A stretch of 64,000 nucleotides of DNA from Bacteroidota bacterium (GCA_016787485.1 JAEUUL010000009.1:62001-126000), one strand, 5' to 3'; positions 1 through 64,000 are shown, numbered from the stretch's first letter. Translations and numbers: made by a program. The notes: a model not told the origin generated them from the letters alone.

Positions 1-1
1 G

Positions 2-337
2 GTGGGAAAACGCAAACTGTATGAAGCATTGAGCCCTAAAAAAACCCTGGAAGGATTTATGGGTGGGGTGCTGCTTACCGCTGCCGCAGGAGCACTGCTC
101 GGGTACATCTGGGAATTCGGACTCATCAGCGGACTGGTGCTGGGCATGCTGGTGAGTGTGGCCGGTACCGCAGGAGACCTTTTTGAAAGCGCCCTGAAAC
201 GCAAGGCTGGAATCAAGGACAGCGGCAACGTAATACCCGGACATGGAGGGGCCCTGGACCGCTTTGATGCATTTCTTTTTGCCGTGGTGGTGGTATATGC
301 CTGGTTCTCGGTGAATCAATATCTCTTTCCGGATTAA
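2..337 (+). CDS. cdsA: Phosphatidate cytidylyltransferase, C-terminal part (5' end outside window)
   Basis: This is the C-terminal ~111 residues of CDP-diglyceride synthase, the inner-membrane enzyme that makes CDP-diacylglycerol from phosphatidate and CTP for phospholipid synthesis. The family signature is intact: SALKRKAGIKDSG followed by PGHGGALDRFD, with the catalytic Asp/Lys pattern. At least two hydrophobic segments flank it. The reading frame is open at the window edge, so the true start lies upstream; the GTG at base 2 is only the first in-frame codon. Its stop overlaps the next ATG by one base (TAATG), which suggests co-transcription and coupled translation. Confidence 0.93.
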   Translation: MGKRKLYEALSPKKTLEGFMGGVLLTAAAGALLGYIWEFGLISGLVLGMLVSVAGTAGDLFESALKRKAGIKDSGNVIPGHGGALDRFDAFLFAVVVVYAWFSVNQYLFPD

Positions 338-1119
338 TGCATATATTGAAATCTCAGCTATTTTTCGTGATGCTGATTTGTGTTTTTACCAAGGCACAGA
401 GTCAGAAGCAACGAACTCTAAGATGGAAGTCCGACACCTTAAACAGCCACTACACAGAAAAGTTTGATGACTCAACCTTGTTGAATTGCCAGTTTCACAA
501 GCAATTCATTTGGTGTACCAACCGGGGCAAAGCTGCACTTAAAATCAACCAGCATCTTGCAGAAATCAGCACTGGCATAGCTTATAGCGATGCTGACAGT
601 TTCCGCGATGAAATCAAAAACCAAAACCTTGCATTCCGGCAAGCCTGGCAGCAGGATGCTGTCAATCCAAGCCGCACCGACAGCTTTTACAGCAGCACAA
701 ACAACTGGTATTCAATATCTGATATGAAAGTAATTTTCGAAGACCGGTGCTGGCTTACAATACAAATCGACAATGAATCTTATGTGGGGGGCGAAACGGT
801 TCACTACAAAACCCAACTTGCAACATTTTTTAAACACAAGGGTACAAGGATTTGCCGGTGGCAGGAATTGGTAACCGACACATTGGCTCTGCTGCGTTTG
901 GCAGAAGCCCGTTTTCGCACAGAAAAAAATATACCGGACGAAGAGCATCCATTCGAACGATGGTTTAACGGTGGCCCTTTCCAATTGTGCCAGAATTTTG
1001 GTTTCACCACGGAGGGTTTGCTTTTCATTTACAACAACTGTGAGATAGCTTCCTGCTCAGAAGGCGGCACCGATCTGCTGATTCCGCGGAAGCACCTTAA
1101 CAAGTATTTAAAAAAGTAA
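337..1119 (+). CDS. Secreted DUF3298-like (RsiV-type) protein
   Basis: A 260-residue protein with an N-terminal signal peptide (about residues 1-22, MHILKSQLFFVMLICVFTKA). The C-terminal third resembles the DUF3298/RsiV-like fold: a Y-x-GG-E-T-x-H-Y motif, then LCQNFGFTTEGLLFIYNNCEIA and a closing LIPRKHLNKYL, in the usual order for that family. Such domains occur in periplasmic or anchored proteins of Bacteroidota and in the anti-sigma factor RsiV, but no anti-sigma N-terminus is present here. It is coupled to cdsA by a TAATG overlap. The function is unknown; an envelope role is inferred from the export signal. Confidence 0.7.
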   Translation: MHILKSQLFFVMLICVFTKAQSQKQRTLRWKSDTLNSHYTEKFDDSTLLNCQFHKQFIWCTNRGKAALKINQHLAEISTGIAYSDADSFRDEIKNQNLAFRQAWQQDAVNPSRTDSFYSSTNNWYSISDMKVIFEDRCWLTIQIDNESYVGGETVHYKTQLATFFKHKGTRICRWQELVTDTLALLRLAEARFRTEKNIPDEEHPFERWFNGGPFQLCQNFGFTTEGLLFIYNNCEIASCSEGGTDLLIPRKHLNKYLKK

Positions 1120-1221
1120 TCCGGCCCAAACAGGCGTATTTGATTTTCACCCTAATCCCGGGGTTAGATTTCTCCCTTTTCAACTCACCGAAAAATCCAT
1201 AGGGATGCAGCAATCATTCAC

Positions 1222-1229
1222 TAATTTTG
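1222..1229 (+). promoter_or_regulatory. Bacteroidota -7 box of sucA
   Basis: TAATTTTG is an exact match to TAnnTTTG, lying 16 bases before the sucA ATG. No clear TTTG box is seen 19-21 bases further up. Confidence 0.6.
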
Positions 1230-1245
1230 CGGCCCGATTCAACAC

Positions 1246-3960
1246 ATGTCTCATCCTGACCCTACATACCTGCTCAACGCCGACCCGGCAGCCCTTGAAA
1301 ACCTGTACCAGCAATACACAGCCGACAAGGAATCGGTAGATTTTGGCTGGCGAAAATTCTTTGAAGGATTTGACCTGGGCGCCCACAAGTTTGAAACCAG
1401 CGGTGGGGTCAGTGAAAATGCCCAGAAGGAGATCAGCGTTCTGAACCTGATCAATGCCTACCGGCAGCGTGGCCACCTTTTTGCCAAAACCAACCCCCTG
1501 AGGGAACGCCGGCAGTATACGCCCACCCTGGATATTGAAAACTTTGGATTGCAGACTGCTGATCTGGAAACGGTATTTCAGGCCGGCACGCAGGTCGGAC
1601 TCGGCCCTGCCACACTCAAAGACATCGTGGCCTTGTTGCAACAAACCTATTGCCAGAGCATTGGTTGTGAGTTCAGCTACATCCGCGACCCCAGAAGAAG
1701 GGAATGGCTGCAGACCCGGTTTGAAAAAACCCGCAACAACCCGGACCTCACCGTGGATGAAAAACGCCATTTCCTGAAGAAACTGAACCAGGCTACGGTG
1801 TTTGAAAACTTCATCCATACCAAATACATCGGGCAAAAACGATTCTCTGTAGAAGGCCTGGAGTGCCTGATTCCCGCGCTGGACGCCGTGATTCAGTACG
1901 GTGCCGGACTGGGTGTGGAAGAGTTTGTGATGGGCATGGCCCACCGCGGACGTCTGAATGTGCTGGCCAATGTGTTCAACAAGAAATACAGCGACATTTT
2001 CGGTGAATTCGAAGGCAAGGTATTTCAAAACGAAGTGGATGAAGATTTTGAAGGAGATGTGAAATACCATCTGGGGTACAGCACCGATGTTGATACTGCC
2101 AGCGGCAAAAAGGTACATCTTCGCCTTGCCGACAACCCAAGCCATCTGGAGGCTGTGAATCCGGTGGTGAAAGGCCTGGTGCGGGCAAAGCTGGACAGCA
2201 AATACGCCGGGGATGTGCGGCGGATCTGCCCTATCCTGATTCACGGAGATGCGGCTGTGGCCGGGCAGGGCATCATTTATGAAGTGGTGCAGATGAGTGG
2301 CCTGGAAGGGTACTATGTAGGTGGTTGCATCCATGTGGTTACCAACAACCAGATCGGATTCACCACCAATTATCAGGATGCACGCACCAGTACCTACTGT
2401 ACCGATGTAGCCAAAGTAACCCTGTGCCCGGTATTGCATGTGAACGGAGACGATGTTGAAGCCGTGATTCATGCTGTAAAACTGGCCATGGCTTACCGGC
2501 TTGAATTCAACAGCGACATATTCATAGACCTGCTGGGCTACCGCAAGTACGGACACAACGAAGGCGATGAGCCGCGATTTACCCAGCCGGTCATGTACAA
2601 ACTCATAGACAAGCACCCGAATATCCGCGAGATCTACAAGGAAAAACTGCTGAACCGTGGTGAAATTGATGCTGAACTGGCCCGTGAAATGGAAGTGCAG
2701 TTTAAAGAACTGTTGCAGGAGAAGTTTGAGGAAGCCAAAGGGGATTACAAACCCAGTCCGGCCAGTGGAGCAGGATTATGGGAAGGTTTTCAGCATCCCG
2801 GTATTAAAGATTTCGAAAACCCAACACAAACGGCTGTTGCCTGGGAAAAGCTACAAAGTCTGGGACAGGCCGTAACGCACATTCCCGAAGACAATCAGCC
2901 TATAAAGAAAGTCCAAAACCTGTTTGCCGACCGGCGGAAAATGCTGGAAACAGGCAAACTGGACTGGGCCATGGGCGAATTGTTGGCTTATGCTACATTG
3001 CTGGACGAAGGACATCCCGTACGTTTGGCCGGGCAGGATGTGGAACGGGGCACATTCAGTCACCGGCACGCCGTGGTGAAAAAAGAAGACAGTGAACAGG
3101 AATACATTCCCCTGCAGCATCTGAGAGATGGACAGGCCCGCTTTTCGGTATACAACAGCCTGCTGAGTGAATACGCCGCCCTGGGTTATGAATACGGGTA
3201 CAGTTCATCCACCCCGAATGGCTTAACACTGTGGGAAGCACAGTTTGGTGACTTTGCCAACGGTGCCCAGATTATTTTCGATCAGTTTCTTTCCAGCGCA
3301 GAAGCCAAATGGGGCAAATTCAGCGGGCTTACCCTGCTCCTGCCCCATGGGTATGAAGGACAAGGCCCGGAACACAGCAGTGCCCGGCCCGAACGGTATC
3401 TGCAACTGTGTGCCGGCGGGAATATGCAGGTCATGAACATCAGTACTCCGGCAAACCTGTTTCATGCACTGCGCAGACAGTTGAAACGCAATTTCCAGGT
3501 ACCCCTCATCATCATGAGTCCGAAAAGCCTGCTTCGCCATCCCAAATGCATCAGCAGCCCTGAAGAATTCAGTGAAGCACAGTTTCAGGAACTCATCGAT
3601 GACCGCAATACAACCGGCAAAGTGCGCAGAGTCCTCTTCTGCACTGGCAAAGTATACTACGACCTGCTTGCAGAAAAAGAAAAAGACAACCATACCGACG
3701 TAGCCATTGTGCGTATTGAACAATTATACCCGCTGCCCGAATGGACATTGAAAAATATTTTCGAGAAATACAGCGGTGCCGAATTCTGCTGGGTACAGGA
3801 AGAACCGCGCAATCAGGGATATTGGCTGCATCTTGCACGCTATGATTTCCCGGTTAATCTGCGTTATATCGGCAGAAAAACCAGTGCCAGCCCGGCTACC
3901 GGATTCAAAAAGGTGCATGACCGCGAGCAACAGGAAATTGTGCAGCAGTCCTTTGCCTGA
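1246..3960 (+). CDS. sucA: 2-oxoglutarate dehydrogenase E1 component
   Basis: A 904-residue thiamine-diphosphate decarboxylase, the E1 of the 2-oxoglutarate dehydrogenase complex (2-oxoglutarate to succinyl-CoA in the TCA cycle). The N-terminal E2-binding helix (NADPAALENLYQQYTADKES) separates it from pyruvate E1. Further motifs are MGMAHRGRLNVLANV, HGDAAVAGQG, the ThDP region GDDVEAV followed by KYGHNEGDEP, and the transketolase-like half with FGDFANGAQ and GYEGQGPEHSSARPER. Length is normal for the family. The ATG start fits the -7 box 16 bases upstream. The E2 partner sucB is not adjacent; the only E2 in the window, at 27.9 kb, looks like the pyruvate complex. A 478-residue antisense frame across it is a codon-bias shadow. 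Confidence 0.97.
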   Translation: MSHPDPTYLLNADPAALENLYQQYTADKESVDFGWRKFFEGFDLGAHKFETSGGVSENAQKEISVLNLINAYRQRGHLFAKTNPLRERRQYTPTLDIENFGLQTADLETVFQAGTQVGLGPATLKDIVALLQQTYCQSIGCEFSYIRDPRRREWLQTRFEKTRNNPDLTVDEKRHFLKKLNQATVFENFIHTKYIGQKRFSVEGLECLIPALDAVIQYGAGLGVEEFVMGMAHRGRLNVLANVFNKKYSDIFGEFEGKVFQNEVDEDFEGDVKYHLGYSTDVDTASGKKVHLRLADNPSHLEAVNPVVKGLVRAKLDSKYAGDVRRICPILIHGDAAVAGQGIIYEVVQMSGLEGYYVGGCIHVVTNNQIGFTTNYQDARTSTYCTDVAKVTLCPVLHVNGDDVEAVIHAVKLAMAYRLEFNSDIFIDLLGYRKYGHNEGDEPRFTQPVMYKLIDKHPNIREIYKEKLLNRGEIDAELAREMEVQFKELLQEKFEEAKGDYKPSPASGAGLWEGFQHPGIKDFENPTQTAVAWEKLQSLGQAVTHIPEDNQPIKKVQNLFADRRKMLETGKLDWAMGELLAYATLLDEGHPVRLAGQDVERGTFSHRHAVVKKEDSEQEYIPLQHLRDGQARFSVYNSLLSEYAALGYEYGYSSSTPNGLTLWEAQFGDFANGAQIIFDQFLSSAEAKWGKFSGLTLLLPHGYEGQGPEHSSARPERYLQLCAGGNMQVMNISTPANLFHALRRQLKRNFQVPLIIMSPKSLLRHPKCISSPEEFSEAQFQELIDDRNTTGKVRRVLFCTGKVYYDLLAEKEKDNHTDVAIVRIEQLYPLPEWTLKNIFEKYSGAEFCWVQEEPRNQGYWLHLARYDFPVNLRYIGRKTSASPATGFKKVHDREQQEIVQQSFA

Positions 3961-3962
3961 AT

Positions 3963-5135
3963 TTGAGTGATAAGTATATATTGCGGGTCTTGTACCGGCC
4001 TGGCATCTATACCTATCTTTTGCTGATTTCTGCGTGCACACAGGCTGCAAAAAAGACTTCTGATCATTCAACCCGGAATGATTTGCAGGTTGAATCCATA
4101 GACAGTTCCCTTCATTTTTCCAAAGATCGGGAGGCTGCCATCGCAGGCTACTTTCAAACCATGCATCAACGCTGGCAATACAGCGGCAGCACACTCGTGT
4201 ATCAGAGGGACAGTTTCTATCAATGGTGCGCAGGCAGTGCAGATTCTGCGCACGCATTAACCCTGAAAATGCCCATGCAAATCGCCTCACTCAGCAAGCC
4301 ATTTTGTGCTACTGCAGTGATGCAGATGATATTGAAAAACAAACTGAAACTCAGCGACAGTCTGCGCCACTTTTTTCCGGAATTGCCTTATCATTCTGTA
4401 ACCATAGAACACCTGCTCAGCCATAGCAGCGGCATTCCGGAGTACGTCTTTTTTGCAGATCATCACCGCACAGACAGTTCGGGATTGTTGACCAATGCAG
4501 GGGTTATTCAGTTGTTTGCTGAAAAAAAACCTCCATTTTGGTTTGCACCCGGGAAAAAACACCATTATGTAAATACCAACTTTGTCTTATTGGCATCCAT
4601 ACTGGAAAAAATTTCTGGAAAACCATATCCTGCATTGTTACAGGAATTGATTTTTAAACCGCTGGGAATGCTGCAAACCCGTGTACTTTCTCCGGGAGAA
4701 TCTGTGCTGGGAATGCCCGTTCAGGGTCATTATGGCAATGGTGCTGTTTTCCCCGATGATTATCAGGATGGCACCTATGGCGATAAAAATATTGTAAGTA
4801 CCGCGTCTGATTTATTTCGGTTTTACCGTGGGCTGCGGGATAATACATTATTCCCGGAAGTCATGCGAACGGTGATGACACGTGTGCGGTGGAGCCATGC
4901 CCGTGGCGAATCTGACTATGGTCTGGGCTGGAGACGGCGGGAAATATTTGGTGAGGACTGGATATTTCATACCGGGTGGTGGCACGGATTCCGGGCCAAT
5001 TTTTATTTCTGTTTTACGTCAGATAAATGTGTGGTTACCTTGTCCAACAGACTTTCGGGAGGATTTCTTCCGGGCACACATCTGGCAGCCTTTTTCAAAC
5101 CGGAAGAAATGCAAAAGATTATGTCGGAAATGTGA
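3963..5135 (+). CDS. Lipoprotein serine hydrolase, class C beta-lactamase-like
   Basis: A 390-residue member of the beta-lactamase/D-Ala-D-Ala peptidase (serine hydrolase) superfamily. It starts at TTG just 2 bases after sucA, and no ATG precedes the signal. A lipobox LISAC (Cys about residue 25) predicts an outer-membrane lipoprotein. Catalytic motifs are SLSK (S109-x-x-K112), a YxN-like YVN in HHYVNTNF, and the HTG triad (FHTGWWHG). These enzymes act on peptidoglycan fragments, esters or amides; the substrate cannot be read from the sequence. It may be co-transcribed with sucA by proximity, but there is no functional link. Confidence 0.85.
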   Translation: MSDKYILRVLYRPGIYTYLLLISACTQAAKKTSDHSTRNDLQVESIDSSLHFSKDREAAIAGYFQTMHQRWQYSGSTLVYQRDSFYQWCAGSADSAHALTLKMPMQIASLSKPFCATAVMQMILKNKLKLSDSLRHFFPELPYHSVTIEHLLSHSSGIPEYVFFADHHRTDSSGLLTNAGVIQLFAEKKPPFWFAPGKKHHYVNTNFVLLASILEKISGKPYPALLQELIFKPLGMLQTRVLSPGESVLGMPVQGHYGNGAVFPDDYQDGTYGDKNIVSTASDLFRFYRGLRDNTLFPEVMRTVMTRVRWSHARGESDYGLGWRRREIFGEDWIFHTGWWHGFRANFYFCFTSDKCVVTLSNRLSGGFLPGTHLAAFFKPEEMQKIMSEM

Positions 5136-5152
5136 AAATTTTAACAAATAAA

Positions 5153-5773
5153 TCAGGGAGTTTTTGCCTCGGGATCTACCAATGGTTTGATGGGAAAAGA
5201 CAACATTTTTACTGCATTTGTCCGAATCTGAATCCGTGCCATGGCGGCTTTCAAGGTATCTTTGTTTTGATTCGGATCTTTCAATTTGCCTAAATCCTGA
5301 GTTACCTGGGCCTTGGTGGTTTGAACTTTCTGTAAGGCATCTTTATTATCCGGCTGATTTGTATTCAATTCATCTTCAATTTCTGTAAAGCTGCCAGCGA
5401 TGTCTTTCTCTGCTGCCACAATCGAATTGGTGTCAATTTTTTGTAACTGGGCTAAACGTATGCTCAGTTTATCCAGACTGGCATCAATGCTATCTGCTTT
5501 GCGGTTTACACTCAGATTGGAAGTAAGTTTTGCAATGGCTTTCTCCTTTTCATTGTTGCTGTTGATGATGGGGATTGACAATAGCCCCACCACCAAACTG
5601 AGGGTGAGACATAGCCCCATGAACATCCAGATGGTTTGAACAATCATTTTGCGGGGTTCTGGTTTATCCTGCTCTTTTCTGAGTAGCATAAATGCCAGAA
5701 AAACGAGTAAAAATGCAAAGCCGGATAATCCGTATCCCAGGATCTTAATGATGTCTACATTGGCCAATTCCAT
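5153..5773 (-). CDS. Two-TM membrane protein with coiled-coil tail
   Basis: An unrecognised protein of about 206 residues. Two transmembrane segments (about residues 8-30, ILGYGLSGFAFLLVFLAFML, and 47-70) precede a long charged helical C-terminal domain predicted to form a coiled coil (NSNNEKEKAIAKL onward, rich in K/D/Q). The ATG at 5773 is preferred because an exact TATGTTTG -7 box (minus strand, 5784-5777) ends only 3 bases before it. An in-frame TTG at 5779 lies inside that box and would not be transcribed. The transcript is therefore predicted to be leaderless. It converges on the serine hydrolase with 17 bases between the stops. Confidence 0.65.
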   Translation of the reverse strand: MELANVDIIKILGYGLSGFAFLLVFLAFMLLRKEQDKPEPRKMIVQTIWMFMGLCLTLSLVVGLLSIPIINSNNEKEKAIAKLTSNLSVNRKADSIDASLDKLSIRLAQLQKIDTNSIVAAEKDIAGSFTEIEDELNTNQPDNKDALQKVQTTKAQVTQDLGKLKDPNQNKDTLKAAMARIQIRTNAVKMLSFPIKPLVDPEAKTP

Positions 5774-5806
5774 AAACAAACATAAAGAATTATTCTGTGA
5801 TTGGAA

Positions 5807-6538
5807 TCAAAAATGAAATCCCAGACCAAACCGGGAGGTCAGGCGCTGAAACATATAATTCCCGTTGTGAACCGTAAAATCAAGGAAATAATCCATTCTT
5901 TCTCCGCTTCTGAGCAGGCTGCAACCACCCGAAATAACGGGTGCCAATTGCATGGGAATCTGCCGGTCTTTTAAAAATATGGGAGAACTGTACAAATCAT
6001 TTGCACCCTGTACAACCCGGGTAATTTTAGCATTGTTAAATGTAACCACCTTTGCGCCCAAATGGGGTACAAGCCAGACTTTACCGCCCAGGCTGGCTTT
6101 GTACCCAGCCTGAATAAACACATTCTGAAAACCGGAACTGAAAGAAATCCTGGCTGAGTCCACAGATTGCGAAGGGAGCCGGTAATTTTCGGTATATCTG
6201 CAGTTGCCAAAACCCAGACCACCGTATCCAAAAAAATAGCTGCGCTTCCCTTCCCGCGGTGGCATCTGATATCCGCCAAAAAAACGCACTTCCTGAAAGG
6301 TATTTTTACCGGTGCGGTTGGTGTCCGTAAAAAACATCCGACCACCTGGAAAATTAAACTGCATGCCTGCTGTCATCGTTTTATTCAGCCTCAACTGAAA
6401 CTGCAAATGACTGAATCCACCCTGCAGGGCATATTTATGGGCAGAGTCTACAGTAGGCAGAATAATGGTTTCACCCTTGTAGGCTGTGACACATGAAGCC
6501 AGCATGGCAATGGCAAAAAGTCCGGTAATCCAGCGCAT
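5807..6538 (-). CDS. Predicted lipoprotein, beta-rich outer-membrane-like
   Basis: A 243-residue protein with signal peptide MRWITGLFAIAML and lipobox LASC (Cys about residue 16). The body has alternating aromatic strands (HLQFQLRLNKTMTAG, FFGGYQMP, YFFGYGGLGFG) and ends in an aromatic strand FGLGFHF. This is the pattern of small outer-membrane beta-barrels in Bacteroidota, although a barrel behind a lipobox is unusual. No named family was recognised. A TAACATTG sequence (one mismatch to the -7 box) sits 7 bases before the ATG. Confidence 0.6.
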   Translation of the reverse strand: MRWITGLFAIAMLASCVTAYKGETIILPTVDSAHKYALQGGFSHLQFQLRLNKTMTAGMQFNFPGGRMFFTDTNRTGKNTFQEVRFFGGYQMPPREGKRSYFFGYGGLGFGNCRYTENYRLPSQSVDSARISFSSGFQNVFIQAGYKASLGGKVWLVPHLGAKVVTFNNAKITRVVQGANDLYSSPIFLKDRQIPMQLAPVISGGCSLLRSGERMDYFLDFTVHNGNYMFQRLTSRFGLGFHF

Positions 6539-6568
6539 AAGATTGCAATGTTACATCAATTATTCAAT

Positions 6569-7240
6569 TTATGCACTGCAGTCAGACTCAACCAGGTTGA
6601 GTACGGACAACCACCAGCGGCCGCCAATCCAACTCAACTGAAACGTAACACCCAAATCCTCCCTGTCCTTCGTATACACCACTTTCACATCCGTAGCGAG
6701 TAACGTATATATGCTGCTAATCTCAACAGGGGTAAATTTTTGCAGATGTTGTTCATTTAAAAATTGAACCACCTGCAGGAGCCGGTTATCGTTGCGAAGG
6801 GTATCCACAAAGAAACCAGCGCGGTTCCAGGTATTCGTTTCACAATGAAATACAGGTGCCTTTCCCAGTTGCAAAGGCAACACTGAGTCCAGCCTGCCTA
6901 TTCTTCCGGATTTGGTCCACCCCCGGGAAAGCGTTTTTTCATGCACAAGATAATCTATGGCACCGGGCCTCACAATCATCCAGAATCCGTAAACCGGATG
7001 TATGTAGTTCTGTACCACTGCAGTATCCCTTTTGGAAAGCGCGCTGAACACTTCATTCACTGCAACACGGAGTGACTCCATTTTGCCGGGTCTCCAGTGT
7101 GTTTCTGTGCTTTCGGCGGAGTCTGAGGCCAAAGTCCTGCCGGAATCCAATGCAGAGTCAGGCCCTGACTTTGCCGTATTCTGCCGCCCGCAGCATATGA
7201 ATATACATGGCAAAATCAGCCAACATTTCAAAGGCAACAT
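6569..7240 (-). CDS. Predicted lipoprotein of unknown function
   Basis: About 223 residues. The start is set at the ATG at 7240 because an exact TATATTTG -7 box (7251-7244) ends 3 bases upstream, and the in-frame TTG at 7246 overlaps that box. The signal sequence MLPLKCWLILPCIFICCG ends in a lipobox-like FICC. The mature part is mixed alpha/beta with a conserved-looking core (ALSKRDTAVVQNYIHPVYGFWM) resembling small NTF2-like or DUF-type Bacteroidota lipoproteins. No catalytic motif is visible. Neighbours do not indicate a role. Confidence 0.6.
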   Translation of the reverse strand: MLPLKCWLILPCIFICCGRQNTAKSGPDSALDSGRTLASDSAESTETHWRPGKMESLRVAVNEVFSALSKRDTAVVQNYIHPVYGFWMIVRPGAIDYLVHEKTLSRGWTKSGRIGRLDSVLPLQLGKAPVFHCETNTWNRAGFFVDTLRNDNRLLQVVQFLNEQHLQKFTPVEISSIYTLLATDVKVVYTKDREDLGVTFQLSWIGGRWWLSVLNLVESDCSA

Positions 7241-7282
7241 GGTCAAATATAAACCATGAATCTGAATAAAAATTGTGCAGCG

Positions 7283-8686
7283 CTATTCATTCAGCACCCA
7301 CAACCCTACATTTTCAACATGGTGGGTATGGGGAAACATGTCTACAGGCTGAACTTTTACCAGGGTATATTTTTCTGCAAGCAATCTGGCATCCCTTGCC
7401 TGTGTGGCTGGATTGCAACTCACATATACAATGCGATTTGCCTCCATTTCCAGCAATCTCTGCACCACATCCGGGTGCATGCCGTCCCTTGGCGGATCGG
7501 TAATGACTACATCTGGTCTGCCCTGCTCACGGATAAATTCCGGTGTAAGGATCTGCTTCATATCTCCTGCAAAAAAACGGACATGAGCAATCCCATTCAT
7601 TTCAGCATTTTCATGTGCATCCATAATGGCCTCAGGCACATATTCAATGCCGATGACTTCGCGGGCCTGAGCAGCCACGAAAAGGGCTATGGAACCCGTT
7701 CCGGTGTATAAGTCATATACTTTTTCTTCTCCGGAAAGTGCGGCAAAATCCCGCGTAATGCGGTACAATATTTCAGCTTGCCTGGTATTGGTTTGAAAAA
7801 AACTCTGGGGTCTGATTTTAAATTTAAGCCCTTCGAGCTCTTCAATCAAATGGTCCTGTCCGGAATAGGTATGCACAATCAAATCTGCCAGCGTATCATT
7901 TCTTTTCTCATTGATTACATAAACCAAAGAGGCAATGTTCTCAAATGTATCCCTTATGTAATTCAACAATTTTTCACGCAATGCAACATCCTCGCGGGCA
8001 AAGGCCACAAGCACCATCCATTCTCCTTTCGCATTGCACCGAAGCAGCAGGTTTCGCAGAAATCCGGTTTGATGGTAAAGGTCAAAAAATTCATACCCGT
8101 TATCGTCACAATACTTCTTAATTCCCCGCTGTATTACATTGACGTAGGCAGGCATCAAATGGCAATTTTCAATATCCAGAACCTTATCAAACCTTCCGGG
8201 AATATGAAATCCCAGTGCTGAATAATCCTGAGGATTTTCGGGATTAAATTCAATATGCCAGGCCCTGTGACTGAAGGTAAGGTCCAGTTTGTTTCTGTAA
8301 TGCGCAATCTGTCCGCTGCCGACAATGGGCAATACTTCAAACCCACTCAATCCGCCGATGCGTTCGAGGGCATCTGTAACCTGCTGCTGCTTGCTTTTTA
8401 ATTGCTCTCCATAATCCAGATGTTGCCATTTGCAACCGCCACAGGTGCCGAAATGGGCGCAGAAAGGTTCTGTGCGTAAAGGAGATGCCGAATGTATTTT
8501 CAGCACTTTTCCTTCCATAAAGTTCTTTTTGAAACGGGTTACCTGCACATCGGCCACGTCTCCGGGTGCTGCATATTTTACAAACAAAACCTGCTCCCCT
8601 ATACGGCTTATACAATTGCCCTCGGATACCGCAGGGCCAATGACCACTTGTTCCAGAATCCTGGTTCCGGGATTTCGTCGCCCCAT
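7283..8686 (-). CDS. rlmD: 23S rRNA (uracil-5-)-methyltransferase, RlmD/RumA type
   Basis: A 467-residue class I SAM methyltransferase of the RumA/TrmA family, which puts m5U on 23S rRNA (U1939 in E. coli). An N-terminal TRAM domain (about residues 10-65) is followed by the iron-sulfur ligands C76-x5-C82-x2-C85 and a later Cys in DIENCHLM. The SAM-binding motif is DLYTGTGSIALF. DPPRDGMHPD and the nucleophile loop VSCNPAT complete the catalytic site. The U747 and U1939 enzymes are not separable by eye. Its ATG overlaps the stop of the upstream thioredoxin-like gene by one base (TGATG), so the two are probably translated from one message. Confidence 0.93.
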   Translation of the reverse strand: MGRRNPGTRILEQVVIGPAVSEGNCISRIGEQVLFVKYAAPGDVADVQVTRFKKNFMEGKVLKIHSASPLRTEPFCAHFGTCGGCKWQHLDYGEQLKSKQQQVTDALERIGGLSGFEVLPIVGSGQIAHYRNKLDLTFSHRAWHIEFNPENPQDYSALGFHIPGRFDKVLDIENCHLMPAYVNVIQRGIKKYCDDNGYEFFDLYHQTGFLRNLLLRCNAKGEWMVLVAFAREDVALREKLLNYIRDTFENIASLVYVINEKRNDTLADLIVHTYSGQDHLIEELEGLKFKIRPQSFFQTNTRQAEILYRITRDFAALSGEEKVYDLYTGTGSIALFVAAQAREVIGIEYVPEAIMDAHENAEMNGIAHVRFFAGDMKQILTPEFIREQGRPDVVITDPPRDGMHPDVVQRLLEMEANRIVYVSCNPATQARDARLLAEKYTLVKVQPVDMFPHTHHVENVGLWVLNE

Positions 8687-9261
8687 CAGCTTTTCTTGCC
8701 CAGGACGATTGTGAGTATTTTCATAAACTGCGGGGCCTCCAGATATCCGGCTTGCGAGTACCGTTCCTCTGTGCTTCCGGGCTTCATCATAAAATAGGTT
8801 GTGGGGTATCCAAAAGTGCGGCCATAACCCAGCCAGGCATGCAACTCATCGGCAGCCATGGATTTGTCACCGAATTTGTAGGTTCGGTTCTTTTCAGGAT
8901 TCAACTTTACAGTCACAAAATCTTTATTCACTGCCTGAATCACTTCCGCATTGGTATACGTTTCGCGATCCATTACTTTACACCAGCCACACCAATCGGT
9001 GTATACATCAATCAGAAGGATTTTATTTTCCTTTGCTGCTTTGGCATAACCCGATTCAAAATCCAGCCAGGTAATGGTGCTGGCCGGAGCCGTGGTATCT
9101 GTTGGATTGTCTTTTTCCACGGTTTGCAACACCGTCTTTGGCGCTGCAGCCACTGTCTGCGTATCCTGAGATTTCGCGACAACCTGTTTGCTTTCACCGC
9201 AATAGGCACTCAGCCCTGTTATTGCAATGGGAATCAGTATAAAAAGCCCGGGTCTGATCAT
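8686..9261 (-). CDS. Exported thioredoxin-fold protein
   Basis: About 191 residues starting at the ATG at 9261, supported by an exact TATCTTTG -7 box (9273-9266) 4 bases upstream. A longer frame to 9288 would start inside or above the promoter. An N-terminal signal (MIRPGLFILIPIAITGLSAYC) suggests a periplasmic or lipid-anchored protein. The thioredoxin-fold active site is DWCGWCK (CxxC with W at both sides), followed by a KLNPEKN strand and the cis-Pro region GYPTTYFM. It resembles the Thioredoxin_7/DUF255-like thiol reductases that reduce or rearrange periplasmic disulfides. It is upstream of and overlaps rlmD. Confidence 0.85.
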   Translation of the reverse strand: MIRPGLFILIPIAITGLSAYCGESKQVVAKSQDTQTVAAAPKTVLQTVEKDNPTDTTAPASTITWLDFESGYAKAAKENKILLIDVYTDWCGWCKVMDRETYTNAEVIQAVNKDFVTVKLNPEKNRTYKFGDKSMAADELHAWLGYGRTFGYPTTYFMMKPGSTEERYSQAGYLEAPQFMKILTIVLGKKS

Positions 9262-9302
9262 CGTACAAAGATATTTATCAAGTGTCAAAGAATATGCCAG
9301 TA

Positions 9303-10166
9303 TCAGAGCATATGGGTTTTCATGCTGATATCCAGGGCTTTTACGCTGTGTGTGAGATAACCCAGAGATATAAAATCCACACCAGACTGGGCATATTCTA
9401 CCAGATTGTCCAGATGTATACCACCACTGGCTTCGGTTTCAGCCCGTCCGTTTATGCGTTTCACGGCCTCTTTGCACTGTTCCGGGGTATAATTATCCAG
9501 CATAATCCGGTGCACACCGCCTGTCTGTAATACTTCGTCCACTTCCGCCAGATTGCGTGTTTCAACTTCTATGCGCAAATCCAGATTGTTCTGCTGCAAA
9601 TAAGCCAGCGTTCGTTCTATGGCCGGGCGAATTCCTCCGGCTGAATCCACATGGTTGTCTTTTAGCATAATCATATCATACAGTCCTATCCGGTGATTTG
9701 CACCGCCTCCTGTCTTTACGGCCCATTTCTCCAGCAACCGCAATCCGGGTGTGGTTTTGCGGGTGTCAAGAATCTGTGTATGATAACCTTTAAGCCGGTT
9801 CATTGCCTCAGCGGTTTGGGTTGCGATTCCACTCAGGCGCTGCATGAAATTCAACAATAGCCTTTCTGCGGCCAGCAAACTATGCACACTACCTTCAGCT
9901 TCCGCCACGATGGTACCTGAAGGAATATGGTCGCCATCCCGCTTGTGAACTGTAAGCGATATGCCAGCGTCCAACTGGTGCAAAATAACGCGAGCCAGCT
10001 CTATACCGGCCAGAACACCATCCTGCTTGAATAAAATACGTGAATGACCGATTGTACCCTGAGGAATTGAGGCGATGGAAGAGTGATCCCCATTGCCCAA
10101 ATCTTCGCGGAGACACAGATCGATGAGATGCAGAATTTCTTGACTGCGAAAATCCATAGGCTGCAA
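9303..10166 (-). CDS. nadC: Nicotinate-nucleotide pyrophosphorylase (quinolinate phosphoribosyltransferase)
   Basis: 287 residues, full length for the family. It converts quinolinate and PRPP to nicotinate mononucleotide in de novo NAD synthesis. Diagnostic motifs are EDLGNGDHSS near the N-terminus, LNFMQRLSGIAT, DTRKTTPGLRLLEKWAVKTGGG (R/K ligands for PRPP and quinolinate), the MLKDNH motif and the C-terminal SGGI and SLGYLTHS barrel ends. The first ATG (10166) or the one three codons later could be used. nadA and nadB are not in the window. The small DUF4783 gene just upstream is a common nadC neighbour in this phylum. Confidence 0.96.
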   Translation of the reverse strand: MQPMDFRSQEILHLIDLCLREDLGNGDHSSIASIPQGTIGHSRILFKQDGVLAGIELARVILHQLDAGISLTVHKRDGDHIPSGTIVAEAEGSVHSLLAAERLLLNFMQRLSGIATQTAEAMNRLKGYHTQILDTRKTTPGLRLLEKWAVKTGGGANHRIGLYDMIMLKDNHVDSAGGIRPAIERTLAYLQQNNLDLRIEVETRNLAEVDEVLQTGGVHRIMLDNYTPEQCKEAVKRINGRAETEASGGIHLDNLVEYAQSGVDFISLGYLTHSVKALDISMKTHML

Positions 10167-10174
10167 AATTGAGC

Positions 10175-10558
10175 CTATTTTTCTATTTTCAACTCATGAA
10201 TCCGGATGCTTTGTCCGGAACCCCGGTAAAAAAGACTCACTTTAAAGTCCTGTTGGGACGTTTTGAGGTTCATAATCAGAAAATGCGCGCCGTTATCACT
10301 GTTTCCCTGATTCTGCAATTTGCAGTCTGCAGGGGTGTTTTCCGAGAAAAAATCGGCCAGAATCATACGGGCCTGAGAACGGGAATACACACCCTCTTTT
10401 CCGGGGGTTGTCAATTGCACACTGGGGTTAAAATAGGCTGCAATTTCTTTGGTTTTGCCGGCACCGAACAGATTCAAAAGTTTATCACTGTCTGTCCGCA
10501 TTCCTGGGAAGATGGAAACCACAAGGGCAGAAAGGGCAATAAAAATCGGCGGCGCCAT
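10175..10558 (-). CDS. DUF4783 exported protein
   Basis: 127 residues with an N-terminal signal (MAPPIFIALSALVVSIFPG) and a small SnoaL/NTF2-like body: SDKLLNLFGAGKTKEIAAYF, VQLTTPGKEGVYSRSQA and LFYRGSGQSIRIHELKIEK at the C-terminus. This matches the DUF4783 family, which commonly sits beside nadC in Bacteroidota. The function is unknown. The gene ends 8 bases before nadC on the same strand, so the two probably share a message. An exact TACATTTG -7 box (10581-10574) lies 15 bases before the ATG. Confidence 0.75.
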   Translation of the reverse strand: MAPPIFIALSALVVSIFPGMRTDSDKLLNLFGAGKTKEIAAYFNPSVQLTTPGKEGVYSRSQARMILADFFSENTPADCKLQNQGNSDNGAHFLIMNLKTSQQDFKVSLFYRGSGQSIRIHELKIEK

Positions 10559-10607
10559 TTACCTTTTGTCAGCCAAATGTATGCCAAAAATCGGATTTGA
10601 CCTCAGT

Positions 10608-12818
10608 TCAGGGATTTTTTATCAGGGTTTCAATGGCAACAGACCCTCCGCTGCTCACTTCCAGCATATAGGATCCGGCGGCAATGCCGTTCAGGCTAAT
10701 CTCATGCTTACTTCCGGTTGATCGTGTTTCCAGCACGGTTTGTTCAAGTACATTGTATAATCGTATGGTGCAGGGTTTGCCGTGAAATGCGGACAGGTCC
10801 AGTTTCACCCTGTCTCTGGCGGGGTTGGGATACACACCTACCTTTCGGATATCGGACTTCGGCACGGAGGTGGTTTGGCTGCAATTGCCACCGGCTATGT
10901 GCGACATGTTTGAGAAATCGATATAGCAGGCCCAATTCGGATTGTCTGTAAACGGATTGCGGTTTCCCTGCTGGTTGACCACAAACTCGTGTCTTGCAAT
11001 TTCTCTGTTGGAGGGAGGAAAAGCCAGATTCCACCTTTTCAGAACAGCCTGATCCTGAAGCCGTGTATTGCCACCTGCGGTGCTTGGAATGAGAAAAGGA
11101 GCTGCCTGTTTGTGATAGGTAAGGCATTCATAAAAATTGCAGCGCGCCACCAAACCCTTCGCTTCATCACGGGGCTCATAAGCCATGTTTCCGCTGCTGT
11201 CTTTGCCGAGTTTACCGCCTTTGAAGGTAAAATCCACGGTTTTGAGTTTGTTGTATGGATAATTGCTGCGGATGGAATTGGCCTTATTCTGATGCACCAG
11301 CAGCAGCATATGCAAATCACTGTAATTGGCGCTGTCCTTGTTGGTTTCACCCATCCAGCTGTAAGGATAGGTATGTTCCCTGCTCATGGTATCAAATTTC
11401 AGCGGAGGCTTGAAGGTGTGGTGATGACCGCTGTAGTAGCATTCCACCACCTCTTTGCCTCCTGTGGTATCCCATGCCTCAAATTCCTCACCGATGGTGA
11501 CATCATAATCGCTGTAATCCACCTGATAGTGGGGTTTCACTCTGGCCTGCAATTTTGAAATAAATGCAGGATCTGAAGGCGCAATTCCACTGTAATAGCT
11601 GCCCGGATTGAGGCCTGTGGTTGTTATACTTGTAGTGCCAACGGGGGTTGCCAGATAATTCTCAAATCCTCCATAACCGTTAAATGCATAAAGTTTGGCA
11701 TAATATGTAGTATTGGCTTCAATCCGATCCAAAACCACTTCAGATTCAGGTCCCACCCACATAATCCGGTTATCCCCCACGACCATGCCACGTTCATAAA
11801 TTGTATTATCTGCGGGCGAAACAGCATTATCCACTTTGGACAACATCACCAGATATTTTTCCGCTTTTCCGGCAATGATATTCAGTTTCAAATACCAAGG
11901 GCGGGATTGCACCCAGTTAAAGGTGGTTGTTTCCATTACCGGCTCTGTAGCCAGATTTCCTTTTATGCTGTTGTAATTCAATTTAAAAGGCAAATTCAGA
12001 CTGTCGTTGGACAAAAGTGTTAGTACTGCTTTTCTGCTACCCGCTGCACCCAAAGGTCTGAACCGCACTTGCACTGTAGCTGAACTGCCCGCTTTCACTT
12101 TCAGTGGCAAAGAGTTTAAAACAACAAATTGCAATGCATCCGTACCACCAAAAATTGCACTTGTAATGATTAATGTATCTTTTCCGCCGGTATTTTTTAT
12201 TGTCAGATCCAGCAAGGTGTCATTACCGGGTTGTATTTCCTCATTATTCACACGCTGCTTGCCTTTCCACGAAATCTGCATGTCCGGTTTGGGCCCGGGA
12301 GCAGCTGGTTTTACCAGAATATCGTCAAGAGAAATGTTCCAACCGGAAACCTTCTGGGTATAGTAAAACCGTACATAACGTGATGCGGGTTTTAACCGAA
12401 CCAATTCTGTTGTGTGTACCTTGGTCAGGTTGCTGCCGTCAAATACCTTTACCGTTGTCCACAAAGAACCTGTTGTGCTTTCCTGCACAGTAAAAGTACC
12501 CTGATAGGGAACAGCATTGCCGGTATGTCTGATGGAAAAACTCACAGTATCCGCAACCCCGGAAAACTGAACCTGCACGTAATCACCTGTACCGTCCAGT
12601 CTCAATGCCTGCGGTGCACTCTTGTAATAATTGAAGGAGGTATACACTTTGGTACTGCTGCCTGCAGACAAATAATGCTTCCAGCCGGCTGGCGGATATT
12701 TCACCAGATCCACATCCCAGAAAGAGGGCAAAATTGCCTGGGCCTTTAGTTTAAAGGGGAAGGAGTGTAAGGCGAACAGCAATAACAGCCAACTAAATTG
12801 TTTTACGATTTGGTTCAT
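10608..12818 (-). CDS. Secreted endonuclease I with type IX sorting domain
   Basis: About 736 residues from the ATG at 12818, which begins a clean signal peptide (MNQIVKQFSWLLLLFALHSF, ending LKAQA). The order is a beta-rich/choice-of-anchor region (about 25-190), a CARDB/Ig-like domain (DTLLDLTIKNTGGKDTL), a fibronectin-like segment, then an endonuclease I domain (about 425-650) with SYYSGI, SREHTYPYSWMG, SDLHMLLLVHQNKANSIRSN and PPSNREIARHEFV followed by QGNRNPFTDNP. The C-terminal ~75 residues are a type IX sorting domain (KVGVYPNPARDRVKLDLSAF). The likely role is extracellular DNA or RNA degradation for nutrients. The gene follows the lamin-tail gene with only 5 bases between stop and start. 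Confidence 0.88.
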   Translation of the reverse strand: MNQIVKQFSWLLLLFALHSFPFKLKAQAILPSFWDVDLVKYPPAGWKHYLSAGSSTKVYTSFNYYKSAPQALRLDGTGDYVQVQFSGVADTVSFSIRHTGNAVPYQGTFTVQESTTGSLWTTVKVFDGSNLTKVHTTELVRLKPASRYVRFYYTQKVSGWNISLDDILVKPAAPGPKPDMQISWKGKQRVNNEEIQPGNDTLLDLTIKNTGGKDTLIITSAIFGGTDALQFVVLNSLPLKVKAGSSATVQVRFRPLGAAGSRKAVLTLLSNDSLNLPFKLNYNSIKGNLATEPVMETTTFNWVQSRPWYLKLNIIAGKAEKYLVMLSKVDNAVSPADNTIYERGMVVGDNRIMWVGPESEVVLDRIEANTTYYAKLYAFNGYGGFENYLATPVGTTSITTTGLNPGSYYSGIAPSDPAFISKLQARVKPHYQVDYSDYDVTIGEEFEAWDTTGGKEVVECYYSGHHHTFKPPLKFDTMSREHTYPYSWMGETNKDSANYSDLHMLLLVHQNKANSIRSNYPYNKLKTVDFTFKGGKLGKDSSGNMAYEPRDEAKGLVARCNFYECLTYHKQAAPFLIPSTAGGNTRLQDQAVLKRWNLAFPPSNREIARHEFVVNQQGNRNPFTDNPNWACYIDFSNMSHIAGGNCSQTTSVPKSDIRKVGVYPNPARDRVKLDLSAFHGKPCTIRLYNVLEQTVLETRSTGSKHEISLNGIAAGSYMLEVSSGGSVAIETLIKNP

Positions 12819-12823
12819 TCTGG

Positions 12824-13786
12824 TCAATATTTCATGAGACGACTCTGCAGCATCTTTTGATTGCCCCGGATCCACACAATCTGATACAACCCCGGTGACA
12901 AATGCTGAACATTCAAACGATAGGGGAATCCGGATATTGTGCATTGCAGCACCGTTTTTCCGTGGCTGTCCACAACCTGCAGAATTCCCCCCAAGGCTTT
13001 ATTCCCGGGTGTATTCAACCAAACTGATTCTGCAGCGGGTACCGGATACAGTTGCAGAGGTTCTGCCGGCAATGCTTTCAACCCCGCTGCAAATTTGTTG
13101 CAGTCACAATGATGGGTTCCCAGAGAATCAAAAGTATTTACCGGCCAGTGTGTGTATTCAACAGAAGGATTAAAATAAACGGGATTCTGATTGATTCCCC
13201 GGGTGATATATGGTTTTCTGATCAATGAATGAAGCCGGGTATATTGGGTTCCTTTTCCGGTATAAAACGGAAACGAATCACTCCATCCGGCAATTTCTGA
13301 ACTGCCACTGATAAACGGTCTTTGCCCTATTTTTCCGAGTATATCAACGGCTAAAAACACTCCTCCAAAATTACGTTCAAGACAGATGGCATCATCACCG
13401 TCGAACCATAACGCCGAGTTCTGATTTTTATTCTTACTCAGAAAACCATCGGCTTTTAATAAAAGGGATTTGGCTACTGCGGTATCTTCACCGGTAGCGG
13501 CAGTATCTCTGCGGTCTGGCACATACACCTTCACCTCGTTCGGCCCTATCCATCCACTCAGGGTATCACTGTATGGTGCAGACCAGATGGCATTGCCATT
13601 TTCCCACCGTGTAAGACGGTAATTGCCCAAATAAACAGAATCGCGGCGTGGGTTATAAATTTCAATGGCCTTATTGTTTCCGGTACCGCATACATACTCA
13701 GAAATCAGCAACTCCCAGCACTGGGCATTCAGGTGGTTCGCACTCGAAAGGAGACACGCTGCTGCCAAAATCCACCTCAGACCCAT
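12824..13786 (-). CDS. Secreted lamin-tail-domain protein with type IX sorting domain
   Basis: About 320 residues. The start is set at the ATG at 13786 because an exact TATTTTTG -7 box (13800-13793) lies 6 bases upstream; the in-frame codon at 13819 lies upstream of the promoter. Signal peptide MGLRWILAAACLLSSANHLNA. The lamin-tail (LTD) domain follows: LLISEYVCGTGNNKAIEIYN, then VYLGNYRLTRWENG and SALWFDGDDAICL. The end is a type IX domain (LQLYPVPAAESVWLNTPG, closing with YQIVWIRGNQKML). LTD domains often accompany secreted nucleases and phosphatases, and the endonuclease I gene is directly downstream, so the two are likely co-secreted. Confidence 0.85.
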   Translation of the reverse strand: MGLRWILAAACLLSSANHLNAQCWELLISEYVCGTGNNKAIEIYNPRRDSVYLGNYRLTRWENGNAIWSAPYSDTLSGWIGPNEVKVYVPDRRDTAATGEDTAVAKSLLLKADGFLSKNKNQNSALWFDGDDAICLERNFGGVFLAVDILGKIGQRPFISGSSEIAGWSDSFPFYTGKGTQYTRLHSLIRKPYITRGINQNPVYFNPSVEYTHWPVNTFDSLGTHHCDCNKFAAGLKALPAEPLQLYPVPAAESVWLNTPGNKALGGILQVVDSHGKTVLQCTISGFPYRLNVQHLSPGLYQIVWIRGNQKMLQSRLMKY

Positions 13787-13792
13787 GGATTG

Positions 13793-13800
13793 CAAAAATA
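13793..13800 (-). promoter_or_regulatory. -7 box of the lamin-tail/endonuclease operon
   Basis: TATTTTTG on the minus strand, 6 bases before the ATG at 13786. It decides the start codon of the lamin-tail gene. Confidence 0.55.
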
Positions 13801-13854
13801 CAGGAAAAGGTTGGCGCAATGTTTATTCACTTCACATGCTAACTTTGTGGTGTA

Positions 13855-14583
13855 ATGAATAAGTTTTTGTATCCGGCTCTCTTGTTTTCCCTGATGGGTT
13901 GTGGGTGGTGGAGGCACGCACCGCACATTTCCTACACCCCGGCCCAGACTACTCCGGCAGAAGAAACAGACACACTGGACAACTGCACGAAGCTGCCGGC
14001 AGACAGTTTAAATCAAATGTGCGGTGCCTTTGAAGATACCCTTACAGAAACTGCATTCGGAAATGTGGTGGCAGACAAATGTCTGGCAGACGCTAGTGAA
14101 TACCTTCTCAATCTGTATGGAATGCCCTGCCATGCAGCTGTGATTCCGCCGGGCAGTATCCGTACTTCTCTGGCAGGTCCGATTCTGCATATTAAAGACT
14201 GGTGCTCCGCACTGCCATTGCAAAACCATCGCACCTCCATCATTGTGTTGAAACTCAACGGAAGACAAATGGACAGCCTTTTCTACACCCTGCGCAACCC
14301 GGACAACTGGTATGTGGCAGGCATGAATATCACCTACCACCATGGAGCATGGCTGCAGGCACGCATTCAAAACCAACCATTCGACAGCAGACGCGATTAC
14401 TATATTGCCACCACCCTGGGTATGCCCAAACTGCGTTTTGTACCGCAGGAAATCTGCAAACTTCCCCCTATGAAAACCGCGCATTATCTGCGGGATGCAG
14501 TAATTACAGGATTGCAGAAAGAATACGCCAAAGACAGCATCAACCGCGTGGATTCTGCCCCCAGAATTCTGCACGGACCCTGA
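13855..14583 (+). CDS. Lipoprotein containing only a 5'-nucleotidase C-terminal domain
   Basis: 242 residues with signal peptide and lipobox LMGC (Cys about residue 16). The body matches the 5'-nucleotidase C-terminal (substrate-binding) domain: GNVVADKCLADAS, AVIPPGSIRTSLAGPI (degenerate form of N-x-GGIR), then ALPLQNHRTSIIVLKLNG and YVAGMNITY. The N-terminal metallophosphatase domain that carries the catalytic metals is absent, so the protein alone should not hydrolyse nucleotides. The Gly-Gly of the usual GGIR loop is PGSIR here. The ATG is supported by an exact TAACTTTG box (13840-13847), 7 bases upstream. Confidence 0.8.
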   Translation: MNKFLYPALLFSLMGCGWWRHAPHISYTPAQTTPAEETDTLDNCTKLPADSLNQMCGAFEDTLTETAFGNVVADKCLADASEYLLNLYGMPCHAAVIPPGSIRTSLAGPILHIKDWCSALPLQNHRTSIIVLKLNGRQMDSLFYTLRNPDNWYVAGMNITYHHGAWLQARIQNQPFDSRRDYYIATTLGMPKLRFVPQEICKLPPMKTAHYLRDAVITGLQKEYAKDSINRVDSAPRILHGP

Positions 14584-14624
14584 ATCCCGGCATACCCGCT
14601 TTTTCAACCTTACCTTTGCTGCGA

Positions 14625-15650
14625 TTGGCAGAACAGGAACCCTACAGCGAAGAAGAAGCCGAGCTCTATGAGCATTACCGTTTTGTGGCCGATCCCGGTC
14701 AGGAACCCATGCGCATAGACAAATGGCTCATGCACAAAATAGCCAATGCCAGCCGCAGTAAAATACAGGCAGGTATCGAAGCGGGTGCAGTAAGGGTGAA
14801 TGGGCAAACGGTAAAAAGCAATTACAAAATCAGACCCGGCAATGAGGTGCAGGTTGTATTGCCTGAAGCCCCCAGAGATACCGAGGTAAAACCGGAAAAC
14901 ATACCCCTGAACATTGTGTATGAAGACGAAGTGCTGCTGGTGGTAAACAAACCGGCTGGCATGGTGGTACACCCCGGCTACAACAATTACAACGGCACCC
15001 TGGTAAATGCACTGGTCTACCATTTCGGACAGTTGCCGCAAAAAGATGCAAGCCACAGGCCGGGTTTGGTACACCGGATAGATAAAGACACAAGTGGATT
15101 GCTCGTTATCGGGAAAACCGACTTTGCACTGAGTTTTCTGGCAGAACAATTTTTCGAACACAGCATACACCGTCGCTATCTCGCACTGGTATGGGGAGAA
15201 CCTGCTGAAGACACCGGTACCATCCGCGGTTATCTGGCACGCGATACTTCAGACCGGCGAAAATCAAAAAACTATCTCACGGAGGAAGAAGGCAAACTGG
15301 CCATTACACATTTCAAAGTTTTGGAGAAATATCATTTTGCCAGTCTGGTGGAATGCCGGCTGGAAACCGGCCGCACCCATCAGATCCGCGCACAGATGAG
15401 CAGCATAGGCCATCCCATTTTCAGCGATGAAATGTATGGTGGAAAAGAAATCAGAAAAGGAAGTGCATTGCCCAAATTCAAACAATTTATTGCCAATGCA
15501 TTTGACCAAATGCCGCGACAGGCGCTGCACGCAGCCGAGCTGGGTTTTATTCACCCGATAACCCGGAAAGAACTGTTTTTCACAGCAGAATTGCCGGAAG
15601 ATTTTAAAGGCTTGCTGACCAAAATCAGAGAGTATGTAAGAATGGAATGA
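14625..15650 (+). CDS. rluD: RluD-type 23S rRNA pseudouridine synthase
   Basis: About 341 residues. The reading frame extends far upstream into the previous gene, but an exact TACCTTTG box (14611-14618) sits 6 bases before a TTG at 14625, giving an N-terminus AEQEPYSEEEAELYEHYRF, typical of Bacteroidota RluD. An S4 RNA-binding domain (MRIDKWLMHKIANASRSKIQ) precedes the catalytic domain with the Asp motif HRIDKDTSGLLV. VNKPAGMVVHPG and ECRLETGRTHQIRAQ complete the family pattern. It isomerises uridines in 23S rRNA helix 69 if orthologous to RluD; RluC-like specificity cannot be excluded. It lies 41 bases after the nucleotidase-like gene. Confidence 0.9.
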   Translation: MAEQEPYSEEEAELYEHYRFVADPGQEPMRIDKWLMHKIANASRSKIQAGIEAGAVRVNGQTVKSNYKIRPGNEVQVVLPEAPRDTEVKPENIPLNIVYEDEVLLVVNKPAGMVVHPGYNNYNGTLVNALVYHFGQLPQKDASHRPGLVHRIDKDTSGLLVIGKTDFALSFLAEQFFEHSIHRRYLALVWGEPAEDTGTIRGYLARDTSDRRKSKNYLTEEEGKLAITHFKVLEKYHFASLVECRLETGRTHQIRAQMSSIGHPIFSDEMYGGKEIRKGSALPKFKQFIANAFDQMPRQALHAAELGFIHPITRKELFFTAELPEDFKGLLTKIREYVRME

Positions 15651-15695
15651 CCTTCCATCGCCGTCATACCGTTGCCAGACAATTGAACCGCCCCT

Positions 15696-16301
15696 TTACA
15701 AATCCCTTACCCATTCCATAAAATCACCCTGCAAAGTATAAGCTTTGTCTTTTGCATACCAGGTGTGTAATCGCTTGTGCCATTCTGTTTTGCTCATTTC
15801 CATTTTCCAATTTTTTACCAGATTTTGCAAAACGGCAGGTCTCGGCCCCCAGTGATTCCGGAGCACATCGCCTTCTTTGTTCAATGCAAGGACTGCGGGA
15901 ATACTTTTGGTGCCATTTGTGAGAAACATATCCATTATTTCCGGGTGTTCATCCCGCAAAATATAGCGCGATTCCCAACCACGAGCTGATACAATTTTCT
16001 CAAGGGCCGGAACAATCTGTGCCGCATCCCCACACCAACCTTCCACAATAAAAAGAATTCGGATATCATCGCTTTTTTCCCGCAAAACATTCAGGATTTT
16101 CCCATCGGGAGTAAAATGCTGAAAAATGCGGTGCATGCGGGATACATTGAGGCGGGCATGCTCCAGTCTTTCCGGAGTTTGCTGATTGCCTGTGGTCCTG
16201 CCTTCTGCCAATAATTCTTCAAGCAATGCAATGTACTGCTTCCAGTCCATGGCATTTTCCCAGACATTTTCTTTTATAACCCGTGCAGGTATGCTATCCA
16301 T
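15696..16301 (-). CDS. Cytoplasmic thioredoxin-family protein
   Basis: About 201 residues without a signal peptide. The N-terminal helical part (MDWKQYIALLEELLAEGRTTG) precedes a thioredoxin-like fold with a VEGWCGDA motif, where the second Cys of CxxC is replaced (C-G-D-A), and a cis-Pro region TKSIPAVLALN. This architecture is common in Bacteroidota and Firmicutes (Thioredoxin_9-like). With one Cys it cannot cycle as a classical oxidoreductase. The start is the ATG at 16301; an upstream TTG at 16313 overlaps a near-match -7 box (GAATTTTG). Its physiological role is unknown. Confidence 0.8.
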   Translation of the reverse strand: MDSIPARVIKENVWENAMDWKQYIALLEELLAEGRTTGNQQTPERLEHARLNVSRMHRIFQHFTPDGKILNVLREKSDDIRILFIVEGWCGDAAQIVPALEKIVSARGWESRYILRDEHPEIMDMFLTNGTKSIPAVLALNKEGDVLRNHWGPRPAVLQNLVKNWKMEMSKTEWHKRLHTWYAKDKAYTLQGDFMEWVRDL

Positions 16302-16381
16302 AGATTGATGCAAAATTCAGGAACATAAAAATTCGCATTGCCAACCACGGATTCAACAAGAAAACGGCAGAAACAAGAAGA

Positions 16382-17458
16382 TTACTCGTAGGTAATTTCT
16401 ATTTCGCTGCTGCGGGGCAGACTCTGGCAGGTGAGAACGTATCCTTCGTTGATTTCATCATCGGTGAGGCCTTCCCTTTCCATCATATACACTTCCCCTT
16501 TGTGCACTTTTGCCCTGCAGGTGGTGCATACCCCAACCGTGCAGGAATACGGCGGATCGATGCCATTCTTCATGGCTGCATTCAGCAGGGTGGTCTTTTC
16601 ATCGCAGGTGATGGTTTTGGTTTTACCATACACGTTTACAGTTACCTGTGCACTGCCGTTAAAATCTGCCGGTGGTGCCGGAATTTCTTCCACCTTTTTA
16701 TCAGATACCGGGGCTGCAAAATACTCGTTGTGTATGTTTGATGAAGGGACACCCGCTTTTGCCAATCCTTTCTTCACAATATCCATCATTGGGCTTGGTC
16801 CGCAGATGTAGTAACCGAATTCAGGAAAACGTCCCCCGATTTTCTGATGCAGAATATTCACCACCTTGTCTTCGGTCAGGTATCCTTTGAGCCCGAACCA
16901 GGTAAGCGGCGCAGCATCGTAATTGTGGTATACTTTGAAACGGCCGGAATGTTCTTTTTCCAAACTGGCCAGCTGGTCTTTAAAGATAACTGACTCGGGA
17001 TTCCGGTTGGCATACACCAGGCTCACCTGGCTTCCGGGTTCATCTTTCAGCACGGCTTTGGCAATCCCCATGCAGGGCGTGATGCCACTGCCACCGGCGA
17101 ACAACACATAGTGGTTGTTCCGACCAGACTCAGGAATTACAGTAAATTTACCGAACGGGGGCATCACTTCAATACTGTCTCCGGGTTTCAGATTGTCGTT
17201 CATGTAATTGCTCATGCGACCGTCGTCTACCCTCTTCACGGTTACGCCGGGCTGGGGATCGGTGCCTTCATAGGTGCACAGGCTGTATGAACGGCGAACC
17301 TCCTCGCCATTCTGATGAATACGGAAAGTTAGATATTGACCTGCAGTATACCTGTACAAATCCTTCAGATCTTCCGGAATTTCAAGGTAAAAGGTCTTGG
17401 CGTCCGCAGTTTCAGATTCGGTGCGGGCAATCTTCAGTGTATGAAAAATGTGTTCCAC
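16382..17458 (-). CDS. Ferredoxin-NADP reductase-like flavoprotein with C-terminal 2Fe-2S domain
   Basis: About 358 residues. Domain order is an FAD-binding barrel with RRSYSLCTYEG (RxYS motif), an NAD(P)-binding domain (FAGGSGITPCMGIAKA and YYICGPSPMM), and a plant-type 2Fe-2S ferredoxin domain with CTVGVCTTC plus a later Cys (LTCQSLPR). This is the layout of PaaE and related oxygenase reductases that pass electrons from NAD(P)H to a partner protein. No oxygenase is nearby, so the partner is unknown. The likely start is GTG at 17458: an exact TACCTTTG -7 box (17470-17463) ends 4 bases before it, predicting a leaderless message. Confidence 0.88.
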   Translation of the reverse strand: MEHIFHTLKIARTESETADAKTFYLEIPEDLKDLYRYTAGQYLTFRIHQNGEEVRRSYSLCTYEGTDPQPGVTVKRVDDGRMSNYMNDNLKPGDSIEVMPPFGKFTVIPESGRNNHYVLFAGGSGITPCMGIAKAVLKDEPGSQVSLVYANRNPESVIFKDQLASLEKEHSGRFKVYHNYDAAPLTWFGLKGYLTEDKVVNILHQKIGGRFPEFGYYICGPSPMMDIVKKGLAKAGVPSSNIHNEYFAAPVSDKKVEEIPAPPADFNGSAQVTVNVYGKTKTITCDEKTTLLNAAMKNGIDPPYSCTVGVCTTCRAKVHKGEVYMMEREGLTDDEINEGYVLTCQSLPRSSEIEITYE

Positions 17459-17602
17459 GGTGCAAAGGTACAAATAAGTTAACGCTTGTTAGTCTGCGAT
17501 TGTTTGAAATCACCCAGATCATGTTCAGGTTAAAATTAGGGTAAAATTTCGACAGCAGGTGCTGTGTTTCGTGCAAGAATGGCTAAACTTTGCATATCAG
17601 CC

Positions 17603-19612
17603 ATGAAAACGCAATTTCACATTCTTGCCATATGCTCGGCTTTTGCACTGTTCATGCCAGCTTCTGCCCAGTGGATTAAGGTAACCCCCAATACCGGAAA
17701 CGTAACCTGCCTTTATGCAGGTTCAAATGGCATATATGCCGGGTTGAACAAACCGCTTCATTATCTCTTTCGCAGCACAGACACAGGAAAAACCTGGACT
17801 CAACTACCCGTAACACCCTCAAGCATAAATAGCATTTGTGAAATGGATGGATGCTTATTTGTTAACGATGCCACTTCAGACAGGGTCTATTATTCATTGG
17901 ACAAAGGGCAGCAATGGAGCTATGGCACAATGGCCGGAGTGACCAAAGTGTTTAGTGTGACCCCTGTCAATCATACACTGGTGTCAGCAACAGATGCAGG
18001 ATTATTCAGGAGCATAGACTCTGGTAAAAACTGGAGTCTGAGTGAGAATTCAGGAACTTTCAGGGAAGTGATTACCACTGGCAACCGGATACTGGCTGCA
18101 GGCGTGTCTGGAATAAAATATAGTACGGACAACGGGCTGAATTGGACAAAAACACATACTGATGCTGCTTACTCCATTTATGCAGACGGCAGATTTGTTT
18201 ATGCCGCCAACAATACAGTTGCCCTGGGTGTGGTGGTCAGTACTGACTCTGGTAACACATGGAAACAATACAGTGCGGGATTGCCATCCAACAATGGCCC
18301 CAGAGGATTTACCAAAATGGGTGATACCCTATACTGCGTAATCTATGATGAGGTGTTTAAGAGCTTTGATACCGGAAAATCCTGGAAATCGATGGGGAGA
18401 ATCGGATTCACATACAATGCATCAGACATCGAAAGTTATGCCGGAAAATTGTTTGTATCATACAACAGTGCGGATTTATATGGCGGAATTTACCAGTGGA
18501 CCGAAGGCAGCCGCTGGCATCATGCGGGCCTCCCAATCATCAAACCGGAACGGATGGTAACCTATGGCGACACGGTCGGTTTTTTATACCCGGGGTTGGT
18601 TTGGAGTGCAGATCGCGGCATGAAATGGAATACCGGGGGAACAGGCCCGGGCACTCAATCCGGCTTTAAGAAGATTGAAAATGTGCCCTATCTGTTTGGA
18701 AGCAGCGGAGTATATATTTCTGCAAATGGAGGGCAGAACTTTACTCAATTATACAATATCAATACATACGATATTGAAAAGTTGGGAAACACCACATTCC
18801 TGACATCAACAAACACAACCTGGAAGCGGTCAGCGGGCGGATCATTGAATCCGATACCGGCTCTGGGAGGTGTGTATCTCGGAAAAATGCTCACCCACAA
18901 TGGCAGGATATTTATCGCCAATCGTTCCTTTTCAGACGATTCCTATTACTCTGAAGATACCGGTAAAACGTTCAAAGTATTGCAGGATTCGCTGTTTAAA
19001 AATTTAATTTTTACAGGAAATATTGGCAATGATTTGTATGCACTCAATTTTGAGAAGGGGAATATAAATTCTGTAATTAAAAGCACTGATGATGGCTTTA
19101 CATGGAAAAGAAAAAACAAGGGTTTACCCCAGCTTTATGCGAACAATCTTCTCATTTGGAAGGGCAAGCTTCTTTTGGTTTCAAACAAAGGATTGCATGT
19201 GTCTGATGATGGAGGTGAATCATGGCAGGAGGCCAATGCCGGAATTCCATTTAATCCACCCAACATTTCTGACATATGCGGAGATGATTCTTTTTTGTAT
19301 GTTTCCTCACCCAGTTTTGGCATTTACCGGGGAAATTTTTCAAACGGTGTCAGTAAACGAATTGAAGAGAATTCAACATTGAAAAATATTCGTGTGTATC
19401 CCAATCCGGGCAACCGTGTATTTTACATTTCCGGATTTAATACACCATTGGAATTTACAATTTTCGATACAAAAGGCAGGCCTATACCTGCAACAACAAA
19501 ACGTATGGAAAATGTGTATGCGATTCAACTGGAATATGCTTCACCGGGCATTTACATTTTACAAATCACTGAAAACAATTTCCGCAAATTTGTGCAAATT
19601 GTGCAGGAATAA
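17603..19612 (+). CDS. Secreted Asp-box (sortilin-like) repeat protein with type IX sorting domain
   Basis: About 669 residues from the ATG at 17603, which starts a signal peptide (MKTQFHILAICSAFALF...ASAQW). The body is built of about eleven Asp-box-type repeats of the form S-x-D-x-G-x-x-W: STDTGKTW, SLDKGQQW, SIDSGKNW, STDNGLNW, STDSGNTW, SFDTGKSW, SADRGMKW, SANGGQNF, SEDTGKTF, STDDGFTW and SDDGGESW. This predicts one or two beta-propellers related to VPS10/sortilin or photosystem-stability-factor folds. The last ~75 residues are a type IX domain (NIRVYPNPGNRVFYISGF). It is probably a cell-surface or secreted binding protein. An in-frame upstream ATG at 17564 would not give an N-terminal signal. 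Confidence 0.88.
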   Translation: MKTQFHILAICSAFALFMPASAQWIKVTPNTGNVTCLYAGSNGIYAGLNKPLHYLFRSTDTGKTWTQLPVTPSSINSICEMDGCLFVNDATSDRVYYSLDKGQQWSYGTMAGVTKVFSVTPVNHTLVSATDAGLFRSIDSGKNWSLSENSGTFREVITTGNRILAAGVSGIKYSTDNGLNWTKTHTDAAYSIYADGRFVYAANNTVALGVVVSTDSGNTWKQYSAGLPSNNGPRGFTKMGDTLYCVIYDEVFKSFDTGKSWKSMGRIGFTYNASDIESYAGKLFVSYNSADLYGGIYQWTEGSRWHHAGLPIIKPERMVTYGDTVGFLYPGLVWSADRGMKWNTGGTGPGTQSGFKKIENVPYLFGSSGVYISANGGQNFTQLYNINTYDIEKLGNTTFLTSTNTTWKRSAGGSLNPIPALGGVYLGKMLTHNGRIFIANRSFSDDSYYSEDTGKTFKVLQDSLFKNLIFTGNIGNDLYALNFEKGNINSVIKSTDDGFTWKRKNKGLPQLYANNLLIWKGKLLLVSNKGLHVSDDGGESWQEANAGIPFNPPNISDICGDDSFLYVSSPSFGIYRGNFSNGVSKRIEENSTLKNIRVYPNPGNRVFYISGFNTPLEFTIFDTKGRPIPATTKRMENVYAIQLEYASPGIYILQITENNFRKFVQIVQE

Positions 19613-19696
19613 ACAAGCAATACGGGTATTGTATCAGGCATCCCATCCGTAGTTTATTAACGGGACCGAAGAATACGCGGCAGAGGTATCCGGTCT

Positions 19697-19832
19697 GCGC
19701 AAATCCGTTCAGCGGATTACTTATCAAACCCGCGCCTGCGTTCCACTTCGGCCCGTTCATTCATCCCGAAGCTCCGCTGCGCTGCGTTTGGGGATGAATT
19801 CGACCAGCGCAAATCCGTTCAGCGGATTTGCG
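19697..19832. repeat. Inverted-repeat cluster between convergent genes
   Basis: The 228-base gap between two convergent genes (19613-19840) holds no gene. It contains two copies of a hairpin motif: GCGCAAATCCG-ttcag-CGGATT at 19697-19718, and at 19808-19832 a perfect 10-bp stem (CGCAAATCCG / CGGATTTGCG) around the same ttcag loop. Between them lies another inverted repeat, ATTCATCCC (19759-19767) with GGGATGAAT (19791-19799). This looks like a REP/BIME-style repeat; it could also stop transcription from both sides, although there are no T-runs. Confidence 0.6.
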
Positions 19833-19840
19833 GGTCTCAT

Positions 19841-20929
19841 TCACATCAATCTCTGATAGGCGCGCCACCATCGGTCGGGCATTTCGTCTTCGCACACCAT
19901 TTCATAGTCTTTGTAACTGCAGCCGATAAAAAAAGTATGCTTTTCGTACGGATGGGGTATTTCCATCCACCAGCGGTTGCTTTTGCGGCTTTTATAAAAT
20001 ACAATCTCGTGTCCGGTAGAACTCAGTCGATTCCGGTAAATGAGAAAATCGCTGTGATTATGTACCGGATGGTCATAAAACCGTGCTGTAACGCCTTCTA
20101 TAAAATACCAGACCATTTGAGCCAGCAGCACATGCGTGGTTTGAGACGGCTCCTCCTGGTTTAACCCATAAAAATAAGCGGAACTGAGTTTATTGCTGAT
20201 ACCGGCATAGCGGCAAATCCTTGCGGCCTCCTCTGCATAGAGTCCGTTCGGAGAATTGCGCCATGTACCGGGGGCATCGCTGCTGCGGATCGCATTCATA
20301 TCAAACATAAGCATGTGGGCACTGCGCAGTATAGGCTCTGTCTCTTCGATTGCTGCCCGTATTTCACCCAACCTGTGGTTCTCGAAATACATTTTGTCAA
20401 GCAGGGCAGCTGTCTGATTGCTTATGTAATAATTCTGTGTTCCGATAAAATCAATATTAAACAAATAACCTGGTTTCTCTATCAGAATCTGCCTGAGGGG
20501 TGAACCTTCTTCCAAATCCACATCCGGGCTTACTTTTACAATTTCAACCGGCTCTTTGCTTTGCCTGTAACCTTTGTATTGTGCATAGATTCCGGAACGT
20601 CTGTTCCCGAGCACAATCACAACACAATCCTGCTGCAACAATTCACCCAGAGCCTCCGACATGGCAAACTGCTGCTTCACTTCGTCACCGGTATTTACCA
20701 GGTTGCCCAGGTCAGCCACTTCCAGGTTATCAAACCGCCAGAACAAGCCGTAAAGCTGTTTGCGCACTTCATCGGCCGGATAACCATCGCCCATCATAAC
20801 AATTTTCTTGTTTCTGAGATTGGGAAAGGCATGTGCATGTACCGAAATCCTGCCACCGAAACTTTCTTCATTGCCACGGTGGGGTGCCCAAATCTCCTGG
20901 GGAACAGGGGTAAAAAATGCATCAAGCAT
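19841..20929 (-). CDS. Arginase-family (formimidoylglutamase-like) protein with degenerate metal site
   Basis: About 362 residues of the ureohydrolase fold in the form peculiar to Bacteroidota: VRKQLYGLFWRFDNLEVADLG, then NIDFIGTQNYYISN, LMFDMNAIRSSDAPGTWRNS, AEEAARICRYAG and VWYFIEGVTARF. Canonical ureohydrolases bind two Mn through GGDHS and SFDxDxxDP. Here those places read LGNRRSG and MFDMNAIRSSDAP, so most ligands are missing and agmatinase or arginase activity is doubtful. The start is the ATG at 20929 (MLDAFFTPVPQEIW); nine further codons are open upstream. The N-terminus agrees with relatives I know of. The true substrate is unknown. Confidence 0.75.
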   Translation of the reverse strand: MLDAFFTPVPQEIWAPHRGNEESFGGRISVHAHAFPNLRNKKIVMMGDGYPADEVRKQLYGLFWRFDNLEVADLGNLVNTGDEVKQQFAMSEALGELLQQDCVVIVLGNRRSGIYAQYKGYRQSKEPVEIVKVSPDVDLEEGSPLRQILIEKPGYLFNIDFIGTQNYYISNQTAALLDKMYFENHRLGEIRAAIEETEPILRSAHMLMFDMNAIRSSDAPGTWRNSPNGLYAEEAARICRYAGISNKLSSAYFYGLNQEEPSQTTHVLLAQMVWYFIEGVTARFYDHPVHNHSDFLIYRNRLSSTGHEIVFYKSRKSNRWWMEIPHPYEKHTFFIGCSYKDYEMVCEDEMPDRWWRAYQRLM

Positions 20930-21023
20930 AGATGTGCAAGTAAATGCCAGATACATTCAATTGGCAGAAAACAAATACACATGAACAATTTTCTGCACGA
21001 TATACCGTGCGCATCTTTGCGGT

Positions 21024-22010
21024 ATGCCTGCTGTATCCATACTCATTCCCGCCCGCAACGCAGCACCCTGGCTGGCCGAATGCCTGCTGAGTTTACAGCA
21101 GCAGACCCTTACAGACTGGGAATGCATTCTGGTACAGGATCATAGCCAGGACTCTTCATTGGACATTATGGAAATTTTTGCAACTGCCGATGCCCGGTTC
21201 CGGATTGTTCAAAATGAAGGGGAAGGACTGATTGCAGCCAACCAGACAGCCCTGAAATACGCACAGGGCACCTGCATCACCCGCATGGATGCCGATGACC
21301 TGATGCCAGGGCAACGACTGGAAAAAATGCACCTGGCCCTGCAGCAAGCTGCACCCAAAACCGTGGTCACCGGCAAAGTCCGGTTCTTTCCTGAATCCGC
21401 CTTGGGCACAGGTACCCGGTTTTACCAGGACTGGCTGAACGCACGCTGCGACCTGAATGACCACTGGCAATGGATCTGGCGGGAATGTGTGATTCCCAGC
21501 CCCTGCTGGATGATGCGGCGGGAAGAACTGCTGGAGGCAGGCGGATTTGACAGTGCAGACTACCCGGAAGATTACGATATGGCTTTCCGGCTGTTTAGAA
21601 AGAATTACACCGTTGTTGCAGTGCCAGAAATATGCCATTACTGGCGGCAGCATGGGAGGCGGTTCTCGCACAGCAGCCATTACAGTGCAGAAAAATTCAT
21701 GGCCCTGAAATGGAAATATTTCAGTCAGATTGAACTGCCCAAATTCAGGCAGCTGATACTGCTGGGCACCGGCGACAAGGGGAAACTGCTGAAAAACCTG
21801 CTTCAACAGGACCAGCAGCCATTCCAATGGGCCAGCCACCAACCGCATGTAGCCGGCAATACCATACACGGAATGACGGTACAGGATTTACATTCAATTC
21901 CGGCAGGGCCGGATACATGTGTCATCAGCACCCTCAGCAGCATAGACCAGTTTGATGCCGTATACCAGACGCTGGCCGGAAAAGGGGTGACGGTTTTCCG
22001 TTTCTGCTGA
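21024..22010 (+). CDS. Family 2 glycosyltransferase with extra C-terminal domain
   Basis: 328 residues. The GT-A fold is clear: SILIPARNAAPWLAECLLSL, then the nucleotide-sugar DxD as RMDADD, and a later YPEDYDMAFRLF acceptor-side motif. It is probably a cytoplasmic enzyme that transfers a sugar in cell-surface polysaccharide or glycolipid synthesis. The last ~90 residues are an unusual extension that reads like a Rossmann-type segment (ILLGTGDKGKLLKNLL), ending in VTVFRFC. No other glycan gene is nearby. A near-consensus -7 sequence (CATCTTTG) ends 4 bases before the ATG. Confidence 0.85.
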   Translation: MPAVSILIPARNAAPWLAECLLSLQQQTLTDWECILVQDHSQDSSLDIMEIFATADARFRIVQNEGEGLIAANQTALKYAQGTCITRMDADDLMPGQRLEKMHLALQQAAPKTVVTGKVRFFPESALGTGTRFYQDWLNARCDLNDHWQWIWRECVIPSPCWMMRREELLEAGGFDSADYPEDYDMAFRLFRKNYTVVAVPEICHYWRQHGRRFSHSSHYSAEKFMALKWKYFSQIELPKFRQLILLGTGDKGKLLKNLLQQDQQPFQWASHQPHVAGNTIHGMTVQDLHSIPAGPDTCVISTLSSIDQFDAVYQTLAGKGVTVFRFC

Positions 22011-22094
22011 GGACACGATTTTGGCAGAAAACCCGCATAAGATCAAACACCACTTACACATGCTTTATTTTTCAGGCTTTTGTATATTTACCCC

Positions 22095-22529
22095 ATGGCA
22101 GAACTGAAAACCCAGGTAAACGACGCCGATGTGGTGGAATTCATCAACCGGTTTGCTGATACAGACCAGAAAAAACAGGACAGCTTTGAATTGCTGCGCC
22201 TGATGCAGGAATGGACCGGATATGCACCAAAAATGTGGGGTGCCAGCATCATTGGATTCGGACAGTACCATTATAAATCAGACCGCAGCCGGCAGGAAGG
22301 CGACTGGCCCCTGGTGGGATTTTCCCCGCGCAAAGCTGCCATTTCCCTGTATGTATACTCCAGCGGGGAAACCCAGGATGAACTGCTGAAAAACCTGGGC
22401 AAATTCAAAATGGGGAAAGGGTGCATTTATATTAAAAAACTCTCAGACATTCAACCCGATGTACTGAAAAAAATGATACACCTGACCATTCAGCACCTGC
22501 AGGAAAAATACCCTGCACAGCCAAAATAA
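22095..22529 (+). CDS. DUF1801 (YdhG-like) protein
   Basis: 144 residues. It matches DUF1801: VVEFINRFADTDQKKQDSFE, MQEWTGYAPKMWGASIIGFG, a YHYKSDRSR loop and a C-terminal IKKLSDIQPDVLKKMI helix. These are small cytoplasmic proteins related to the bacterial iron-chaperone-like YdhG fold; the role is not established. The ATG at 22095 is preferred over an upstream in-frame codon because the near-match TATATTTA (22084-22091) ends 3 bases before it. Confidence 0.8.
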   Translation: MAELKTQVNDADVVEFINRFADTDQKKQDSFELLRLMQEWTGYAPKMWGASIIGFGQYHYKSDRSRQEGDWPLVGFSPRKAAISLYVYSSGETQDELLKNLGKFKMGKGCIYIKKLSDIQPDVLKKMIHLTIQHLQEKYPAQPK

Positions 22530-22549
22530 CCTATATTCTTTGTGAAAGC

Positions 22550-23473
22550 CTAATATTCACGGTACCAGCCGAATTCGGTATTCACAATGTCCGGCCCCGC
22601 CTCTTTCAAATAGTCCAGAAATGCTTTGGCCGTCGGGCTGTGTTTTTTCCCCTTAAGCCAGATGAGGCTCCATGTAGTTTCAATAGGCAGTCCCTTCACG
22701 GGTATAATCTGAAGGTCACCATGGATCAACTCATTTTTTATCCCGATCAGCGGCATGATGGAATAACCCAGTCCCGCCAGAATGGCCTGTTTCACCGCCT
22801 CGTTGGAGGTAAGTTCCATTTTGCGCCCGGTACTGATGTGGTTATTGCGGATAAACATTTCCATGGTTTGCCGGGTTCCTGATCCCTGCTCCCTGAAAAT
22901 GAGGGGAATGGACTGAAATATCTCACCGGTATAAACCCGGCGCTTTTCTTCAGGCTGGGATTTTCCCACCAGGTACAGTTTGTTTCTCAGTAAATCCAGT
23001 TTATGAACAGGCAATTTTGAAGGCAACAGCGAAACAAGGGCAAAATCCATTTCGTTGTTTTCCAGGCTTTGCACCACGCGCGATTTGTTGGTCACATCCA
23101 TCAGCAATTCCACTCCGGGGTGGGCCTGCAGGAATCCGGCAAGAAAAAAAGGCATCACATACTTGCCGGTGGAAACCACAGAAACGGATAATCTGCCGGC
23201 CAGCTGGCCTTTATATAACAGGGCTTTTTCCTGAATGGCCTTTACCTGATCCAGAATCTGCTCTGCGGCCGCGGCTATCTCCAGCCCAAAGTCGGTTACA
23301 TGCAGCTTTCTGCCCACTATCTCTGTAAGGGGAAGATCAAACTGATCCTGGAAGTTTTTGAGCTGAATGGATACCGCCGGCTGGGTAAGGTGCAATTCCT
23401 CCGAAGCCCTTGTCACACTGCGCAATTGCACCACTTTCAGAAAAACCTGCAACTGATTGAGGGTATAATTCAT
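22550..23473 (-). CDS. LysR-family regulator divergent from carbonic anhydrase/SbtA
   Basis: 307 residues. The N-terminal winged HTH is typical (LNQLQVFLKVVQLRSVTRASEELHLTQPAVSIQLKNF), followed by a two-lobed effector domain (SVVSTGKYVMPFFLAGFLQAHPGVELLM, then FREQGSGTRQTMEMF). In overall form it resembles CbbR/CmpR/CysB-type regulators. The divergent neighbour is an exported carbonic anhydrase followed by a bicarbonate transporter, so it probably controls them in response to inorganic carbon or a metabolite. The 73-base shared promoter region contains a palindromic T-N11-A site (23484-23496), the usual LysR operator, which lies closer to this gene and could also mediate autoregulation. Confidence 0.9.
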   Translation of the reverse strand: MNYTLNQLQVFLKVVQLRSVTRASEELHLTQPAVSIQLKNFQDQFDLPLTEIVGRKLHVTDFGLEIAAAAEQILDQVKAIQEKALLYKGQLAGRLSVSVVSTGKYVMPFFLAGFLQAHPGVELLMDVTNKSRVVQSLENNEMDFALVSLLPSKLPVHKLDLLRNKLYLVGKSQPEEKRRVYTGEIFQSIPLIFREQGSGTRQTMEMFIRNNHISTGRKMELTSNEAVKQAILAGLGYSIMPLIGIKNELIHGDLQIIPVKGLPIETTWSLIWLKGKKHSPTAKAFLDYLKEAGPDIVNTEFGWYREY

Positions 23474-23483
23474 AAGTTATATT

Positions 23484-23496
23484 TATGTTTAACATA
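23484..23496. promoter_or_regulatory. Candidate LysR operator (T-N11-A)
   Basis: TATGTTTAACATA is a perfect inverted repeat around one base, with the LysR T-N11-A form, between the divergent LysR gene and the carbonic anhydrase gene. A second AT palindrome, TAAATATTTA, lies at 23504-23513, and the exact -7 box TAATTTTG of the anhydrase is at 23532-23539. This order suits activation of the anhydrase/transporter operon. Confidence 0.5.
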
Positions 23497-23546
23497 GCAA
23501 ATATAAATATTTAATTATAATCACACCACAGTAATTTTGCAGCCGT

Positions 23547-24296
23547 ATGAAGATCAACGCAATACAGACATGCCTGATAGCAGTTGCAGTGCTGGCCCTG
23601 GCGGCCTGCACGGGCAAAACCACCAACAAAGGAAATGCCCTTCAGTCAGGAGACTCCCTGCCAGCCGACAAGGGACATATCCTGACCCGGGAGGAACAGG
23701 CCCGGCTTACACCTGACCAGGTGCTGGCTGAATTCAAAGCCGGAAACCAGCGATACAGCAGCACGGATTTAACGGTACGCTACCACACCCGGGCCATCAG
23801 GGAAACCGCCACCGGAGGACAGTTTCCGAAAGCGGTGGTACTGAGCTGCCTGGACAGCCGGGTGCCCGTGGAAGACGTGTTTGATCAGGGCCTGGGGGAT
23901 GTATTTGTAGGTCGTGTAGCAGGTAACTTTGTGAACGACGACCTGCTGGGCAGCCTGGAGTTTGCCTGCAAAGTGGCCGGCGCCAAACTGGTTGTGGTCA
24001 TGGGGCATCAGCACTGCGGCGCAATAAAAGGCGCCATTGATGATGTACACCTTGGACACATGACCCGCATGCTTGAAAATATAAAACCTGCCGTGAAAAT
24101 GAGTACGGATTATAAGGGGGAAAAATCCAGTAAAAATGAAGAATATGTGCGGCTGGTATGCAAAAACAACGTAAAAAATACCCTGAAACAAATACGCAGC
24201 CGCAGTGCCATCCTGCGCGAAATGGAACAGAAAGGCCAGATAAAAATTGCGGGCGCCTTTTATATCCTGCGCAACGGAACACTGGAATTTTTATAA
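23547..24296 (+). CDS. Lipoprotein beta-class carbonic anhydrase
   Basis: 249 residues. The signal peptide ends in a lipobox LALAAC (Cys 21), so the enzyme is exported and membrane-anchored, which is unusual because most beta-class enzymes are cytoplasmic. The zinc site is complete: C101-x-D103-x-R105 (CLDSR) and H154-x-x-C157 (HQHC), with GRVAGNFVN and SLEFACKVAGAKLVVVMGH. It interconverts CO2 and bicarbonate. The exact TAATTTTG -7 box ends 7 bases before the ATG. The next gene, 24 bases downstream, is an SbtA-like bicarbonate transporter. Together they would hydrate CO2 outside the inner membrane and import the bicarbonate. Confidence 0.93.
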   Translation: MKINAIQTCLIAVAVLALAACTGKTTNKGNALQSGDSLPADKGHILTREEQARLTPDQVLAEFKAGNQRYSSTDLTVRYHTRAIRETATGGQFPKAVVLSCLDSRVPVEDVFDQGLGDVFVGRVAGNFVNDDLLGSLEFACKVAGAKLVVVMGHQHCGAIKGAIDDVHLGHMTRMLENIKPAVKMSTDYKGEKSSKNEEYVRLVCKNNVKNTLKQIRSRSAILREMEQKGQIKIAGAFYILRNGTLEFL

Positions 24297-24320
24297 AAAT
24301 AATTCACCAATTAAATACAT

Positions 24321-25286
24321 ATGAATTTCAACCTTCTCATAGAAAACCTCACCAATCCGGCCCTGCTCTTTTTCGTGCTGGGCATCATTGCCGTAGGCGT
24401 AAAAAGCGATCTGGAAATTCCACCGAATTCATCCAAATTCATCTCCCTGTACCTGCTTTTTTCCATCGGGTTTAAGGGTGGACAGGAATTGTCTCACGAA
24501 ACACTGACCGCAGAAATCGGTTGGTCCATGATCTTTGGCTTTTGTCTTTCGCTGATGATTCCCCTGTACACCTTTTTTATCCTGCGGCGCAAACTGAACG
24601 TATTTGATTCCGGTGCCATAGCCGCGGCTTACGGCTCGGTAAGTGCGGTAACTTTTGTAACCGCGGTATCCTATCTGGAATCGCAGCAGCAGCACCTGCA
24701 CGGACATATGGTGGCCGTGATGGCACTGATGGAATCACCCGCCATTATAATGGGACTGATGCTGATTTCCTTTTTTAACAAAGAAGAAAACCAGACCAAA
24801 ATCAGCATACCCGAGGTATTGCGCCACAGCCTTACCAACGGAAGCGTACTGCTGATTCTGGGCAGTCTCCTCATCGGATATTTTGCCAATGCCAAACATG
24901 CCGAAGGCATTAAGCCCTTTACCAATGATCTCTTCAAAGGATTTCTGGCGATTTTCCTGCTGGACATGGGCATTACCAGCGGACGGAAACTCAAGTCCTT
25001 CTTTTCCGCCGGGGTATTTCCGGTGGCCTTTGCCCTGCTGGTACCGCTGGTAAATGGTTGTCTGGTGGCTATGCTCAGCGGGCTGGTGACACAGGATCCC
25101 ACCAACCGGTTCATCTTTGCGGTGCTGGCGGCCAGTGCATCCTATATTGCCGTGCCTGCGGCGATGAAAATAACGGTACCCAAATCAAACCCCGGCCTTT
25201 ATTTACCCATGGCGCTGGCGGTTACCTTTCCGGTGAACATCACCATTGGCATGCCCATCTATTACCTGGTGGTGCAGCAGTTTTAA
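24321..25286 (+). CDS. sbtA: SbtA-type sodium-dependent bicarbonate transporter
   Basis: 321 residues with about ten transmembrane segments in the SbtA (DUF897) arrangement: an N-terminal NLTNPALLFFVLGIIAVGVKSDLEIP, LFSIGFKGG, GSVSAVTFVTAVSYL in the first repeat, AVMALMESPAIIMGLML and FLLDMGITSGRKL in the linker/second repeat, and SASYIAVPAAMKI near the end. SbtA takes up bicarbonate with sodium in cyanobacteria; homologues in heterotrophs are less studied. No SbtB (PII-like) partner follows. It is co-transcribed with the exported carbonic anhydrase and followed by a good intrinsic terminator. Confidence 0.92.
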   Translation: MNFNLLIENLTNPALLFFVLGIIAVGVKSDLEIPPNSSKFISLYLLFSIGFKGGQELSHETLTAEIGWSMIFGFCLSLMIPLYTFFILRRKLNVFDSGAIAAAYGSVSAVTFVTAVSYLESQQQHLHGHMVAVMALMESPAIIMGLMLISFFNKEENQTKISIPEVLRHSLTNGSVLLILGSLLIGYFANAKHAEGIKPFTNDLFKGFLAIFLLDMGITSGRKLKSFFSAGVFPVAFALLVPLVNGCLVAMLSGLVTQDPTNRFIFAVLAASASYIAVPAAMKITVPKSNPGLYLPMALAVTFPVNITIGMPIYYLVVQQF

Positions 25287-25306
25287 ATTGCTGTACGGCA
25301 AATTAT

Positions 25307-25341
25307 AAAGGGGATTACATTCTTGTGATCCCCTTTTCTTT
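25307..25341 (+). terminator. Intrinsic terminator of the carbonic anhydrase/sbtA operon
   Basis: Stem AAAGGGGAT (25307-25315) with ATCCCCTTT (25328-25336), extendable by three pairs, followed by a T-rich tail, starting 21 bases after the sbtA stop. Confidence 0.75.
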
Positions 25342-25610
25342 TTCTGGATTCAGAAATTCAAAACGAACAATTGTTTATTTATTTTCTTCTCAAAACAAAC
25401 AGCATTTATCAACCTAATAATTAAAATAATCATAGAAATACATAGCCTTACTGTGCATCTTCTATTCTGCTTCATTTTCCAAATCCACCATACAAACATT
25501 AGTCCTTTTGTTTATAAAATCTGCCCTCATAAATATGTATTTATCTGACAGATGGGAGATTGCTAAAATTCCAGGCTCATTTAGAACATCGACCAAACTC
25601 CAATTTTATA

Positions 25611-26001
25611 CCACCTTTTTTCGCCAAAAAAGGTGGAGCCAAAAAGGCAGACGGCCCAAGGCGCCTTTCTCAGCACATGCCTGCCCGGGCAGCTTGCCGG
25701 CTTGCGCCCTCCACTTCGTTGTGGGCTGCGCTGCCCTCCTCGCGCTGCAGGGCCGTCTCTCAGGGACGCAAGACGGGTTACCGGTATTTTGGGGATATTC
25801 AAGCCACCGGCAATTGCTGTTTTGCCAGCCCGGCCTCAGGGAATGAAGGCTGATAAGTGCCGTAAACCGGCGCTAAATGCCGAGGAAGCTCCGAGTGTGC
25901 GAGGAGATCGCCGATGGCATTCGACGGATTGCCAACGTTCAGACTTCAGGCCCTGCAGCCTTGACTTTTTGCTCCACTTTTGGGTCAAGCCAAAAGTGGA
26001 A
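25611..26001. repeat. Hairpin-ended dispersed repeat, longer copy
   Basis: The 898-base stretch 25287-26184 has no convincing gene. After the sbtA terminator and an AT-rich segment comes a ~390-base element. Its left end is an 11-bp perfect hairpin (CCACCTTTTTT / AAAAAAGGTGG, 25611-25636). Its right end is another 11-bp hairpin (TCCACTTTTGG / CCAAAAGTGGA, 25973-26000). Each hairpin is followed inward by a related GTGGAGC(C)AAAAAG sequence in opposite orientation, so the ends are terminal inverted repeats. The right 171 bases (25831-26001) recur at 47791-47961 with about 85% identity and no gaps. Open frames across it are not conserved between the copies. 26002-26184 shows nothing. Confidence 0.75.
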
Positions 26002-26184
26002 GTGCTACTTTACAAATACAATTCTTGTAAGGTCCTGAGAATTGAACAAAACACTTATTCAATATACATTCAATTGCCGCATAGGCACTTTTCAAATTGT
26101 ACCGTATCTCACTACTTTATTTGAATGTATGCAAGACGGATATTGTAAAAACACTCCGGTAAGCCCGGAGAAATGCCCGTTCAC

Positions 26185-26985
26185 TCACACCGCCACCGGT
26201 GCCTTGATGGCAGGCCAGGGATCATAGTTTTCCAGCGTGAAGTCTTCGTAGGTAAAGTCAAAAAGATTTTTCACTGCCGGGTTCAGGCGCATTTGCGGAT
26301 AGGGCCTTGGCTCCCGGCTCAACTGTTCCTTCACCTGCTCAAAATGGTTACTGTAAATGTGGGCATCGCCAAAGGTGTGTACAAAGTCTCCGGGCTTGAG
26401 TCCGGTTACCTGCGCCATCATGAGGGTGAGCAGGGCGTAACTGGCAATGTTGAAGGGCACACCCAGAAATAGGTCTGCGCTGCGCTGGTAGAGCTGGCAA
26501 CTGAGTTTACCGTCGGCCACGTAAAACTGAAACATGGTGTGGCAGGGCATCAGGGCCATTTTATCAATTTCCCCCACATTCCAGGCATTCACCAGGATTC
26601 GGCGGCTGTCGGGGTTGTTTTGAATCAGGTGCAGGGCTTCGGAAATCTGGTCTATCACCCGTCCGTCTTTTGCCTCCCAGCTTCTCCACTGCTTGCCGTA
26701 AACCGGTCCGAGGTCACCGTTTGCATCGGCCCATTCGTCCCAGATGCTCACGCCGTGTTCTTTCAGCCAGGCAATATTGGTTTCCCCGCGCAGGAACCAG
26801 AGCAATTCGTAAATGATGCTCTTGAGGTGCACCTTTTTTGTGGTTACCAGCGGAAAGCCTTCCGCCAGGCTGAAGCGCAGCTGCCCCCCGAATACAGATA
26901 CTGTGCCAGTGCCGGTGCGGTCGGTTTTGGGGGTTCCGTTTTCGAACACATAGCGCAGGAAGGTTTCGTATTGATTGGAAGGCAT
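26185..26985 (-). CDS. thyA: Thymidylate synthase
   Basis: 266 residues, the usual length of ThyA, which methylates dUMP to dTMP with methylene-tetrahydrofolate. Motifs are [41 protein letters not shown], and the nucleophile region [13 protein letters not shown] (Cys148), then [20 protein letters not shown] and GDAHIYSNH. The C-terminal Val needed for closure is present. No dihydrofolate reductase gene is adjacent. A near-match -7 box (TATCTTCG) ends 4 bases before the ATG. Confidence 0.97.
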
Positions 26986-27059
26986 GGTGCGAAGATAAAA
27001 AAAGCCCTGCCGGAGAAATGCACAAATGATACACGTTGGTAAACCTGCCCAAGTCCCCC

Positions 27060-27818
27060 TTACCTGAACAAATACCCCAACCCTGCCATGAAATTGTACA
27101 GGGTATTCACCGCACCCGTGGGCGGACGGCTGTCGTACAGAAAATTCAGGGTGTTTTTTACGTACAGTTTCTGGGTGACAAACAGCATGAGATTGGCCTG
27201 CCCGCTGAGGCGGTAGTCGGCAAAATTGCGGAAAAGGGGCTGGTAATAGCTGGTGCCGGTAAAGGAGAACTGTTTGCCCTTCGACAAAGTCCAGGACAAG
27301 TAGGTGCTTCCACGGGCATTGTGCTGCTCCGGCTCACCGGTGCTGAGTATTTCATGCTCATACATGCCCAAAAGTCCCAGATACATACGGCTTTTTTTCT
27401 GTTCAAACAGTTTGAACCGGAATCCGGTGCCGGCTAATTGCCGCTGCCTCAAAGACAGCATGCGGTTGTATTGCTGCTGTATGAACAATTCCCAGCGAAT
27501 GCGGGGATGAAACTTAAGATTGTACCGCAGATGCAAGAATCCATCGTTGAGATAATCTGTATTCTGGGCCTGGGTATAATTGATATTTCCCAGCAACAAA
27601 ACCAGACTCTTCCGGGTCTTGTACTGAATCTGCGCCTCACTGCCGAGTGTAATGAGGCGGTATTTGCTCTGATTGGCCAGAAAATTCAGGTCGGCATGCC
27701 CGTTCAAACCTGTGGTATCGGTCACAATGCGGCGCGACTCAATATTCACAATCTGGGCAATTGCGGCGCTAAAGCACAGATTAAGAAGCAGAAAACCGAA
27801 CCGGAATGCAGACTGCAT
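27060..27818 (-). CDS. DUF481 outer-membrane protein
   Basis: About 252 residues from the ATG at 27818, chosen because an exact TACTTTTG -7 box (27831-27824) sits 5 bases upstream. This gives the signal peptide [21 protein letters not shown]. The mature protein follows the DUF481 pattern of beta strands: [24 protein letters not shown], a [13 protein letters not shown] segment and a closing aromatic-ended barrel ([14 protein letters not shown]). It is probably a small outer-membrane beta-barrel of unknown substrate. It lies 74 bases upstream of thyA on the same strand, with no obvious functional link. Confidence 0.8.
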
Positions 27819-27904
27819 GGCTGCAAAAGTAAAGAGAGAAAGGGGTGCAGGTGCCACCCGCTATATGAGGCAGCCTTCTTCGCTGTATTCAGCCACAGTT
27901 GTAC

Positions 27905-27912
27905 TAACTTTG
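27905..27912 (+). promoter_or_regulatory. -7 box of the pyruvate dehydrogenase E2 gene
   Basis: TAACTTTG, an exact TAnnTTTG, 13 bases before the ATG at 27926. Confidence 0.55.
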
Positions 27913-27925
27913 CAGTCCGATTCGT

Positions 27926-29155
27926 ATGGCTGAAGCAATCAAACTGCCCAAAATGAGTGACACCATGACAGAAGGTGTCATTGTAAAATGGAACTACAAA
28001 ACAGGTGATACTGTGAAAAGCGGCGACATACTGGCTGAGGTTGAAACCGACAAAGCCACCATGGATATGGAAGTGTATGCCAAAGGCACCGTTTTATACC
28101 TGGTTGAAGAAGGAAGCACAGCGGCAGTTGACAGCATCATCGCCGTGGTAGGACAACCCGGAGAGGACTTTTCTGCACTGCTGAGTTCTGCGCAGGCTCC
28201 CACAGCCACAAGCCCCGCAGAGGAGAAACAGGAAGCAACACCGGTTGCTACTCCGGCTTCCTCTGCACCCACCACAGCAGCCATATCAACCGGCGATGAC
28301 AGATTGAAAGCCAGTCCACTGGCCCGCAAAATGGCTACTGATAAAGGCATAGACCTGACTGCCGTAGCCGGATCGGGAGAGAATGGCAGAATTGTGAAGC
28401 GCGATGTGGAGAATTACAGCCCGGCTACAGGGGCTGTAGCGCCCATGCATGCTGTGACAATGCCAATCGGACAAGAAAGTTATGATGAAGTACCGGTTTC
28501 GCAAATGCGTAAAACCATTGCGGCCAGACTGAGTGAAAGCAAATTTACAGCCCCTCATTTCTATCTGAGCATAGAAATAAATATGGACAAGGCAGTGGCT
28601 GCCCGCGAGCAGATGAACACCATTAGTCCGGTAAAAATAAGCATGAATGACCTGGTGGTAAAAGCTGCAGCTGTGGCTCTTACCCAACATCCAAAAGTAA
28701 ACAGCAGCTGGTTGGGCACAAAAATCCGCTACAACCACCATGTGCATGTGGGCGTAGCCATGGCTGTTGAAGACGGGCTTCTGGTGCCTGTGGTTCGCTT
28801 TGCCAACCAGAAAAACCTGAGTCAGATCAGTGCCGAAGTGAAGGAATACGGCAAGAAGGCAAAGGAGAAAAAGCTGCAACCGCAGGACTGGACCGGCAAT
28901 ACATTTACTGTGAGCAATCTGGGCATGTTCGGTATTGATGAATTTACCGCCATTATCAATCCGCCCGATGCCTGTATTATGGCTGTGGGCACCGTAAAAG
29001 ATACTGTAGGTGTAGTAAACGGCGAAGTGAAACCAGTGAAAACAATGAAAGTTACCCTGAGTTGTGACCACAGGGTTGTAGATGGCACCATGGGAGCTGC
29101 GTTTCTGAAAACCTTCCGTGAATTGCTGGAAGAACCGGTTAAATTGCTGGTTTGA
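27926..29155 (+). CDS. Pyruvate dehydrogenase complex E2 (dihydrolipoamide acetyltransferase)
   Basis: 409 residues. One lipoyl domain (about 1-80) with the modified lysine in ETDKATMDME (K43), an Ala/Pro/Thr-rich linker, a peripheral-subunit-binding domain (ASPLARKMATDKGIDLTAVA), another linker, and the catalytic acyltransferase domain ending in the active-site DHRVVDG (His about 382). The lipoyl sequence KLPKMSDTMTEGVIVKW is that of pyruvate rather than 2-oxoglutarate E2s. It forms the core that moves acetyl groups to CoA. E1 and E3 genes are not adjacent. A branched-chain or generic 2-oxoacid assignment remains possible. Confidence 0.92.
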   Translation: MAEAIKLPKMSDTMTEGVIVKWNYKTGDTVKSGDILAEVETDKATMDMEVYAKGTVLYLVEEGSTAAVDSIIAVVGQPGEDFSALLSSAQAPTATSPAEEKQEATPVATPASSAPTTAAISTGDDRLKASPLARKMATDKGIDLTAVAGSGENGRIVKRDVENYSPATGAVAPMHAVTMPIGQESYDEVPVSQMRKTIAARLSESKFTAPHFYLSIEINMDKAVAAREQMNTISPVKISMNDLVVKAAAVALTQHPKVNSSWLGTKIRYNHHVHVGVAMAVEDGLLVPVVRFANQKNLSQISAEVKEYGKKAKEKKLQPQDWTGNTFTVSNLGMFGIDEFTAIINPPDACIMAVGTVKDTVGVVNGEVKPVKTMKVTLSCDHRVVDGTMGAAFLKTFRELLEEPVKLLV

Positions 29156-29210
29156 ACCACTGCTGACATTGAAAAAACCTCAAATCCAACAGCCATAAAA
29201 AGGCAGTTTC

Positions 29211-29729
29211 ATGTACCTGAAATTTAACGGCATACGGGATTTGGCAGATGCCAGATATGCCAGTGCCAATATGGCCGAATGGATTGGCTTTACTGTAGGT
29301 GCAACCGATTCCCTTCCTGTTTCTCAAATCCAGGAAATTGCTGCCTGGTGTTCGGGTCCGAAACTGGTGCTTGAAGCAGCAGCCGGCACAGGAACAGAAG
29401 TATTGCAAAGCATGGCCTCTGTGCTACCAGTGGATGGGATAGAATTGAATGCAAACGACTACCACAGAGTAACAAAGGAATGGCCGGATGCCCCGGTGTT
29501 CTGGATTGTGCGTGATGACACAGGAACCGAGGCCGAACTGAGCCACTGCAACCAATTGGCATATGAGCCTCATGTTATCTGTAAGGTAGTGCCCGGCGTG
29601 GAGGAGCCGGATCGGATTCTGGCGGCAGACCCATGGGCCATCAGTATAGACTGCCTTTTGCCCGGAGATGGCAATAGCAGAGATTATACTGAATGGAATG
29701 ATTTTTTTGCAGCTCTGGACATGAATTGA
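29211..29729 (+). CDS. Phosphoribosylanthranilate-isomerase-like protein, shortened and degenerate
   Basis: 172 residues. The N-terminus MYLKFNGIRDLADARYASANMAEWIGF follows the TrpF pattern K-x-C-G-I-x-x-x-x-D-A-x-x-A-x-x-x-x-A-x-x-I-G-F. The catalytic Cys of KICGI is Asn here (KFNGI), and the protein is about 30 residues shorter than normal TrpF; the phosphate-binding end of the barrel is not recognisable. No trp genes are nearby. It is probably a TrpF-fold paralogue without isomerase activity. It lies 55 bases after the E2 gene and may be transcribed with it. Confidence 0.6.
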   Translation: MYLKFNGIRDLADARYASANMAEWIGFTVGATDSLPVSQIQEIAAWCSGPKLVLEAAAGTGTEVLQSMASVLPVDGIELNANDYHRVTKEWPDAPVFWIVRDDTGTEAELSHCNQLAYEPHVICKVVPGVEEPDRILAADPWAISIDCLLPGDGNSRDYTEWNDFFAALDMN

Positions 29730-29758
29730 GGCTTGGTTTTTGTTATTTTGTAACCGCA

Positions 29759-29980
29759 ATGAAGAAAATATATTTTTTCGCCGCCATTTTGGCTATGACT
29801 ATGGCTGCATGCAATTCCAATCAGGGTGCATACACTGAGGATGAAAAAAAGGTGCAGGACAGTGCAGATTCCGAAAAGCATGAAGACAAGTTTGAAGCCA
29901 TGCAAAAGGAAATAGACAAGCAGGAAGATTCTGCTAAAAAAGCTGATCACGCGCCTGCAGAAGGCACAGAAAAAAAATGA
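29759..29980 (+). CDS. Small charged lipoprotein
   Basis: 73 residues from the ATG at 29759: signal MKKIYFFAAILAMTM and lipobox MAAC, then an almost entirely charged and low-complexity mature part (E/K/D-rich, with a KEIDKQEDSAKKA helix). No family was recognised. A TTATTTTG sequence (one mismatch to the -7 box) is 9 bases upstream. The last codons overlap the start of asd (ATGA), so the two are coupled, though a functional link is not evident. Confidence 0.65.
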   Translation: MKKIYFFAAILAMTMAACNSNQGAYTEDEKKVQDSADSEKHEDKFEAMQKEIDKQEDSAKKADHAPAEGTEKK

Positions 29981-30972
29981 AAGTAGCAGTAGTAGGTGTT
30001 ACCGGACTGGTGGGCACCAAAATGCTGCAAGTGCTGGAAGAACGTCATTTTCCGGTGACAGAGCTATTGCCTGTCGCATCAGAATCCAGCTTGGGAAAAG
30101 AAATTGTATTTGGTGGCAAGCGCTGGACAGTGATGTCTATGCATGCAGCGGTAGAAGCCAAACCAGATATAGCACTTTTTAGCGCGGGCGGAAGCGTAAG
30201 TAAAGAATTTGCACCCCAATTTGCCGCAGTTGGCACCTATGTCATAGATAACAGCAGCGCGTGGCGCATGGAAACAGGTGTACCACTAGTGGTGCCCGAA
30301 GTGAATGCGGATACCATTACACGCGACAACCACATCATCGCCAACCCCAATTGCTCAACCATACAAATGGTGGTGGCATTGAAACCCTTGCATGATGCGT
30401 TTGCCATTCGCCGTATAGTGGTGAGCACATACCAGAGCATTACCGGAACCGGGCAAAAGGCCGTGGCCCAGATGGAAGCCGAACGCAAAGGAGAAACGGC
30501 AACGATGGTGTATCCGCATAGAATTGATTTAAACATTCTGCCACATATAGATTCATTCCTGGAGAATGGTTACACCAAGGAAGAAATGAAAATGGTGAAT
30601 GAAACACGCAAAATCATGGGTACTCCCTCCATAGGTGTATCAGCAACCACGGTGCGGGTACCTACAACAGGCGGACACAGTGAAAGCATCAATGTGGAGT
30701 TTCACCGGGATTTTGATTTGAATGAAGTGCGTAATTTGTTAAAACATGCCCCCGGAGTGATTCTGCAAGATGACCCGGCGCAAAATGTGTACCCGATGCC
30801 CATGTGGAGCCATGACAAAGACGATGTGTTTGTGGGCAGATTGCGCAGGGACGAAAGTCAGCCAAATACGCTGAACATGTGGGTGGTTAGTGATAACCTT
30901 CGCAAAGGCGCGGCAACCAATGCTGTACAAATCGCAGAAGCACTGCTGGCCAAAGGATTTGTGCGGCCTTAA
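29977..30972 (+). CDS. asd: Aspartate-semialdehyde dehydrogenase
   Basis: 331 residues. It reduces aspartyl phosphate to the semialdehyde with NADPH, the branch point to lysine/diaminopimelate, threonine and methionine. An N-terminal Rossmann motif (VAVVGVTGLVGTKM), SAGGSVSKEFAP, the catalytic Cys in NPNCST (C116), the QSITGTGQKAV region, and the RVPTTGGHSESI motif with the active-site His are all present. It starts 4 bases inside the preceding small lipoprotein gene. Confidence 0.96.
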   Translation: MKVAVVGVTGLVGTKMLQVLEERHFPVTELLPVASESSLGKEIVFGGKRWTVMSMHAAVEAKPDIALFSAGGSVSKEFAPQFAAVGTYVIDNSSAWRMETGVPLVVPEVNADTITRDNHIIANPNCSTIQMVVALKPLHDAFAIRRIVVSTYQSITGTGQKAVAQMEAERKGETATMVYPHRIDLNILPHIDSFLENGYTKEEMKMVNETRKIMGTPSIGVSATTVRVPTTGGHSESINVEFHRDFDLNEVRNLLKHAPGVILQDDPAQNVYPMPMWSHDKDDVFVGRLRRDESQPNTLNMWVVSDNLRKGAATNAVQIAEALLAKGFVRP

Positions 30973-31028
30973 ATTGCCTTTGAGGTCATTCTGAATATTG
31001 AATCTATCGCAATTCTATTCTCTGTAAC

Positions 31029-32186
31029 TCAATACCATGATTTATTGTAAGCATCGTATATGGCATTTTGAGGATCTGTGGTACCCCCAGCGAAAACCAT
31101 TCCCTGTGTATTGAACATAACTACAATTTCTATCCCATTTGGAAAAGAAACCACCTGTTCCAACGTGCCTTGTCCGATGCTGCTTGAGATACTCCCGTTT
31201 TTACCATAATAATTTCCATGAATTTCTCTGGCGGGATCCAGCCTGTCTAAGCCATAACGGTTATCCTCCATCAACTTGCGGGATTCCTTTGACAGCAATA
31301 CCTCAGTATGTTTGTAATAGGCCATAACCCGTGCAAGTTCCATGACCGTCATAAAGAATCCACCCCCACCGGCTGTGGAAGTCCAGCTGCCATAATATGC
31401 ACCATTGTTTGCCTGCAAATCGGTAGTGGCATAATACAATGTGCTTGTGCCCCGGCTTTCAGGTTCACACGAAATATTGTTCAGACCAATGGGTTCAAAA
31501 ACATGCTGCTGCATATACAGAATGTAATTGTTTTCAGTGGTGGCACTGTCCAGAGCTGCGGAGATGGTGGGTGCATCATTCAATCCGCGCCAAAGGGAAG
31601 GGATAAGTATGCGGAATAAGGCAAAGTTGGCATTGCGGTACAAATAGGTTTGTGTATTGATTACTCCGGTATCTATACACAACCGCAAACCCGTGTAACC
31701 CAGGGTCTTGGTAAATTGGGCGTTTGCACTGCTAAGTCCGCTGGTATGGCCCAGCAAATGGCCAAATGTAAGATTATTTACTCCCGGCCCCTGATTCCAT
31801 GATGGAGGAAGCCATTGACCGATTTTGGATGTTTCATCCAGACCGCGTCTTTCCAGCAGTTGCAATACGGCGATGGCTGTAAGGAACTTTGTAACACTGG
31901 CAATATTTACCTTTTTATTCAGGGTAAAGGCAAGATTACCATCTGCATCGTTTCTGCTTTTTCCGTAGGCATTTCCTTTTACAAATAACCCATTCAGAGA
32001 AATGGCATATCCCCAGCCTATTGCTCCGGCAGGTTCCATTGAACTCCGGAGGTGGGCATCAAAACTGTCCAGAGAGAATTTTGGGCCGCCCTGTACTTTG
32101 TCGGTTGGTGTCTTTTTACATGCAATCTGAAAAAGTATTGCCGAAAGAAATCCTGCAAGGATGCAGTAACGCAGAGTTGTTTTCAT
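31029..32186 (-). CDS. Lipoprotein serine hydrolase (beta-lactamase family)
   Basis: About 385 residues from the ATG at 32186, placed by an exact TATATTTG -7 box (32199-32192) 5 bases upstream; a TTTG box lies 22 bases further up. Signal peptide and lipobox FQIAC (Cys 23). The catalytic SxxK is SVTK (S97/K100), with YRN in the YxN position and a GHTSGLSS loop typical of the family. It resembles D-aminopeptidase/esterase-like penicillin-binding proteins. It is a distant paralogue of the serine hydrolase at 3963-5135. The substrate is not predictable. Confidence 0.83.
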   Translation of the reverse strand: MKTTLRYCILAGFLSAILFQIACKKTPTDKVQGGPKFSLDSFDAHLRSSMEPAGAIGWGYAISLNGLFVKGNAYGKSRNDADGNLAFTLNKKVNIASVTKFLTAIAVLQLLERRGLDETSKIGQWLPPSWNQGPGVNNLTFGHLLGHTSGLSSANAQFTKTLGYTGLRLCIDTGVINTQTYLYRNANFALFRILIPSLWRGLNDAPTISAALDSATTENNYILYMQQHVFEPIGLNNISCEPESRGTSTLYYATTDLQANNGAYYGSWTSTAGGGGFFMTVMELARVMAYYKHTEVLLSKESRKLMEDNRYGLDRLDPAREIHGNYYGKNGSISSSIGQGTLEQVVSFPNGIEIVVMFNTQGMVFAGGTTDPQNAIYDAYNKSWY

Positions 32187-32277
32187 AAATTCAAATATAT
32201 AACGAAAAACCACCCCATTCGCAAACTGCATGAAGGAGGATGGAACAATTGGACCAGATATTTGTTAATTTTACAAC

Positions 32278-32718
32278 ATGACGGATAAGCCAGACCTGAG
32301 ACCGGATTTTCTGAAAGACGCCTTGTATCAGGGCGAACTGAGTCAGGCACCCTATGCATTGTCTGTGAGTTCACCGAAAATAGAACCTGTAGACAAACGT
32401 CTGCTGAAGGCCAATGCACACGAAGCCATGCAGCATCAGGCCCAGCAGCAGATAGACATGCTGCGCAAACAGGCAGCCCTGCTGATCCGTCAGGCGAGGG
32501 AAATAGAGCAACGGCTTGAGGTTTCCCATTCCATTTATCAGGCAGACATTCCTTTTGAGCCGGTTATCGGTGGGGTTTACCACCTGTACCAGCGCAATGA
32601 CGGAAGCCAGGTGTTGAGTATGGTTGCACCCTATGAATGGGGCCGCACCATGCCTTTTGACCTGCACTTATACACAGTGCGCCTGCTGGCTGATAAAACC
32701 TGGGAAATCCTTGCTTAG
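32278..32718 (+). CDS. DUF2452 protein
   Basis: 146 residues, cytoplasmic. It fits the DUF2452 family: an N-terminal LPYALSVSSP-like segment (APYALSVSSPKIEPVD), a central helix rich in Gln and Arg (QQQIDMLRKQAALLIRQARE, coiled-coil), and the conserved C-terminus GGVYHLYQRNDGSQVLSMVAPYEWG. The function is unknown. It converges on murQ with no gap: the stop at 32718 meets the murQ stop at 32719. Confidence 0.8.
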   Translation: MTDKPDLRPDFLKDALYQGELSQAPYALSVSSPKIEPVDKRLLKANAHEAMQHQAQQQIDMLRKQAALLIRQAREIEQRLEVSHSIYQADIPFEPVIGGVYHLYQRNDGSQVLSMVAPYEWGRTMPFDLHLYTVRLLADKTWEILA

Positions 32719-33534
32719 TCAGTTATCTGATTTGATTGCTTTCACCGCTTTGCGCACAGAACCCATCCGGGTGAGCCAATTGCGGGCTTCTTCATAAGGC
32801 ATTCCGGTTTCTTCCATCACCATACGGGTGCCACGATCTATCAGTTTGTGGTTTGTAAGTTGCATATCCACCATTTTGTTGCCCTGCACCCTGCCAAGTT
32901 TAATCATTACAGATGTTGTGATCATATTCAGCACCATTTTGGTGGCGGTTCCTGCCTTCATGCGGGTACTACCGGTTACAAATTCGGGCCCGGTGATTAC
33001 TTCCACCGGTGCATCGCAGTTCGAGGCAATGGCAGAGTGACCATTGCACACAATACATCCGGTGGCAATACCATGCTCTTTGCAGGAAATAAGGGCACCC
33101 AGCACATAGGGTGTCCGCCCGCTGGCCGAAATACCCACAACGACATCATTATTGCGTATTTCATGGGATTGCAAATCCAGCCACCCCTGTGCCATATCAT
33201 CTTCCGCAAATTCCACCGCTTTTCGCATAGCTCCATCGCCACCGGCCATAATTCCAACCACGAGACCATGCTCTACCCCGTAGGTGGGCGGACATTCACT
33301 GGCATCTACTATCCCAAGCCGGCCGCTGGTACCAGCTCCGATGTAGAAAAGCCGGCCTCCGGCCTGCATTCTGTCCAGCACCAGGCTGCAAAGTGTCTCA
33401 ATCTGCGGTATTGCAATCTGCACGGACAAAGCCAGAGTGCTGTCTTCGGCGTGAATTCCGTTGAGCAAATCCAGGATGGACTTCTTTTCCAGATGCTGAT
33501 GTCTGCTGCCAGATTCAGTATGGTTGTCTGTCAT
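32719..33534 (-). CDS. murQ: N-acetylmuramic acid 6-phosphate etherase
   Basis: 271 residues. A SIS-domain enzyme that cleaves the lactyl ether of MurNAc-6-phosphate to GlcNAc-6-phosphate in peptidoglycan recycling. Motifs are GAGTSGRLGIVDASECPPTYG, the AGGDGAMRKAVEFAEDD region with the catalytic Glu, GISASGRTPYVLGAL and TGSTRMKAGTATKMVLNMI. It is slightly shorter than E. coli MurQ at the C-terminus, as in other Bacteroidota. It overlaps the 3' end of the upstream GH3 gene by 4 bases (ATGA). Confidence 0.95.
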   Translation of the reverse strand: MTDNHTESGSRHQHLEKKSILDLLNGIHAEDSTLALSVQIAIPQIETLCSLVLDRMQAGGRLFYIGAGTSGRLGIVDASECPPTYGVEHGLVVGIMAGGDGAMRKAVEFAEDDMAQGWLDLQSHEIRNNDVVVGISASGRTPYVLGALISCKEHGIATGCIVCNGHSAIASNCDAPVEVITGPEFVTGSTRMKAGTATKMVLNMITTSVMIKLGRVQGNKMVDMQLTNHKLIDRGTRMVMEETGMPYEEARNWLTRMGSVRKAVKAIKSDN

Positions 33535-35072
33535 TGAGGCTGTGTATGGTTACTGAGATACTGGCACCAATCGTCGTACAGATGGTCCGCCAAAACCCGT
33601 GGGAACTTCGCCTGACCGCCCAATTTGCCTTGTTTTTCCATCCAACCCAGAAACACGGATTCTGGCAACAGTTTCAACTCCATGCCTTTCAACACATGTT
33701 TTCGTTCCACGGCGTAATCATCATTTAGTTCGGCCAATACTTGATCCAGCCGGGTTTTCACTGCTTCCGCATCCAGGCCGTGCTTGTTGCATGCCAGATA
33801 CCAGGAATGTCCGAAAGTGCCGTTCCAATTGCCGCCTTTGACGGTATACTCCGGAAACACGGCGCCAAATTCTGCAGCAACTCTGGCCAAACCATCGTTC
33901 ATATTTTCCACACTCAGATGTTCACCACATATACTCAGAAACTGCCGGGTGCGCCCTGTAATTCTTATTTCACAGGCATCTGCATCGGTAAACCTGACGG
34001 TGTCACCAATGAGATATCGCCATGCTCCGGCTGGTGTGGTAATCAATATGGCATAATCCACATCCTCCCTCACATCTGCCAGGCTCACTGTTCTGGCTTC
34101 GGGCAAAGGCAATCCGTCCTCGCCAAAGTTATCATTGTTGAAAGGAATGAACTCATAGAACGTATTGTTTCTGAAAACCAGCCTCATTCCTTCCGAACCC
34201 TGCCGGGTCTGAAAGGCAATAAATCCTTCACTGGCCAGATATGTCTCGAAATATTTGATGGGCTGACCCAGCATACTGTCAATACTCGCCCGGTACGGTT
34301 TCAATGAAACGGCTCCCCATACATAGACACTGAAATTGGGCCATATCTCATGAATATGGTTCAGGCGATACCGTTCGATGATGCGTTCGAGCAATATTTT
34401 TATCCAGGCGGGACCGCCGGCAATCATCACTATATCCCACTCCCTGGCATGTTCCACCATCAATTCTATTTTCCGGTGCCAGTCCGTTTGGCTCGAAATT
34501 TCCTCACCGGGTTGTGCAAATCGGGCAAACCAGCCCGGCATGGTGGAAGTGGTGATGCCACTAAGATCTCCATAGTAGCTGGTGCCGTTGTAATTGAGGC
34601 TGGTGCTGCCGCCAATAGCCAGATAATGTTTGGTAAAAAAATCTTTGGGAACATCGGTTCTCGCTACTGCAAAAAGCTGGCGGAGACTGGCGCGCTTAAT
34701 GGATTTAAGCTGATCGCCGGTAACAGGAATAAACTTGCTGGATCCCTCGGTGGTGCCGCTGCTGAGTGCAAAATACTGCGGATGACCTGGCCATGTGATA
34801 TCTGCCCCGCCCTCAAACTCGCGCTGCCAATATGGGTGCATGGTTCCATAGTGGTTTATGGGCACGCGCTTACAGAAATTCGCTACCGGATCACCGGATA
34901 TAAGGATATGGTCAAATCCGTGTTTTCTGCCATACTCTGTGTTTCTGGCTTTGTAAAGCATCTTTCTCAGTGTCTTTTCCTGCCACTTCACTGCACGCGC
35001 CCGGTTGAAACTGAGCACATCGGTAATGTTGCGCCCACGGTGAAACAACTGGGTGAGAAAATCCATTGCCAT
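33531..35072 (-). CDS. GH3-family acyl-adenylating protein
   Basis: 513 residues of the GH3 (auxin-responsive promoter) fold, an ANL-superfamily acyl-acid amido synthetase family. Seen are the nucleotide-binding loop YFALSSGTTEGSSKFIPVT, a TPAGAWRYLIGDTVRFTD motif (the adenylate-contacting G-D) and the C-terminal hinge ITGRTRQFLSICGEHLSVENM. Plant GH3s conjugate amino acids to hormones; the bacterial substrates are unknown. The coupling to murQ hints at a role in wall-fragment or amino-acid metabolism, which is inference only. An exact TATTTTTG box (35087-35080) lies 7 bases before the ATG. Confidence 0.88.
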   Translation of the reverse strand: MAMDFLTQLFHRGRNITDVLSFNRARAVKWQEKTLRKMLYKARNTEYGRKHGFDHILISGDPVANFCKRVPINHYGTMHPYWQREFEGGADITWPGHPQYFALSSGTTEGSSKFIPVTGDQLKSIKRASLRQLFAVARTDVPKDFFTKHYLAIGGSTSLNYNGTSYYGDLSGITTSTMPGWFARFAQPGEEISSQTDWHRKIELMVEHAREWDIVMIAGGPAWIKILLERIIERYRLNHIHEIWPNFSVYVWGAVSLKPYRASIDSMLGQPIKYFETYLASEGFIAFQTRQGSEGMRLVFRNNTFYEFIPFNNDNFGEDGLPLPEARTVSLADVREDVDYAILITTPAGAWRYLIGDTVRFTDADACEIRITGRTRQFLSICGEHLSVENMNDGLARVAAEFGAVFPEYTVKGGNWNGTFGHSWYLACNKHGLDAEAVKTRLDQVLAELNDDYAVERKHVLKGMELKLLPESVFLGWMEKQGKLGGQAKFPRVLADHLYDDWCQYLSNHTQPQ

Positions 35073-35155
35073 AGCCTGGCAAAAATACAGGATTCAACGG
35101 TTTATGAATAAAGCCGTGTGGGTTTTATCCGGTTTAACCGAAATTTGCCGGTTCT

Positions 35156-35524
35156 ATGCAGTCTGGCGATACGCTTACAGGAGAATTGCGCGATAAGTGG
35201 CAAATGGTGGTTGAGTATGTGGAATCTCTTTTCCACCGCAAACCGGATTTGAATGCCATTTTGTTCCTCATTGGTATTCGCGAACTGGGGGAATTGCCAG
35301 AAAAGAAATTCAGCAAAGAGGAAAAGACACACCTCATGCATATTGCCACATGTAAGGTCCTTAGCTATTCCGGATACTACCATCAAAACGGGTTTGACCC
35401 GAAGGGCTGGCCGGTATGGGAGGTACAGCAGAAATTACCGTCCCTGAGTCTGTTCGAACAGGAAATTCTCTTGCGGCAGCACATTGTCGAATATTTTGAA
35501 ACCGAAGAAATTCTCACTTTTTAA
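35156..35524 (+). CDS. Conserved hypothetical protein
   Basis: 122 residues, soluble and mostly helical, with no signal peptide or known motif. Features are KWQMVVEYVESLFHRKPDLN, an ILFLIGIRELGELPEKKFSK segment and a C-terminal acidic helix IVEYFETEEIL. It reads like the short uncharacterised proteins conserved in Bacteroidota next to cyclophilin genes, but I do not recognise a family name. It ends 6 bases before the cyclophilin gene, so they are probably one operon. Confidence 0.7.
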   Translation: MQSGDTLTGELRDKWQMVVEYVESLFHRKPDLNAILFLIGIRELGELPEKKFSKEEKTHLMHIATCKVLSYSGYYHQNGFDPKGWPVWEVQQKLPSLSLFEQEILLRQHIVEYFETEEILTF

Positions 35525-35530
35525 ACAGGA

Positions 35531-36415
35531 ATGAAACATAGCATCATACTCCTTCCACTGTGCATACTGGCCGCATGTGGAAGCAAACAAACCGGCACCG
35601 ATGTGGTGGACAGCACGAAAAAAGCTGCTGCCCGCGACAGTTGGACGGCAATCCATCCAGACACCCAGGCCATGAAAAGCCTGACAAGGGTGGAAATCCA
35701 AACCAGCATGGGCAACCTTACTGTGGCTCTGTTCAACAGCACACCCAGGCACAGGGACAATTTCCTGAAACTGGCACGAAACGGGTTTTACAATGGCACA
35801 TTGTTCCATCGGATCATCCGCAATTTCATGATTCAGGCAGGAGATCCTGCTTCAAAAACTGCAAAACCAGGGCAAATGCTGGGAGATGGAGGGCCGGGAT
35901 ATGAAATCCCTGCGGAGTTTGTAGACACTTTGTACCATTATCGCGGAGCCCTTGCTGCAGCGCGCGAAGGAGATGAACGCAATCCGGAAAAGAAAAGCTC
36001 TGGCAGCCAGTTTTATATCGTGCAGGGAGACAAGGTCAGCACGGACCAGTTAACCAAAATGGTAAAAAGCAGCCTCCTGATGAAATTGATCAGGGATCCG
36101 GACAACCTATCCTATTCCATGCGCATGGAAGCTTACAAAAAACGGGGAGATGCCGCGGCAATGAATTTGCTGCAGGCCGAACTGGAAGGCAAAGTGGGAC
36201 CTGCGGCAGACAGTATGATAAATGCCATGCCACGCAGGGTAAAGCAAATGTATGCCACCTGGGGAGGTGCCCCTTTTCTGGACCGTGAATACACAGTATT
36301 TGGCTTTTTGATTTCCGGATATGATGTACTCGACAAATTGCAGGCAGTGCAGACTGCTGCCGAGGACCGCCCGGTTCAGGACATACGGATAACCGGAATG
36401 AAAGTGCTGGATTAA
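35531..36415 (+). CDS. Lipoprotein cyclophilin-type peptidylprolyl isomerase
   Basis: 294 residues. Signal and lipobox ILAAC (Cys about 16) predict an envelope lipoprotein that isomerises prolyl bonds during folding of exported proteins. The cyclophilin domain starts at VEIQTSMGNLTVALFN and shows FHRIIRNFMIQAGDP and GSQFYIVQGD. An insertion of roughly 75 helical residues (about 175-245) interrupts the fold before the last strands (YTVFGFLISGYDVLDKLQAV). Similar insertions occur in other Bacteroidota cyclophilins. Confidence 0.9.
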   Translation: MKHSIILLPLCILAACGSKQTGTDVVDSTKKAAARDSWTAIHPDTQAMKSLTRVEIQTSMGNLTVALFNSTPRHRDNFLKLARNGFYNGTLFHRIIRNFMIQAGDPASKTAKPGQMLGDGGPGYEIPAEFVDTLYHYRGALAAAREGDERNPEKKSSGSQFYIVQGDKVSTDQLTKMVKSSLLMKLIRDPDNLSYSMRMEAYKKRGDAAAMNLLQAELEGKVGPAADSMINAMPRRVKQMYATWGGAPFLDREYTVFGFLISGYDVLDKLQAVQTAAEDRPVQDIRITGMKVLD

Positions 36416-36424
36416 AGTCCGGCA

Positions 36425-36456
36425 TTTGGAAAAATCCGGATTCTGTCTTATATTTG
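36425..36456 (+). promoter_or_regulatory. Promoter of rimP-nusA-infB
   Basis: A complete Bacteroidota promoter: TTTG (36425-36428), 20 bases, then TATATTTG (36449-36456). The transcript would begin near 36461-36463, about 50 bases before the rimP ATG. Confidence 0.75.
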
Positions 36457-36474
36457 CATCACTTTTCCATATGG

Positions 36475-36506
36475 AAGGGGACAAGCCAAAAGCAGTCCCC
36501 TTTTTT
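36475..36506 (+). terminator. Terminator-like hairpin in the rimP leader
   Basis: AAGGGGAC (36475-36482) pairs with GTCCCCTT (36495-36502) and is followed directly by six T (36501-36506), between the promoter above and the rimP start at 36514. A 12-bp palindrome TTCCATATGGAA (36465-36476) overlaps its left arm and could form an alternative structure. This is the layout of a transcription attenuator. Confidence 0.55.
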
Positions 36507-36513
36507 ATTGGGT

Positions 36514-36978
36514 ATGACAAAACTGACGGACAAACTGAAAACGCTGGTGGAGCAGGAAGCTCCGGCCTTTGGACTGTTTATGGTTGGGCACAGCAGCGGC
36601 TCAGATGGCCTGCAACGGTTTTATGTGGATTCTGATGAAGTTTTATCCATGAAAGCCCTGTCAGACTTTTCGCGCCACGTGTCACACCTCATAGATGAAG
36701 GTGATTTTGGCGAAAATGAGTTCACCTTTGAAGTAAGCAGTCCGGGTGCGGACAAACCCCTTACGGCGTTGCGTCAATTCAACAAACATGTGGGAAGGAC
36801 TTTTGAAATTGTAACTACAGACGACGAAAAATGGGAAGCCAAACTGACAGCCGTTGAAGGCAGCGTATTACAATTTGAAAAAACCGTGAAAGAAAAAGGC
36901 AAAAAACCGGTGCAGGTAACAGATTCCTTACCGTTTGAGAATATACAAACCGCAACAATAAAAATATCTTTTAAGTAA
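36514..36978 (+). CDS. rimP: Ribosome maturation factor RimP
   Basis: 154 residues from the ATG at 36514 (MTKLTDKLKTLVEQEAPAFG). The in-frame extension up to 36454 crosses the leader hairpin and is not used. The core NEFTFEVSSPGADKPLTALRQFNKHVGR is the RimP signature (E-V-S-S-P-G-x-D-x-P-L). It is needed for 30S subunit maturation. It is the first gene of the conserved rimP-nusA-infB cluster and ends one base before the nusA ATG. Confidence 0.93.
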   Translation: MTKLTDKLKTLVEQEAPAFGLFMVGHSSGSDGLQRFYVDSDEVLSMKALSDFSRHVSHLIDEGDFGENEFTFEVSSPGADKPLTALRQFNKHVGRTFEIVTTDDEKWEAKLTAVEGSVLQFEKTVKEKGKKPVQVTDSLPFENIQTATIKISFK

Positions 36979-36979
36979 T

Positions 36980-38242
36980 ATGAAAAGCAAAGCCAGGGAA
37001 TTGGGAATCAATCTCGTAGAGAGTTTTTCTGAGTTCAAGGAGTTTAAGAACATCGACAGGGCCACCATGATGCGTGTGCTTGAAGACGTGTTCCGCAGCA
37101 TTTTGCGCAAAAAGTATGGCCAGGACGCCAATTTTGACATCATTATCAATACCGAAACCGGGGATATAGAAATGTATCACCTGCGTTTAATTGTAGAAGA
37201 AGGAGAAGTTGAAGACCCCAATTTGCAGATTACCGTTACCGAAGCCAGACAATTCGAACCCGATTACCAGGTGGGTGAAGATTGTATTCAGCAGGTATTT
37301 CTCGACGATTTCGGCAGAAGAAGCATTCTCAATGCCCGCCAGGCCCTTATGAGCCGGATTATTGAGCTGGAAAAAGACGAATTGTTCCGCAAGTATGCCG
37401 ACAAACGGGGTGAAATCATTGCAGGTGAGGTTTATAATGTATGGAAACGTGAAATCATGGTACTTGATGACGATGGCAACGAACTCATCCTGCCCAAGGA
37501 GCAAATGATACCGCGTGACATTTACAAAAAAGGCGACAACCTGCGCGCAGTGGTTCACGAGGTACAGATGGACAAAGGGGCTCCCCGCATCATTCTGTCC
37601 CGCACATCACCTGAGTTCCTTGAACGCCTGTTTGAACTTGAAGTTCCGGAAATTCTTGACGGTTTGATCACCATCAAAAAAGTGGTGCGCGAACCCGGAG
37701 AAAGGGCCAAAGTAGCCGTAGAAAGTTACGATGACCGCATTGATCCGGTGGGCGCATGTGTAGGCGTAAAAGGGGCCCGGATTCATGGCATTGTTCGCGA
37801 ATTGCGCAATGAAAACATTGACGTAATCAACTACACCACCAATACTGCCCTGTTTATCACACGTGCCCTGCAGCCTGCCAAAATCAGCCGCATGGAAATT
37901 GACGATGCAACCAAGAAAGTGGATGTATTTCTGGAAACAGACCAGGTATCTCTGGCCATAGGCAAAGGTGGACACAACATCAAACTGGCTGGCAAACTCA
38001 CAGGCCATCAGATAGAGGTTTACCGTGTGAATGCAGCCGTAAATGATGAGGACGATGTGGAACTGGATGAATTCCTGGATGAAATTGATGAATGGATTAT
38101 TGACGAATTCAAGAAAATCGGGCTCGACAGCGCCAAGGATGTTTTGCGCCACAGTGTTGAAGACCTGGTGAGCAGAACCCAACTTGAAGAAGAAACCATT
38201 CTGGAGGTGAAGAAAATCCTTCAGAATGAGTTTGAAGAATAA
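36980..38242 (+). CDS. nusA: Transcription termination/antitermination factor NusA
   Basis: 420 residues. The N-terminal RNA-polymerase-binding domain (NIDRATMMRVLEDVFRSILRKKYG) is followed by an S1 domain (GEIIAGEVYNVWKREIMVLD), then KH1 and KH2 with GARIHGIVRELRNENIDVI and SLAIGKGGHNIKLAGKLTG. A short C-terminal acidic tail replaces the acidic repeats of proteobacteria. NusA modulates pausing and termination, so the terminator-like leader upstream of rimP could be its feedback target, as proposed in the findings. Confidence 0.96.
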   Translation: MKSKARELGINLVESFSEFKEFKNIDRATMMRVLEDVFRSILRKKYGQDANFDIIINTETGDIEMYHLRLIVEEGEVEDPNLQITVTEARQFEPDYQVGEDCIQQVFLDDFGRRSILNARQALMSRIIELEKDELFRKYADKRGEIIAGEVYNVWKREIMVLDDDGNELILPKEQMIPRDIYKKGDNLRAVVHEVQMDKGAPRIILSRTSPEFLERLFELEVPEILDGLITIKKVVREPGERAKVAVESYDDRIDPVGACVGVKGARIHGIVRELRNENIDVINYTTNTALFITRALQPAKISRMEIDDATKKVDVFLETDQVSLAIGKGGHNIKLAGKLTGHQIEVYRVNAAVNDEDDVELDEFLDEIDEWIIDEFKKIGLDSAKDVLRHSVEDLVSRTQLEEETILEVKKILQNEFEE

Positions 38243-38396
38243 TACGCCACGTGATGCTTTTGATTCCATGAAAAAAGCGTTGCGTATTGCCATTTTTCTG
38301 CCCGGCAATGCAGAGAAAAGTGGCAAAAGGCACACCCTGTAAACGGTCGGTTCTGTTTCTGTAACTGCGGAAATGCCGACCCTTAACAGGGGAGAA

Positions 38397-38427
38397 TTTG
38401 CATTGCCACAGATTACACCTAATTTTG
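38397..38427 (+). promoter_or_regulatory. Internal promoter before infB
   Basis: TTTG (38397-38400), 19 bases, then TAATTTTG (38420-38427), ending 12 bases before the infB ATG. It gives infB its own transcription start inside the nusA-infB gap (38243-38439). Confidence 0.72.
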
Positions 38428-38439
38428 AACACATATAGA

Positions 38440-41241
38440 ATGGCTGAATACCGTTTAGCGAAAGTTGCAAGTGAATTAAACCGGAGTACCCAGGCGCTGG
38501 CCGAGCACCTGAATGGAAAAGGGTTTGCCGTGGAGGCAAAGCCTACCACAAAAATCTCTCAGGAGATGTATGATGTGCTTGTGCAGGATTTCATGGCTGA
38601 TAAAGCTGCCAAAGAAGAGGCAAACAAGCTCAAATCCGGGCGCGACCCCAAGGCTATTGCCGGACCACCGCCAAAAACAGTAGCGAAAGCACCTGCCAAA
38701 GAACCGGAAATTGTGGTACCTGAACCTCAGGCTACCCCTCCGGCACCCACAGAGCCACCAGCACCCGAAACGGTTTTGCCTCCGCCACCCCCGCCGGTAG
38801 CAGAAGAGAAACAGGAAAAGCCTCCTGCAGTGCCCGCAACTGAAGAAGTTCCGGTGAAAAAAGAAACCCGCAAGGAGGAACTTGCAGGACCCAAGATTCT
38901 GGGCAAAATAGAAATACCGGTAAAAGAGAAAAAAGGAAAGAAAAAGGACAAACCTGAAGAACCGGTAAAGATTGTAAAACAGGAGGATAAGAAAGAAAAA
39001 ACCAAACCTGTAGCACCGGAGCCCGTTGCAGAAGTGAAAAAACCGGAACCTGTGGCTCCGGCAGAGGAAACCGCTGAAGAGGAAGAAATAGAGAAAATCG
39101 ATACCAAATTCGAGAAACTCAGTGGCCCCAAGGTACTTGGCAAAATAGAACTTCCCAAAGACAACCCTCAGGGGGTAAAAACCCTCGCTGATGCTGCCCG
39201 CGAAGATTTGCGCGAAAAACGCAAACGCAAGCGCAAAAAAGTGGGTGGGGAAAAAGTTGCCGTACAGGATAAAATCCGGGAAGAAGAACGCGTAAACCGT
39301 GATAAAAAACCCACTGAGAATAAGCCGGAAATTACCAAACAGGCGGTAAACGACAAGGTAAAAACCACCATGGGCCGCATGGGCTCAGCTGGTCAGAACC
39401 GCGGTCTGAAACAAAAAATAAAACGCCAGAACAAAGAGTACAGGCAAAACGAACGCAAAGAAGAGGAAGCAAAACGGCAAAAGGAAAGTAAAATCCTCAA
39501 GGTAACCGAATTCGTTACGGCGAATGAACTGGCTACCATGATGAACATACCGGTTACTGCCATTATTTCAGCCTGTTTCAAACTGGGATTGATGGTATCT
39601 ATCAATCAGCGGTTGGATGCTGAAACCATTTCCATTGTAGCTGAAGATTTTGGATTCCAGTTCGAATTTGTAGACGCCGAAGCCCAGCTTGAAGCAGAAG
39701 ACAACGAAGTGGATGAAGAGGGTGATCTGGTTCCCCGCCCGCCCATCGTTACCGTAATGGGTCACGTAGACCACGGTAAAACGAGCCTGCTCGACTATAT
39801 ACGCAAAGCCAATGTGATTGCCGGAGAAGCCGGAGGCATTACCCAGCATATCGGGGCTTATGAAGTAACCCTTGCAGATCAGCGTAAAATCACCTTCCTG
39901 GATACACCGGGTCACGAAGCTTTCACCGCCATGCGTGCCAGGGGTGCCAAAGTAACAGATATTGCCATCATTGTTATCGCAGCAGACGACAGTGTGATGC
40001 CACAAACCCGCGAAGCCATTGCGCATGCGCAGGCCGCCGGCGTTCCTATGATTTTTGCCTTTAACAAGGTAGATAAAGAAGGTGCCAACCCGGACAAAAT
40101 ACGCGAACAGCTTGCCGCCATGAACGTGCTGGTGGAAGACTGGGGTGGTAAATTCCAGTGTCAGGAAATCAGTGCCAAAAAAGGACTGAACATAGACAAA
40201 CTGCTGGACAAAGTACTGCTGGAAGCCGAGATGATGGAGTTGAAAGCCAACCCCCATCGCCGGGCAAAGGGTACGGTCATTGAAGCCACCCTGGAAAAAG
40301 GCCGTGGTATTGTGTGCAGTATGCTGGTAGAAAATGGCACCCTGAATGTGGGTGACTTTATGGTAGCCGGCCCTTACTACGCCAAAGTGCGTGCATTGCT
40401 TAACGAACGCGGACAGAAAATTGACAACGCACCTCCGAGCACCCCGGTAAAAATGCTGGGCTTCAGCGACAACCCTACTGCAGGTGACACCTTTGTGGTA
40501 ATGGCCGAAGAAAGTGAAGCCAAAGAACTGGCAAACCGCCGCCTTCAGCTTGTTCGCGAGCAGGGCATACGCACCAAACGCCATATTACACTGGATGAAA
40601 TTGGCCGCCGTTTGGCCGTGGGCAACTTCAAAGAGCTGAAGCTGATTGTGAAAGGCGACGTGGATGGTTCTGTGGAAGCCCTTACAGATGCACTGATTAA
40701 ACTGAGTACCGAAGAAGTGCTGGTAACTGTCATACACAGTGGTGTGGGACAAATTACAGAAAGCGATGTGCTTCTGGCCTCAGCATCGGATGCCATCATC
40801 GTTGGATTCCAGGTTCGTCCTTCATCCAAAGCCCGCCAACTGGCAGAGCAGGAAGAAATTGACATCCGTGCCTATTCCGTAATCTATCAGGCCATAGACG
40901 AGATAAAAGCTGCCATGGAAGGTATGCTTAGTCCGGAAGTGGTAGAGAAAATTGTGGGCAATGTGGAAGTGCGGGATGTGTTCAAAATCAGCAAAGTGGG
41001 CACAATTGCCGGCTGCTATGTGACCGATGGCAAAATTGAACGCAAAAACAAACTCCGTGTAATTCGTGATGGCGTAGTGATCCACACAGGTGAGTTGTCC
41101 TCTCTGAAACGTTTTAAAGACGATGTGAAAGAAGTAACCAAAGGTTATGAGTGTGGTTTGCAGATCGATCGTTTCAACGATGTGGAAGTGGGTGATTATC
41201 TGGAAGTATATATTGAAGAGGAAGTGAAACGCAAACTCTGA
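38440..41241 (+). CDS. infB: Translation initiation factor IF-2
   Basis: About 933 residues from the ATG at 38440 ([20 protein letters not shown], the usual IF2_N domain). The upstream in-frame TTG at 38398 lies inside the promoter. Then comes a long Lys/Glu/Pro linker (about 60-350), a second N-terminal domain, and the GTPase with G1 GHVDHGKT (about 440), G3 DTPGHEAF and G4 NKVDKEGA, followed by domains II-IV ending [19 protein letters not shown]. It brings initiator tRNA to the 30S subunit. The linker is repetitive, with [10 protein letters not shown] / [10 protein letters not shown] repeats. Confidence 0.97.
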
Positions 41242-41254
41242 TCATTCTGGGGCC

Positions 41255-41794
41255 ATGTCACTGCGCAACTTTGCAGGTGCAATATTCACCGTTTGCCTTA
41301 CCGGAATTTTGTTTCCGGCATGCAATTGTGAACAGCCCCCTTGTCCGGAGGAGTATGTAAAAGGCCTGTTCTGGAAGTATACGGACTCAGTGGCAACCAA
41401 GGCAAACCCTACCCTTACGTTTTATGCCGATGTGCAGTTTGGTGAAATCAACTCAACACCTAAGAAACGCAAACTCAACATCAAACCGTGTTATAAAACA
41501 CTGCAGGTATGCAACAGGGTCATCACCCGTATACCTGTAGACAGCATCTTCATCAGCAGTTCACAGTATTTTCCGGGCTTTCCGGCCGGCAGTTTGCTAA
41601 ACAATGCACCTTTTGTATATGTAAATCTGGCCGGGTCGAACGAAGACCATGGGCTGGTTGGAATTCAGGCAAACTTTAACCTGGGCGGCTTCAACCTGCA
41701 ACACCTGCCCGACAGTACAGACCTCACCTTCCGGTTCAGGATAAGTACCGGCGAACTGCTTACCTACCGAAAACGAATGTACATTCACAAATAA
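41255..41794 (+). CDS. Predicted lipoprotein
   Basis: 179 residues with signal sequence and lipobox LFPAC (Cys about 24), then a Cys-rich start (CNCEQPPCPEEY) and a beta-rich body (LTFYADVQFGE, then a PFVYVNLAGS strand and LTFRFRISTGELLTYRKRMY). No family was recognised. It follows infB by 13 bases and precedes a two-way terminator, so it can be co-transcribed with infB. Confidence 0.6.
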   Translation: MSLRNFAGAIFTVCLTGILFPACNCEQPPCPEEYVKGLFWKYTDSVATKANPTLTFYADVQFGEINSTPKKRKLNIKPCYKTLQVCNRVITRIPVDSIFISSSQYFPGFPAGSLLNNAPFVYVNLAGSNEDHGLVGIQANFNLGGFNLQHLPDSTDLTFRFRISTGELLTYRKRMYIHK

Positions 41795-41797
41795 ACA

Positions 41798-41830
41798 GAA
41801 AGGGCCGCAAGGATTTCCCTGCAGCCCTTC
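41798..41830. terminator. Hairpin between convergent genes
   Basis: AAAGGGC-CGCA pairs with TGC-AGCCCTT (about 41798-41808 with 41820-41829) around a short loop, between the lipoprotein stop (41794) and the convergent LamG gene stop (41852). It is a likely bidirectional terminator. Confidence 0.6.
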
Positions 41831-41851
41831 TTTGCTGAAAATACCGTTACC

Positions 41852-42847
41852 TCAATCCTTCAGTATTTTACCGGCAGCAATGCCTTTGACAGTTTGAACT
41901 TCTACCATATACAATCCGGCTGCCCATCCCTGAACATCCATTATATACTGTGAACCGGAAAGATGATTCAATTGATGCACAACTGTTCCTGCACTGTTTC
42001 TCACAGTGAGAGACAATATTTCTGCATCCGCTTCCACTTTGCATACAGCATTGGCCGGGTTGGGATATAGTTTTACTGAAGACCTGCTTATCTCTCCCAC
42101 GGACGCGGTATTACTTTTATGAACGTACAGTTGCTTGATTTCTGCTATTGAAAGTGCTCTTCTATAAATAGCCACATCATCAATAAAGCCTTTGAATCCG
42201 TATCCGTTTGCATGATGACCAATGTGGATTTCAGCGTTCATGCCCGAATAATCTATCAGACCTGATACCGCTGAGGAATTCATTAACTGCGAATCCAGAT
42301 ACAGTTTCAGATCTGTGCCATCATACGTCATCACTACATGGTGCCATTGGCCGGCAAATTGCGAACTTACAGAGGTGCTGGTGTATTTTGTAGATGAGAA
42401 ACTTTTGGTGCCTATACCTGCATTGAGGGTCATGCCACCACTCAGGCCCAGACCTATGGTAAAAGCATTTTTTGTATTGGAACCATTGTTTAAAGTAACC
42501 ACACCGGGATAGCTATTGTCCTGAGTCACTTCAGCGAATCCCCAGAGAGCAATGGTGATGGCAGAGTCTGTGCGTAATCCGGTGAATGAATCCTTGTAGT
42601 TCAGCCGCAAACCGGAATTGTTGTTTGCATACAGCGCCGATTTGCTTCTGCCATTGTGGTCTGTTGCCCATCTGCCCAAATGGGTTGCGGGTTGCTGTCC
42701 GGACGGCAAAGCCCGTACAACCGGATTCTTACTTTCCATACTGCTGTCATCGAAAGAAAAATAGGCCAGCAGACCTTGTTGCGGAATTTGGGCAAATGCG
42801 CATACACCAGCAGATGCAAACACAATAAAGAGAAGGTGTTTTTTCAT
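41852..42847 (-). CDS. Secreted LamG-domain protein with type IX sorting domain
   Basis: 331 residues. Signal peptide MKKHLLFIVFASAGVCAFAQ. A concanavalin-like LamG domain covers about 25-245 (GLLAYFSFDDSSMESKNP, TIALWGFAEV, QWHHVVMTYDGTDLKLYLD and GFIDDVAIYRRALSIAEIKQLY). The type IX C-terminal domain begins KLYPNPANAVCKVEADAEIL and ends AAGLYMVEVQTVKGIA. It probably binds carbohydrate or another surface ligand outside the cell. No enzyme domain is present. Confidence 0.88.
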   Translation of the reverse strand: MKKHLLFIVFASAGVCAFAQIPQQGLLAYFSFDDSSMESKNPVVRALPSGQQPATHLGRWATDHNGRSKSALYANNNSGLRLNYKDSFTGLRTDSAITIALWGFAEVTQDNSYPGVVTLNNGSNTKNAFTIGLGLSGGMTLNAGIGTKSFSSTKYTSTSVSSQFAGQWHHVVMTYDGTDLKLYLDSQLMNSSAVSGLIDYSGMNAEIHIGHHANGYGFKGFIDDVAIYRRALSIAEIKQLYVHKSNTASVGEISRSSVKLYPNPANAVCKVEADAEILSLTVRNSAGTVVHQLNHLSGSQYIMDVQGWAAGLYMVEVQTVKGIAAGKILKD

Positions 42848-43248
42848 AGTTTTTCAGTTAAGTAATTTCAAAATTGAGCTCATTCCAAAAAATACACTTG
42901 GCTTACTCCACGGCTGAAGCATATCAGTTCATGAAATGCTGCATTCAATGCTTAAACAGAATTTTCACAGAAAACGAGGAGATGACATTTTTCTGACAAT
43001 ATCAGCCACTTTAACCCGTTTTAGAGGCAGTTATGAAGTTCTAACCCTATTTGTCAGTAAGGATTACTTATTTATTTTATTCGGTTTTGCACCCATTATA
43101 AAAAAGCAGCAGCCAGCCCAACAAGCTGGCTGTTTGTTTATTAATCCGGATTCAGTTTGGTCGATTATTTTCAGGGTATAATCCGCAGAGCTGTGCCGCT
43201 TATCGAAAGCAGCAAAATGGGAAAAACAGGAACTGTAGGTTTGCCGGT
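42848..43248. other. Divergent intergenic region with an isolated hairpin
   Basis: 401 bases without a supported gene between divergently transcribed LamG and barrel genes. CAGCCAGC (43110-43117) pairs with GCTGGCTG (43125-43132). It is followed on the plus strand by TTTGTTTATT, and on the minus strand by a run of T from 43106 downward, so it resembles an intrinsic terminator although no gene ends here. The -7 box TAGGTTTG of the barrel gene is at 43236-43243. An 81-codon frame (42936-43181) looks accidental. Confidence 0.45.
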
Positions 43249-45684
43249 ATGCTGAAAAAACTACCCGCCTTATTCCTGCTTCTGGGAATCACCTCAACGA
43301 CCAACCTGCTGCTGAGTCAAAAGCAAACCCTGCGCATTGTATGCCTGGCAGAAAACAACACAATTCCCGGAAAAACCCTGCATATTCAACCCCTTTGTGC
43401 CGGCATGCCCGCCTTTACGATACCATTCACGGATACTGCCGTTTCATTTCAAACAGCATCCTGCTCCGGCTATTCTATCCAGATTACTGCCGCCGGGTTT
43501 GATACTTTCCGTACTACGGCAGATTCTGCATTGTTCATTTCAAATTCACTCCGTGCCATGTTGCGTCCTGCAGCGCAGACCATTGCAGAAACCGAAATCA
43601 TCCGATACAATGAAGCCGTAAAAATCAGTGGGGATAAAACCATTATTGACGCGACCAAACTCAATCCCGGCGCTGTGGCCACCTTGCTTGACCTGCTTAT
43701 AAAATGCCCGGGTGTGATGATTGATGAATCCAACAACGTAATCCGGCTGAAAGGGAAAACAGGAACGTATATCATGGTGGAAGGCCGGCTGCAACCCATG
43801 CAGGGGGAAACCCTGTTTAACTGGCTGAGGAATACCCCTGCACAACTGGTAGAAAAAATAGAACTTATTTCAAATCCATCTGCACGGTACGACGCATCCG
43901 GACAAGCAGGACTCATCAATTTCCGGTTTAAACAAAACAAACAAAAGGGACAGAATGTCACACTCAGCAGCGGACTCGGCCAGGGCCGGTATGGCAAGCT
44001 CACAGAAGGCATTCAGTATAATTACCGAAAAAACAAATGGGCATTTACAGGCATTTATAATTATGCATTGCGTAAAGGTTTCAATCAACTATCTCTCACC
44101 AGGAAATTTTATAACTATGACAGCCTCACAGGTGGATACGCACAAAGCAACTATTTGAGAATTCCGGTACAGGGCCATGCATTCCGCGCCAGTGCAGACA
44201 AATACATGAACACCAACACCACTTTCGGTTTCAGTCTTACAGGAAATGCCACCCGATTAAAACCCAACGGAAAAAATTATTGCAACATACTTGATTCGCA
44301 ATTAAATATAGAATCCTATTTCAGTACCATCAATCTATCCAGAGAAAAATGGCAAAACGGAACAGCCAACATATACCTGCGAAAAATAAGTGATACTCTT
44401 GGCAGCAGTTGGTCTTCCGATGCTGATGCCGCGGTTTATCACAGTGAAAACAAACAATTGTTTACCACAGAATATTTCGACAAGCAGTATATCAAAAACA
44501 AACCGGATTATTTGTTGGCAGGCAATTTTAAGGGACTGTTACAAATCCTTGCATTCAAGGCAGATCGTATAAAGAAATACAACAATGAAGCGGTTTTTGA
44601 AACCGGCATAAAAGCCAGCCATGTGGTTGCAGACAACGATGTGCAATTTGGCGATGCAAGTACGGGCATTTATATACCGGACAGCAGCCGCAGCAACCAT
44701 TTCATTTATGAAGAAAATATTGGAGCCGCCTATGTACAATATGCCGGCAAACTCAGCAAATACCAATATCAACTGGGTTGCAGAGGAGAGCAAACCCTTG
44801 CCCGTGGAAACCAGAAAACAACCGGACAAACGTTCAGGCGCAGTTATGGCCAATTGTTTCCCACGTTTGCGCTGAGCACCATGCAGAAAAACGGAACCAA
44901 CCGAAGCCTGAGTATAAGCCGCAGAATAGAAAGACCGGATTACAGTCAGTTGAACCCATTTACCTTCTATCTGGATCCCAGCTTTTATAGGGTGGGCAAT
45001 CCCACCCTGTCGCCGCAATTAACCTGGAGCATGGAACTGCAACAAATTTCAGCGCGGGGCAGATCTCTCACGTTCACAGTCAATCATGCCAACCGGTTAA
45101 TAACCGAGGTACTGATTCCCAGTGAACAGGACGTGCGTGTAACCATACAGACCAACAAAAACCTGAATTCTTTTTACAGTGTGTTCGGCACAATTGCGAC
45201 ACCACTGAATATCAGAAAATTCAGCAGCGGATACTGGACCGTAACCGGAGGGTATCAGCAATTCACCGGCAATCTGGGCAATACGCCCCTGTCGGGCGGC
45301 AGCATAGTGATTACGGCCAGCGGAAATCAGAGTTTTATGCTGAACAAAAAATGGACAGCAGATATCAATGGCAGTTTTCAAAGCGGGCAAATGTATGCCT
45401 ACATGCATATACGGGCGTTGGGCCAGGTGGGTGTGGGCATACAGCGCAGCCTGTTCAACCGGCAGGGCACCATTAAACTCACAGCAAACGATCTGTTTTT
45501 TACCGGCAATCCGGTGGGCGAAAGCCGGTTCAGCAACTACAACGAAAAGTTCATTGTGCACCGTGAAACCCGCGTGGCCATGCTCAGTTTCAGCTACCGC
45601 ATAGGGCCGAATCAATCGGCCGTACAGCGCAGACAAGGCGGCGCTGAGGAAGAAAAACAAAGGGCGCAGAACAAGATGGGGTGA
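43249..45684 (+). CDS. Outer-membrane beta-barrel protein (OMP_b-brl_3, TonB-receptor-like)
   Basis: 811 residues. A short N-terminal signal and Ig-like segment (about 1-115) precede a plug-like domain (KISGDKTIIDATKLNPGA, then LLIKCPGVMIDESNNVIRLKGKTG and PAQLVEKIELISNPSARYDASG) and a ~550-residue barrel ending in a short basic tail after MLSFSYRIG. It is the common 'outer membrane beta-barrel family protein' of Bacteroidota, related to TonB-dependent receptors but without a SusD partner here. The substrate is unknown. An exact TAGGTTTG box lies 5 bases before the ATG. Confidence 0.88.
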   Translation: MLKKLPALFLLLGITSTTNLLLSQKQTLRIVCLAENNTIPGKTLHIQPLCAGMPAFTIPFTDTAVSFQTASCSGYSIQITAAGFDTFRTTADSALFISNSLRAMLRPAAQTIAETEIIRYNEAVKISGDKTIIDATKLNPGAVATLLDLLIKCPGVMIDESNNVIRLKGKTGTYIMVEGRLQPMQGETLFNWLRNTPAQLVEKIELISNPSARYDASGQAGLINFRFKQNKQKGQNVTLSSGLGQGRYGKLTEGIQYNYRKNKWAFTGIYNYALRKGFNQLSLTRKFYNYDSLTGGYAQSNYLRIPVQGHAFRASADKYMNTNTTFGFSLTGNATRLKPNGKNYCNILDSQLNIESYFSTINLSREKWQNGTANIYLRKISDTLGSSWSSDADAAVYHSENKQLFTTEYFDKQYIKNKPDYLLAGNFKGLLQILAFKADRIKKYNNEAVFETGIKASHVVADNDVQFGDASTGIYIPDSSRSNHFIYEENIGAAYVQYAGKLSKYQYQLGCRGEQTLARGNQKTTGQTFRRSYGQLFPTFALSTMQKNGTNRSLSISRRIERPDYSQLNPFTFYLDPSFYRVGNPTLSPQLTWSMELQQISARGRSLTFTVNHANRLITEVLIPSEQDVRVTIQTNKNLNSFYSVFGTIATPLNIRKFSSGYWTVTGGYQQFTGNLGNTPLSGGSIVITASGNQSFMLNKKWTADINGSFQSGQMYAYMHIRALGQVGVGIQRSLFNRQGTIKLTANDLFFTGNPVGESRFSNYNEKFIVHRETRVAMLSFSYRIGPNQSAVQRRQGGAEEEKQRAQNKMG

Positions 45685-45954
45685 TAGTGAGTTGTTTGCA
45701 GATGACTGGTTACTAGCTGGTTTAAGAACGAAAGCTCCAGAAGGTGACCTCTGAAATCACACGCAATTACCCACCATATGGCTGCAGCATTCGGGAATTG
45801 GAGACAAAACCAGTAGTCTCTAAAATCTATCTGCCCATTTCATGTCCGTTTGTTATGCTTAGTTTCAAGAAATACAGACGAATTCAGTATTTTTGACTAA
45901 ATTTCGATACGAACCGTTAGTATTCTACGTTAATATTGTAGCTGTTTAGACACT

Positions 45955-46338
45955 ATGGCCAAGAATCTCAATTTGGATGGTACCTTTAAAGATGGCAAAA
46001 ACACCATCCAATTAAAAATACCTGTTTGGTTATTCGAAGATGATGGAACTTGGGTAGCATATTGCCCTTTATTAGATTTAAGTGGTTACGCCAATGATGA
46101 ACTGGCCGCAATGGAATCCTTCAAAGTTGTTTTGGGTGAATTTCTATCCTATACAGTACATAAGAAAACCCTGGAAAAAGTATTAAATGATTTAGGTTGG
46201 ACAAAACTTAAAAAGTCAAAAATTATTGCTCCGTCAATTTATGATATACTTTCAAAGAATGAGAATGCCCGTGAAATAGCGGAAAACTATCCATTTACTC
46301 AATCTTTTGAAGATATTAGAATTCCAGAATTCGCATAA
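45955..46338 (+). CDS. HicB-like antitoxin
   Basis: 127 residues with the HicB partial RNase-H fold: TIQLKIPVWLFEDDGTWVAY, then CPLLDLSGYANDELAAMESF. The C-terminal extension (EKVLNDLGWTKLKKSKIIA and onward) is longer than in short HicB proteins and may form the DNA-binding part. The next gene, overlapping by one base (TAATG), is a HicA toxin; antitoxin first is the reverse of the E. coli order but common. The local sequence is AT-rich compared with the core genes. The 270 bases before it (45685-45954) hold no gene; a near-match -7 box (TAATATTG) lies about 22 bases upstream. Confidence 0.8.
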   Translation: MAKNLNLDGTFKDGKNTIQLKIPVWLFEDDGTWVAYCPLLDLSGYANDELAAMESFKVVLGEFLSYTVHKKTLEKVLNDLGWTKLKKSKIIAPSIYDILSKNENAREIAENYPFTQSFEDIRIPEFA

Positions 46339-46556
46339 TGGTTAAACGAATTTCTAATATATCCTTAGCAGATATTCGAAATTTGTTAAAAAAGCACAAT
46401 TGTAAATTGATTAGAACAAGAGGCGGCCATGAAACTTGGACCAGGGCAGATTTATTGCGGCCAATCATCATTCAGACACATGTTGATCCAGTACCAAAGC
46501 ATATAGTAAAACAAATTCTCAGGCATTTGAGTTTAGATATAAGTGCACTGGGATAA
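46338..46556 (+). CDS. HicA-like mRNA interferase toxin
   Basis: 72 residues, the normal size of HicA. The double-stranded-RNA-binding-like fold carries the catalytic His in RTRGGHETW (H31), followed by IIIQTHVDPVPKHIVKQILRHL, which matches the family's H-x-x-x-x-x-P-x-G/H-T-x-x-x-I-x-K pattern loosely. Free toxin would cleave mRNA and arrest growth until neutralised by the HicB-like partner just upstream. Confidence 0.82.
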   Translation: MVKRISNISLADIRNLLKKHNCKLIRTRGGHETWTRADLLRPIIIQTHVDPVPKHIVKQILRHLSLDISALG

Positions 46557-46563
46557 GCATCTC

Positions 46564-47616
46564 TCAATAGTAGTTCACAGTAGCCTGGAGCTGAGCTGTA
46601 AACTTGTACAAATCGTCTAATGAAGTCAATTCTGATCTAATTTCCTTCTTTTCCTTATCAAACGTACCAATAAACTTTCTGTTTCCATCGAGATATACTC
46701 TGCAAATAGGCTTCCTATTATTATCATCAAAGAACACTGCAAAATATGACTGTGCATCTCTCCAGGTTATTCTACTACTGTCAACTACTGCTCTCATAAT
46801 TGCTTTGATGATATAGAATGCCTCCATTTCCTCAACAGTTGTATCGACTTTGCCTTTACTTTCAGATGATACTATTGGTGTATTCTCCTTCTGCTCCTGT
46901 TCTTGTTCCCTATTCAATGCTGCTTTCAATCTATCACTTACGGAGTCAGTGATTATTTGTTGAGCTGTTCTTTGTACTAACGGACGAAATTGCTCCATCA
47001 ATTTGGACGTAAGCCTGCCATTATAAATTTGCTTTGTAAAGTATTGAACTAATTCATCTGATGGATTAGACAGTTCACCTGCAATGACCGTGCGTAACTG
47101 GTTCATATACTTCATTTCATTAGCACTATTCAATATTCCATCTAAATTGAAATGAGCCTTATGAAACTCCTTTAGTTTTTCAATCTGAATATCCTTAATT
47201 GTATCTATAGTAAATTCAAAAAATGGCTTCTCGTCCATTTTATTGACTTGCTCCAAGTCAGTATAGAATCTGTATTGAATTCCATTCGTCAAAATTCCAA
47301 ATTTCGCCTTAGATACGTGAAAATATCTTAAAAGTTGGCCATCGTGTAAATCCAAATTCTTACTCCAGTGTTTACACTCAACCAATATTATTGGTTGTCC
47401 ATCTTTAAAAATAGCATAATCTATCTTTTCACCTTTTTTCGTTCCAATGTCTGTAATATACTCAGGGACAACTTCAAGAGGATTGAACACGTCATAACCC
47501 AATGACTGAAGAAACGGCATAATAAACGCATTTTTTGTAGCCTCTTCGGTCAATATACTATCTTTTAATTTGTGCACTCTATCACCAAGAGTACGAACAA
47601 CATCTTTGAATTCCAT
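46564..47616 (-). CDS. Stand-alone type I restriction HsdR-N-type nuclease-like protein
   Basis: 350 residues. The first ~130 match the HsdR N-terminal domain: FIMPFLQSLGYDVFNPLEVV, then the PD-(D/E)xK site D66 and E80-C-K82 (KIDYAIF...ILVECKHW) and GQLLRYF. The rest is a linker and a small C-terminal domain (ITWRDAQSYFAVFFDDNNRK). No helicase motor, HsdM or HsdS is present, so it is not a complete type I system. Such orphan proteins are annotated widely as 'type I restriction enzyme R protein N-terminus' and may be defence nucleases, but this is unproven. It has its own complete promoter and converges on hicA with 7 bases between. Confidence 0.75.
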   Translation of the reverse strand: MEFKDVVRTLGDRVHKLKDSILTEEATKNAFIMPFLQSLGYDVFNPLEVVPEYITDIGTKKGEKIDYAIFKDGQPIILVECKHWSKNLDLHDGQLLRYFHVSKAKFGILTNGIQYRFYTDLEQVNKMDEKPFFEFTIDTIKDIQIEKLKEFHKAHFNLDGILNSANEMKYMNQLRTVIAGELSNPSDELVQYFTKQIYNGRLTSKLMEQFRPLVQRTAQQIITDSVSDRLKAALNREQEQEQKENTPIVSSESKGKVDTTVEEMEAFYIIKAIMRAVVDSSRITWRDAQSYFAVFFDDNNRKPICRVYLDGNRKFIGTFDKEKKEIRSELTSLDDLYKFTAQLQATVNYY

Positions 47617-47632
47617 TTCAATACAATTTTAG

Positions 47633-47665
47633 CAAATGTATTAAAAACAAAACAAAAAGGCCAAA
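47633..47665 (-). promoter_or_regulatory. Promoter of the HsdR-N-type gene
   Basis: Minus strand: TTTG (47665-47662), 21 bases, TACATTTG (47640-47633), 16 bases before the ATG at 47616. Both boxes match. Confidence 0.65.
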
Positions 47666-47790
47666 TATTGGATTTTTATAAAAGAGAAACAACGTCAAAA
47701 CCTATGACTGGATTCTTGCTCAAATAGCAAATGCATCAACCCTAACCAATTAAGTTGAAAGCAACCTTCTTAGGCTGATAATCGGGGATC

Positions 47791-47961
47791 CGGCCTCAGG
47801 GAATAAAGGCTGATAAGAGCAGCAAGCCGGCGCGAAATTTCAAGGAAGCTCCGAGGAATCGAGGAGATCACCGCAGAAATTCGACGGGTTGCAATCGTTC
47901 AGACTTTAGAACCTGAAGCCTTGACCTTTTGCTCCACTTTTGGGTCAAGCCAAAAGTGGAA
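47791..47961. repeat. Hairpin-ended dispersed repeat, truncated copy
   Basis: 171 bases aligned without gaps to 25831-26001, about 145 identical (85%). It ends in the same 11-bp hairpin TCCACTTTTGG / CCAAAAGTGGA. The left half of the 25.6-kb element is missing: similarity begins sharply at CGGCCTCAGG. It lies just outside the ssrA-integrated element. The rest of the gene-free stretch 47617-48348 holds the promoter above, the displaced ssrA terminator, attL and arm-type repeats. Confidence 0.8.
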
Positions 47962-47966
47962 AAAGC

Positions 47967-47995
47967 AAAAAAAGCCCTGAAATGAGGGCTTTTTT
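47967..47995 (-). terminator. Original ssrA terminator, displaced
   Basis: AAAAAAGCCCT (47968-47978) pairs with AGGGCTTTTTT (47985-47995) around gaaatg. It directly abuts the left 15-bp att copy, in the same position relative to that copy as the terminator now following tmRNA at the right end. Before integration it would have ended ssrA transcription. Confidence 0.7.
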
Positions 47996-48010
47996 GTGGA
48001 GCTGGGGGGA
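47996..48010. repeat. attL core copy
   Basis: GTGGAGCTGGGGGGA, identical to 53648-53662 inside tmRNA. The match ends on both sides (T against G to the left, C against A to the right). Confidence 0.85.
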
Positions 48011-48041
48011 CTAAATATTTCTTTTTCGGGGTTATCTCAAC

Positions 48042-48147
48042 TTAACTAAACCTAACAGGCTCAATGGTACTATACTTTTGACAGCCATATTTATCATTCG
48101 GATATGTACAGATTAATTAACTAAACCTGTACCCCTAACAGTACCCC
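48042..48147. repeat. Left-end arm-type repeats
   Basis: TTAACTAAACCT occurs at 48042-48053 and again at 48117-48128 (75 bases apart). Directly after the second copy are CTGTACCCC (48127-48135) and CAGTACCCC (48139-48147), 12 bases apart. The same pair at the same spacing occurs at the right end (53571-53591). These are candidate arm-binding sites for the integrase or the excisionase-like protein. Confidence 0.55.
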
Positions 48148-48348
48148 CTTCAAAACAATTTTTCCCCGGGTGTGTGCGCGCCAGTCCGGCGGTTTAAAGA
48201 ACCCTGCAGACGGCAAAACACATCCCCTACCCGGGTCAAATGAAGGGGATAGCAACTTTTTGCTGGAATATTACACGAAACACAGCCAAACGGTGAATTC
48301 CGGTCGCTGCAGCTGTATGGCCAGGCCTATGGGGGTTAAAAGGTTCCC

Positions 48349-48663
48349 CTATTGTTTCAGGCGGGGTTTTAACATCTCTGCCAGCCTGCCGGGCAGGTTA
48401 GTTTCCAGGGGCGCAGCCCGTTTGATTTGAATTTGCAGCGCCGGTTCCTGTTCAGATTCAAATTTCTGCAGGGGTTTGGGCAGAACGTAAGGAATCAGGC
48501 GGATAACAATATTCAGCCGTTCGGCGGGTGACATGGTGGAAAGGGTATCCTGCAGGCTGTCCAGTTCTGCACAGACAACGGCGGACAGCATTTCACGCAC
48601 CTCGGCGGTGGTTTTGTTAGGGGTTCCGGCCTTTCGGCCCCCTGTTTTTAAACGACTAGACAT
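48349..48663 (-). CDS. Small basic protein of element (KTGGRKAGTPNKTT type)
   Basis: 104 residues. A basic N-terminus (MSSRLKTGGRKAGTPNKTT) is followed by a helical segment (AEVREMLSAVVCAELDSLQD, then MSPAERLNIVIRLIPYVLP). Proteins with this G-R-x-x-G-x-P-N-K-x-T start recur in Bacteroidota mobile elements and prophages, where they are hypothetical or likened to small DNA-binding/terminase-small-subunit-like proteins. I cannot assign a function. It is the last gene of the element and follows the exonuclease by 23 bases. Confidence 0.6.
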   Translation of the reverse strand: MSSRLKTGGRKAGTPNKTTAEVREMLSAVVCAELDSLQDTLSTMSPAERLNIVIRLIPYVLPKPLQKFESEQEPALQIQIKRAAPLETNLPGRLAEMLKPRLKQ

Positions 48664-48686
48664 ACTCTATTAGTTTCTATAATAGA

Positions 48687-49373
48687 TTATTTGAATAACT
48701 TTCGGAAAAACCTGCTAAAGGCATTTTCATTACTCGATTTGGATGAATCTTCGAATCCTTTGCTCAAACTAGCTAACAAATCATTTCTAATCGAATTACC
48801 TATGGTGAACTCTGGCACCTTCATTTTACTCTTTGACAACTTCAGAATGGTTTTTAATGTGGCCTTACAATCACCAAATGCAGAATGGTCTCCACCCACT
48901 AACTTTTGATGTAGGTAATCTCCATATTTGTCCGACCAAACGCCTTTAAATTTTGAATATTGAATCATAACACACTGTGATTCAAATGCGGGCAGTTCTA
49001 AACCCTCGGCGTCAAAAGTCTGTTTTAACAAACGTAAATCGAACTCGGCATTGTAAATCAAGACAATCTTATCTTGTAGAACCTTTAGAATGTCGTTGTA
49101 AATTTCACTCAACGCCGGTGCATCTGCCAAAGATTCAGCTGTAATCCCATGTATATCATATGCCTCTTTGGGAATATGAATAGAATCTGTAAGTTTTATA
49201 CGGGTGTTTATAAGTGGTTTCTTATCTAAATCAATAACTGAAATCTCAATAACACGGTCATCATTCCCTATACCTGTGGTTTCAGTATCAAGAATTACAT
49301 AGTTATTGGGTGATTCTAGAACACCTTGCGCCCATTTTATTGCATCATTGCAATCTTGAATGTATTGATTCAT
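48687..49373 (-). CDS. DEDDh 3'-5' exonuclease (DnaQ-like)
   Basis: 228 residues. Exo I is DTETTG (D29, E31), Exo II NAEFD and Exo III HSAFGD, so the catalytic set D-E-D-H-D is complete; between them is AYDIHGITAESLADAP. It is a single-domain nuclease like the polymerase III epsilon subunit or RNase T, without a polymerase-binding tail. The ATG is preceded by a complete promoter (TTTG at 49408-49405, 19 bases, TAAATTTG at 49385-49378) that overlaps the end of the Rep-like gene. The message would be leaderless and independent of the rest of the element. It is probably cargo, with a role in DNA repair, replication or defence. Confidence 0.85.
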   Translation of the reverse strand: MNQYIQDCNDAIKWAQGVLESPNNYVILDTETTGIGNDDRVIEISVIDLDKKPLINTRIKLTDSIHIPKEAYDIHGITAESLADAPALSEIYNDILKVLQDKIVLIYNAEFDLRLLKQTFDAEGLELPAFESQCVMIQYSKFKGVWSDKYGDYLHQKLVGGDHSAFGDCKATLKTILKLSKSKMKVPEFTIGNSIRNDLLASLSKGFEDSSKSSNENAFSRFFRKLFK

Positions 49374-49377
49374 AAAT

Positions 49378-49408
49378 CAAATTTACAATTTCCCCCAATG
49401 AATCCAAA
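49378..49408 (-). promoter_or_regulatory. Promoter of the element's exonuclease gene
   Basis: Minus strand TTTG - 19 bases - TAAATTTG, ending 4 bases before the ATG at 49373; it overlaps the last codons of the Rep-like gene. Confidence 0.68.
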
Positions 49409-50633
49409 CGGGAAACAAGGTAGGCCCAGGGTACAAACGTTGTTCCCGCCGTTTCCGGCTGTTCCGTGGGTTGCTGTCCATGTTCCTGCACCTGTGGGCT
49501 GATTCCTTCCCAGCTGTCTTGTCACTACAGAATTTAGAATTCTTTCTTTGGTGTGAAATATCCCGTCCGCAACTTTGGCAGTACCTGTGAACTGTGGATG
49601 TAGAACATTCCGTTTCCTTACTATCTATATAAGTGTAAGAATCAGGAAAGTTGCAAAATACGGGTGTGATGGTTCGGTCTATTACACCCCCGTAAAATTC
49701 GGGAAAGTTGCTGTTTGGTTTTTCATTGAACAGGACATTCCATTTTTCGGCAATCAGAGACTTAATCTGCCCATGATAGTCCGCCGTTTTCTCGCTGTAC
49801 AGCCTAGCAATCGCCTCAAATTGTGCGCCAAATAGGTCCGTGTTTCGTTTATACAGGTCTACCCAATAATCAGGATTCATACCATTAATAAAGTTTTCTC
49901 TGCTATCCCTTCGTTTAATGGACCCCGCGTCAATCAAACCCGCTGGACACAATAAAACACGGTCCCAGGTGACTAGTAATTTGGTAAGTAACGGAGCATA
50001 CCATGCCCCCCCAACAATATCCTGCAATGTCCATTTATCGCGGCCTAACAAATACTGCATCCGGTCCACATGAATTTCAAACCGCAGCAAGTATTCCCCT
50101 ATTTCATTTTGCCTGCCCTTGTCATACAGTTTAACCCGGTATTGTGAAAATGAATAGGAACGCAGCAACCCCCGGCCATTGAATGTTTTTTGTTCATGGG
50201 TTCTGCCTGATAAGGTTTTGCAACCTTCAATTATAACCGCTGCAGGTAAGGGGGTTAAAATGTTTATTCCAAACTCTACTGAACAAACGGCCCACTGTAA
50301 GGGGTGAAAATTAAAAGTTTGGCAGAATAGGAATATCCATCTCCGCAGGTCGCAGAATGTAAAATCCTGCCAATTTCTCCCATTTCCTGCAGACTTGTGG
50401 AAACTACCTTTCACCTCTATCCGAATCGGTTCAGTGGGGTGGGTCCAGATAAGTATTTTCAGGTCATACCATTGGGCATAATTAAGACAGTATCCGCCCC
50501 GTGTTAAAATTACTTCCCCAGTTCGGTCATTAATACGCTGGACAAAATCAAGTTGTGAAGACTGTAGTAATTTCGGCCCTAATTCTTTTGCAACCTGCGG
50601 CGTTACTGGCTCAATGTGTATATAGTCAAACAT
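49383..50633 (-). CDS. Candidate replication initiation protein of the element
   Basis: About 416 residues from the ATG at 50633 (MFDYIHIEPVTPQVAKELG); nine more codons are open upstream. The middle contains IRIEVKGSFHKSAGNGRNWQDF, then a VEFGINIL strand, QYRVKLYDKGRQ and YLLRFEIHVDRM, a pattern seen in replication initiators of small phages and plasmids (Rep_trans/phage replication protein type) with a Tyr-Asp-Lys motif. Near the C-terminus is a four-Cys zinc-finger-like motif (CQSCGRDI...KFCSDKTAGK...RCRN). No helicase motif is seen. It is probably the element's own initiator after excision. The assignment is by pattern only. Confidence 0.55.
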   Translation of the reverse strand: MFDYIHIEPVTPQVAKELGPKLLQSSQLDFVQRINDRTGEVILTRGGYCLNYAQWYDLKILIWTHPTEPIRIEVKGSFHKSAGNGRNWQDFTFCDLRRWIFLFCQTFNFHPLQWAVCSVEFGINILTPLPAAVIIEGCKTLSGRTHEQKTFNGRGLLRSYSFSQYRVKLYDKGRQNEIGEYLLRFEIHVDRMQYLLGRDKWTLQDIVGGAWYAPLLTKLLVTWDRVLLCPAGLIDAGSIKRRDSRENFINGMNPDYWVDLYKRNTDLFGAQFEAIARLYSEKTADYHGQIKSLIAEKWNVLFNEKPNSNFPEFYGGVIDRTITPVFCNFPDSYTYIDSKETECSTSTVHRYCQSCGRDISHQRKNSKFCSDKTAGKESAHRCRNMDSNPRNSRKRREQRLYPGPTLFPVWIHWGKL

Positions 50634-50728
50634 AACGCAATACTTTATTATCATTGTCATACTGCAGGCAACTGCCCGCGGTGACTAATAAGAACGGGTG
50701 CAAGTGTTTAGCGGCTCTTGCACTTTTG

Positions 50729-51178
50729 TTATCCAGCGGTTTCATTCTTCTGAATGTTTGATATGATACCACGAATGATTTTTTCCAATTTGGCCCGGTC
50801 CTGGAAATACCAACCTGTGAAATAGTAAACCATCAGACGACGGTCCCCATCCATCCAGCGGAACAGGCAAAGGGAATTCACCTTTTTACCTTGCCTGAAT
50901 TCGTAATCATTGCCATACTGCCAGTTCTGCCATCCGGTTTCCCTCAGGCCAGTATAGAAACTGTATTTCCCAGCCTTTTTGGGTCCGTGAATGATGGTAT
51001 ATGCCCCATTCTGTTTGGGTGCATTGGTTTGGGTATATTCCACCTTCAGCCATTCAGGCAAACGGGCAAAATGCACCCGGGCCGGGTCCTTTTCATACCT
51101 GCCAGTAATTGTATGAGTGTAACTGTAGGCCCACACGATAGCAGGCATAGGATAACTAATAAGAACTTTGTTTTCCAT
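50729..51178 (-). CDS. Element-encoded hypothetical protein
   Basis: 149 residues, soluble, rich in Tyr and Trp (PAIVWAYSYTHTITGRYE, GLRETGWQNWQYGNDYEF, MVYYFTGWYFQDRAKLEKII). No family was recognised. It starts 2 bases after the stop of the HTH gene, so the two are translated from one message. The position between the excisionase-like and Rep-like genes suggests a replication or regulation accessory, which is inference only. Confidence 0.6.
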   Translation of the reverse strand: MENKVLISYPMPAIVWAYSYTHTITGRYEKDPARVHFARLPEWLKVEYTQTNAPKQNGAYTIIHGPKKAGKYSFYTGLRETGWQNWQYGNDYEFRQGKKVNSLCLFRWMDGDRRLMVYYFTGWYFQDRAKLEKIIRGIISNIQKNETAG

Positions 51179-51180
51179 GT

Positions 51181-51471
51181 TTACCCCCTGTTCTTATATG
51201 TTTGCATGGCCTGCAGCGCGGATTCCACTTCATGCGATTTGTAACGGATACGGCCGGATATTCGATACCCTTTTACGATACCCGTTTTAGTCCAGCTGTG
51301 CAGCGTTACAAGGCTGACTTGCAACCGGGCTGCAGTTTGTTTCCGGGTTAGCCATTCCTGATTTGCCGTCGGCGTATCAGGTTGTTTCAGACCTGCCAGT
51401 TCAGAACGAACGGCGGCGGTTACAATTTCCCGCAGGTCTGCGGGGGTAGTCAGTATTAATTGATTTGTCAT
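51181..51471 (-). CDS. HTH DNA-binding protein, excisionase-like
   Basis: 96 residues from the ATG at 51471 (an in-frame TTG lies 12 bases upstream). The second half is a MerR/HTH_17-type winged helix: EWLTRKQTAARLQVSLVTLHSW, then TKTGIVKGYRISGRIRYKSHEV. This is the usual excisionase (Xis) fold of Bacteroidota integrative elements, and the integrase is two genes upstream in the same direction. It would bend DNA at the arm sites to favour excision, or act as the element's repressor. Confidence 0.78.
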   Translation of the reverse strand: MTNQLILTTPADLREIVTAAVRSELAGLKQPDTPTANQEWLTRKQTAARLQVSLVTLHSWTKTGIVKGYRISGRIRYKSHEVESALQAMQTYKNRG

Positions 51472-51534
51472 AATGGGGAGCAAATTGTCCCCACTTTACA
51501 GTCTGTACCTACTTACTGTACCGGTACAATTTTA

Positions 51535-52206
51535 CTATTCATGCCCATCTTTTAACATTTGGTTTATTTTGTTTGTGATACTATCAATTCCCAAACTTTC
51601 AAAATATGTGCGGATATATTGTAAATCTTCACGTCTGAAATCTTTTGACACTACCTTTCCAACTGGATTAGAAAAAAACTGTTGTGCCTTAGTGGGATTA
51701 TCACCGGTCAAAAAATTGACGAACTTTCCCCATTCTGTTTTATTACTAGTTGCATTTAATTCAGTCAAAATCAAATACAGCGCTAATCTTTGCCTCGGCC
51801 TTGTGAATTCTTTGATTCTTTCGGTTACAGGTTCCTTTGTTTCCAATGGTTTCAATACTGCATAATCCTGCGGATTAAGTGAATCTACAAATTCAATATA
51901 TGGGGTCAACACGCCTTCAAACTCCTTATATTCTGATTCATTCATGATTTGTAAATTATGCAGATTTTTAAGTTCTTTTTTCAATTTGGTGAAAAGATAC
52001 GGAATTTCCATAGGGGGAATTTGCCTGACAATTTCTCTGATTTCGCTAATTGTCTCGTTCACTACTTTTTGTGATTCAGTATAGGTATGTATTCTGTGAA
52101 AGTTTGGGTCATTCACTGAACTTAAAACATATCTCTTTTTAGCCAATATCCGATGCAACAATGTGCCGTAATAATTGATGCTCCGATATTTTAATATATC
52201 ACTCAT
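51535..52206 (-). CDS. Unknown protein translationally coupled to integrase
   Basis: About 223 residues starting at the ATG at 52206, which overlaps the integrase stop (ATGA). It is soluble and helical: NYYGTLLHRILAKKRYVLSS, QKVVNETISEIREIVRQIPP, TRPRQRLALYLILTELNATS and a C-terminal DLQYIRTYFESLGIDSITNKI. The C-terminal part vaguely recalls RteC-type regulators of Bacteroides conjugative elements, but I cannot support that call. The tight coupling suggests it works with the integrase, for example as a recombination accessory. Confidence 0.65.
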   Translation of the reverse strand: MSDILKYRSINYYGTLLHRILAKKRYVLSSVNDPNFHRIHTYTESQKVVNETISEIREIVRQIPPMEIPYLFTKLKKELKNLHNLQIMNESEYKEFEGVLTPYIEFVDSLNPQDYAVLKPLETKEPVTERIKEFTRPRQRLALYLILTELNATSNKTEWGKFVNFLTGDNPTKAQQFFSNPVGKVVSKDFRREDLQYIRTYFESLGIDSITNKINQMLKDGHE

Positions 52207-53519
52207 TTTGCAATCTTTAATTCGTTTGTATTTCTGTGTATCCACCAATCCCGCATTACTTCTGCAGATTTTTTCGGGGTAATCTTTATATAGTGGTAAA
52301 ATTGTTTCTCAGTAGTATGTCCGGTAATGGCCATAATCAAATTCACCGGCATTTCTGTAAGGAACATATTTGATGCAAATGACCGGCGGGCTGTATGGGT
52401 TGTGACCAATTGCCATTTTTTGTACTTTGTTGTCACTTCAAACCCACCTTTGGTTTTAGAAATGGAATACTCTGCCTGCAGCGAAGGCAACAATTGCGCG
52501 ATTTCTTTAAGGGCATCATTCAATTTCTGATTTGAAATGGCCTTAGGCCATTCAATACTTGAACCATTCCGGTACTTTGAGATAACACGTTCCAATGGTG
52601 GCAAAATGGGAATGACAACCTTTTTACGGGTTTTTTTTGTCTCAATTTCAATGTATTCACTATCTACTATTGCACGATGCAATTGGGTAAAATCACTGAA
52701 CCGCAATCCGGTCCAACACCCGATTAAAAACAAATCCCGCACCCGGTCCAAACCCGGGCGGCCTGAAAGGTTAAGGGTTTCCAATTCGTACAATTCTGAT
52801 TCAGTCAGGTATATGGCGTCTACTTCTTCTTTAGAAACCAAGAATCCCCTTTTCCTAAAGTCCTGATTTGTCTTTATACCCCGTTCATTGGCATCCCCCA
52901 TAATGTATTTCACATTTGAAATGTGTTTTGCCACAGTATTGCCATGATACTTTAGGTCTGCCTGTAGAAACTTCTTAAATGATTCGTAGAAAATCAGGTC
53001 TATATTATCCCATCTCAGGAATTTGCCTTTCTGACTGCTGTATTCTTTTAATACCCGCAAGGTTTGCAGCAGACTGATTCGGAAATGTCGGGAAATGGGT
53101 TTTTTTGTTTTGCCATTCGTCCGGTGTATGATATTCTCTGCTGTTTCTTTCCAGTAGGTAAACAAATCCTGCTCAGGGGCTGGTTTAACTACTTTAGGCC
53201 TGAATTGTTGCTCAATGGCATCTTTAATTTCCCAGGGCGTTGGTTCCCGGTCCAGCTCTGCAAATAGTCGCTGCGTAATCTTTTTAGCCTCAACAATGAT
53301 ATTATCCAGGGCGGTGTTAAACTCAGGGGATTCTTTGAACTGGATTGATTTGATAGTCCTTTGATAGTATTTTGATTTCGGGTCATTGCACCAATCTTTT
53401 GGAAATACACTCCGACCGGTGTAATACTTTGCCCGGTAATTCTGTGAACTGATTAAAAGGACTACAGCCGTTTTACCGGTAGCCTTTGGGTTTTTCAGGT
53501 AAAAATTGAACTCTGCCAT
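52203..53519 (-). CDS. Tyrosine site-specific recombinase (integrase)
   Basis: 438 residues. An N-terminal arm-type domain (FYLKNPKATGKTAVVLLISS), a core-binding SAM-like domain (about 118-215), and the catalytic domain with R273 (GCWTGLRFSDF), H375-x-x-R378 (HTARRSFASNM), H401 (ITGHTTEKQF) and the nucleophile Tyr410. It is of the Bacteroidota phage-integrase type (Phage_int_SAM_5-like). It lies next to the att copy in ssrA and would integrate and excise the element. An exact TAACTTTG box (53552-53545) is 25 bases upstream of the ATG, between the arm-type repeats and the gene, so integrase binding there may also repress its own transcription. Confidence 0.95.
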   Translation of the reverse strand: MAEFNFYLKNPKATGKTAVVLLISSQNYRAKYYTGRSVFPKDWCNDPKSKYYQRTIKSIQFKESPEFNTALDNIIVEAKKITQRLFAELDREPTPWEIKDAIEQQFRPKVVKPAPEQDLFTYWKETAENIIHRTNGKTKKPISRHFRISLLQTLRVLKEYSSQKGKFLRWDNIDLIFYESFKKFLQADLKYHGNTVAKHISNVKYIMGDANERGIKTNQDFRKRGFLVSKEEVDAIYLTESELYELETLNLSGRPGLDRVRDLFLIGCWTGLRFSDFTQLHRAIVDSEYIEIETKKTRKKVVIPILPPLERVISKYRNGSSIEWPKAISNQKLNDALKEIAQLLPSLQAEYSISKTKGGFEVTTKYKKWQLVTTHTARRSFASNMFLTEMPVNLIMAITGHTTEKQFYHYIKITPKKSAEVMRDWWIHRNTNELKIAK

Positions 53520-53544
53520 GGTGACGTTGTTAAGTAGAACAAAA

Positions 53545-53591
53545 CAAAGTTAAGTGAAATAAAGTGAAATCTGTACCCCATACTGTACCCC
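53545..53591. promoter_or_regulatory. Integrase promoter and right-end arm repeats
   Basis: The -7 box TAACTTTG (minus strand, 53552-53545). Directly upstream, AAGTGAAAT is repeated (53552-53560 and 53562-53570), then CTGTACCCC occurs twice, 12 bases apart (53571-53579 and 53583-53591), matching the left-end pair. Protein bound here would cover the integrase promoter. Confidence 0.55.
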
Positions 53592-53601
53592 AAAGACTAA
53601 A

Positions 53602-53638
53602 TAAAAAACAAAACCCTTATCCTGTAAGGGTTTTGTTT
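53602..53638 (-). terminator. Element-borne terminator of ssrA
   Basis: A 14-bp stem, AAACAAAACCCTTA (53606-53619) with TAAGGGTTTTGTTT (53625-53638), followed on the minus strand by a T-run (bases 53608-53602). It begins 7 bases after the tmRNA 3' end and replaces the terminator now at 47967-47995. Confidence 0.8.
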
Positions 53639-53645
53639 AGTTTGG

Positions 53646-54013
53646 TGGTGGAGCTGGGGGGAATCGAACCCCCGTCCAGAGATGCGAGTACTGGCGCTTT
53701 CTACATGTTTATACCTGTTTGTTGTCGGGTGGCGGCAGGTACAGGAAAAACCTTATGTCACCTTATCCGGCGTGTTAATGGCTCACCTGGCCGGTGTGAG
53801 TGGCCATACCCGTGTCGGTCGATTGCTCCTGATCACCCCTGACACAGGCAGGAGGGGTGGGAACAACTGGATCTGTTAATTACTCGAATTAAGCAGCCAG
53901 GGCGTAGTTAGATTCGCCTCTTAAAAGTTTGAACATTGAGATTAAAGAGCCAACATCCAAAGCTCTACATGCTTACACCGTATTCAATCATCCTGTCAAA
54001 TCCGGTCAACCCC
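53646..54013 (-). ncRNA. ssrA: tmRNA
   Basis: 368 bases. The 5' end GGGGUUG (54013-54007) pairs with CAGCUCC (53656-53650) over 7 bp with two G-U pairs, followed by A and encoded CCA (53648-53646). The T-arm GGGGG-TTCGATT-CCCCC is just before it, and GGATTTGACAGG follows the 5' acceptor strand. The tag reading frame (53918-53889) encodes GESNYALAA then stop, the normal -ALAA degradation tag. It rescues ribosomes stalled on broken mRNA. An integrative element occupies its 3' end, but the mature RNA sequence appears intact. Confidence 0.95.
53648..53662. repeat. attR core copy within tmRNA
   Basis: GTGGAGCTGGGGGGA, the 3' acceptor strand and part of the T-arm of tmRNA, identical to 47996-48010. 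Confidence 0.85.
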
Positions 54014-54090
54014 AAAGAACTATTGATTGCAGTGCAAAAACCGTGCAAGATTCTCAGGAAAGAGGATATGAAAAGAAATAAAACCGGATA

Positions 54091-54858
54091 TCAGATGTTC
54101 TTGCGCCTGAAGATGCGCACCGATAGCCACAATGGCAGTAAAACCCACAGGGTGAGCACCACAAAGCCCATAGCGATACCCAGTCCGTTGCCGAAAATTT
54201 CCTGAAAAACCGCACCGGTATACCCCATCAATGCAGAAATGTCCAGTTTGAGCAGCACCATAATCCGCGCCAGATCTATGGGATTACAGGCGGCCAAACC
54301 TATGACTACCTTTTCAAGGGGGTAATCGTTAAAGGCATAGAGGATGCCAATAAGAATGGCATCGTACAATATAGCCAGATAAAACCACAACAACAGGGAC
54401 ACACCGATTCCGCGTGCCTTGTCGCGGGTGAGCACACTGGCCAGAAAGGCAAATGCAGTGAAACTGAGGGTAAGCATGATACCTGCAAAAAGCAGAATAA
54501 CCGAAACTTCTCCGGGGGCAAAAAGGAGCATCGGGATACCCACCCCAATCACATAAGCCAATACAAGACACAGCCCAATACCCATGTACTGAGCCAGTAT
54601 AATGGTGCGGCGCTGCAGCGGCTGCGATACGAGCAATTCCATAAACTCGTAGGCATTGTAAAAATAGGTGGTACTGAAAACAATACTTACCAGGGGCAAA
54701 ATAATCATGACGATACTGAGCAGACTGATAATGGCCTTGGCCGGGTCGGTCTCCAGATTGAACAAGGCCATGGAGGCAATCCCCAGAAATGCAGTATATA
54801 AAATCAGCACTTTGCTGCGCAGGATATCGTAAACCACATATTTTGTAATTTTTAACAT
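54091..54858 (-). CDS. nosY: ABC transporter permease NosY
   Basis: 255 residues with about six transmembrane segments of the ABC-2 permease type (an N-terminal VVYDILRSKVLILYTAFLGIASMALF, then a long first loop, TYFYNAYEFMELLVSQPLQRRTIILAQYMG). It forms the membrane part of NosFY, which with NosD helps build or sulfide-load the CuZ centre of N2O reductase. It is the last gene of the nos cluster, 4 bases after nosF, and ends 77 bases before the tmRNA 5' end. Confidence 0.9.
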   Translation of the reverse strand: MLKITKYVVYDILRSKVLILYTAFLGIASMALFNLETDPAKAIISLLSIVMIILPLVSIVFSTTYFYNAYEFMELLVSQPLQRRTIILAQYMGIGLCLVLAYVIGVGIPMLLFAPGEVSVILLFAGIMLTLSFTAFAFLASVLTRDKARGIGVSLLLWFYLAILYDAILIGILYAFNDYPLEKVVIGLAACNPIDLARIMVLLKLDISALMGYTGAVFQEIFGNGLGIAMGFVVLTLWVLLPLWLSVRIFRRKNI

Positions 54859-54862
54859 GATT

Positions 54863-55564
54863 TTATTTCAATAATGTGGCCAGTGCTTTGCTTATTTTTT
54901 CCTCTCCGGTTTCTTCTTTCAGCGCAGCAATGCTCTTGTAGAAACCCACAGTGCCATTGTGCAGATAAAGAATATCGTCTGCCAGTTCTTCCACTTCACT
55001 CATGATATGCGATGTAATGAGGATGGTGCGACCCGCTTTTTTGCTTTCTGTAATCTTGTCCTTGAGTATTTCACTGGCCACAGGATCCAGGCCAGCTGTG
55101 GGTTCATCCAGTATGAGTATATCCGGACTGAACATAAATGCCAGTGCAGCACTCACCTTCTGCCGTGTTCCTCCACTCAGTGTGCGCATGCTTTTCTTTC
55201 CCAATTCACCCAATGCATATTTATGCACCAATTCCTCATCCAATCCCGGCTGGAAACGACCACGGATGTCCTTCATCATTCCCAGAACCTGATTGATACG
55301 CATATTGTCCGGATACCTGCCAATCTGAGGCATATAGCCTATGCGGTTGCGATATTCCCACTGATTGCGAATCTCCTGATCATCTATTTTTATGCTACCA
55401 CTGTCGGGAATGACCATGCCCAAAATGCACTTAATGAGGGTGGTTTTTCCACTGCCGTTGTGCCCTATCACAGCGGTTGCCCTGCCGGCGGGTAAGGTGG
55501 CGGAAAGATTGCGCAATACAGGCAATTTCCCAAAGGTTTTACAAAGTGAATCTATTTCAATCAT
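54863..55564 (-). CDS. nosF: ABC transporter ATPase NosF
   Basis: 233 residues. Walker A GHNGSGKTT, Q-loop in YMPQIGRYPDNM, signature LSGGTRQKVSAALAF, Walker B ILILDEPTAGLD and the H-loop in ILITSHIMSEVEEL are all present. It powers NosFY in maturation of nitrous-oxide reductase. It starts inside the 3' end of nosD (8-base overlap). Confidence 0.93.
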   Translation of the reverse strand: MIEIDSLCKTFGKLPVLRNLSATLPAGRATAVIGHNGSGKTTLIKCILGMVIPDSGSIKIDDQEIRNQWEYRNRIGYMPQIGRYPDNMRINQVLGMMKDIRGRFQPGLDEELVHKYALGELGKKSMRTLSGGTRQKVSAALAFMFSPDILILDEPTAGLDPVASEILKDKITESKKAGRTILITSHIMSEVEELADDILYLHNGTVGFYKSIAALKEETGEEKISKALATLLK

Positions 55565-56798
55565 TCAATTCCAATTCTTTCATCCGGGGGGTGACATCAA
55601 CAATATTTTCAGGTATCAGACTGGGCACATTTCTTTCTGAAGTATCGAGTAAATCGATGATAAAACTGCGCAACAGAAAAATCATAAACGGCATTTTTTC
55701 CACCATTAAACTATACAGGCTTACAGGCCGGTGCGGGACGTCCCCGTTTCGGTCCCGGTTCAGGTCATATCCGTCATATTTCTCCCAGTAATTCTGTTGA
55801 AAATAGTTCATATACAAAGTTCCATTCGTGGAAATATCAAAAGTATTTGCAATAAAATTATTGCAGGTAAATGTATCCTGCTGGCAACTGGCGAGCAACT
55901 TTACGGCCCAGCCATTGGAAACAAAACGGTTTGAATCTACCTTAACCCTGCTGGAACCTTCTACATACATGGCCGTGGTATTTTTCTCAAAACGGTTGCC
56001 ACGGATATGGCTGTCTTTGATATCTTTCAACAAAATGCCGTAAGCAGAACCACCCCAGTTTTCTGCAAAATCATTATGCAGCATTTGTATTTGTGTACTG
56101 TACATGACTGCCACACCGGTGCCGTTTTTCACAAACTGATTGTTGTGAAATATATTGCTGTCGCTGAACATAAAATGCAAACCATACCGGTGGTTTTTTT
56201 CACTCACATTTTTTTCGATAAAACCATGGCGTGCAAATTCAAAATATATACCATCGCGGTGACCGGTAATGTGGTTGCCCGTTATCACGGAATTTGCGCA
56301 CTGCCACAGGTGTATTCCGTTTCCGCTGCTGGACTGGTCCGGTGCTTCGCCTTTCAGTTTATTGTTCGTTACATGTACGTTGCGTGCATCACTGAGATAA
56401 ATGCCAAAAAATGCATTGATCAATTGGTTGCCCGAAATAACAATGTTGCTGGCTTTAAATACCCGGATACCGGCATAATCTTTCAGGCTGCCGCGGTTGG
56501 TATTTTTAATCACCAGCCCTTTCACAGTCACATCACTGCAAAGGATGGCTATTCCGTCGTCTTTGCCTTTGGCATCCAGCACTGGCCAGTCTTTCCCTTC
56601 GATGGTAAGTGGTTTTTCTATTTTGAGGTTTATAGCTTCATATGTTCCGGGATAAACCAGAATCCGATCCCCCGGCTTCGCTTTATCAACTGCTGACTGC
56701 AGTGTAGAAAAACCCTTTCCACGCCCCACTTCCAGGTCAGATGCAAAAAGGCAACTCCCATGCAAAAGCAGTGAAAACCAAATAAGAATCCGAATCAT
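55557..56798 (-). CDS. nosD: Periplasmic copper-maturation protein NosD
   Basis: 413 residues. Signal peptide MIRILIWFSLLLHGSCLFA, then a right-handed beta-helix of CASH/NosD repeats (NAFFGIYLSDARNVHVTNNK, GNGIHLWQCANSVITGN, NVSEKNHRYGLHFMFSDSNI and others). The GHRDGIYFEFARH and HRYGLHFM turns are typical of NosD. It delivers or modifies the CuZ cluster with NosFY. It overlaps nosL by 4 bases (ATGA) at its start and nosF by 8 bases at its end. Confidence 0.94.
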   Translation of the reverse strand: MIRILIWFSLLLHGSCLFASDLEVGRGKGFSTLQSAVDKAKPGDRILVYPGTYEAINLKIEKPLTIEGKDWPVLDAKGKDDGIAILCSDVTVKGLVIKNTNRGSLKDYAGIRVFKASNIVISGNQLINAFFGIYLSDARNVHVTNNKLKGEAPDQSSSGNGIHLWQCANSVITGNHITGHRDGIYFEFARHGFIEKNVSEKNHRYGLHFMFSDSNIFHNNQFVKNGTGVAVMYSTQIQMLHNDFAENWGGSAYGILLKDIKDSHIRGNRFEKNTTAMYVEGSSRVKVDSNRFVSNGWAVKLLASCQQDTFTCNNFIANTFDISTNGTLYMNYFQQNYWEKYDGYDLNRDRNGDVPHRPVSLYSLMVEKMPFMIFLLRSFIIDLLDTSERNVPSLIPENIVDVTPRMKELELND

Positions 56799-57214
56799 TC
56801 AGAAACAAGAAACTGATCCCAGGTAAGCACCTCTCCACCCAGTTTTTGTTGGGCAGCAGTCGCTTTGACCTTATCTGCATAGGCGGCCAGATTCCCTCCC
56901 ATGGGGCTCTTCATTTTGGGGCTGTGCAGAAAAAAGGCGGTTTTCCCGTCAATCAATGTTCCGGGTTTTTCATAATTTGTTACCAGATATTGGGCACCTG
57001 CATTGGCGCTTGCCTTCAGATAATCGCGCATGCACTCATCGCTGTCAAAGGTGAAAATTTTGCCCTTGGGCGTAATTAACTCAGTGCCAAATTTGTTGTC
57101 CATGATGGTCATTTTGCAAAGGGCGCAGTTGTCTTTTCCGTATCTGATGGGCACGGGACCGGAAGTACAGGCTACCATTACAAGGCAAAGCGGTTTAAGC
57201 AAATAGGGTTTCAT
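56795..57214 (-). CDS. nosL: Copper chaperone lipoprotein NosL
   Basis: 139 residues. Signal and lipobox LVMVAC (Cys 16). The copper site is the C30-A-L-C33-K-M35 motif (NosL normally has C-x-x-C/M ligands), and the FTFDSDECMRDYL segment is family-typical. It carries copper to apo-NosZ. It lies between the membrane protein gene and nosD in the order usual for Bacteroidota nos clusters. Confidence 0.93.
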   Translation of the reverse strand: MKPYLLKPLCLVMVACTSGPVPIRYGKDNCALCKMTIMDNKFGTELITPKGKIFTFDSDECMRDYLKASANAGAQYLVTNYEKPGTLIDGKTAFFLHSPKMKSPMGGNLAAYADKVKATAAQQKLGGEVLTWDQFLVSE

Positions 57215-57228
57215 ATGGGTTTACGAAG

Positions 57229-57828
57229 TTATTGTTTCCTTTTGAAAATGCGTTGAGAAAATCTCTCCATGAAATAGACACCACCAATGAGAAAGCCTCC
57301 GCCGATGATAAGCCAGCCACCCACATCAGGCAGGCTGCCGGCCAGAAAATTGAGCAATTGTTTATACCCCAGAAAAGGAGGCTGATAGCTCATTCCGGGT
57401 AATTTTATTGCGGCATGAGGATCCAGCTCATGGCCATATTTGTATTCCCAGCGCCAGAAATCGTAACTGGCAACCAGAGCAATTAAAATGAGGCACACCA
57501 GGTACCAAAAAAGCACTTTCCGGGAATTGCGCCAGGCTACGAAGAGGCCGCCGGCAATCATGCAGCCCAACAGCCAGGGCAGAATCACAAACTCGGGAAA
57601 TTCATCCGTATGCAGGGTGGCCATGCCTATATAGTGGTTCAGGTTGTTGATGGAATCCAGGTCGCCTTTCAGGCCATTTACCCAGATTTCCAATCCCAAA
57701 CCTTCGGGATATTGCGGGGCCGACAAATCGATATACCACACAGAGGTAAAATAGGCACCAATCATGGCCAGCGAAGACAGGGCTATAATCCAGCGGCTGA
57801 AGTTTTTAAGCGGTATGCGGGGTTGCAT
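57229..57828 (-). CDS. Nos-cluster four-TM membrane protein
   Basis: 199 residues with four predicted transmembrane segments (about 15-32, 78-98, 105-125 and 168-190). Between them is a conserved periplasmic part (IYPEGLGL-like APQYPEGLGLEIWVNGLKGD, then NLNHYIGM and WRWEYKYGHELDP). Proteins of this type accompany clade II nosZ genes in Bacteroidota; the role is not proven, though an electron-transfer or metal-handling part (the conserved HYIGM and H/E residues face out) is plausible. It follows nosZ after an 88-base gap containing a terminator-like hairpin. Confidence 0.75.
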   Translation of the reverse strand: MQPRIPLKNFSRWIIALSSLAMIGAYFTSVWYIDLSAPQYPEGLGLEIWVNGLKGDLDSINNLNHYIGMATLHTDEFPEFVILPWLLGCMIAGGLFVAWRNSRKVLFWYLVCLILIALVASYDFWRWEYKYGHELDPHAAIKLPGMSYQPPFLGYKQLLNFLAGSLPDVGGWLIIGGGFLIGGVYFMERFSQRIFKRKQ

Positions 57829-57853
57829 GGGTATTGTGTGTTTTTAAAGTTTT

Positions 57854-57886
57854 TATAAAAAAGGGGAGGCTCATCACCTCCCCTTT
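57854..57886 (-). terminator. Intra-operon hairpin after nosZ
   Basis: On the minus strand AAAGGGGAGG (57886-57877) pairs with CCTCCCCTTT (57869-57860), followed by TTTTTTATAAA. It has the form of an intrinsic terminator between nosZ and the maturation genes and would lower their transcript level relative to nosZ. Confidence 0.7.
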
Positions 57887-57916
57887 CACATTTGAATCAG
57901 GAAGTCAAGAATTTGT

Positions 57917-59893
57917 TTATTTGGCCGGTTGTTCGCCGTTGTTGCTTCCTGTTGAGAAGCTCAGAGGCACACTCGAACCAGCGGGTGACACCCGTACATA
58001 TCCCTGCATTTCCTGGTGCAAAGCAGAACAGAAGTCGGTGCAATACATGGGGTACACTCCTGCAAATGTGGGTGTCCATTTCAGGGTCTGGGTTTCGCCG
58101 GGCATGATTAGCAATTCTGCATTTCCTGCACCTTTCACAGCAAAACCGTGAGGTACATCCCAGTCCTGTTCCAGATTGGTAATATGGAAGTACACATTGT
58201 CGCCCACACGCACACCTTCAATATTATCCGGGGTAAAGTGAGACCGTATTGCGGTTGCGTAAATGTGCACATCGTTGCCGTTGCGAACCACTTTGGTTGC
58301 TTTTTCATTTTTGGCCACATACTGGTGTTTATTATCATCCAGCTTGAAAATTTTCACCTGATTTTTTGTAATCAGATCGGCCTGAATCATCTGCGCATAG
58401 TGCGGTTCGCCTATGGTGGGGAAGTCAAGCAATAATTTCATTTTTTCACCACTGATATCAATCAACTGAGCACTCTGGCACAATTCAGGGCCTGTAGGCA
58501 GGTAGCGGTCTTTGGTGATTTTATTCATAGCCACCAGGTACTTGCCAAATGGCTCTTTGCTGTCGCCCTGCACTACGCACAGGTGACCGATAGAATAGTA
58601 GGTGGGAATACGGTCAACTACCTGACGGGTTTCTACATTCCATTTTACAACTTCAGAACTTACAAAGAAACTGGTGTAGGCAAATCCCTTGCTGTCAAAT
58701 TCGGTATGCAGAGGGCCAAGACCGGGTTTTTCCACTTCACCGGCAATCACACTGCTGTATTTGAGCACAGGAATACCGTCAAACTCTCCTTCTACATCGT
58801 TCTTGGCAATGGCATCCTGCATTTTTTTGAAAGAGAAAACGGGAATAGTGGCAGCCAATTTACCAGAGGCTACAATGTATTCCCCGGTGGGGTTCACATC
58901 GCAACCGTGGGGAGATTTAGGGCAAGGCATGAAGTAGCAGATCCCTTTGAGTGTTTTGGCGTCCAGGGTCATTACTTCTTTCAGCATTTCGCTGGTAGCA
59001 GTATGGGTAGATTCATTGTACCTGTTATGCACATAACTGGCAGCCTTTTTCACCCCTTTTCCCTGGGCCAGGTATTCTTCAGCTTTTTTCCAGTTCACGG
59101 CCATAATAAAGTCTTTGTCTTTTTGTGAAGCATTTACTTCCAGCAGGGTATTGGCCTGCTCTGTGTTGTAGCAGCTAAAGAACACCCAGCCATGACTCAT
59201 GCCTTTACCGGCGCGTGCAAGGTCAAAGTTTACAGCCGGTGCGTTCACCTGAAAAGCCATAGACATGTTACCACTCTCTTTATCCACTTTTACAAAGTTG
59301 ACAGTACCCACGAAGTTCTTCTTATAGGTATTGATGGCTACGTCTTCATTGTCTGAAGGAACACTGAAACGGGTAGCACCTACCACGTATTCGGTATTTT
59401 CAGTGCAGAACGGACTGGCGTGGTTACCACCGGTATTGGGCAACTCGATGATTTCATCGGTGCGGAATGTTTTCAGGTTGATACGTGCAATACGGGGGGT
59501 ATTGTTGCCATTGATAAACAGCCAGCGGCCATCATCGTTGCCGGCAGTTTTACTCAGCACAGGGTGGTGGGAATCGTCCCAGGGCACAAATCCTTTGGAA
59601 GTGTTGAGCATGGGTTTGGTTTCTTCCGAGTACCCCCAGCCTTTTTCCGGATCCACGCTGAATACGGGGATAACGCGGAACAGACGGCCCGAAGGAACGC
59701 CATACACACCTACCTGACCACTGTATCCACCACTGGTGAACAAGTACACCTCATCGTATTTTCCGGGCGCCACATACACCTTACTCGCGGCATCGCCACT
59801 TACCACATTGCCGGCCTGCTTGGGTTTGCAGGCGGTGAACAGGACTGCTGCAGACAACGCTGCAGGAATCCATTGCATACATTTGGTTTTCAT
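57917..59893 (-). CDS. nosZ: Nitrous-oxide reductase, clade II (Sec/lipoprotein type)
   Basis: 658 residues. It reduces N2O to N2 in the periplasm. The signal has no twin-arginine motif; instead a Sec lipobox (LFTAC, Cys 22) predicts a lipid-anchored enzyme, as in clade II/atypical NosZ. The seven-bladed propeller carries the CuZ histidines in DDSHHPVL, GGNHASPF, MSHGWVFF, KSPHGCDVNP, GPLHTEFD and GEPHYAQM. The C-terminal cupredoxin has the CuA ligands C618-x3-C622-x3-H626-x2-M629 (CTDFCSALHQEM) and an upstream His in DVPHGFAVKG. It follows the cytochrome c gene by 28 bases, the likely electron donor. Confidence 0.97.
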   Translation of the reverse strand: MKTKCMQWIPAALSAAVLFTACKPKQAGNVVSGDAASKVYVAPGKYDEVYLFTSGGYSGQVGVYGVPSGRLFRVIPVFSVDPEKGWGYSEETKPMLNTSKGFVPWDDSHHPVLSKTAGNDDGRWLFINGNNTPRIARINLKTFRTDEIIELPNTGGNHASPFCTENTEYVVGATRFSVPSDNEDVAINTYKKNFVGTVNFVKVDKESGNMSMAFQVNAPAVNFDLARAGKGMSHGWVFFSCYNTEQANTLLEVNASQKDKDFIMAVNWKKAEEYLAQGKGVKKAASYVHNRYNESTHTATSEMLKEVMTLDAKTLKGICYFMPCPKSPHGCDVNPTGEYIVASGKLAATIPVFSFKKMQDAIAKNDVEGEFDGIPVLKYSSVIAGEVEKPGLGPLHTEFDSKGFAYTSFFVSSEVVKWNVETRQVVDRIPTYYSIGHLCVVQGDSKEPFGKYLVAMNKITKDRYLPTGPELCQSAQLIDISGEKMKLLLDFPTIGEPHYAQMIQADLITKNQVKIFKLDDNKHQYVAKNEKATKVVRNGNDVHIYATAIRSHFTPDNIEGVRVGDNVYFHITNLEQDWDVPHGFAVKGAGNAELLIMPGETQTLKWTPTFAGVYPMYCTDFCSALHQEMQGYVRVSPAGSSVPLSFSTGSNNGEQPAK

Positions 59894-59921
59894 TTTTTAT
59901 TGTTTTGTTTTAATACTGCTA

Positions 59922-60413
59922 TTATTTGGCACCATCATTCTGCCTCAGATACTGGAGCAGGGCAATAGCATCATCATCGCTGATATCCTGATTGGTCATC
60001 TGTGTGAGGTGTTCTGCCAGCAAAGCCTGTCCTATCGGATCGGATTTGGTCATTTCTACAGGATTGGTAATCATGTTCAGAATCCATTGGGCTTTTCGTC
60101 TTTCGGTTACCCCTTTCAGACCAGGACCTACCACCTTGTCTTCGGTGGTTTTATGGCAGGCACTGCATTTGTTTTCAAAAATGGTTTTGCCAACTGTTGC
60201 CTTTGCAGCATCGAATGCGGCTACTTCCTTGCCTGCAAAACGGCCAATTCCGTCTTCACTGGCAGAAGCCTCAGGTTTGGCCTCCGGTTTTACTTCCGTT
60301 TTTCCGCTGGTGTCTTCGGTTTTGTTCCCACTTCCGCCGCAGCCGGGAAGACTGTACACAAGCACAATGGCAGAAGCCATAAGGAAAGTTTTGGTGAGCA
60401 TTTGGGTTTTCAT
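59922..60413 (-). CDS. Lipoprotein cytochrome c upstream of nosZ
   Basis: About 163 residues from the ATG at 60413 (MKTQMLTKTFLMASAIVLVY; an in-frame codon at 60437 would lie in the promoter). Lipobox YSLPGC (Cys 25), a Glu/Lys/Pro/Ala linker, then a class I cytochrome c domain with CSACHK (C83, C86, H87) and a likely axial Met in the NPVEMTKSD or LTQMTNQDISDDD part. It is placed to feed electrons to NosZ at the outer face of a membrane. An FNR box lies upstream at a class II spacing. Confidence 0.92.
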   Translation of the reverse strand: MKTQMLTKTFLMASAIVLVYSLPGCGGSGNKTEDTSGKTEVKPEAKPEASASEDGIGRFAGKEVAAFDAAKATVGKTIFENKCSACHKTTEDKVVGPGLKGVTERRKAQWILNMITNPVEMTKSDPIGQALLAEHLTQMTNQDISDDDAIALLQYLRQNDGAK

Positions 60414-60434
60414 ATTCGTTCTGTTTTGTTGTAG

Positions 60435-60478
60435 CAAAGTTTTACTTCACGGGGTACCCGTTTTTTGATGTGCATCAA
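60435..60478. promoter_or_regulatory. FNR box and -7 element of the cytochrome c/nos operon
   Basis: TTGATGTGCATCAA (60465-60478) is a perfect FNR palindrome TTGAT-N4-ATCAA in the 107-base gap between the divergent cytochrome c and FNR-like genes. On the minus strand AAACTTTG (60442-60435, one mismatch to TAnnTTTG) would start transcription near 60430, putting the box centre about 41.5 bases upstream, the classical class II activator position. On the plus strand TATCATTG (60509-60516) precedes the regulator gene by 4 bases. Confidence 0.8.
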
Positions 60479-60520
60479 CTTATGTGGTTTTTTTTCAGAA
60501 ATCTGTTTTATCATTGTGCC

Positions 60521-61231
60521 ATGGGGACATTTGCCCGCTGCCAACTGGACTGTCTGAACTGCCAAACCATTGCATTATCGGTATTTGGCACTCTGAAACG
60601 GGACGAACTCAGCGACCTGAATAAGCACAAGATGAGTCTTGAAGTGAAAAAAGGTTCAGTAATCTTTTACGAAAACAACTTGCCCAGTGGATTCTACTGT
60701 GTGCATAAAGGGAAAGTGAAAGTGTATAAAACCGCCGATAATGGAGATATACAAATCACCCGACTGGCAAAGGATGGCAACATTATCGGCTACCGCAGCA
60801 TGCTGGCCAATGAACCGTATAAAGGCACGGCAGAAACCATCGAAGACAGCATAATTTGCTTTATTCCCCGACACGCCATTCTTGAACTCATCGGTAAAAA
60901 CCTTGATTTCTCCCTGAAGATTATGGAGAGTTTTGCCGAGGAACTGGATCTTGCCCAAAAAAGATCGCTGGATATATTGTACAAAAGCAGCAAGGAAAGA
61001 CTCGCCGAAGCACTGATTCTGCTAAGCGAATCCTTTGGGGTTGATGCCCGCGGATTTATTCAGATTAAACTTACCCGTGCCGAACTGGCCGCAATCACCG
61101 GTATGGTGCACGAAACGGTAGTACGCACGCTTACTGAATGGGAAAAAGACGGGCTTCTGGAACTGGACAAAAAACTCATCCGTATCGCAGACCGGAGAAA
61201 ACTCCTGAAACTGACCCAACTGGAAGACTAG
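60521..61231 (+). CDS. FNR-type Crp-family oxygen-sensing regulator
   Basis: About 236 residues from the ATG at 60521. An N-terminal Cys cluster (C7-x3-C11-x2-C14) and C113 (SIICFIPR), which lines up with C122 of E. coli FNR (SMVCEIPF), could ligate an oxygen-labile 4Fe-4S cluster. The beta-roll (about 35-120) and dimer helix follow. The C-terminal HTH has ELAAITGMVHETVVRTLTEW: the recognition helix keeps E and R of FNR's E-x-x-S-R. A TTGAT-N4-ATCAA box sits 43 bases upstream between it and the cytochrome c/nos operon. It very likely turns that operon on without oxygen and may regulate itself. Confidence 0.9.
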   Translation: MGTFARCQLDCLNCQTIALSVFGTLKRDELSDLNKHKMSLEVKKGSVIFYENNLPSGFYCVHKGKVKVYKTADNGDIQITRLAKDGNIIGYRSMLANEPYKGTAETIEDSIICFIPRHAILELIGKNLDFSLKIMESFAEELDLAQKRSLDILYKSSKERLAEALILLSESFGVDARGFIQIKLTRAELAAITGMVHETVVRTLTEWEKDGLLELDKKLIRIADRRKLLKLTQLED

Positions 61232-61986
61232 GCAATGAAATGCCGGAACCGGCCGCACATTTCTTCCACTTTTGGAAATAATATATTGTTTTCCAAATGC
61301 ATGTGCAGCGCAAGGTCATCATCAAATTCATTCAACTTTGCATAATACACCCTGTAGGTGAGGCAGGCATCATCCGGCACCGAGTAAAAATCTGTCAATT
61401 CCCGGATCTGATTGAGCCAGCCCGTAACCTCATGGTGCTCCTTTTCCAATTGTGCCAACTGTGTTTCTGAAATGAGTATTTTCAAATCAGGACCCATTTG
61501 AGAATACTCCCGGTTCCATGCAGAGAACAGACGACCAATAGCCGGAAACAAAACCGTTTCTTCCGTTTGTAAATGATTGTGCAATGCTGAAAACATTCTC
61601 TCAAGAACCACTTCCAATTCAAGCAATTCAGGATGATTTTTTGCATGATTTTTTGAAACTTGCCCGGCATAGTCAGGCAGGTACCGTTTTGATTCCCGGA
61701 TATAATTGTGATGGGTATGTACAATATAACTGCATAGAAAATCCACATCCCAATAAATAAGATTTTGTGATGGCAAAATAGGAGCTTGTTCCAGCGAAGA
61801 AAGCGATTTCATTACGTCCTGCAGACTCACATGGGCATCTTTGCAGGCCTCTGCCAGAGTGAGTTTCCCGTTGCAGCTGAAATCCAGGTGAAAACGCTGC
61901 ATGATAGCAGCTTTGCGCACATCGGCAGACACAATTTGTGCCAATGCACGCTGAGATAAATCTACGGTATTCTGCCGAATGGCCAT
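61228..61986 (-). CDS. ric: Di-iron iron-sulfur-cluster repair protein (Ric/ScdA/YtfE)
   Basis: 252 residues. The N-terminal ScdA_N/DUF542 domain (LAQIVSADVRKAAIMQRFHLDFSC) is followed by a hemerythrin-like four-helix bundle with His/Glu ligands (YIVHTHHNYIRE, HNHLQTEETVLFPA, EHHEVTGW and LALHMHLENNILFP). It repairs Fe-S clusters damaged by NO or peroxide. It converges on the FNR-like gene, overlapping its 3' end by 4 bases. It is the last gene of the fasciclin-lipoprotein-ric operon and fits the nitrogen-oxide theme of the region. Confidence 0.93.
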   Translation of the reverse strand: MAIRQNTVDLSQRALAQIVSADVRKAAIMQRFHLDFSCNGKLTLAEACKDAHVSLQDVMKSLSSLEQAPILPSQNLIYWDVDFLCSYIVHTHHNYIRESKRYLPDYAGQVSKNHAKNHPELLELEVVLERMFSALHNHLQTEETVLFPAIGRLFSAWNREYSQMGPDLKILISETQLAQLEKEHHEVTGWLNQIRELTDFYSVPDDACLTYRVYYAKLNEFDDDLALHMHLENNILFPKVEEMCGRFRHFIA

Positions 61987-61994
61987 GTATTTTT

Positions 61995-62411
61995 TTACTT
62001 CAATCCAAACTCATTTACCCATTTCTGCTGCAATTCCCACAGGGTTTTGTGTGCAGTTTCCCGCGATTTTGCATCGGTACTGCGCAATTCTTTTACCAAA
62101 CCATCCACTGAACGCATTGCCTTCGTAAATTCCGGATATTTTCCATAAATATCCTCGCCCAGATCTCGAACTCTGCCCAGCTTATTTTCCAGCAAATCGG
62201 CATACCCGATATAGGCTTCTCTATTAGGGTCTTTCTTCAACAGATCATTGAAACTGAGGATGGCATCGCAAATACCCCGAACTTCCGTATTCAGTGACCC
62301 CTTCACCTCTTCGGACTCACCTGTGTCCGTATTCACCTGTTGGCAAGCACTCTGAATAATAATACTACCACAGTACAAAATCACTATGAGCAACCTGCCA
62401 GTCCAACTCAC
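61995..62411 (-). CDS. Predicted lipoprotein between fasciclin and ric genes
   Basis: About 138 residues. The start is taken as GTG at 62411, giving a signal SWTGRLLIVILYCGSIIIQ and lipobox IQSAC; a near-match -7 sequence (TAACCTTG) lies upstream. Longer frames would run into the fasciclin gene. The mature part is helical (LNTEVRGICDAILSFNDLLK, then LLENKLGRVRDLGEDIYG and TAHKTLWELQQKWVNEFGLK). No family was recognised. It ends 8 bases before the ric ATG, so a shared message is likely, perhaps tying it to the nitrosative-stress response. Confidence 0.6.
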   Translation of the reverse strand: MSWTGRLLIVILYCGSIIIQSACQQVNTDTGESEEVKGSLNTEVRGICDAILSFNDLLKKDPNREAYIGYADLLENKLGRVRDLGEDIYGKYPEFTKAMRSVDGLVKELRSTDAKSRETAHKTLWELQQKWVNEFGLK

Positions 62412-62460
62412 CGGGCGGTATTGCAAGGTTAAGGGGTTCACTGTACGGATTATCTTTATT

Positions 62461-63036
62461 TTATTTGGAAGCAGGCAACAGAACCTTGTCAATGACATAA
62501 ACAATGCCATTGCTGGCAGGAACGGCCGCAACAATATTTGCATCGTTCACCATCCATTTGTCGCCTTTTTTGTGCATGGTGAGACTTCCGCTGCTCGCTG
62601 TACCCAAAATTTGCCCGTCACTGAACATTTCTTCTTTATATACTCCCAGCGCCACATGGTATTGAAGAATGTCTGAGAGCTTGCCTTTGTTTTCGGCTTT
62701 CAGTAAATCTTCAACTGTGCCTTTGGGCAAAGCATCAAATGCTGCATTTACCGGCGCAAATACTGTAAACGGGCCGGCATTGGCCAACACATTTACCAAA
62801 TCTGCAGCTTTCACCGCGGCAACAAGGGTGGTGTGGTCTTTTGAACCCACTGCCACTTTTACAATGTCGTTTGCAGAGGCATCGTCTTTTACAGAGGCCT
62901 GTCCACCACCGGGATTTTGTTCCTGCCCTGCGGCAGCATTGTTGCTATTTTCAGCTTCGGCTCCGGAGCCACAGGACAGCAGACCCAGACTCAATGCAGC
63001 AGTGAGAATCACGGAAAAAATCATCATCTTTTTCAT
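62461..63036 (-). CDS. Fasciclin-domain lipoprotein
   Basis: 191 residues. Signal and lipobox LLSC (Cys 22), a short Ala/Gly/Asn-rich linker, then one fasciclin (FAS1) domain: HTTLVAAVKAADLVNVLANA, GPFTVFAPVNAAFDALPKGT, LSDILQYHVALG and GIVYVIDKVLLP. FAS1 domains mediate adhesion or act as secreted accessory proteins; single-domain bacterial forms are common beside cytochrome genes. It heads the operon with the unknown lipoprotein and ric, and is divergent from tnaA. Confidence 0.92.
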   Translation of the reverse strand: MKKMMIFSVILTAALSLGLLSCGSGAEAENSNNAAAGQEQNPGGGQASVKDDASANDIVKVAVGSKDHTTLVAAVKAADLVNVLANAGPFTVFAPVNAAFDALPKGTVEDLLKAENKGKLSDILQYHVALGVYKEEMFSDGQILGTASSGSLTMHKKGDKWMVNDANIVAAVPASNGIVYVIDKVLLPASK

Positions 63037-63147
63037 GTCTTGGTTTATTAGGTTTCCGGATTCAAAGGAATATCAACCTTAAAACCTAAAATTTGACCTG
63101 CAACAACTTTTCAAAAAATCTGCAAATTCAACTTTGTGCCATTCTTT

Positions 63148-64000
63148 ATGTATTTCGAAAATCAGAAAACACTGGCCGAGCCATTCCGTATAAAAATGGT
63201 GGAACCACTGAAAGTGACAAATGAAGCCTATCGCCTGAGCAAATTGCGCCAAGCGGGTTACAATCCATTCCTGCTCAACTCAGAGGATGTTTTTATTGAT
63301 TTACTCACAGACAGCGGTACCGGTGCAATGAGTGACCGGCAGTGGGCCGGGCTGATGATGGGAGATGAAAGCTATGCCGGGGCCCGCAGCTGGCACCATC
63401 TGGAAGACGAAGTAAAAGACCTTACCGGTATGCCCTATGTATTGCCCACACACCAGGGCAGGGCTGCCGAACGGATTTTATATGGCCTGCTGGGTGGAAA
63501 AGACAAGGTCTTCATCAGCAACACGCATTTTGACACCACCCGTGCAAATATTGAATTTACCGGTGCAACGGCAATAGATATACCCTGCGCCGAAAGTACA
63601 GATACAGAAACCTGGGCCGCATTTAAAGGCAATATGGATATTGAAAAACTGGAATCATTAATAAATGAATATGGCAGCGAACAGGTTGGCGCAGTCATAC
63701 TTACTGTTACAAACAACTCAGCCGGCGGACAGCCCGTGAGCATGGCCAATGCAAAAGCGGTGCGGGATGTTTGTTCTCAATACGGTGTTCTCTTGGTTCT
63801 GGATGGATGCCGCATTGCCGAAAACAGTTATTATATAAGGCATAGGGAGGCGGGATTTGGAGAAAAAACATACCGGGAAATTGCTTCCGGAATGTTTGCA
63901 ATAGCGGATGCCTTTATCATGAGTGCCAAAAAAGATGGCCTGGTAAATATGGGTGGTCTGCTCACATTGCGCAGCAAGGATTTGGCCGAACGGTGCACCA
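63148..64000 (+). CDS. tnaA: Tryptophanase/tyrosine phenol-lyase, N-terminal part (runs off window)
   Basis: The first ~284 residues of a PLP-dependent beta-eliminating lyase; the frame is open at the window end. Motifs are FRIKMVEPLKVTNEAYRLSK, LLTDSGTGAMSDRQWAGLMMGDESYAG, LPTHQGRAAERIL, VTNNSAGGQPVSMAN, LDGCRIAENSYYI and the PLP-lysine region SAKKDGLVNMGG. It splits tryptophan to indole, pyruvate and ammonia, or tyrosine to phenol; the sequence available does not separate the two. The ATG at 63148 follows CAACTTTG (one mismatch to the -7 box) by 11 bases. Confidence 0.9.
   Translation, partial: MYFENQKTLAEPFRIKMVEPLKVTNEAYRLSKLRQAGYNPFLLNSEDVFIDLLTDSGTGAMSDRQWAGLMMGDESYAGARSWHHLEDEVKDLTGMPYVLPTHQGRAAERILYGLLGGKDKVFISNTHFDTTRANIEFTGATAIDIPCAESTDTETWAAFKGNMDIEKLESLINEYGSEQVGAVILTVTNNSAGGQPVSMANAKAVRDVCSQYGVLLVLDGCRIAENSYYIRHREAGFGEKTYREIASGMFAIADAFIMSAKKDGLVNMGGLLTLRSKDLAERCT

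Follow-up and report, generated by a model that had tools for sequence, protein, structure and literature searches.

The analysed sequence supports the presence of a bounded integrative element of 5.65 kb at the 3' end of the tmRNA gene (ssrA), and sequence comparison places it as one member of a family that is scattered over the Bacteroidota. Taken as a whole, this is likely to be an integrative, self-replicating element with a replication protein (Rep) of the Rep_trans fold, mobilised by a helper and belonging to a family with variable cargo. Neither the parts nor the principle is new; what appears to be undescribed is their combination, the phylum-wide family and its undetected initiator family. 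A literature search covering open-access sources, where absence is weak evidence, found no description of this family in titles or abstracts.

Boundaries and gene content at ssrA

The 15-bp sequence GTGGAGCTGGGGGGA of the tmRNA 3' end is present in exactly two copies, 5,652 bp apart, in the window, by which we mean the whole 64-kb stretch of DNA analysed; with up to two mismatches allowed, 0.15 matches would be expected there by chance. ORF calling places seven minus-strand genes between the two att copies. The first-pass annotation had described an element bounded by this repeat, with seven genes on one strand including those of a tyrosine integrase, an HTH/Xis-like protein and a DEDDh exonuclease, and the exact repeat with its two copies, the ORFs and the family matches all agree with that description. 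The features are as follows.

53646..54013, minus strand: tmRNA gene (ssrA), the target, intact, its 3' end apparently from the element (ARAGORN and Rfam)
53648..53662, minus strand: att copy at the ssrA 3' end, 15 bp (repeat search)
53606..53638, minus strand: putative replacement ssrA terminator carried by the element, 14-bp perfect hairpin and U-run (sequence)
53571..53591, no strand: twin arm-type repeat on the ssrA side, two copies of CTGTACCCC with period 12, starting at 53571 and 53583
52203..53519, minus strand: tyrosine integrase (Int), 438 aa (PF00589 and PF13102, Phage_int_SAM_5; family present in relatives)
51535..52248, minus strand: 237-aa protein without a family, in the variable position ('X') that separates Int from HTH (no match above cut-off)
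51181..51483, minus strand: HTH_17/excisionase-like protein, 100 aa (family match; homologues 5' of Rep)
50729..51178, minus strand: 149-aa protein without a family (no family match)
49383..50660, minus strand: Rep, 425 aa, predicted Rep_trans fold, C-terminal Cys-rich tail (predicted fold and motif)
48687..49373, minus strand: DEDDh 3'-5' exonuclease, 228 aa, probable accessory cargo (PF00929, RNase_T, 67 bits)
48349..48663, minus strand: basic protein, 104 aa, with the motif GRKAGTPNKTT (ORF call)
48127..48147, no strand: twin arm-type repeat on the far side, CTGTACCCC/CAGTACCCC with period 12, copies starting at 48127 and 48139
47996..48010, minus strand: att copy at the far end, 15 bp, apparently the displaced original ssrA 3' fragment (repeat and unoccupied relatives)
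47968..47995, minus strand: hairpin and U-run lying beyond the element, probably the original terminator of ssrA (sequence, folding and relatives)

A full-length tmRNA was called at 53646-54013 by both ARAGORN and Rfam (RF00023, 125.8 bits). The boundary sequence on the ssrA side is CTCCACCACC, followed by the 14-bp perfect hairpin with its U-run, and that on the far side is CTCCACAAAA, followed by a second hairpin-terminator, which folded together with its flank at -14.4 kcal/mol and has the same layout in unoccupied relatives. The tmRNA ends in CTCCAC (or TTCCAC), with no encoded CCA, in 12 of the 16 related genomes read, and the remaining four encode CCA, which means that the CCA-less rule is not universal; a hairpin or inverted repeat commonly lies 3' of the CCA-less tmRNA in relatives with enough downstream sequence. 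Because its CCA-less form and its hairpin match the tmRNA ends of relatives, the far att copy appears to be the native ssrA end, displaced together with its terminator. An ssrA gene free of the element, whose absence everywhere would have counted against the first-pass reading, does exist in several other genera of the same family, where no integrase or Rep homologue was found near the tmRNA gene; these sites are non-isogenic and some of the contigs are short. The idea of an earlier occupant of ssrA, marked by another att copy, was rejected, as the search of 44.0-48.1 kb found no third att-like sequence with three or fewer mismatches.

Family searches assigned the integrase, the HTH protein and the exonuclease, and for Rep and the proteins of 237, 149 and 104 aa they gave no Pfam or NCBIfam match above cut-off and no PADLOC model. 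The X position is filled by unrelated proteins in relatives; none of the matches listed linked these to the 237-aa protein, and no Pfam family unites them. Homologues of the 104-aa basic protein lie downstream of Rep at loci L042 and L033. No mating-pair apparatus was found among the seven genes by family searches, and none of the seven proteins matched a relaxase family, MobP included. The element has the features of an IME in that it carries its own integrase and att repeats and has no mating-pair apparatus. Folding of the 338-bp noncoding far end gave nothing better than shuffled sequences (z -1.3) as an indication of an origin or oriT.

Several minor matches were also recorded. The HTH protein weakly matched a terminase small-subunit family, a match that is generic for HTH domains. 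The 104-aa basic protein weakly matched a PHROG without known function, and a protein resembling it at L083 scored just under the DUF5681 cut-off.

The Rep protein and its predicted fold

Neither the window Rep nor any of 16 relatives matched PF02486, comparison with Pfam, NCBIfam and PHROG gave no clear family match, and a PDB sequence search returned nothing. An AlphaFold model built from 20 sequences (mean pLDDT 79.9) had confident structural matches only to RepDE and RepSTK1 (Foldseek E ~1e-6), with Z scores of 11.9 over 245 residues and 11.3, respectively, and 6.7 for the next fold, TBP; the model has the TBP-like catalytic fold looked for in a Rep_trans protein. The active site of RepDE consists of R189, Y191 and K193 with the carboxylates D46, D142 and E214 (PMC4797284). 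In the Rep family alignment K177, Y179, K181 and E195 are invariant or nearly so, E129 is nearly invariant and D12 is present in most sequences, which reproduces the Rep_trans pattern of an R/K-x-Y-x-K motif (K177-x-Y179-x-K181) plus three carboxylates, assigned here by alignment and motif order relative to PMC4797284 and with no residue-level superposition. A full-length Rep relative (88 bits) is encoded on the 6,969-bp plasmid pHsw3 alongside a methylase and an HNH gene; no other annotated gene of the plasmid is a candidate initiator.

Because of the predicted fold, the active-site residues and the lone initiator on pHsw3, we conclude from the model that Rep would work like a Rep_trans rolling-circle initiator, and we do not file it as a member of PF02486. 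The earlier label 'Rep-like' is thus upheld by fold and motif, without a Pfam, NCBIfam or PHROG family that clearly matches. The element resembles pT181-family plasmids (RepDE, RepSTK1) in initiator fold and active-site pattern (PMC4797284), but identity is only ~10-14%, and here Rep carries a Cys-rich tail and is encoded within an integrated element. Because this initiator escapes current profile libraries, such elements are left unannotated, standard annotation yielding a 'hypothetical protein next to an integrase'.

The Rep_trans fold class includes the MOBT relaxases: Rep_trans proteins are the relaxases of Tn916-type ICEs and, as shown by a deletion test, of a streptococcal IME (PMC7563843). 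Since Rep_trans proteins can be relaxases, the first-pass argument that the element lacks a relaxase and so must rely on a helper is unsafe; by analogy, Rep may be the element's own relaxase, and mobilisation by a conjugative helper is plausible without a separate one.

Distribution of the family and its cargo

A search with the window Rep alone gave matches in 15 of 395 Bacteroidota genomes, and a profile of 17 Reps raised this to 27 of the 395 and matched 8 of 108 genomes of the order. At 40 loci with a long Rep, an HTH gene lies upstream of Rep on the same strand in 38 cases and an integrase is present in 33; L161 and L164 repeat L038 and L040, which makes the independent number slightly lower. 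Eight elements, of 5,512 to 8,600 bp, are bounded by repeats that overlap the 3' end of a tRNA or tmRNA gene, the targets being tmRNA (the window and L033), Met (L041 and L143), Cys, Leu, Lys and Phe. The conserved part in relatives is an Int-X-HTH-Rep core and the other genes vary, and the window element shares with the family this core, the att site at a tRNA or tmRNA end and twin arm sites. The first-pass expectation that the same gene set would recur at ssrA in other genomes held for the core, found at ssrA or tRNA genes with repeats, and failed for the seven-gene order, which was not found again. In relatives from Xanthomarina and Aequorivita, the Rep slot is occupied by a DUF3987 protein of 746-761 aa, and one of the two such proteins scanned has a primase C-terminal domain. 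Locus L083 (genome G498) belongs to the same family as the window, and at L035 an integrase adjoins tmRNA with no convincing second repeat.

Counting both strands, the 64-kb window contains the heptamer GTACCCC 11 times, and four of these occurrences are the arm-type repeats. A twin repeat of period 11-12 common to both ends was found in seven of the eight att-bounded elements, the window included, compared with 0-1 of 200 random pairs drawn from the same loci. In all seven the distance from twin repeat to att is ~55-76 bp on the tRNA/tmRNA side versus ~107-150 bp on the other. The twin repeats are most simply read as putative arm-binding sites of the integrase.

To characterise the cargo, proteins no shorter than 150 aa and encoded in the 4.5 kb downstream of Rep were compared by PADLOC (E 1e-20 or better) with control proteins upstream of the integrase. 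On the cargo side 255 PADLOC families matched over 99 proteins, and outside the integrase end 9 matched over 75; these are numbers of matched families rather than of proteins, and the cargo figure is inflated by related models. Judged by these matches, the cargo beyond Rep appears rich in defence genes relative to the genes outside the integrase end, and the contrast is large. Among the systems matched are Druantia, Hachiman, restriction systems of types I, II and III and candidate systems. Near-identical Int, HTH, HTH and Rep genes are followed by differing cargo in named Flavobacterium genomes. F. profundi TP390 and F. celericrescens TWA-26 are two of the Flavobacterium strains that carry a relative. 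A first, small control set had given few PADLOC matches, mostly weak.

The exonuclease of the window is probably the cargo of this element and possibly a defence gene. It has no known defence role, its PADLOC matches being to a generic DEDDh domain, and its occurrence is sporadic, as it was found in only one other of 57 related genomes (G452). There it directly adjoins tmRNA, and an HsdR_N-like homologue is encoded on the same contig.

An HsdR_N-like gene was also seen just outside the far att copy of the window and, in G498, inside a tRNA-Phe-bounded element. Taken with the finding in G452, this hints that exonuclease and HsdR_N-like genes may both travel in elements using ssrA or tRNA sites.

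Proposed working and alternative readings

From the architecture, the repeats and the predicted fold we infer a cycle of excision and integration by Int, rolling-circle replication by Rep and mobilisation. The integrase would bind the twin arm sites and then recombine the 15-bp core, the directionality factor being the HTH protein (or X). By integrating, the element would rebuild the ssrA 3' end and give it a new terminator, so that the host would keep its tmRNA. After excision, Rep would nick an origin through Tyr179 and the circle would be replicated by the rolling-circle mode; the same nicked strand would probably reach a new cell through a conjugative system resident in the same host, Rep serving as a MOBT-like relaxase. 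This conjugative helper is hypothetical. The conjugation marker TraM (PF12508) was not found in this genome, which is 95.8% complete, and it is present in 6 of 17 carrier genomes; lack of a resident helper is no evidence against past mobilisation. If this reading is true, small, modular elements seated at tRNA and tmRNA genes form a widespread class of the Bacteroidota's own, shuttling restriction and other anti-phage systems. Excision, replication and transfer could be tested directly by way of the Int-HTH-Rep core, the twin arm sites and the named Flavobacterium carriers.

Known systems share parts of this design. Streptococcal IME_oriT elements are likewise small, have direct repeats, encode a tyrosine integrase and a single Rep_trans-type protein, and lack a mating apparatus, but they insert at the oriT of ICEs and have relaxases that match PF02486 (PMC7563843), whereas here the targets are tRNA and tmRNA 3' ends, Rep misses PF02486 and the family cargo is often defence-related. 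NBU1, NBU2 and Tn4555 of Bacteroides also combine a tyrosine integrase with Bacteroidota hosts, and NBU1 and NBU2 lie at tRNA 3' ends; they encode MobP relaxases, to which no protein of the present element matched, and NBU2 is larger (11.1 kb) (PMC5704250). Charybdis elements (PMC12324425) were dropped from the comparison for their archaeal hosts and their lack of a recognisable replication gene.

Among the alternatives to a helper-mobilised element, the one that survives best, and which we still consider unlikely, is a rolling-circle plasmid which, having acquired an integrase, would persist by replication and integration and spread by transformation or accident, with no dedicated transfer route. 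The Rep relative that is the only visible initiator of pHsw3 speaks for such an origin, which would fit all the data if no transfer route exists, but the phylum-wide spread, the conserved HTH-Rep pair and the swapped cargo suggest regular transfer.

It is improbable that the element is a phage satellite, of the PICI type or dependent on an ssDNA phage, whose excised form is copied by Rep as single- or double-stranded DNA and packaged by a helper phage. PICIs have an integrase, a small HTH regulator and a replication gene. The Int-X-HTH-Rep-cargo layout resembles theirs, and the family shares with PICIs and related satellites these three components and defence cargo, which phage satellites often carry (PMC11389934). 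The DUF3987 proteins in the Rep slot of the Xanthomarina and Aequorivita relatives, one with a primase C-terminal domain, also fit a satellite, as does phiCjT23, a temperate Flavobacterium ssDNA phage whose Rep matches a Rep_trans structure (PMC9719478). Phages like phiCjT23 integrate as 6-8 kb with a Rep_trans-type Rep, but they rely on Xer/dif sites and possess capsid genes (PMC9719478), and their Reps are not recognisably related to ours by profile, those of phiCjT23 and FLiP failing to match the family Rep profile. Against a satellite, moreover, no packaging, capsid, terminase or phage-interference gene was recognised in the element, which has three small proteins without a family; there was no convincing PHROG head or packaging match among its proteins; and the Rep class differs from that of PICIs. 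In IMG/VR no family member was found with the patterns used (none confirmed with the window Rep, none with a narrow HTH pattern), and Zot was found in one of 17 carrier genomes, at borderline score. The phage-satellite resemblance proposed in the first pass has no positive support: the searches recognised no gene for packaging, and an unannotated 28-kb faecal scaffold was the sole match in the phage collection. We give still less credence to the wider proposal that the family as a whole consists of satellites of ssDNA phages in Bacteroidota, its Rep-made circular ssDNA being packaged by finnlakevirus-like or filamentous helpers; immunity genes would then move between cells in particles sharing the same replication chemistry.

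Finally, an immobile remnant of a larger element, to which the two core-region genes without a family and the lack of transfer genes might point, is hardly credible, as no core gene is interrupted, the arm sites are present along with the two att copies, and the length of 5.65 kb falls within the 5.5-8.6 kb of the other bounded members.

Replication module of related elements

In the Xanthomarina and Aequorivita elements (neighbourhoods L159, L160, L166 and L169), the slot of Rep, the predicted Rep_trans-fold initiator, is occupied by a protein of 746-761 aa (about 8592-10878), and the replication module has thus been swapped at this position. Two of these four proteins, those of L159 and L160, were scanned and are BT4734-like/DUF3987 proteins, the latter additionally carrying a primase C-terminal domain.

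Relatives of HTH and Rep were also found at 18984-20996 of L051 (MT835707), a 28-kb faecal 'phage' scaffold whose record is without annotation and which resembles a conjugative element of Bacteroides more than a phage.

A possible former tenant of ssrA

In neighbourhood L097 (genome G474), the tmRNA locus (1824-6349) carries an element end with the twin repeat, the arm-type repeat of element ends, and a GmrSD restriction gene lies downstream. No integrase was found at this locus, which possibly represents a decayed tenant of ssrA.

Surroundings of the far att copy

Outside the element, the following features lie beyond the att copy distant from ssrA (window coordinates):

45955-46556, two short ORFs on the left side of the next gene that, judged only by eye, resemble a HicB/HicA toxin-antitoxin pair
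46564-47616, HsdR_N-like gene (350 aa), immediately beyond the att copy
47790-47963, dispersed repeat of ~170 bp, just beyond the att copy

A Pfam scan of the first short ORF gave no match. The dispersed repeat has about 10 further full or partial copies in the same genome (78-91% identity), one of them at 25830-26001 of the window. Homologues of the HsdR_N-like gene are located within a tRNA-Phe-bounded element (L083, 6022-7074) and, in L153, next to tmRNA together with a homologue of the element's exonuclease.
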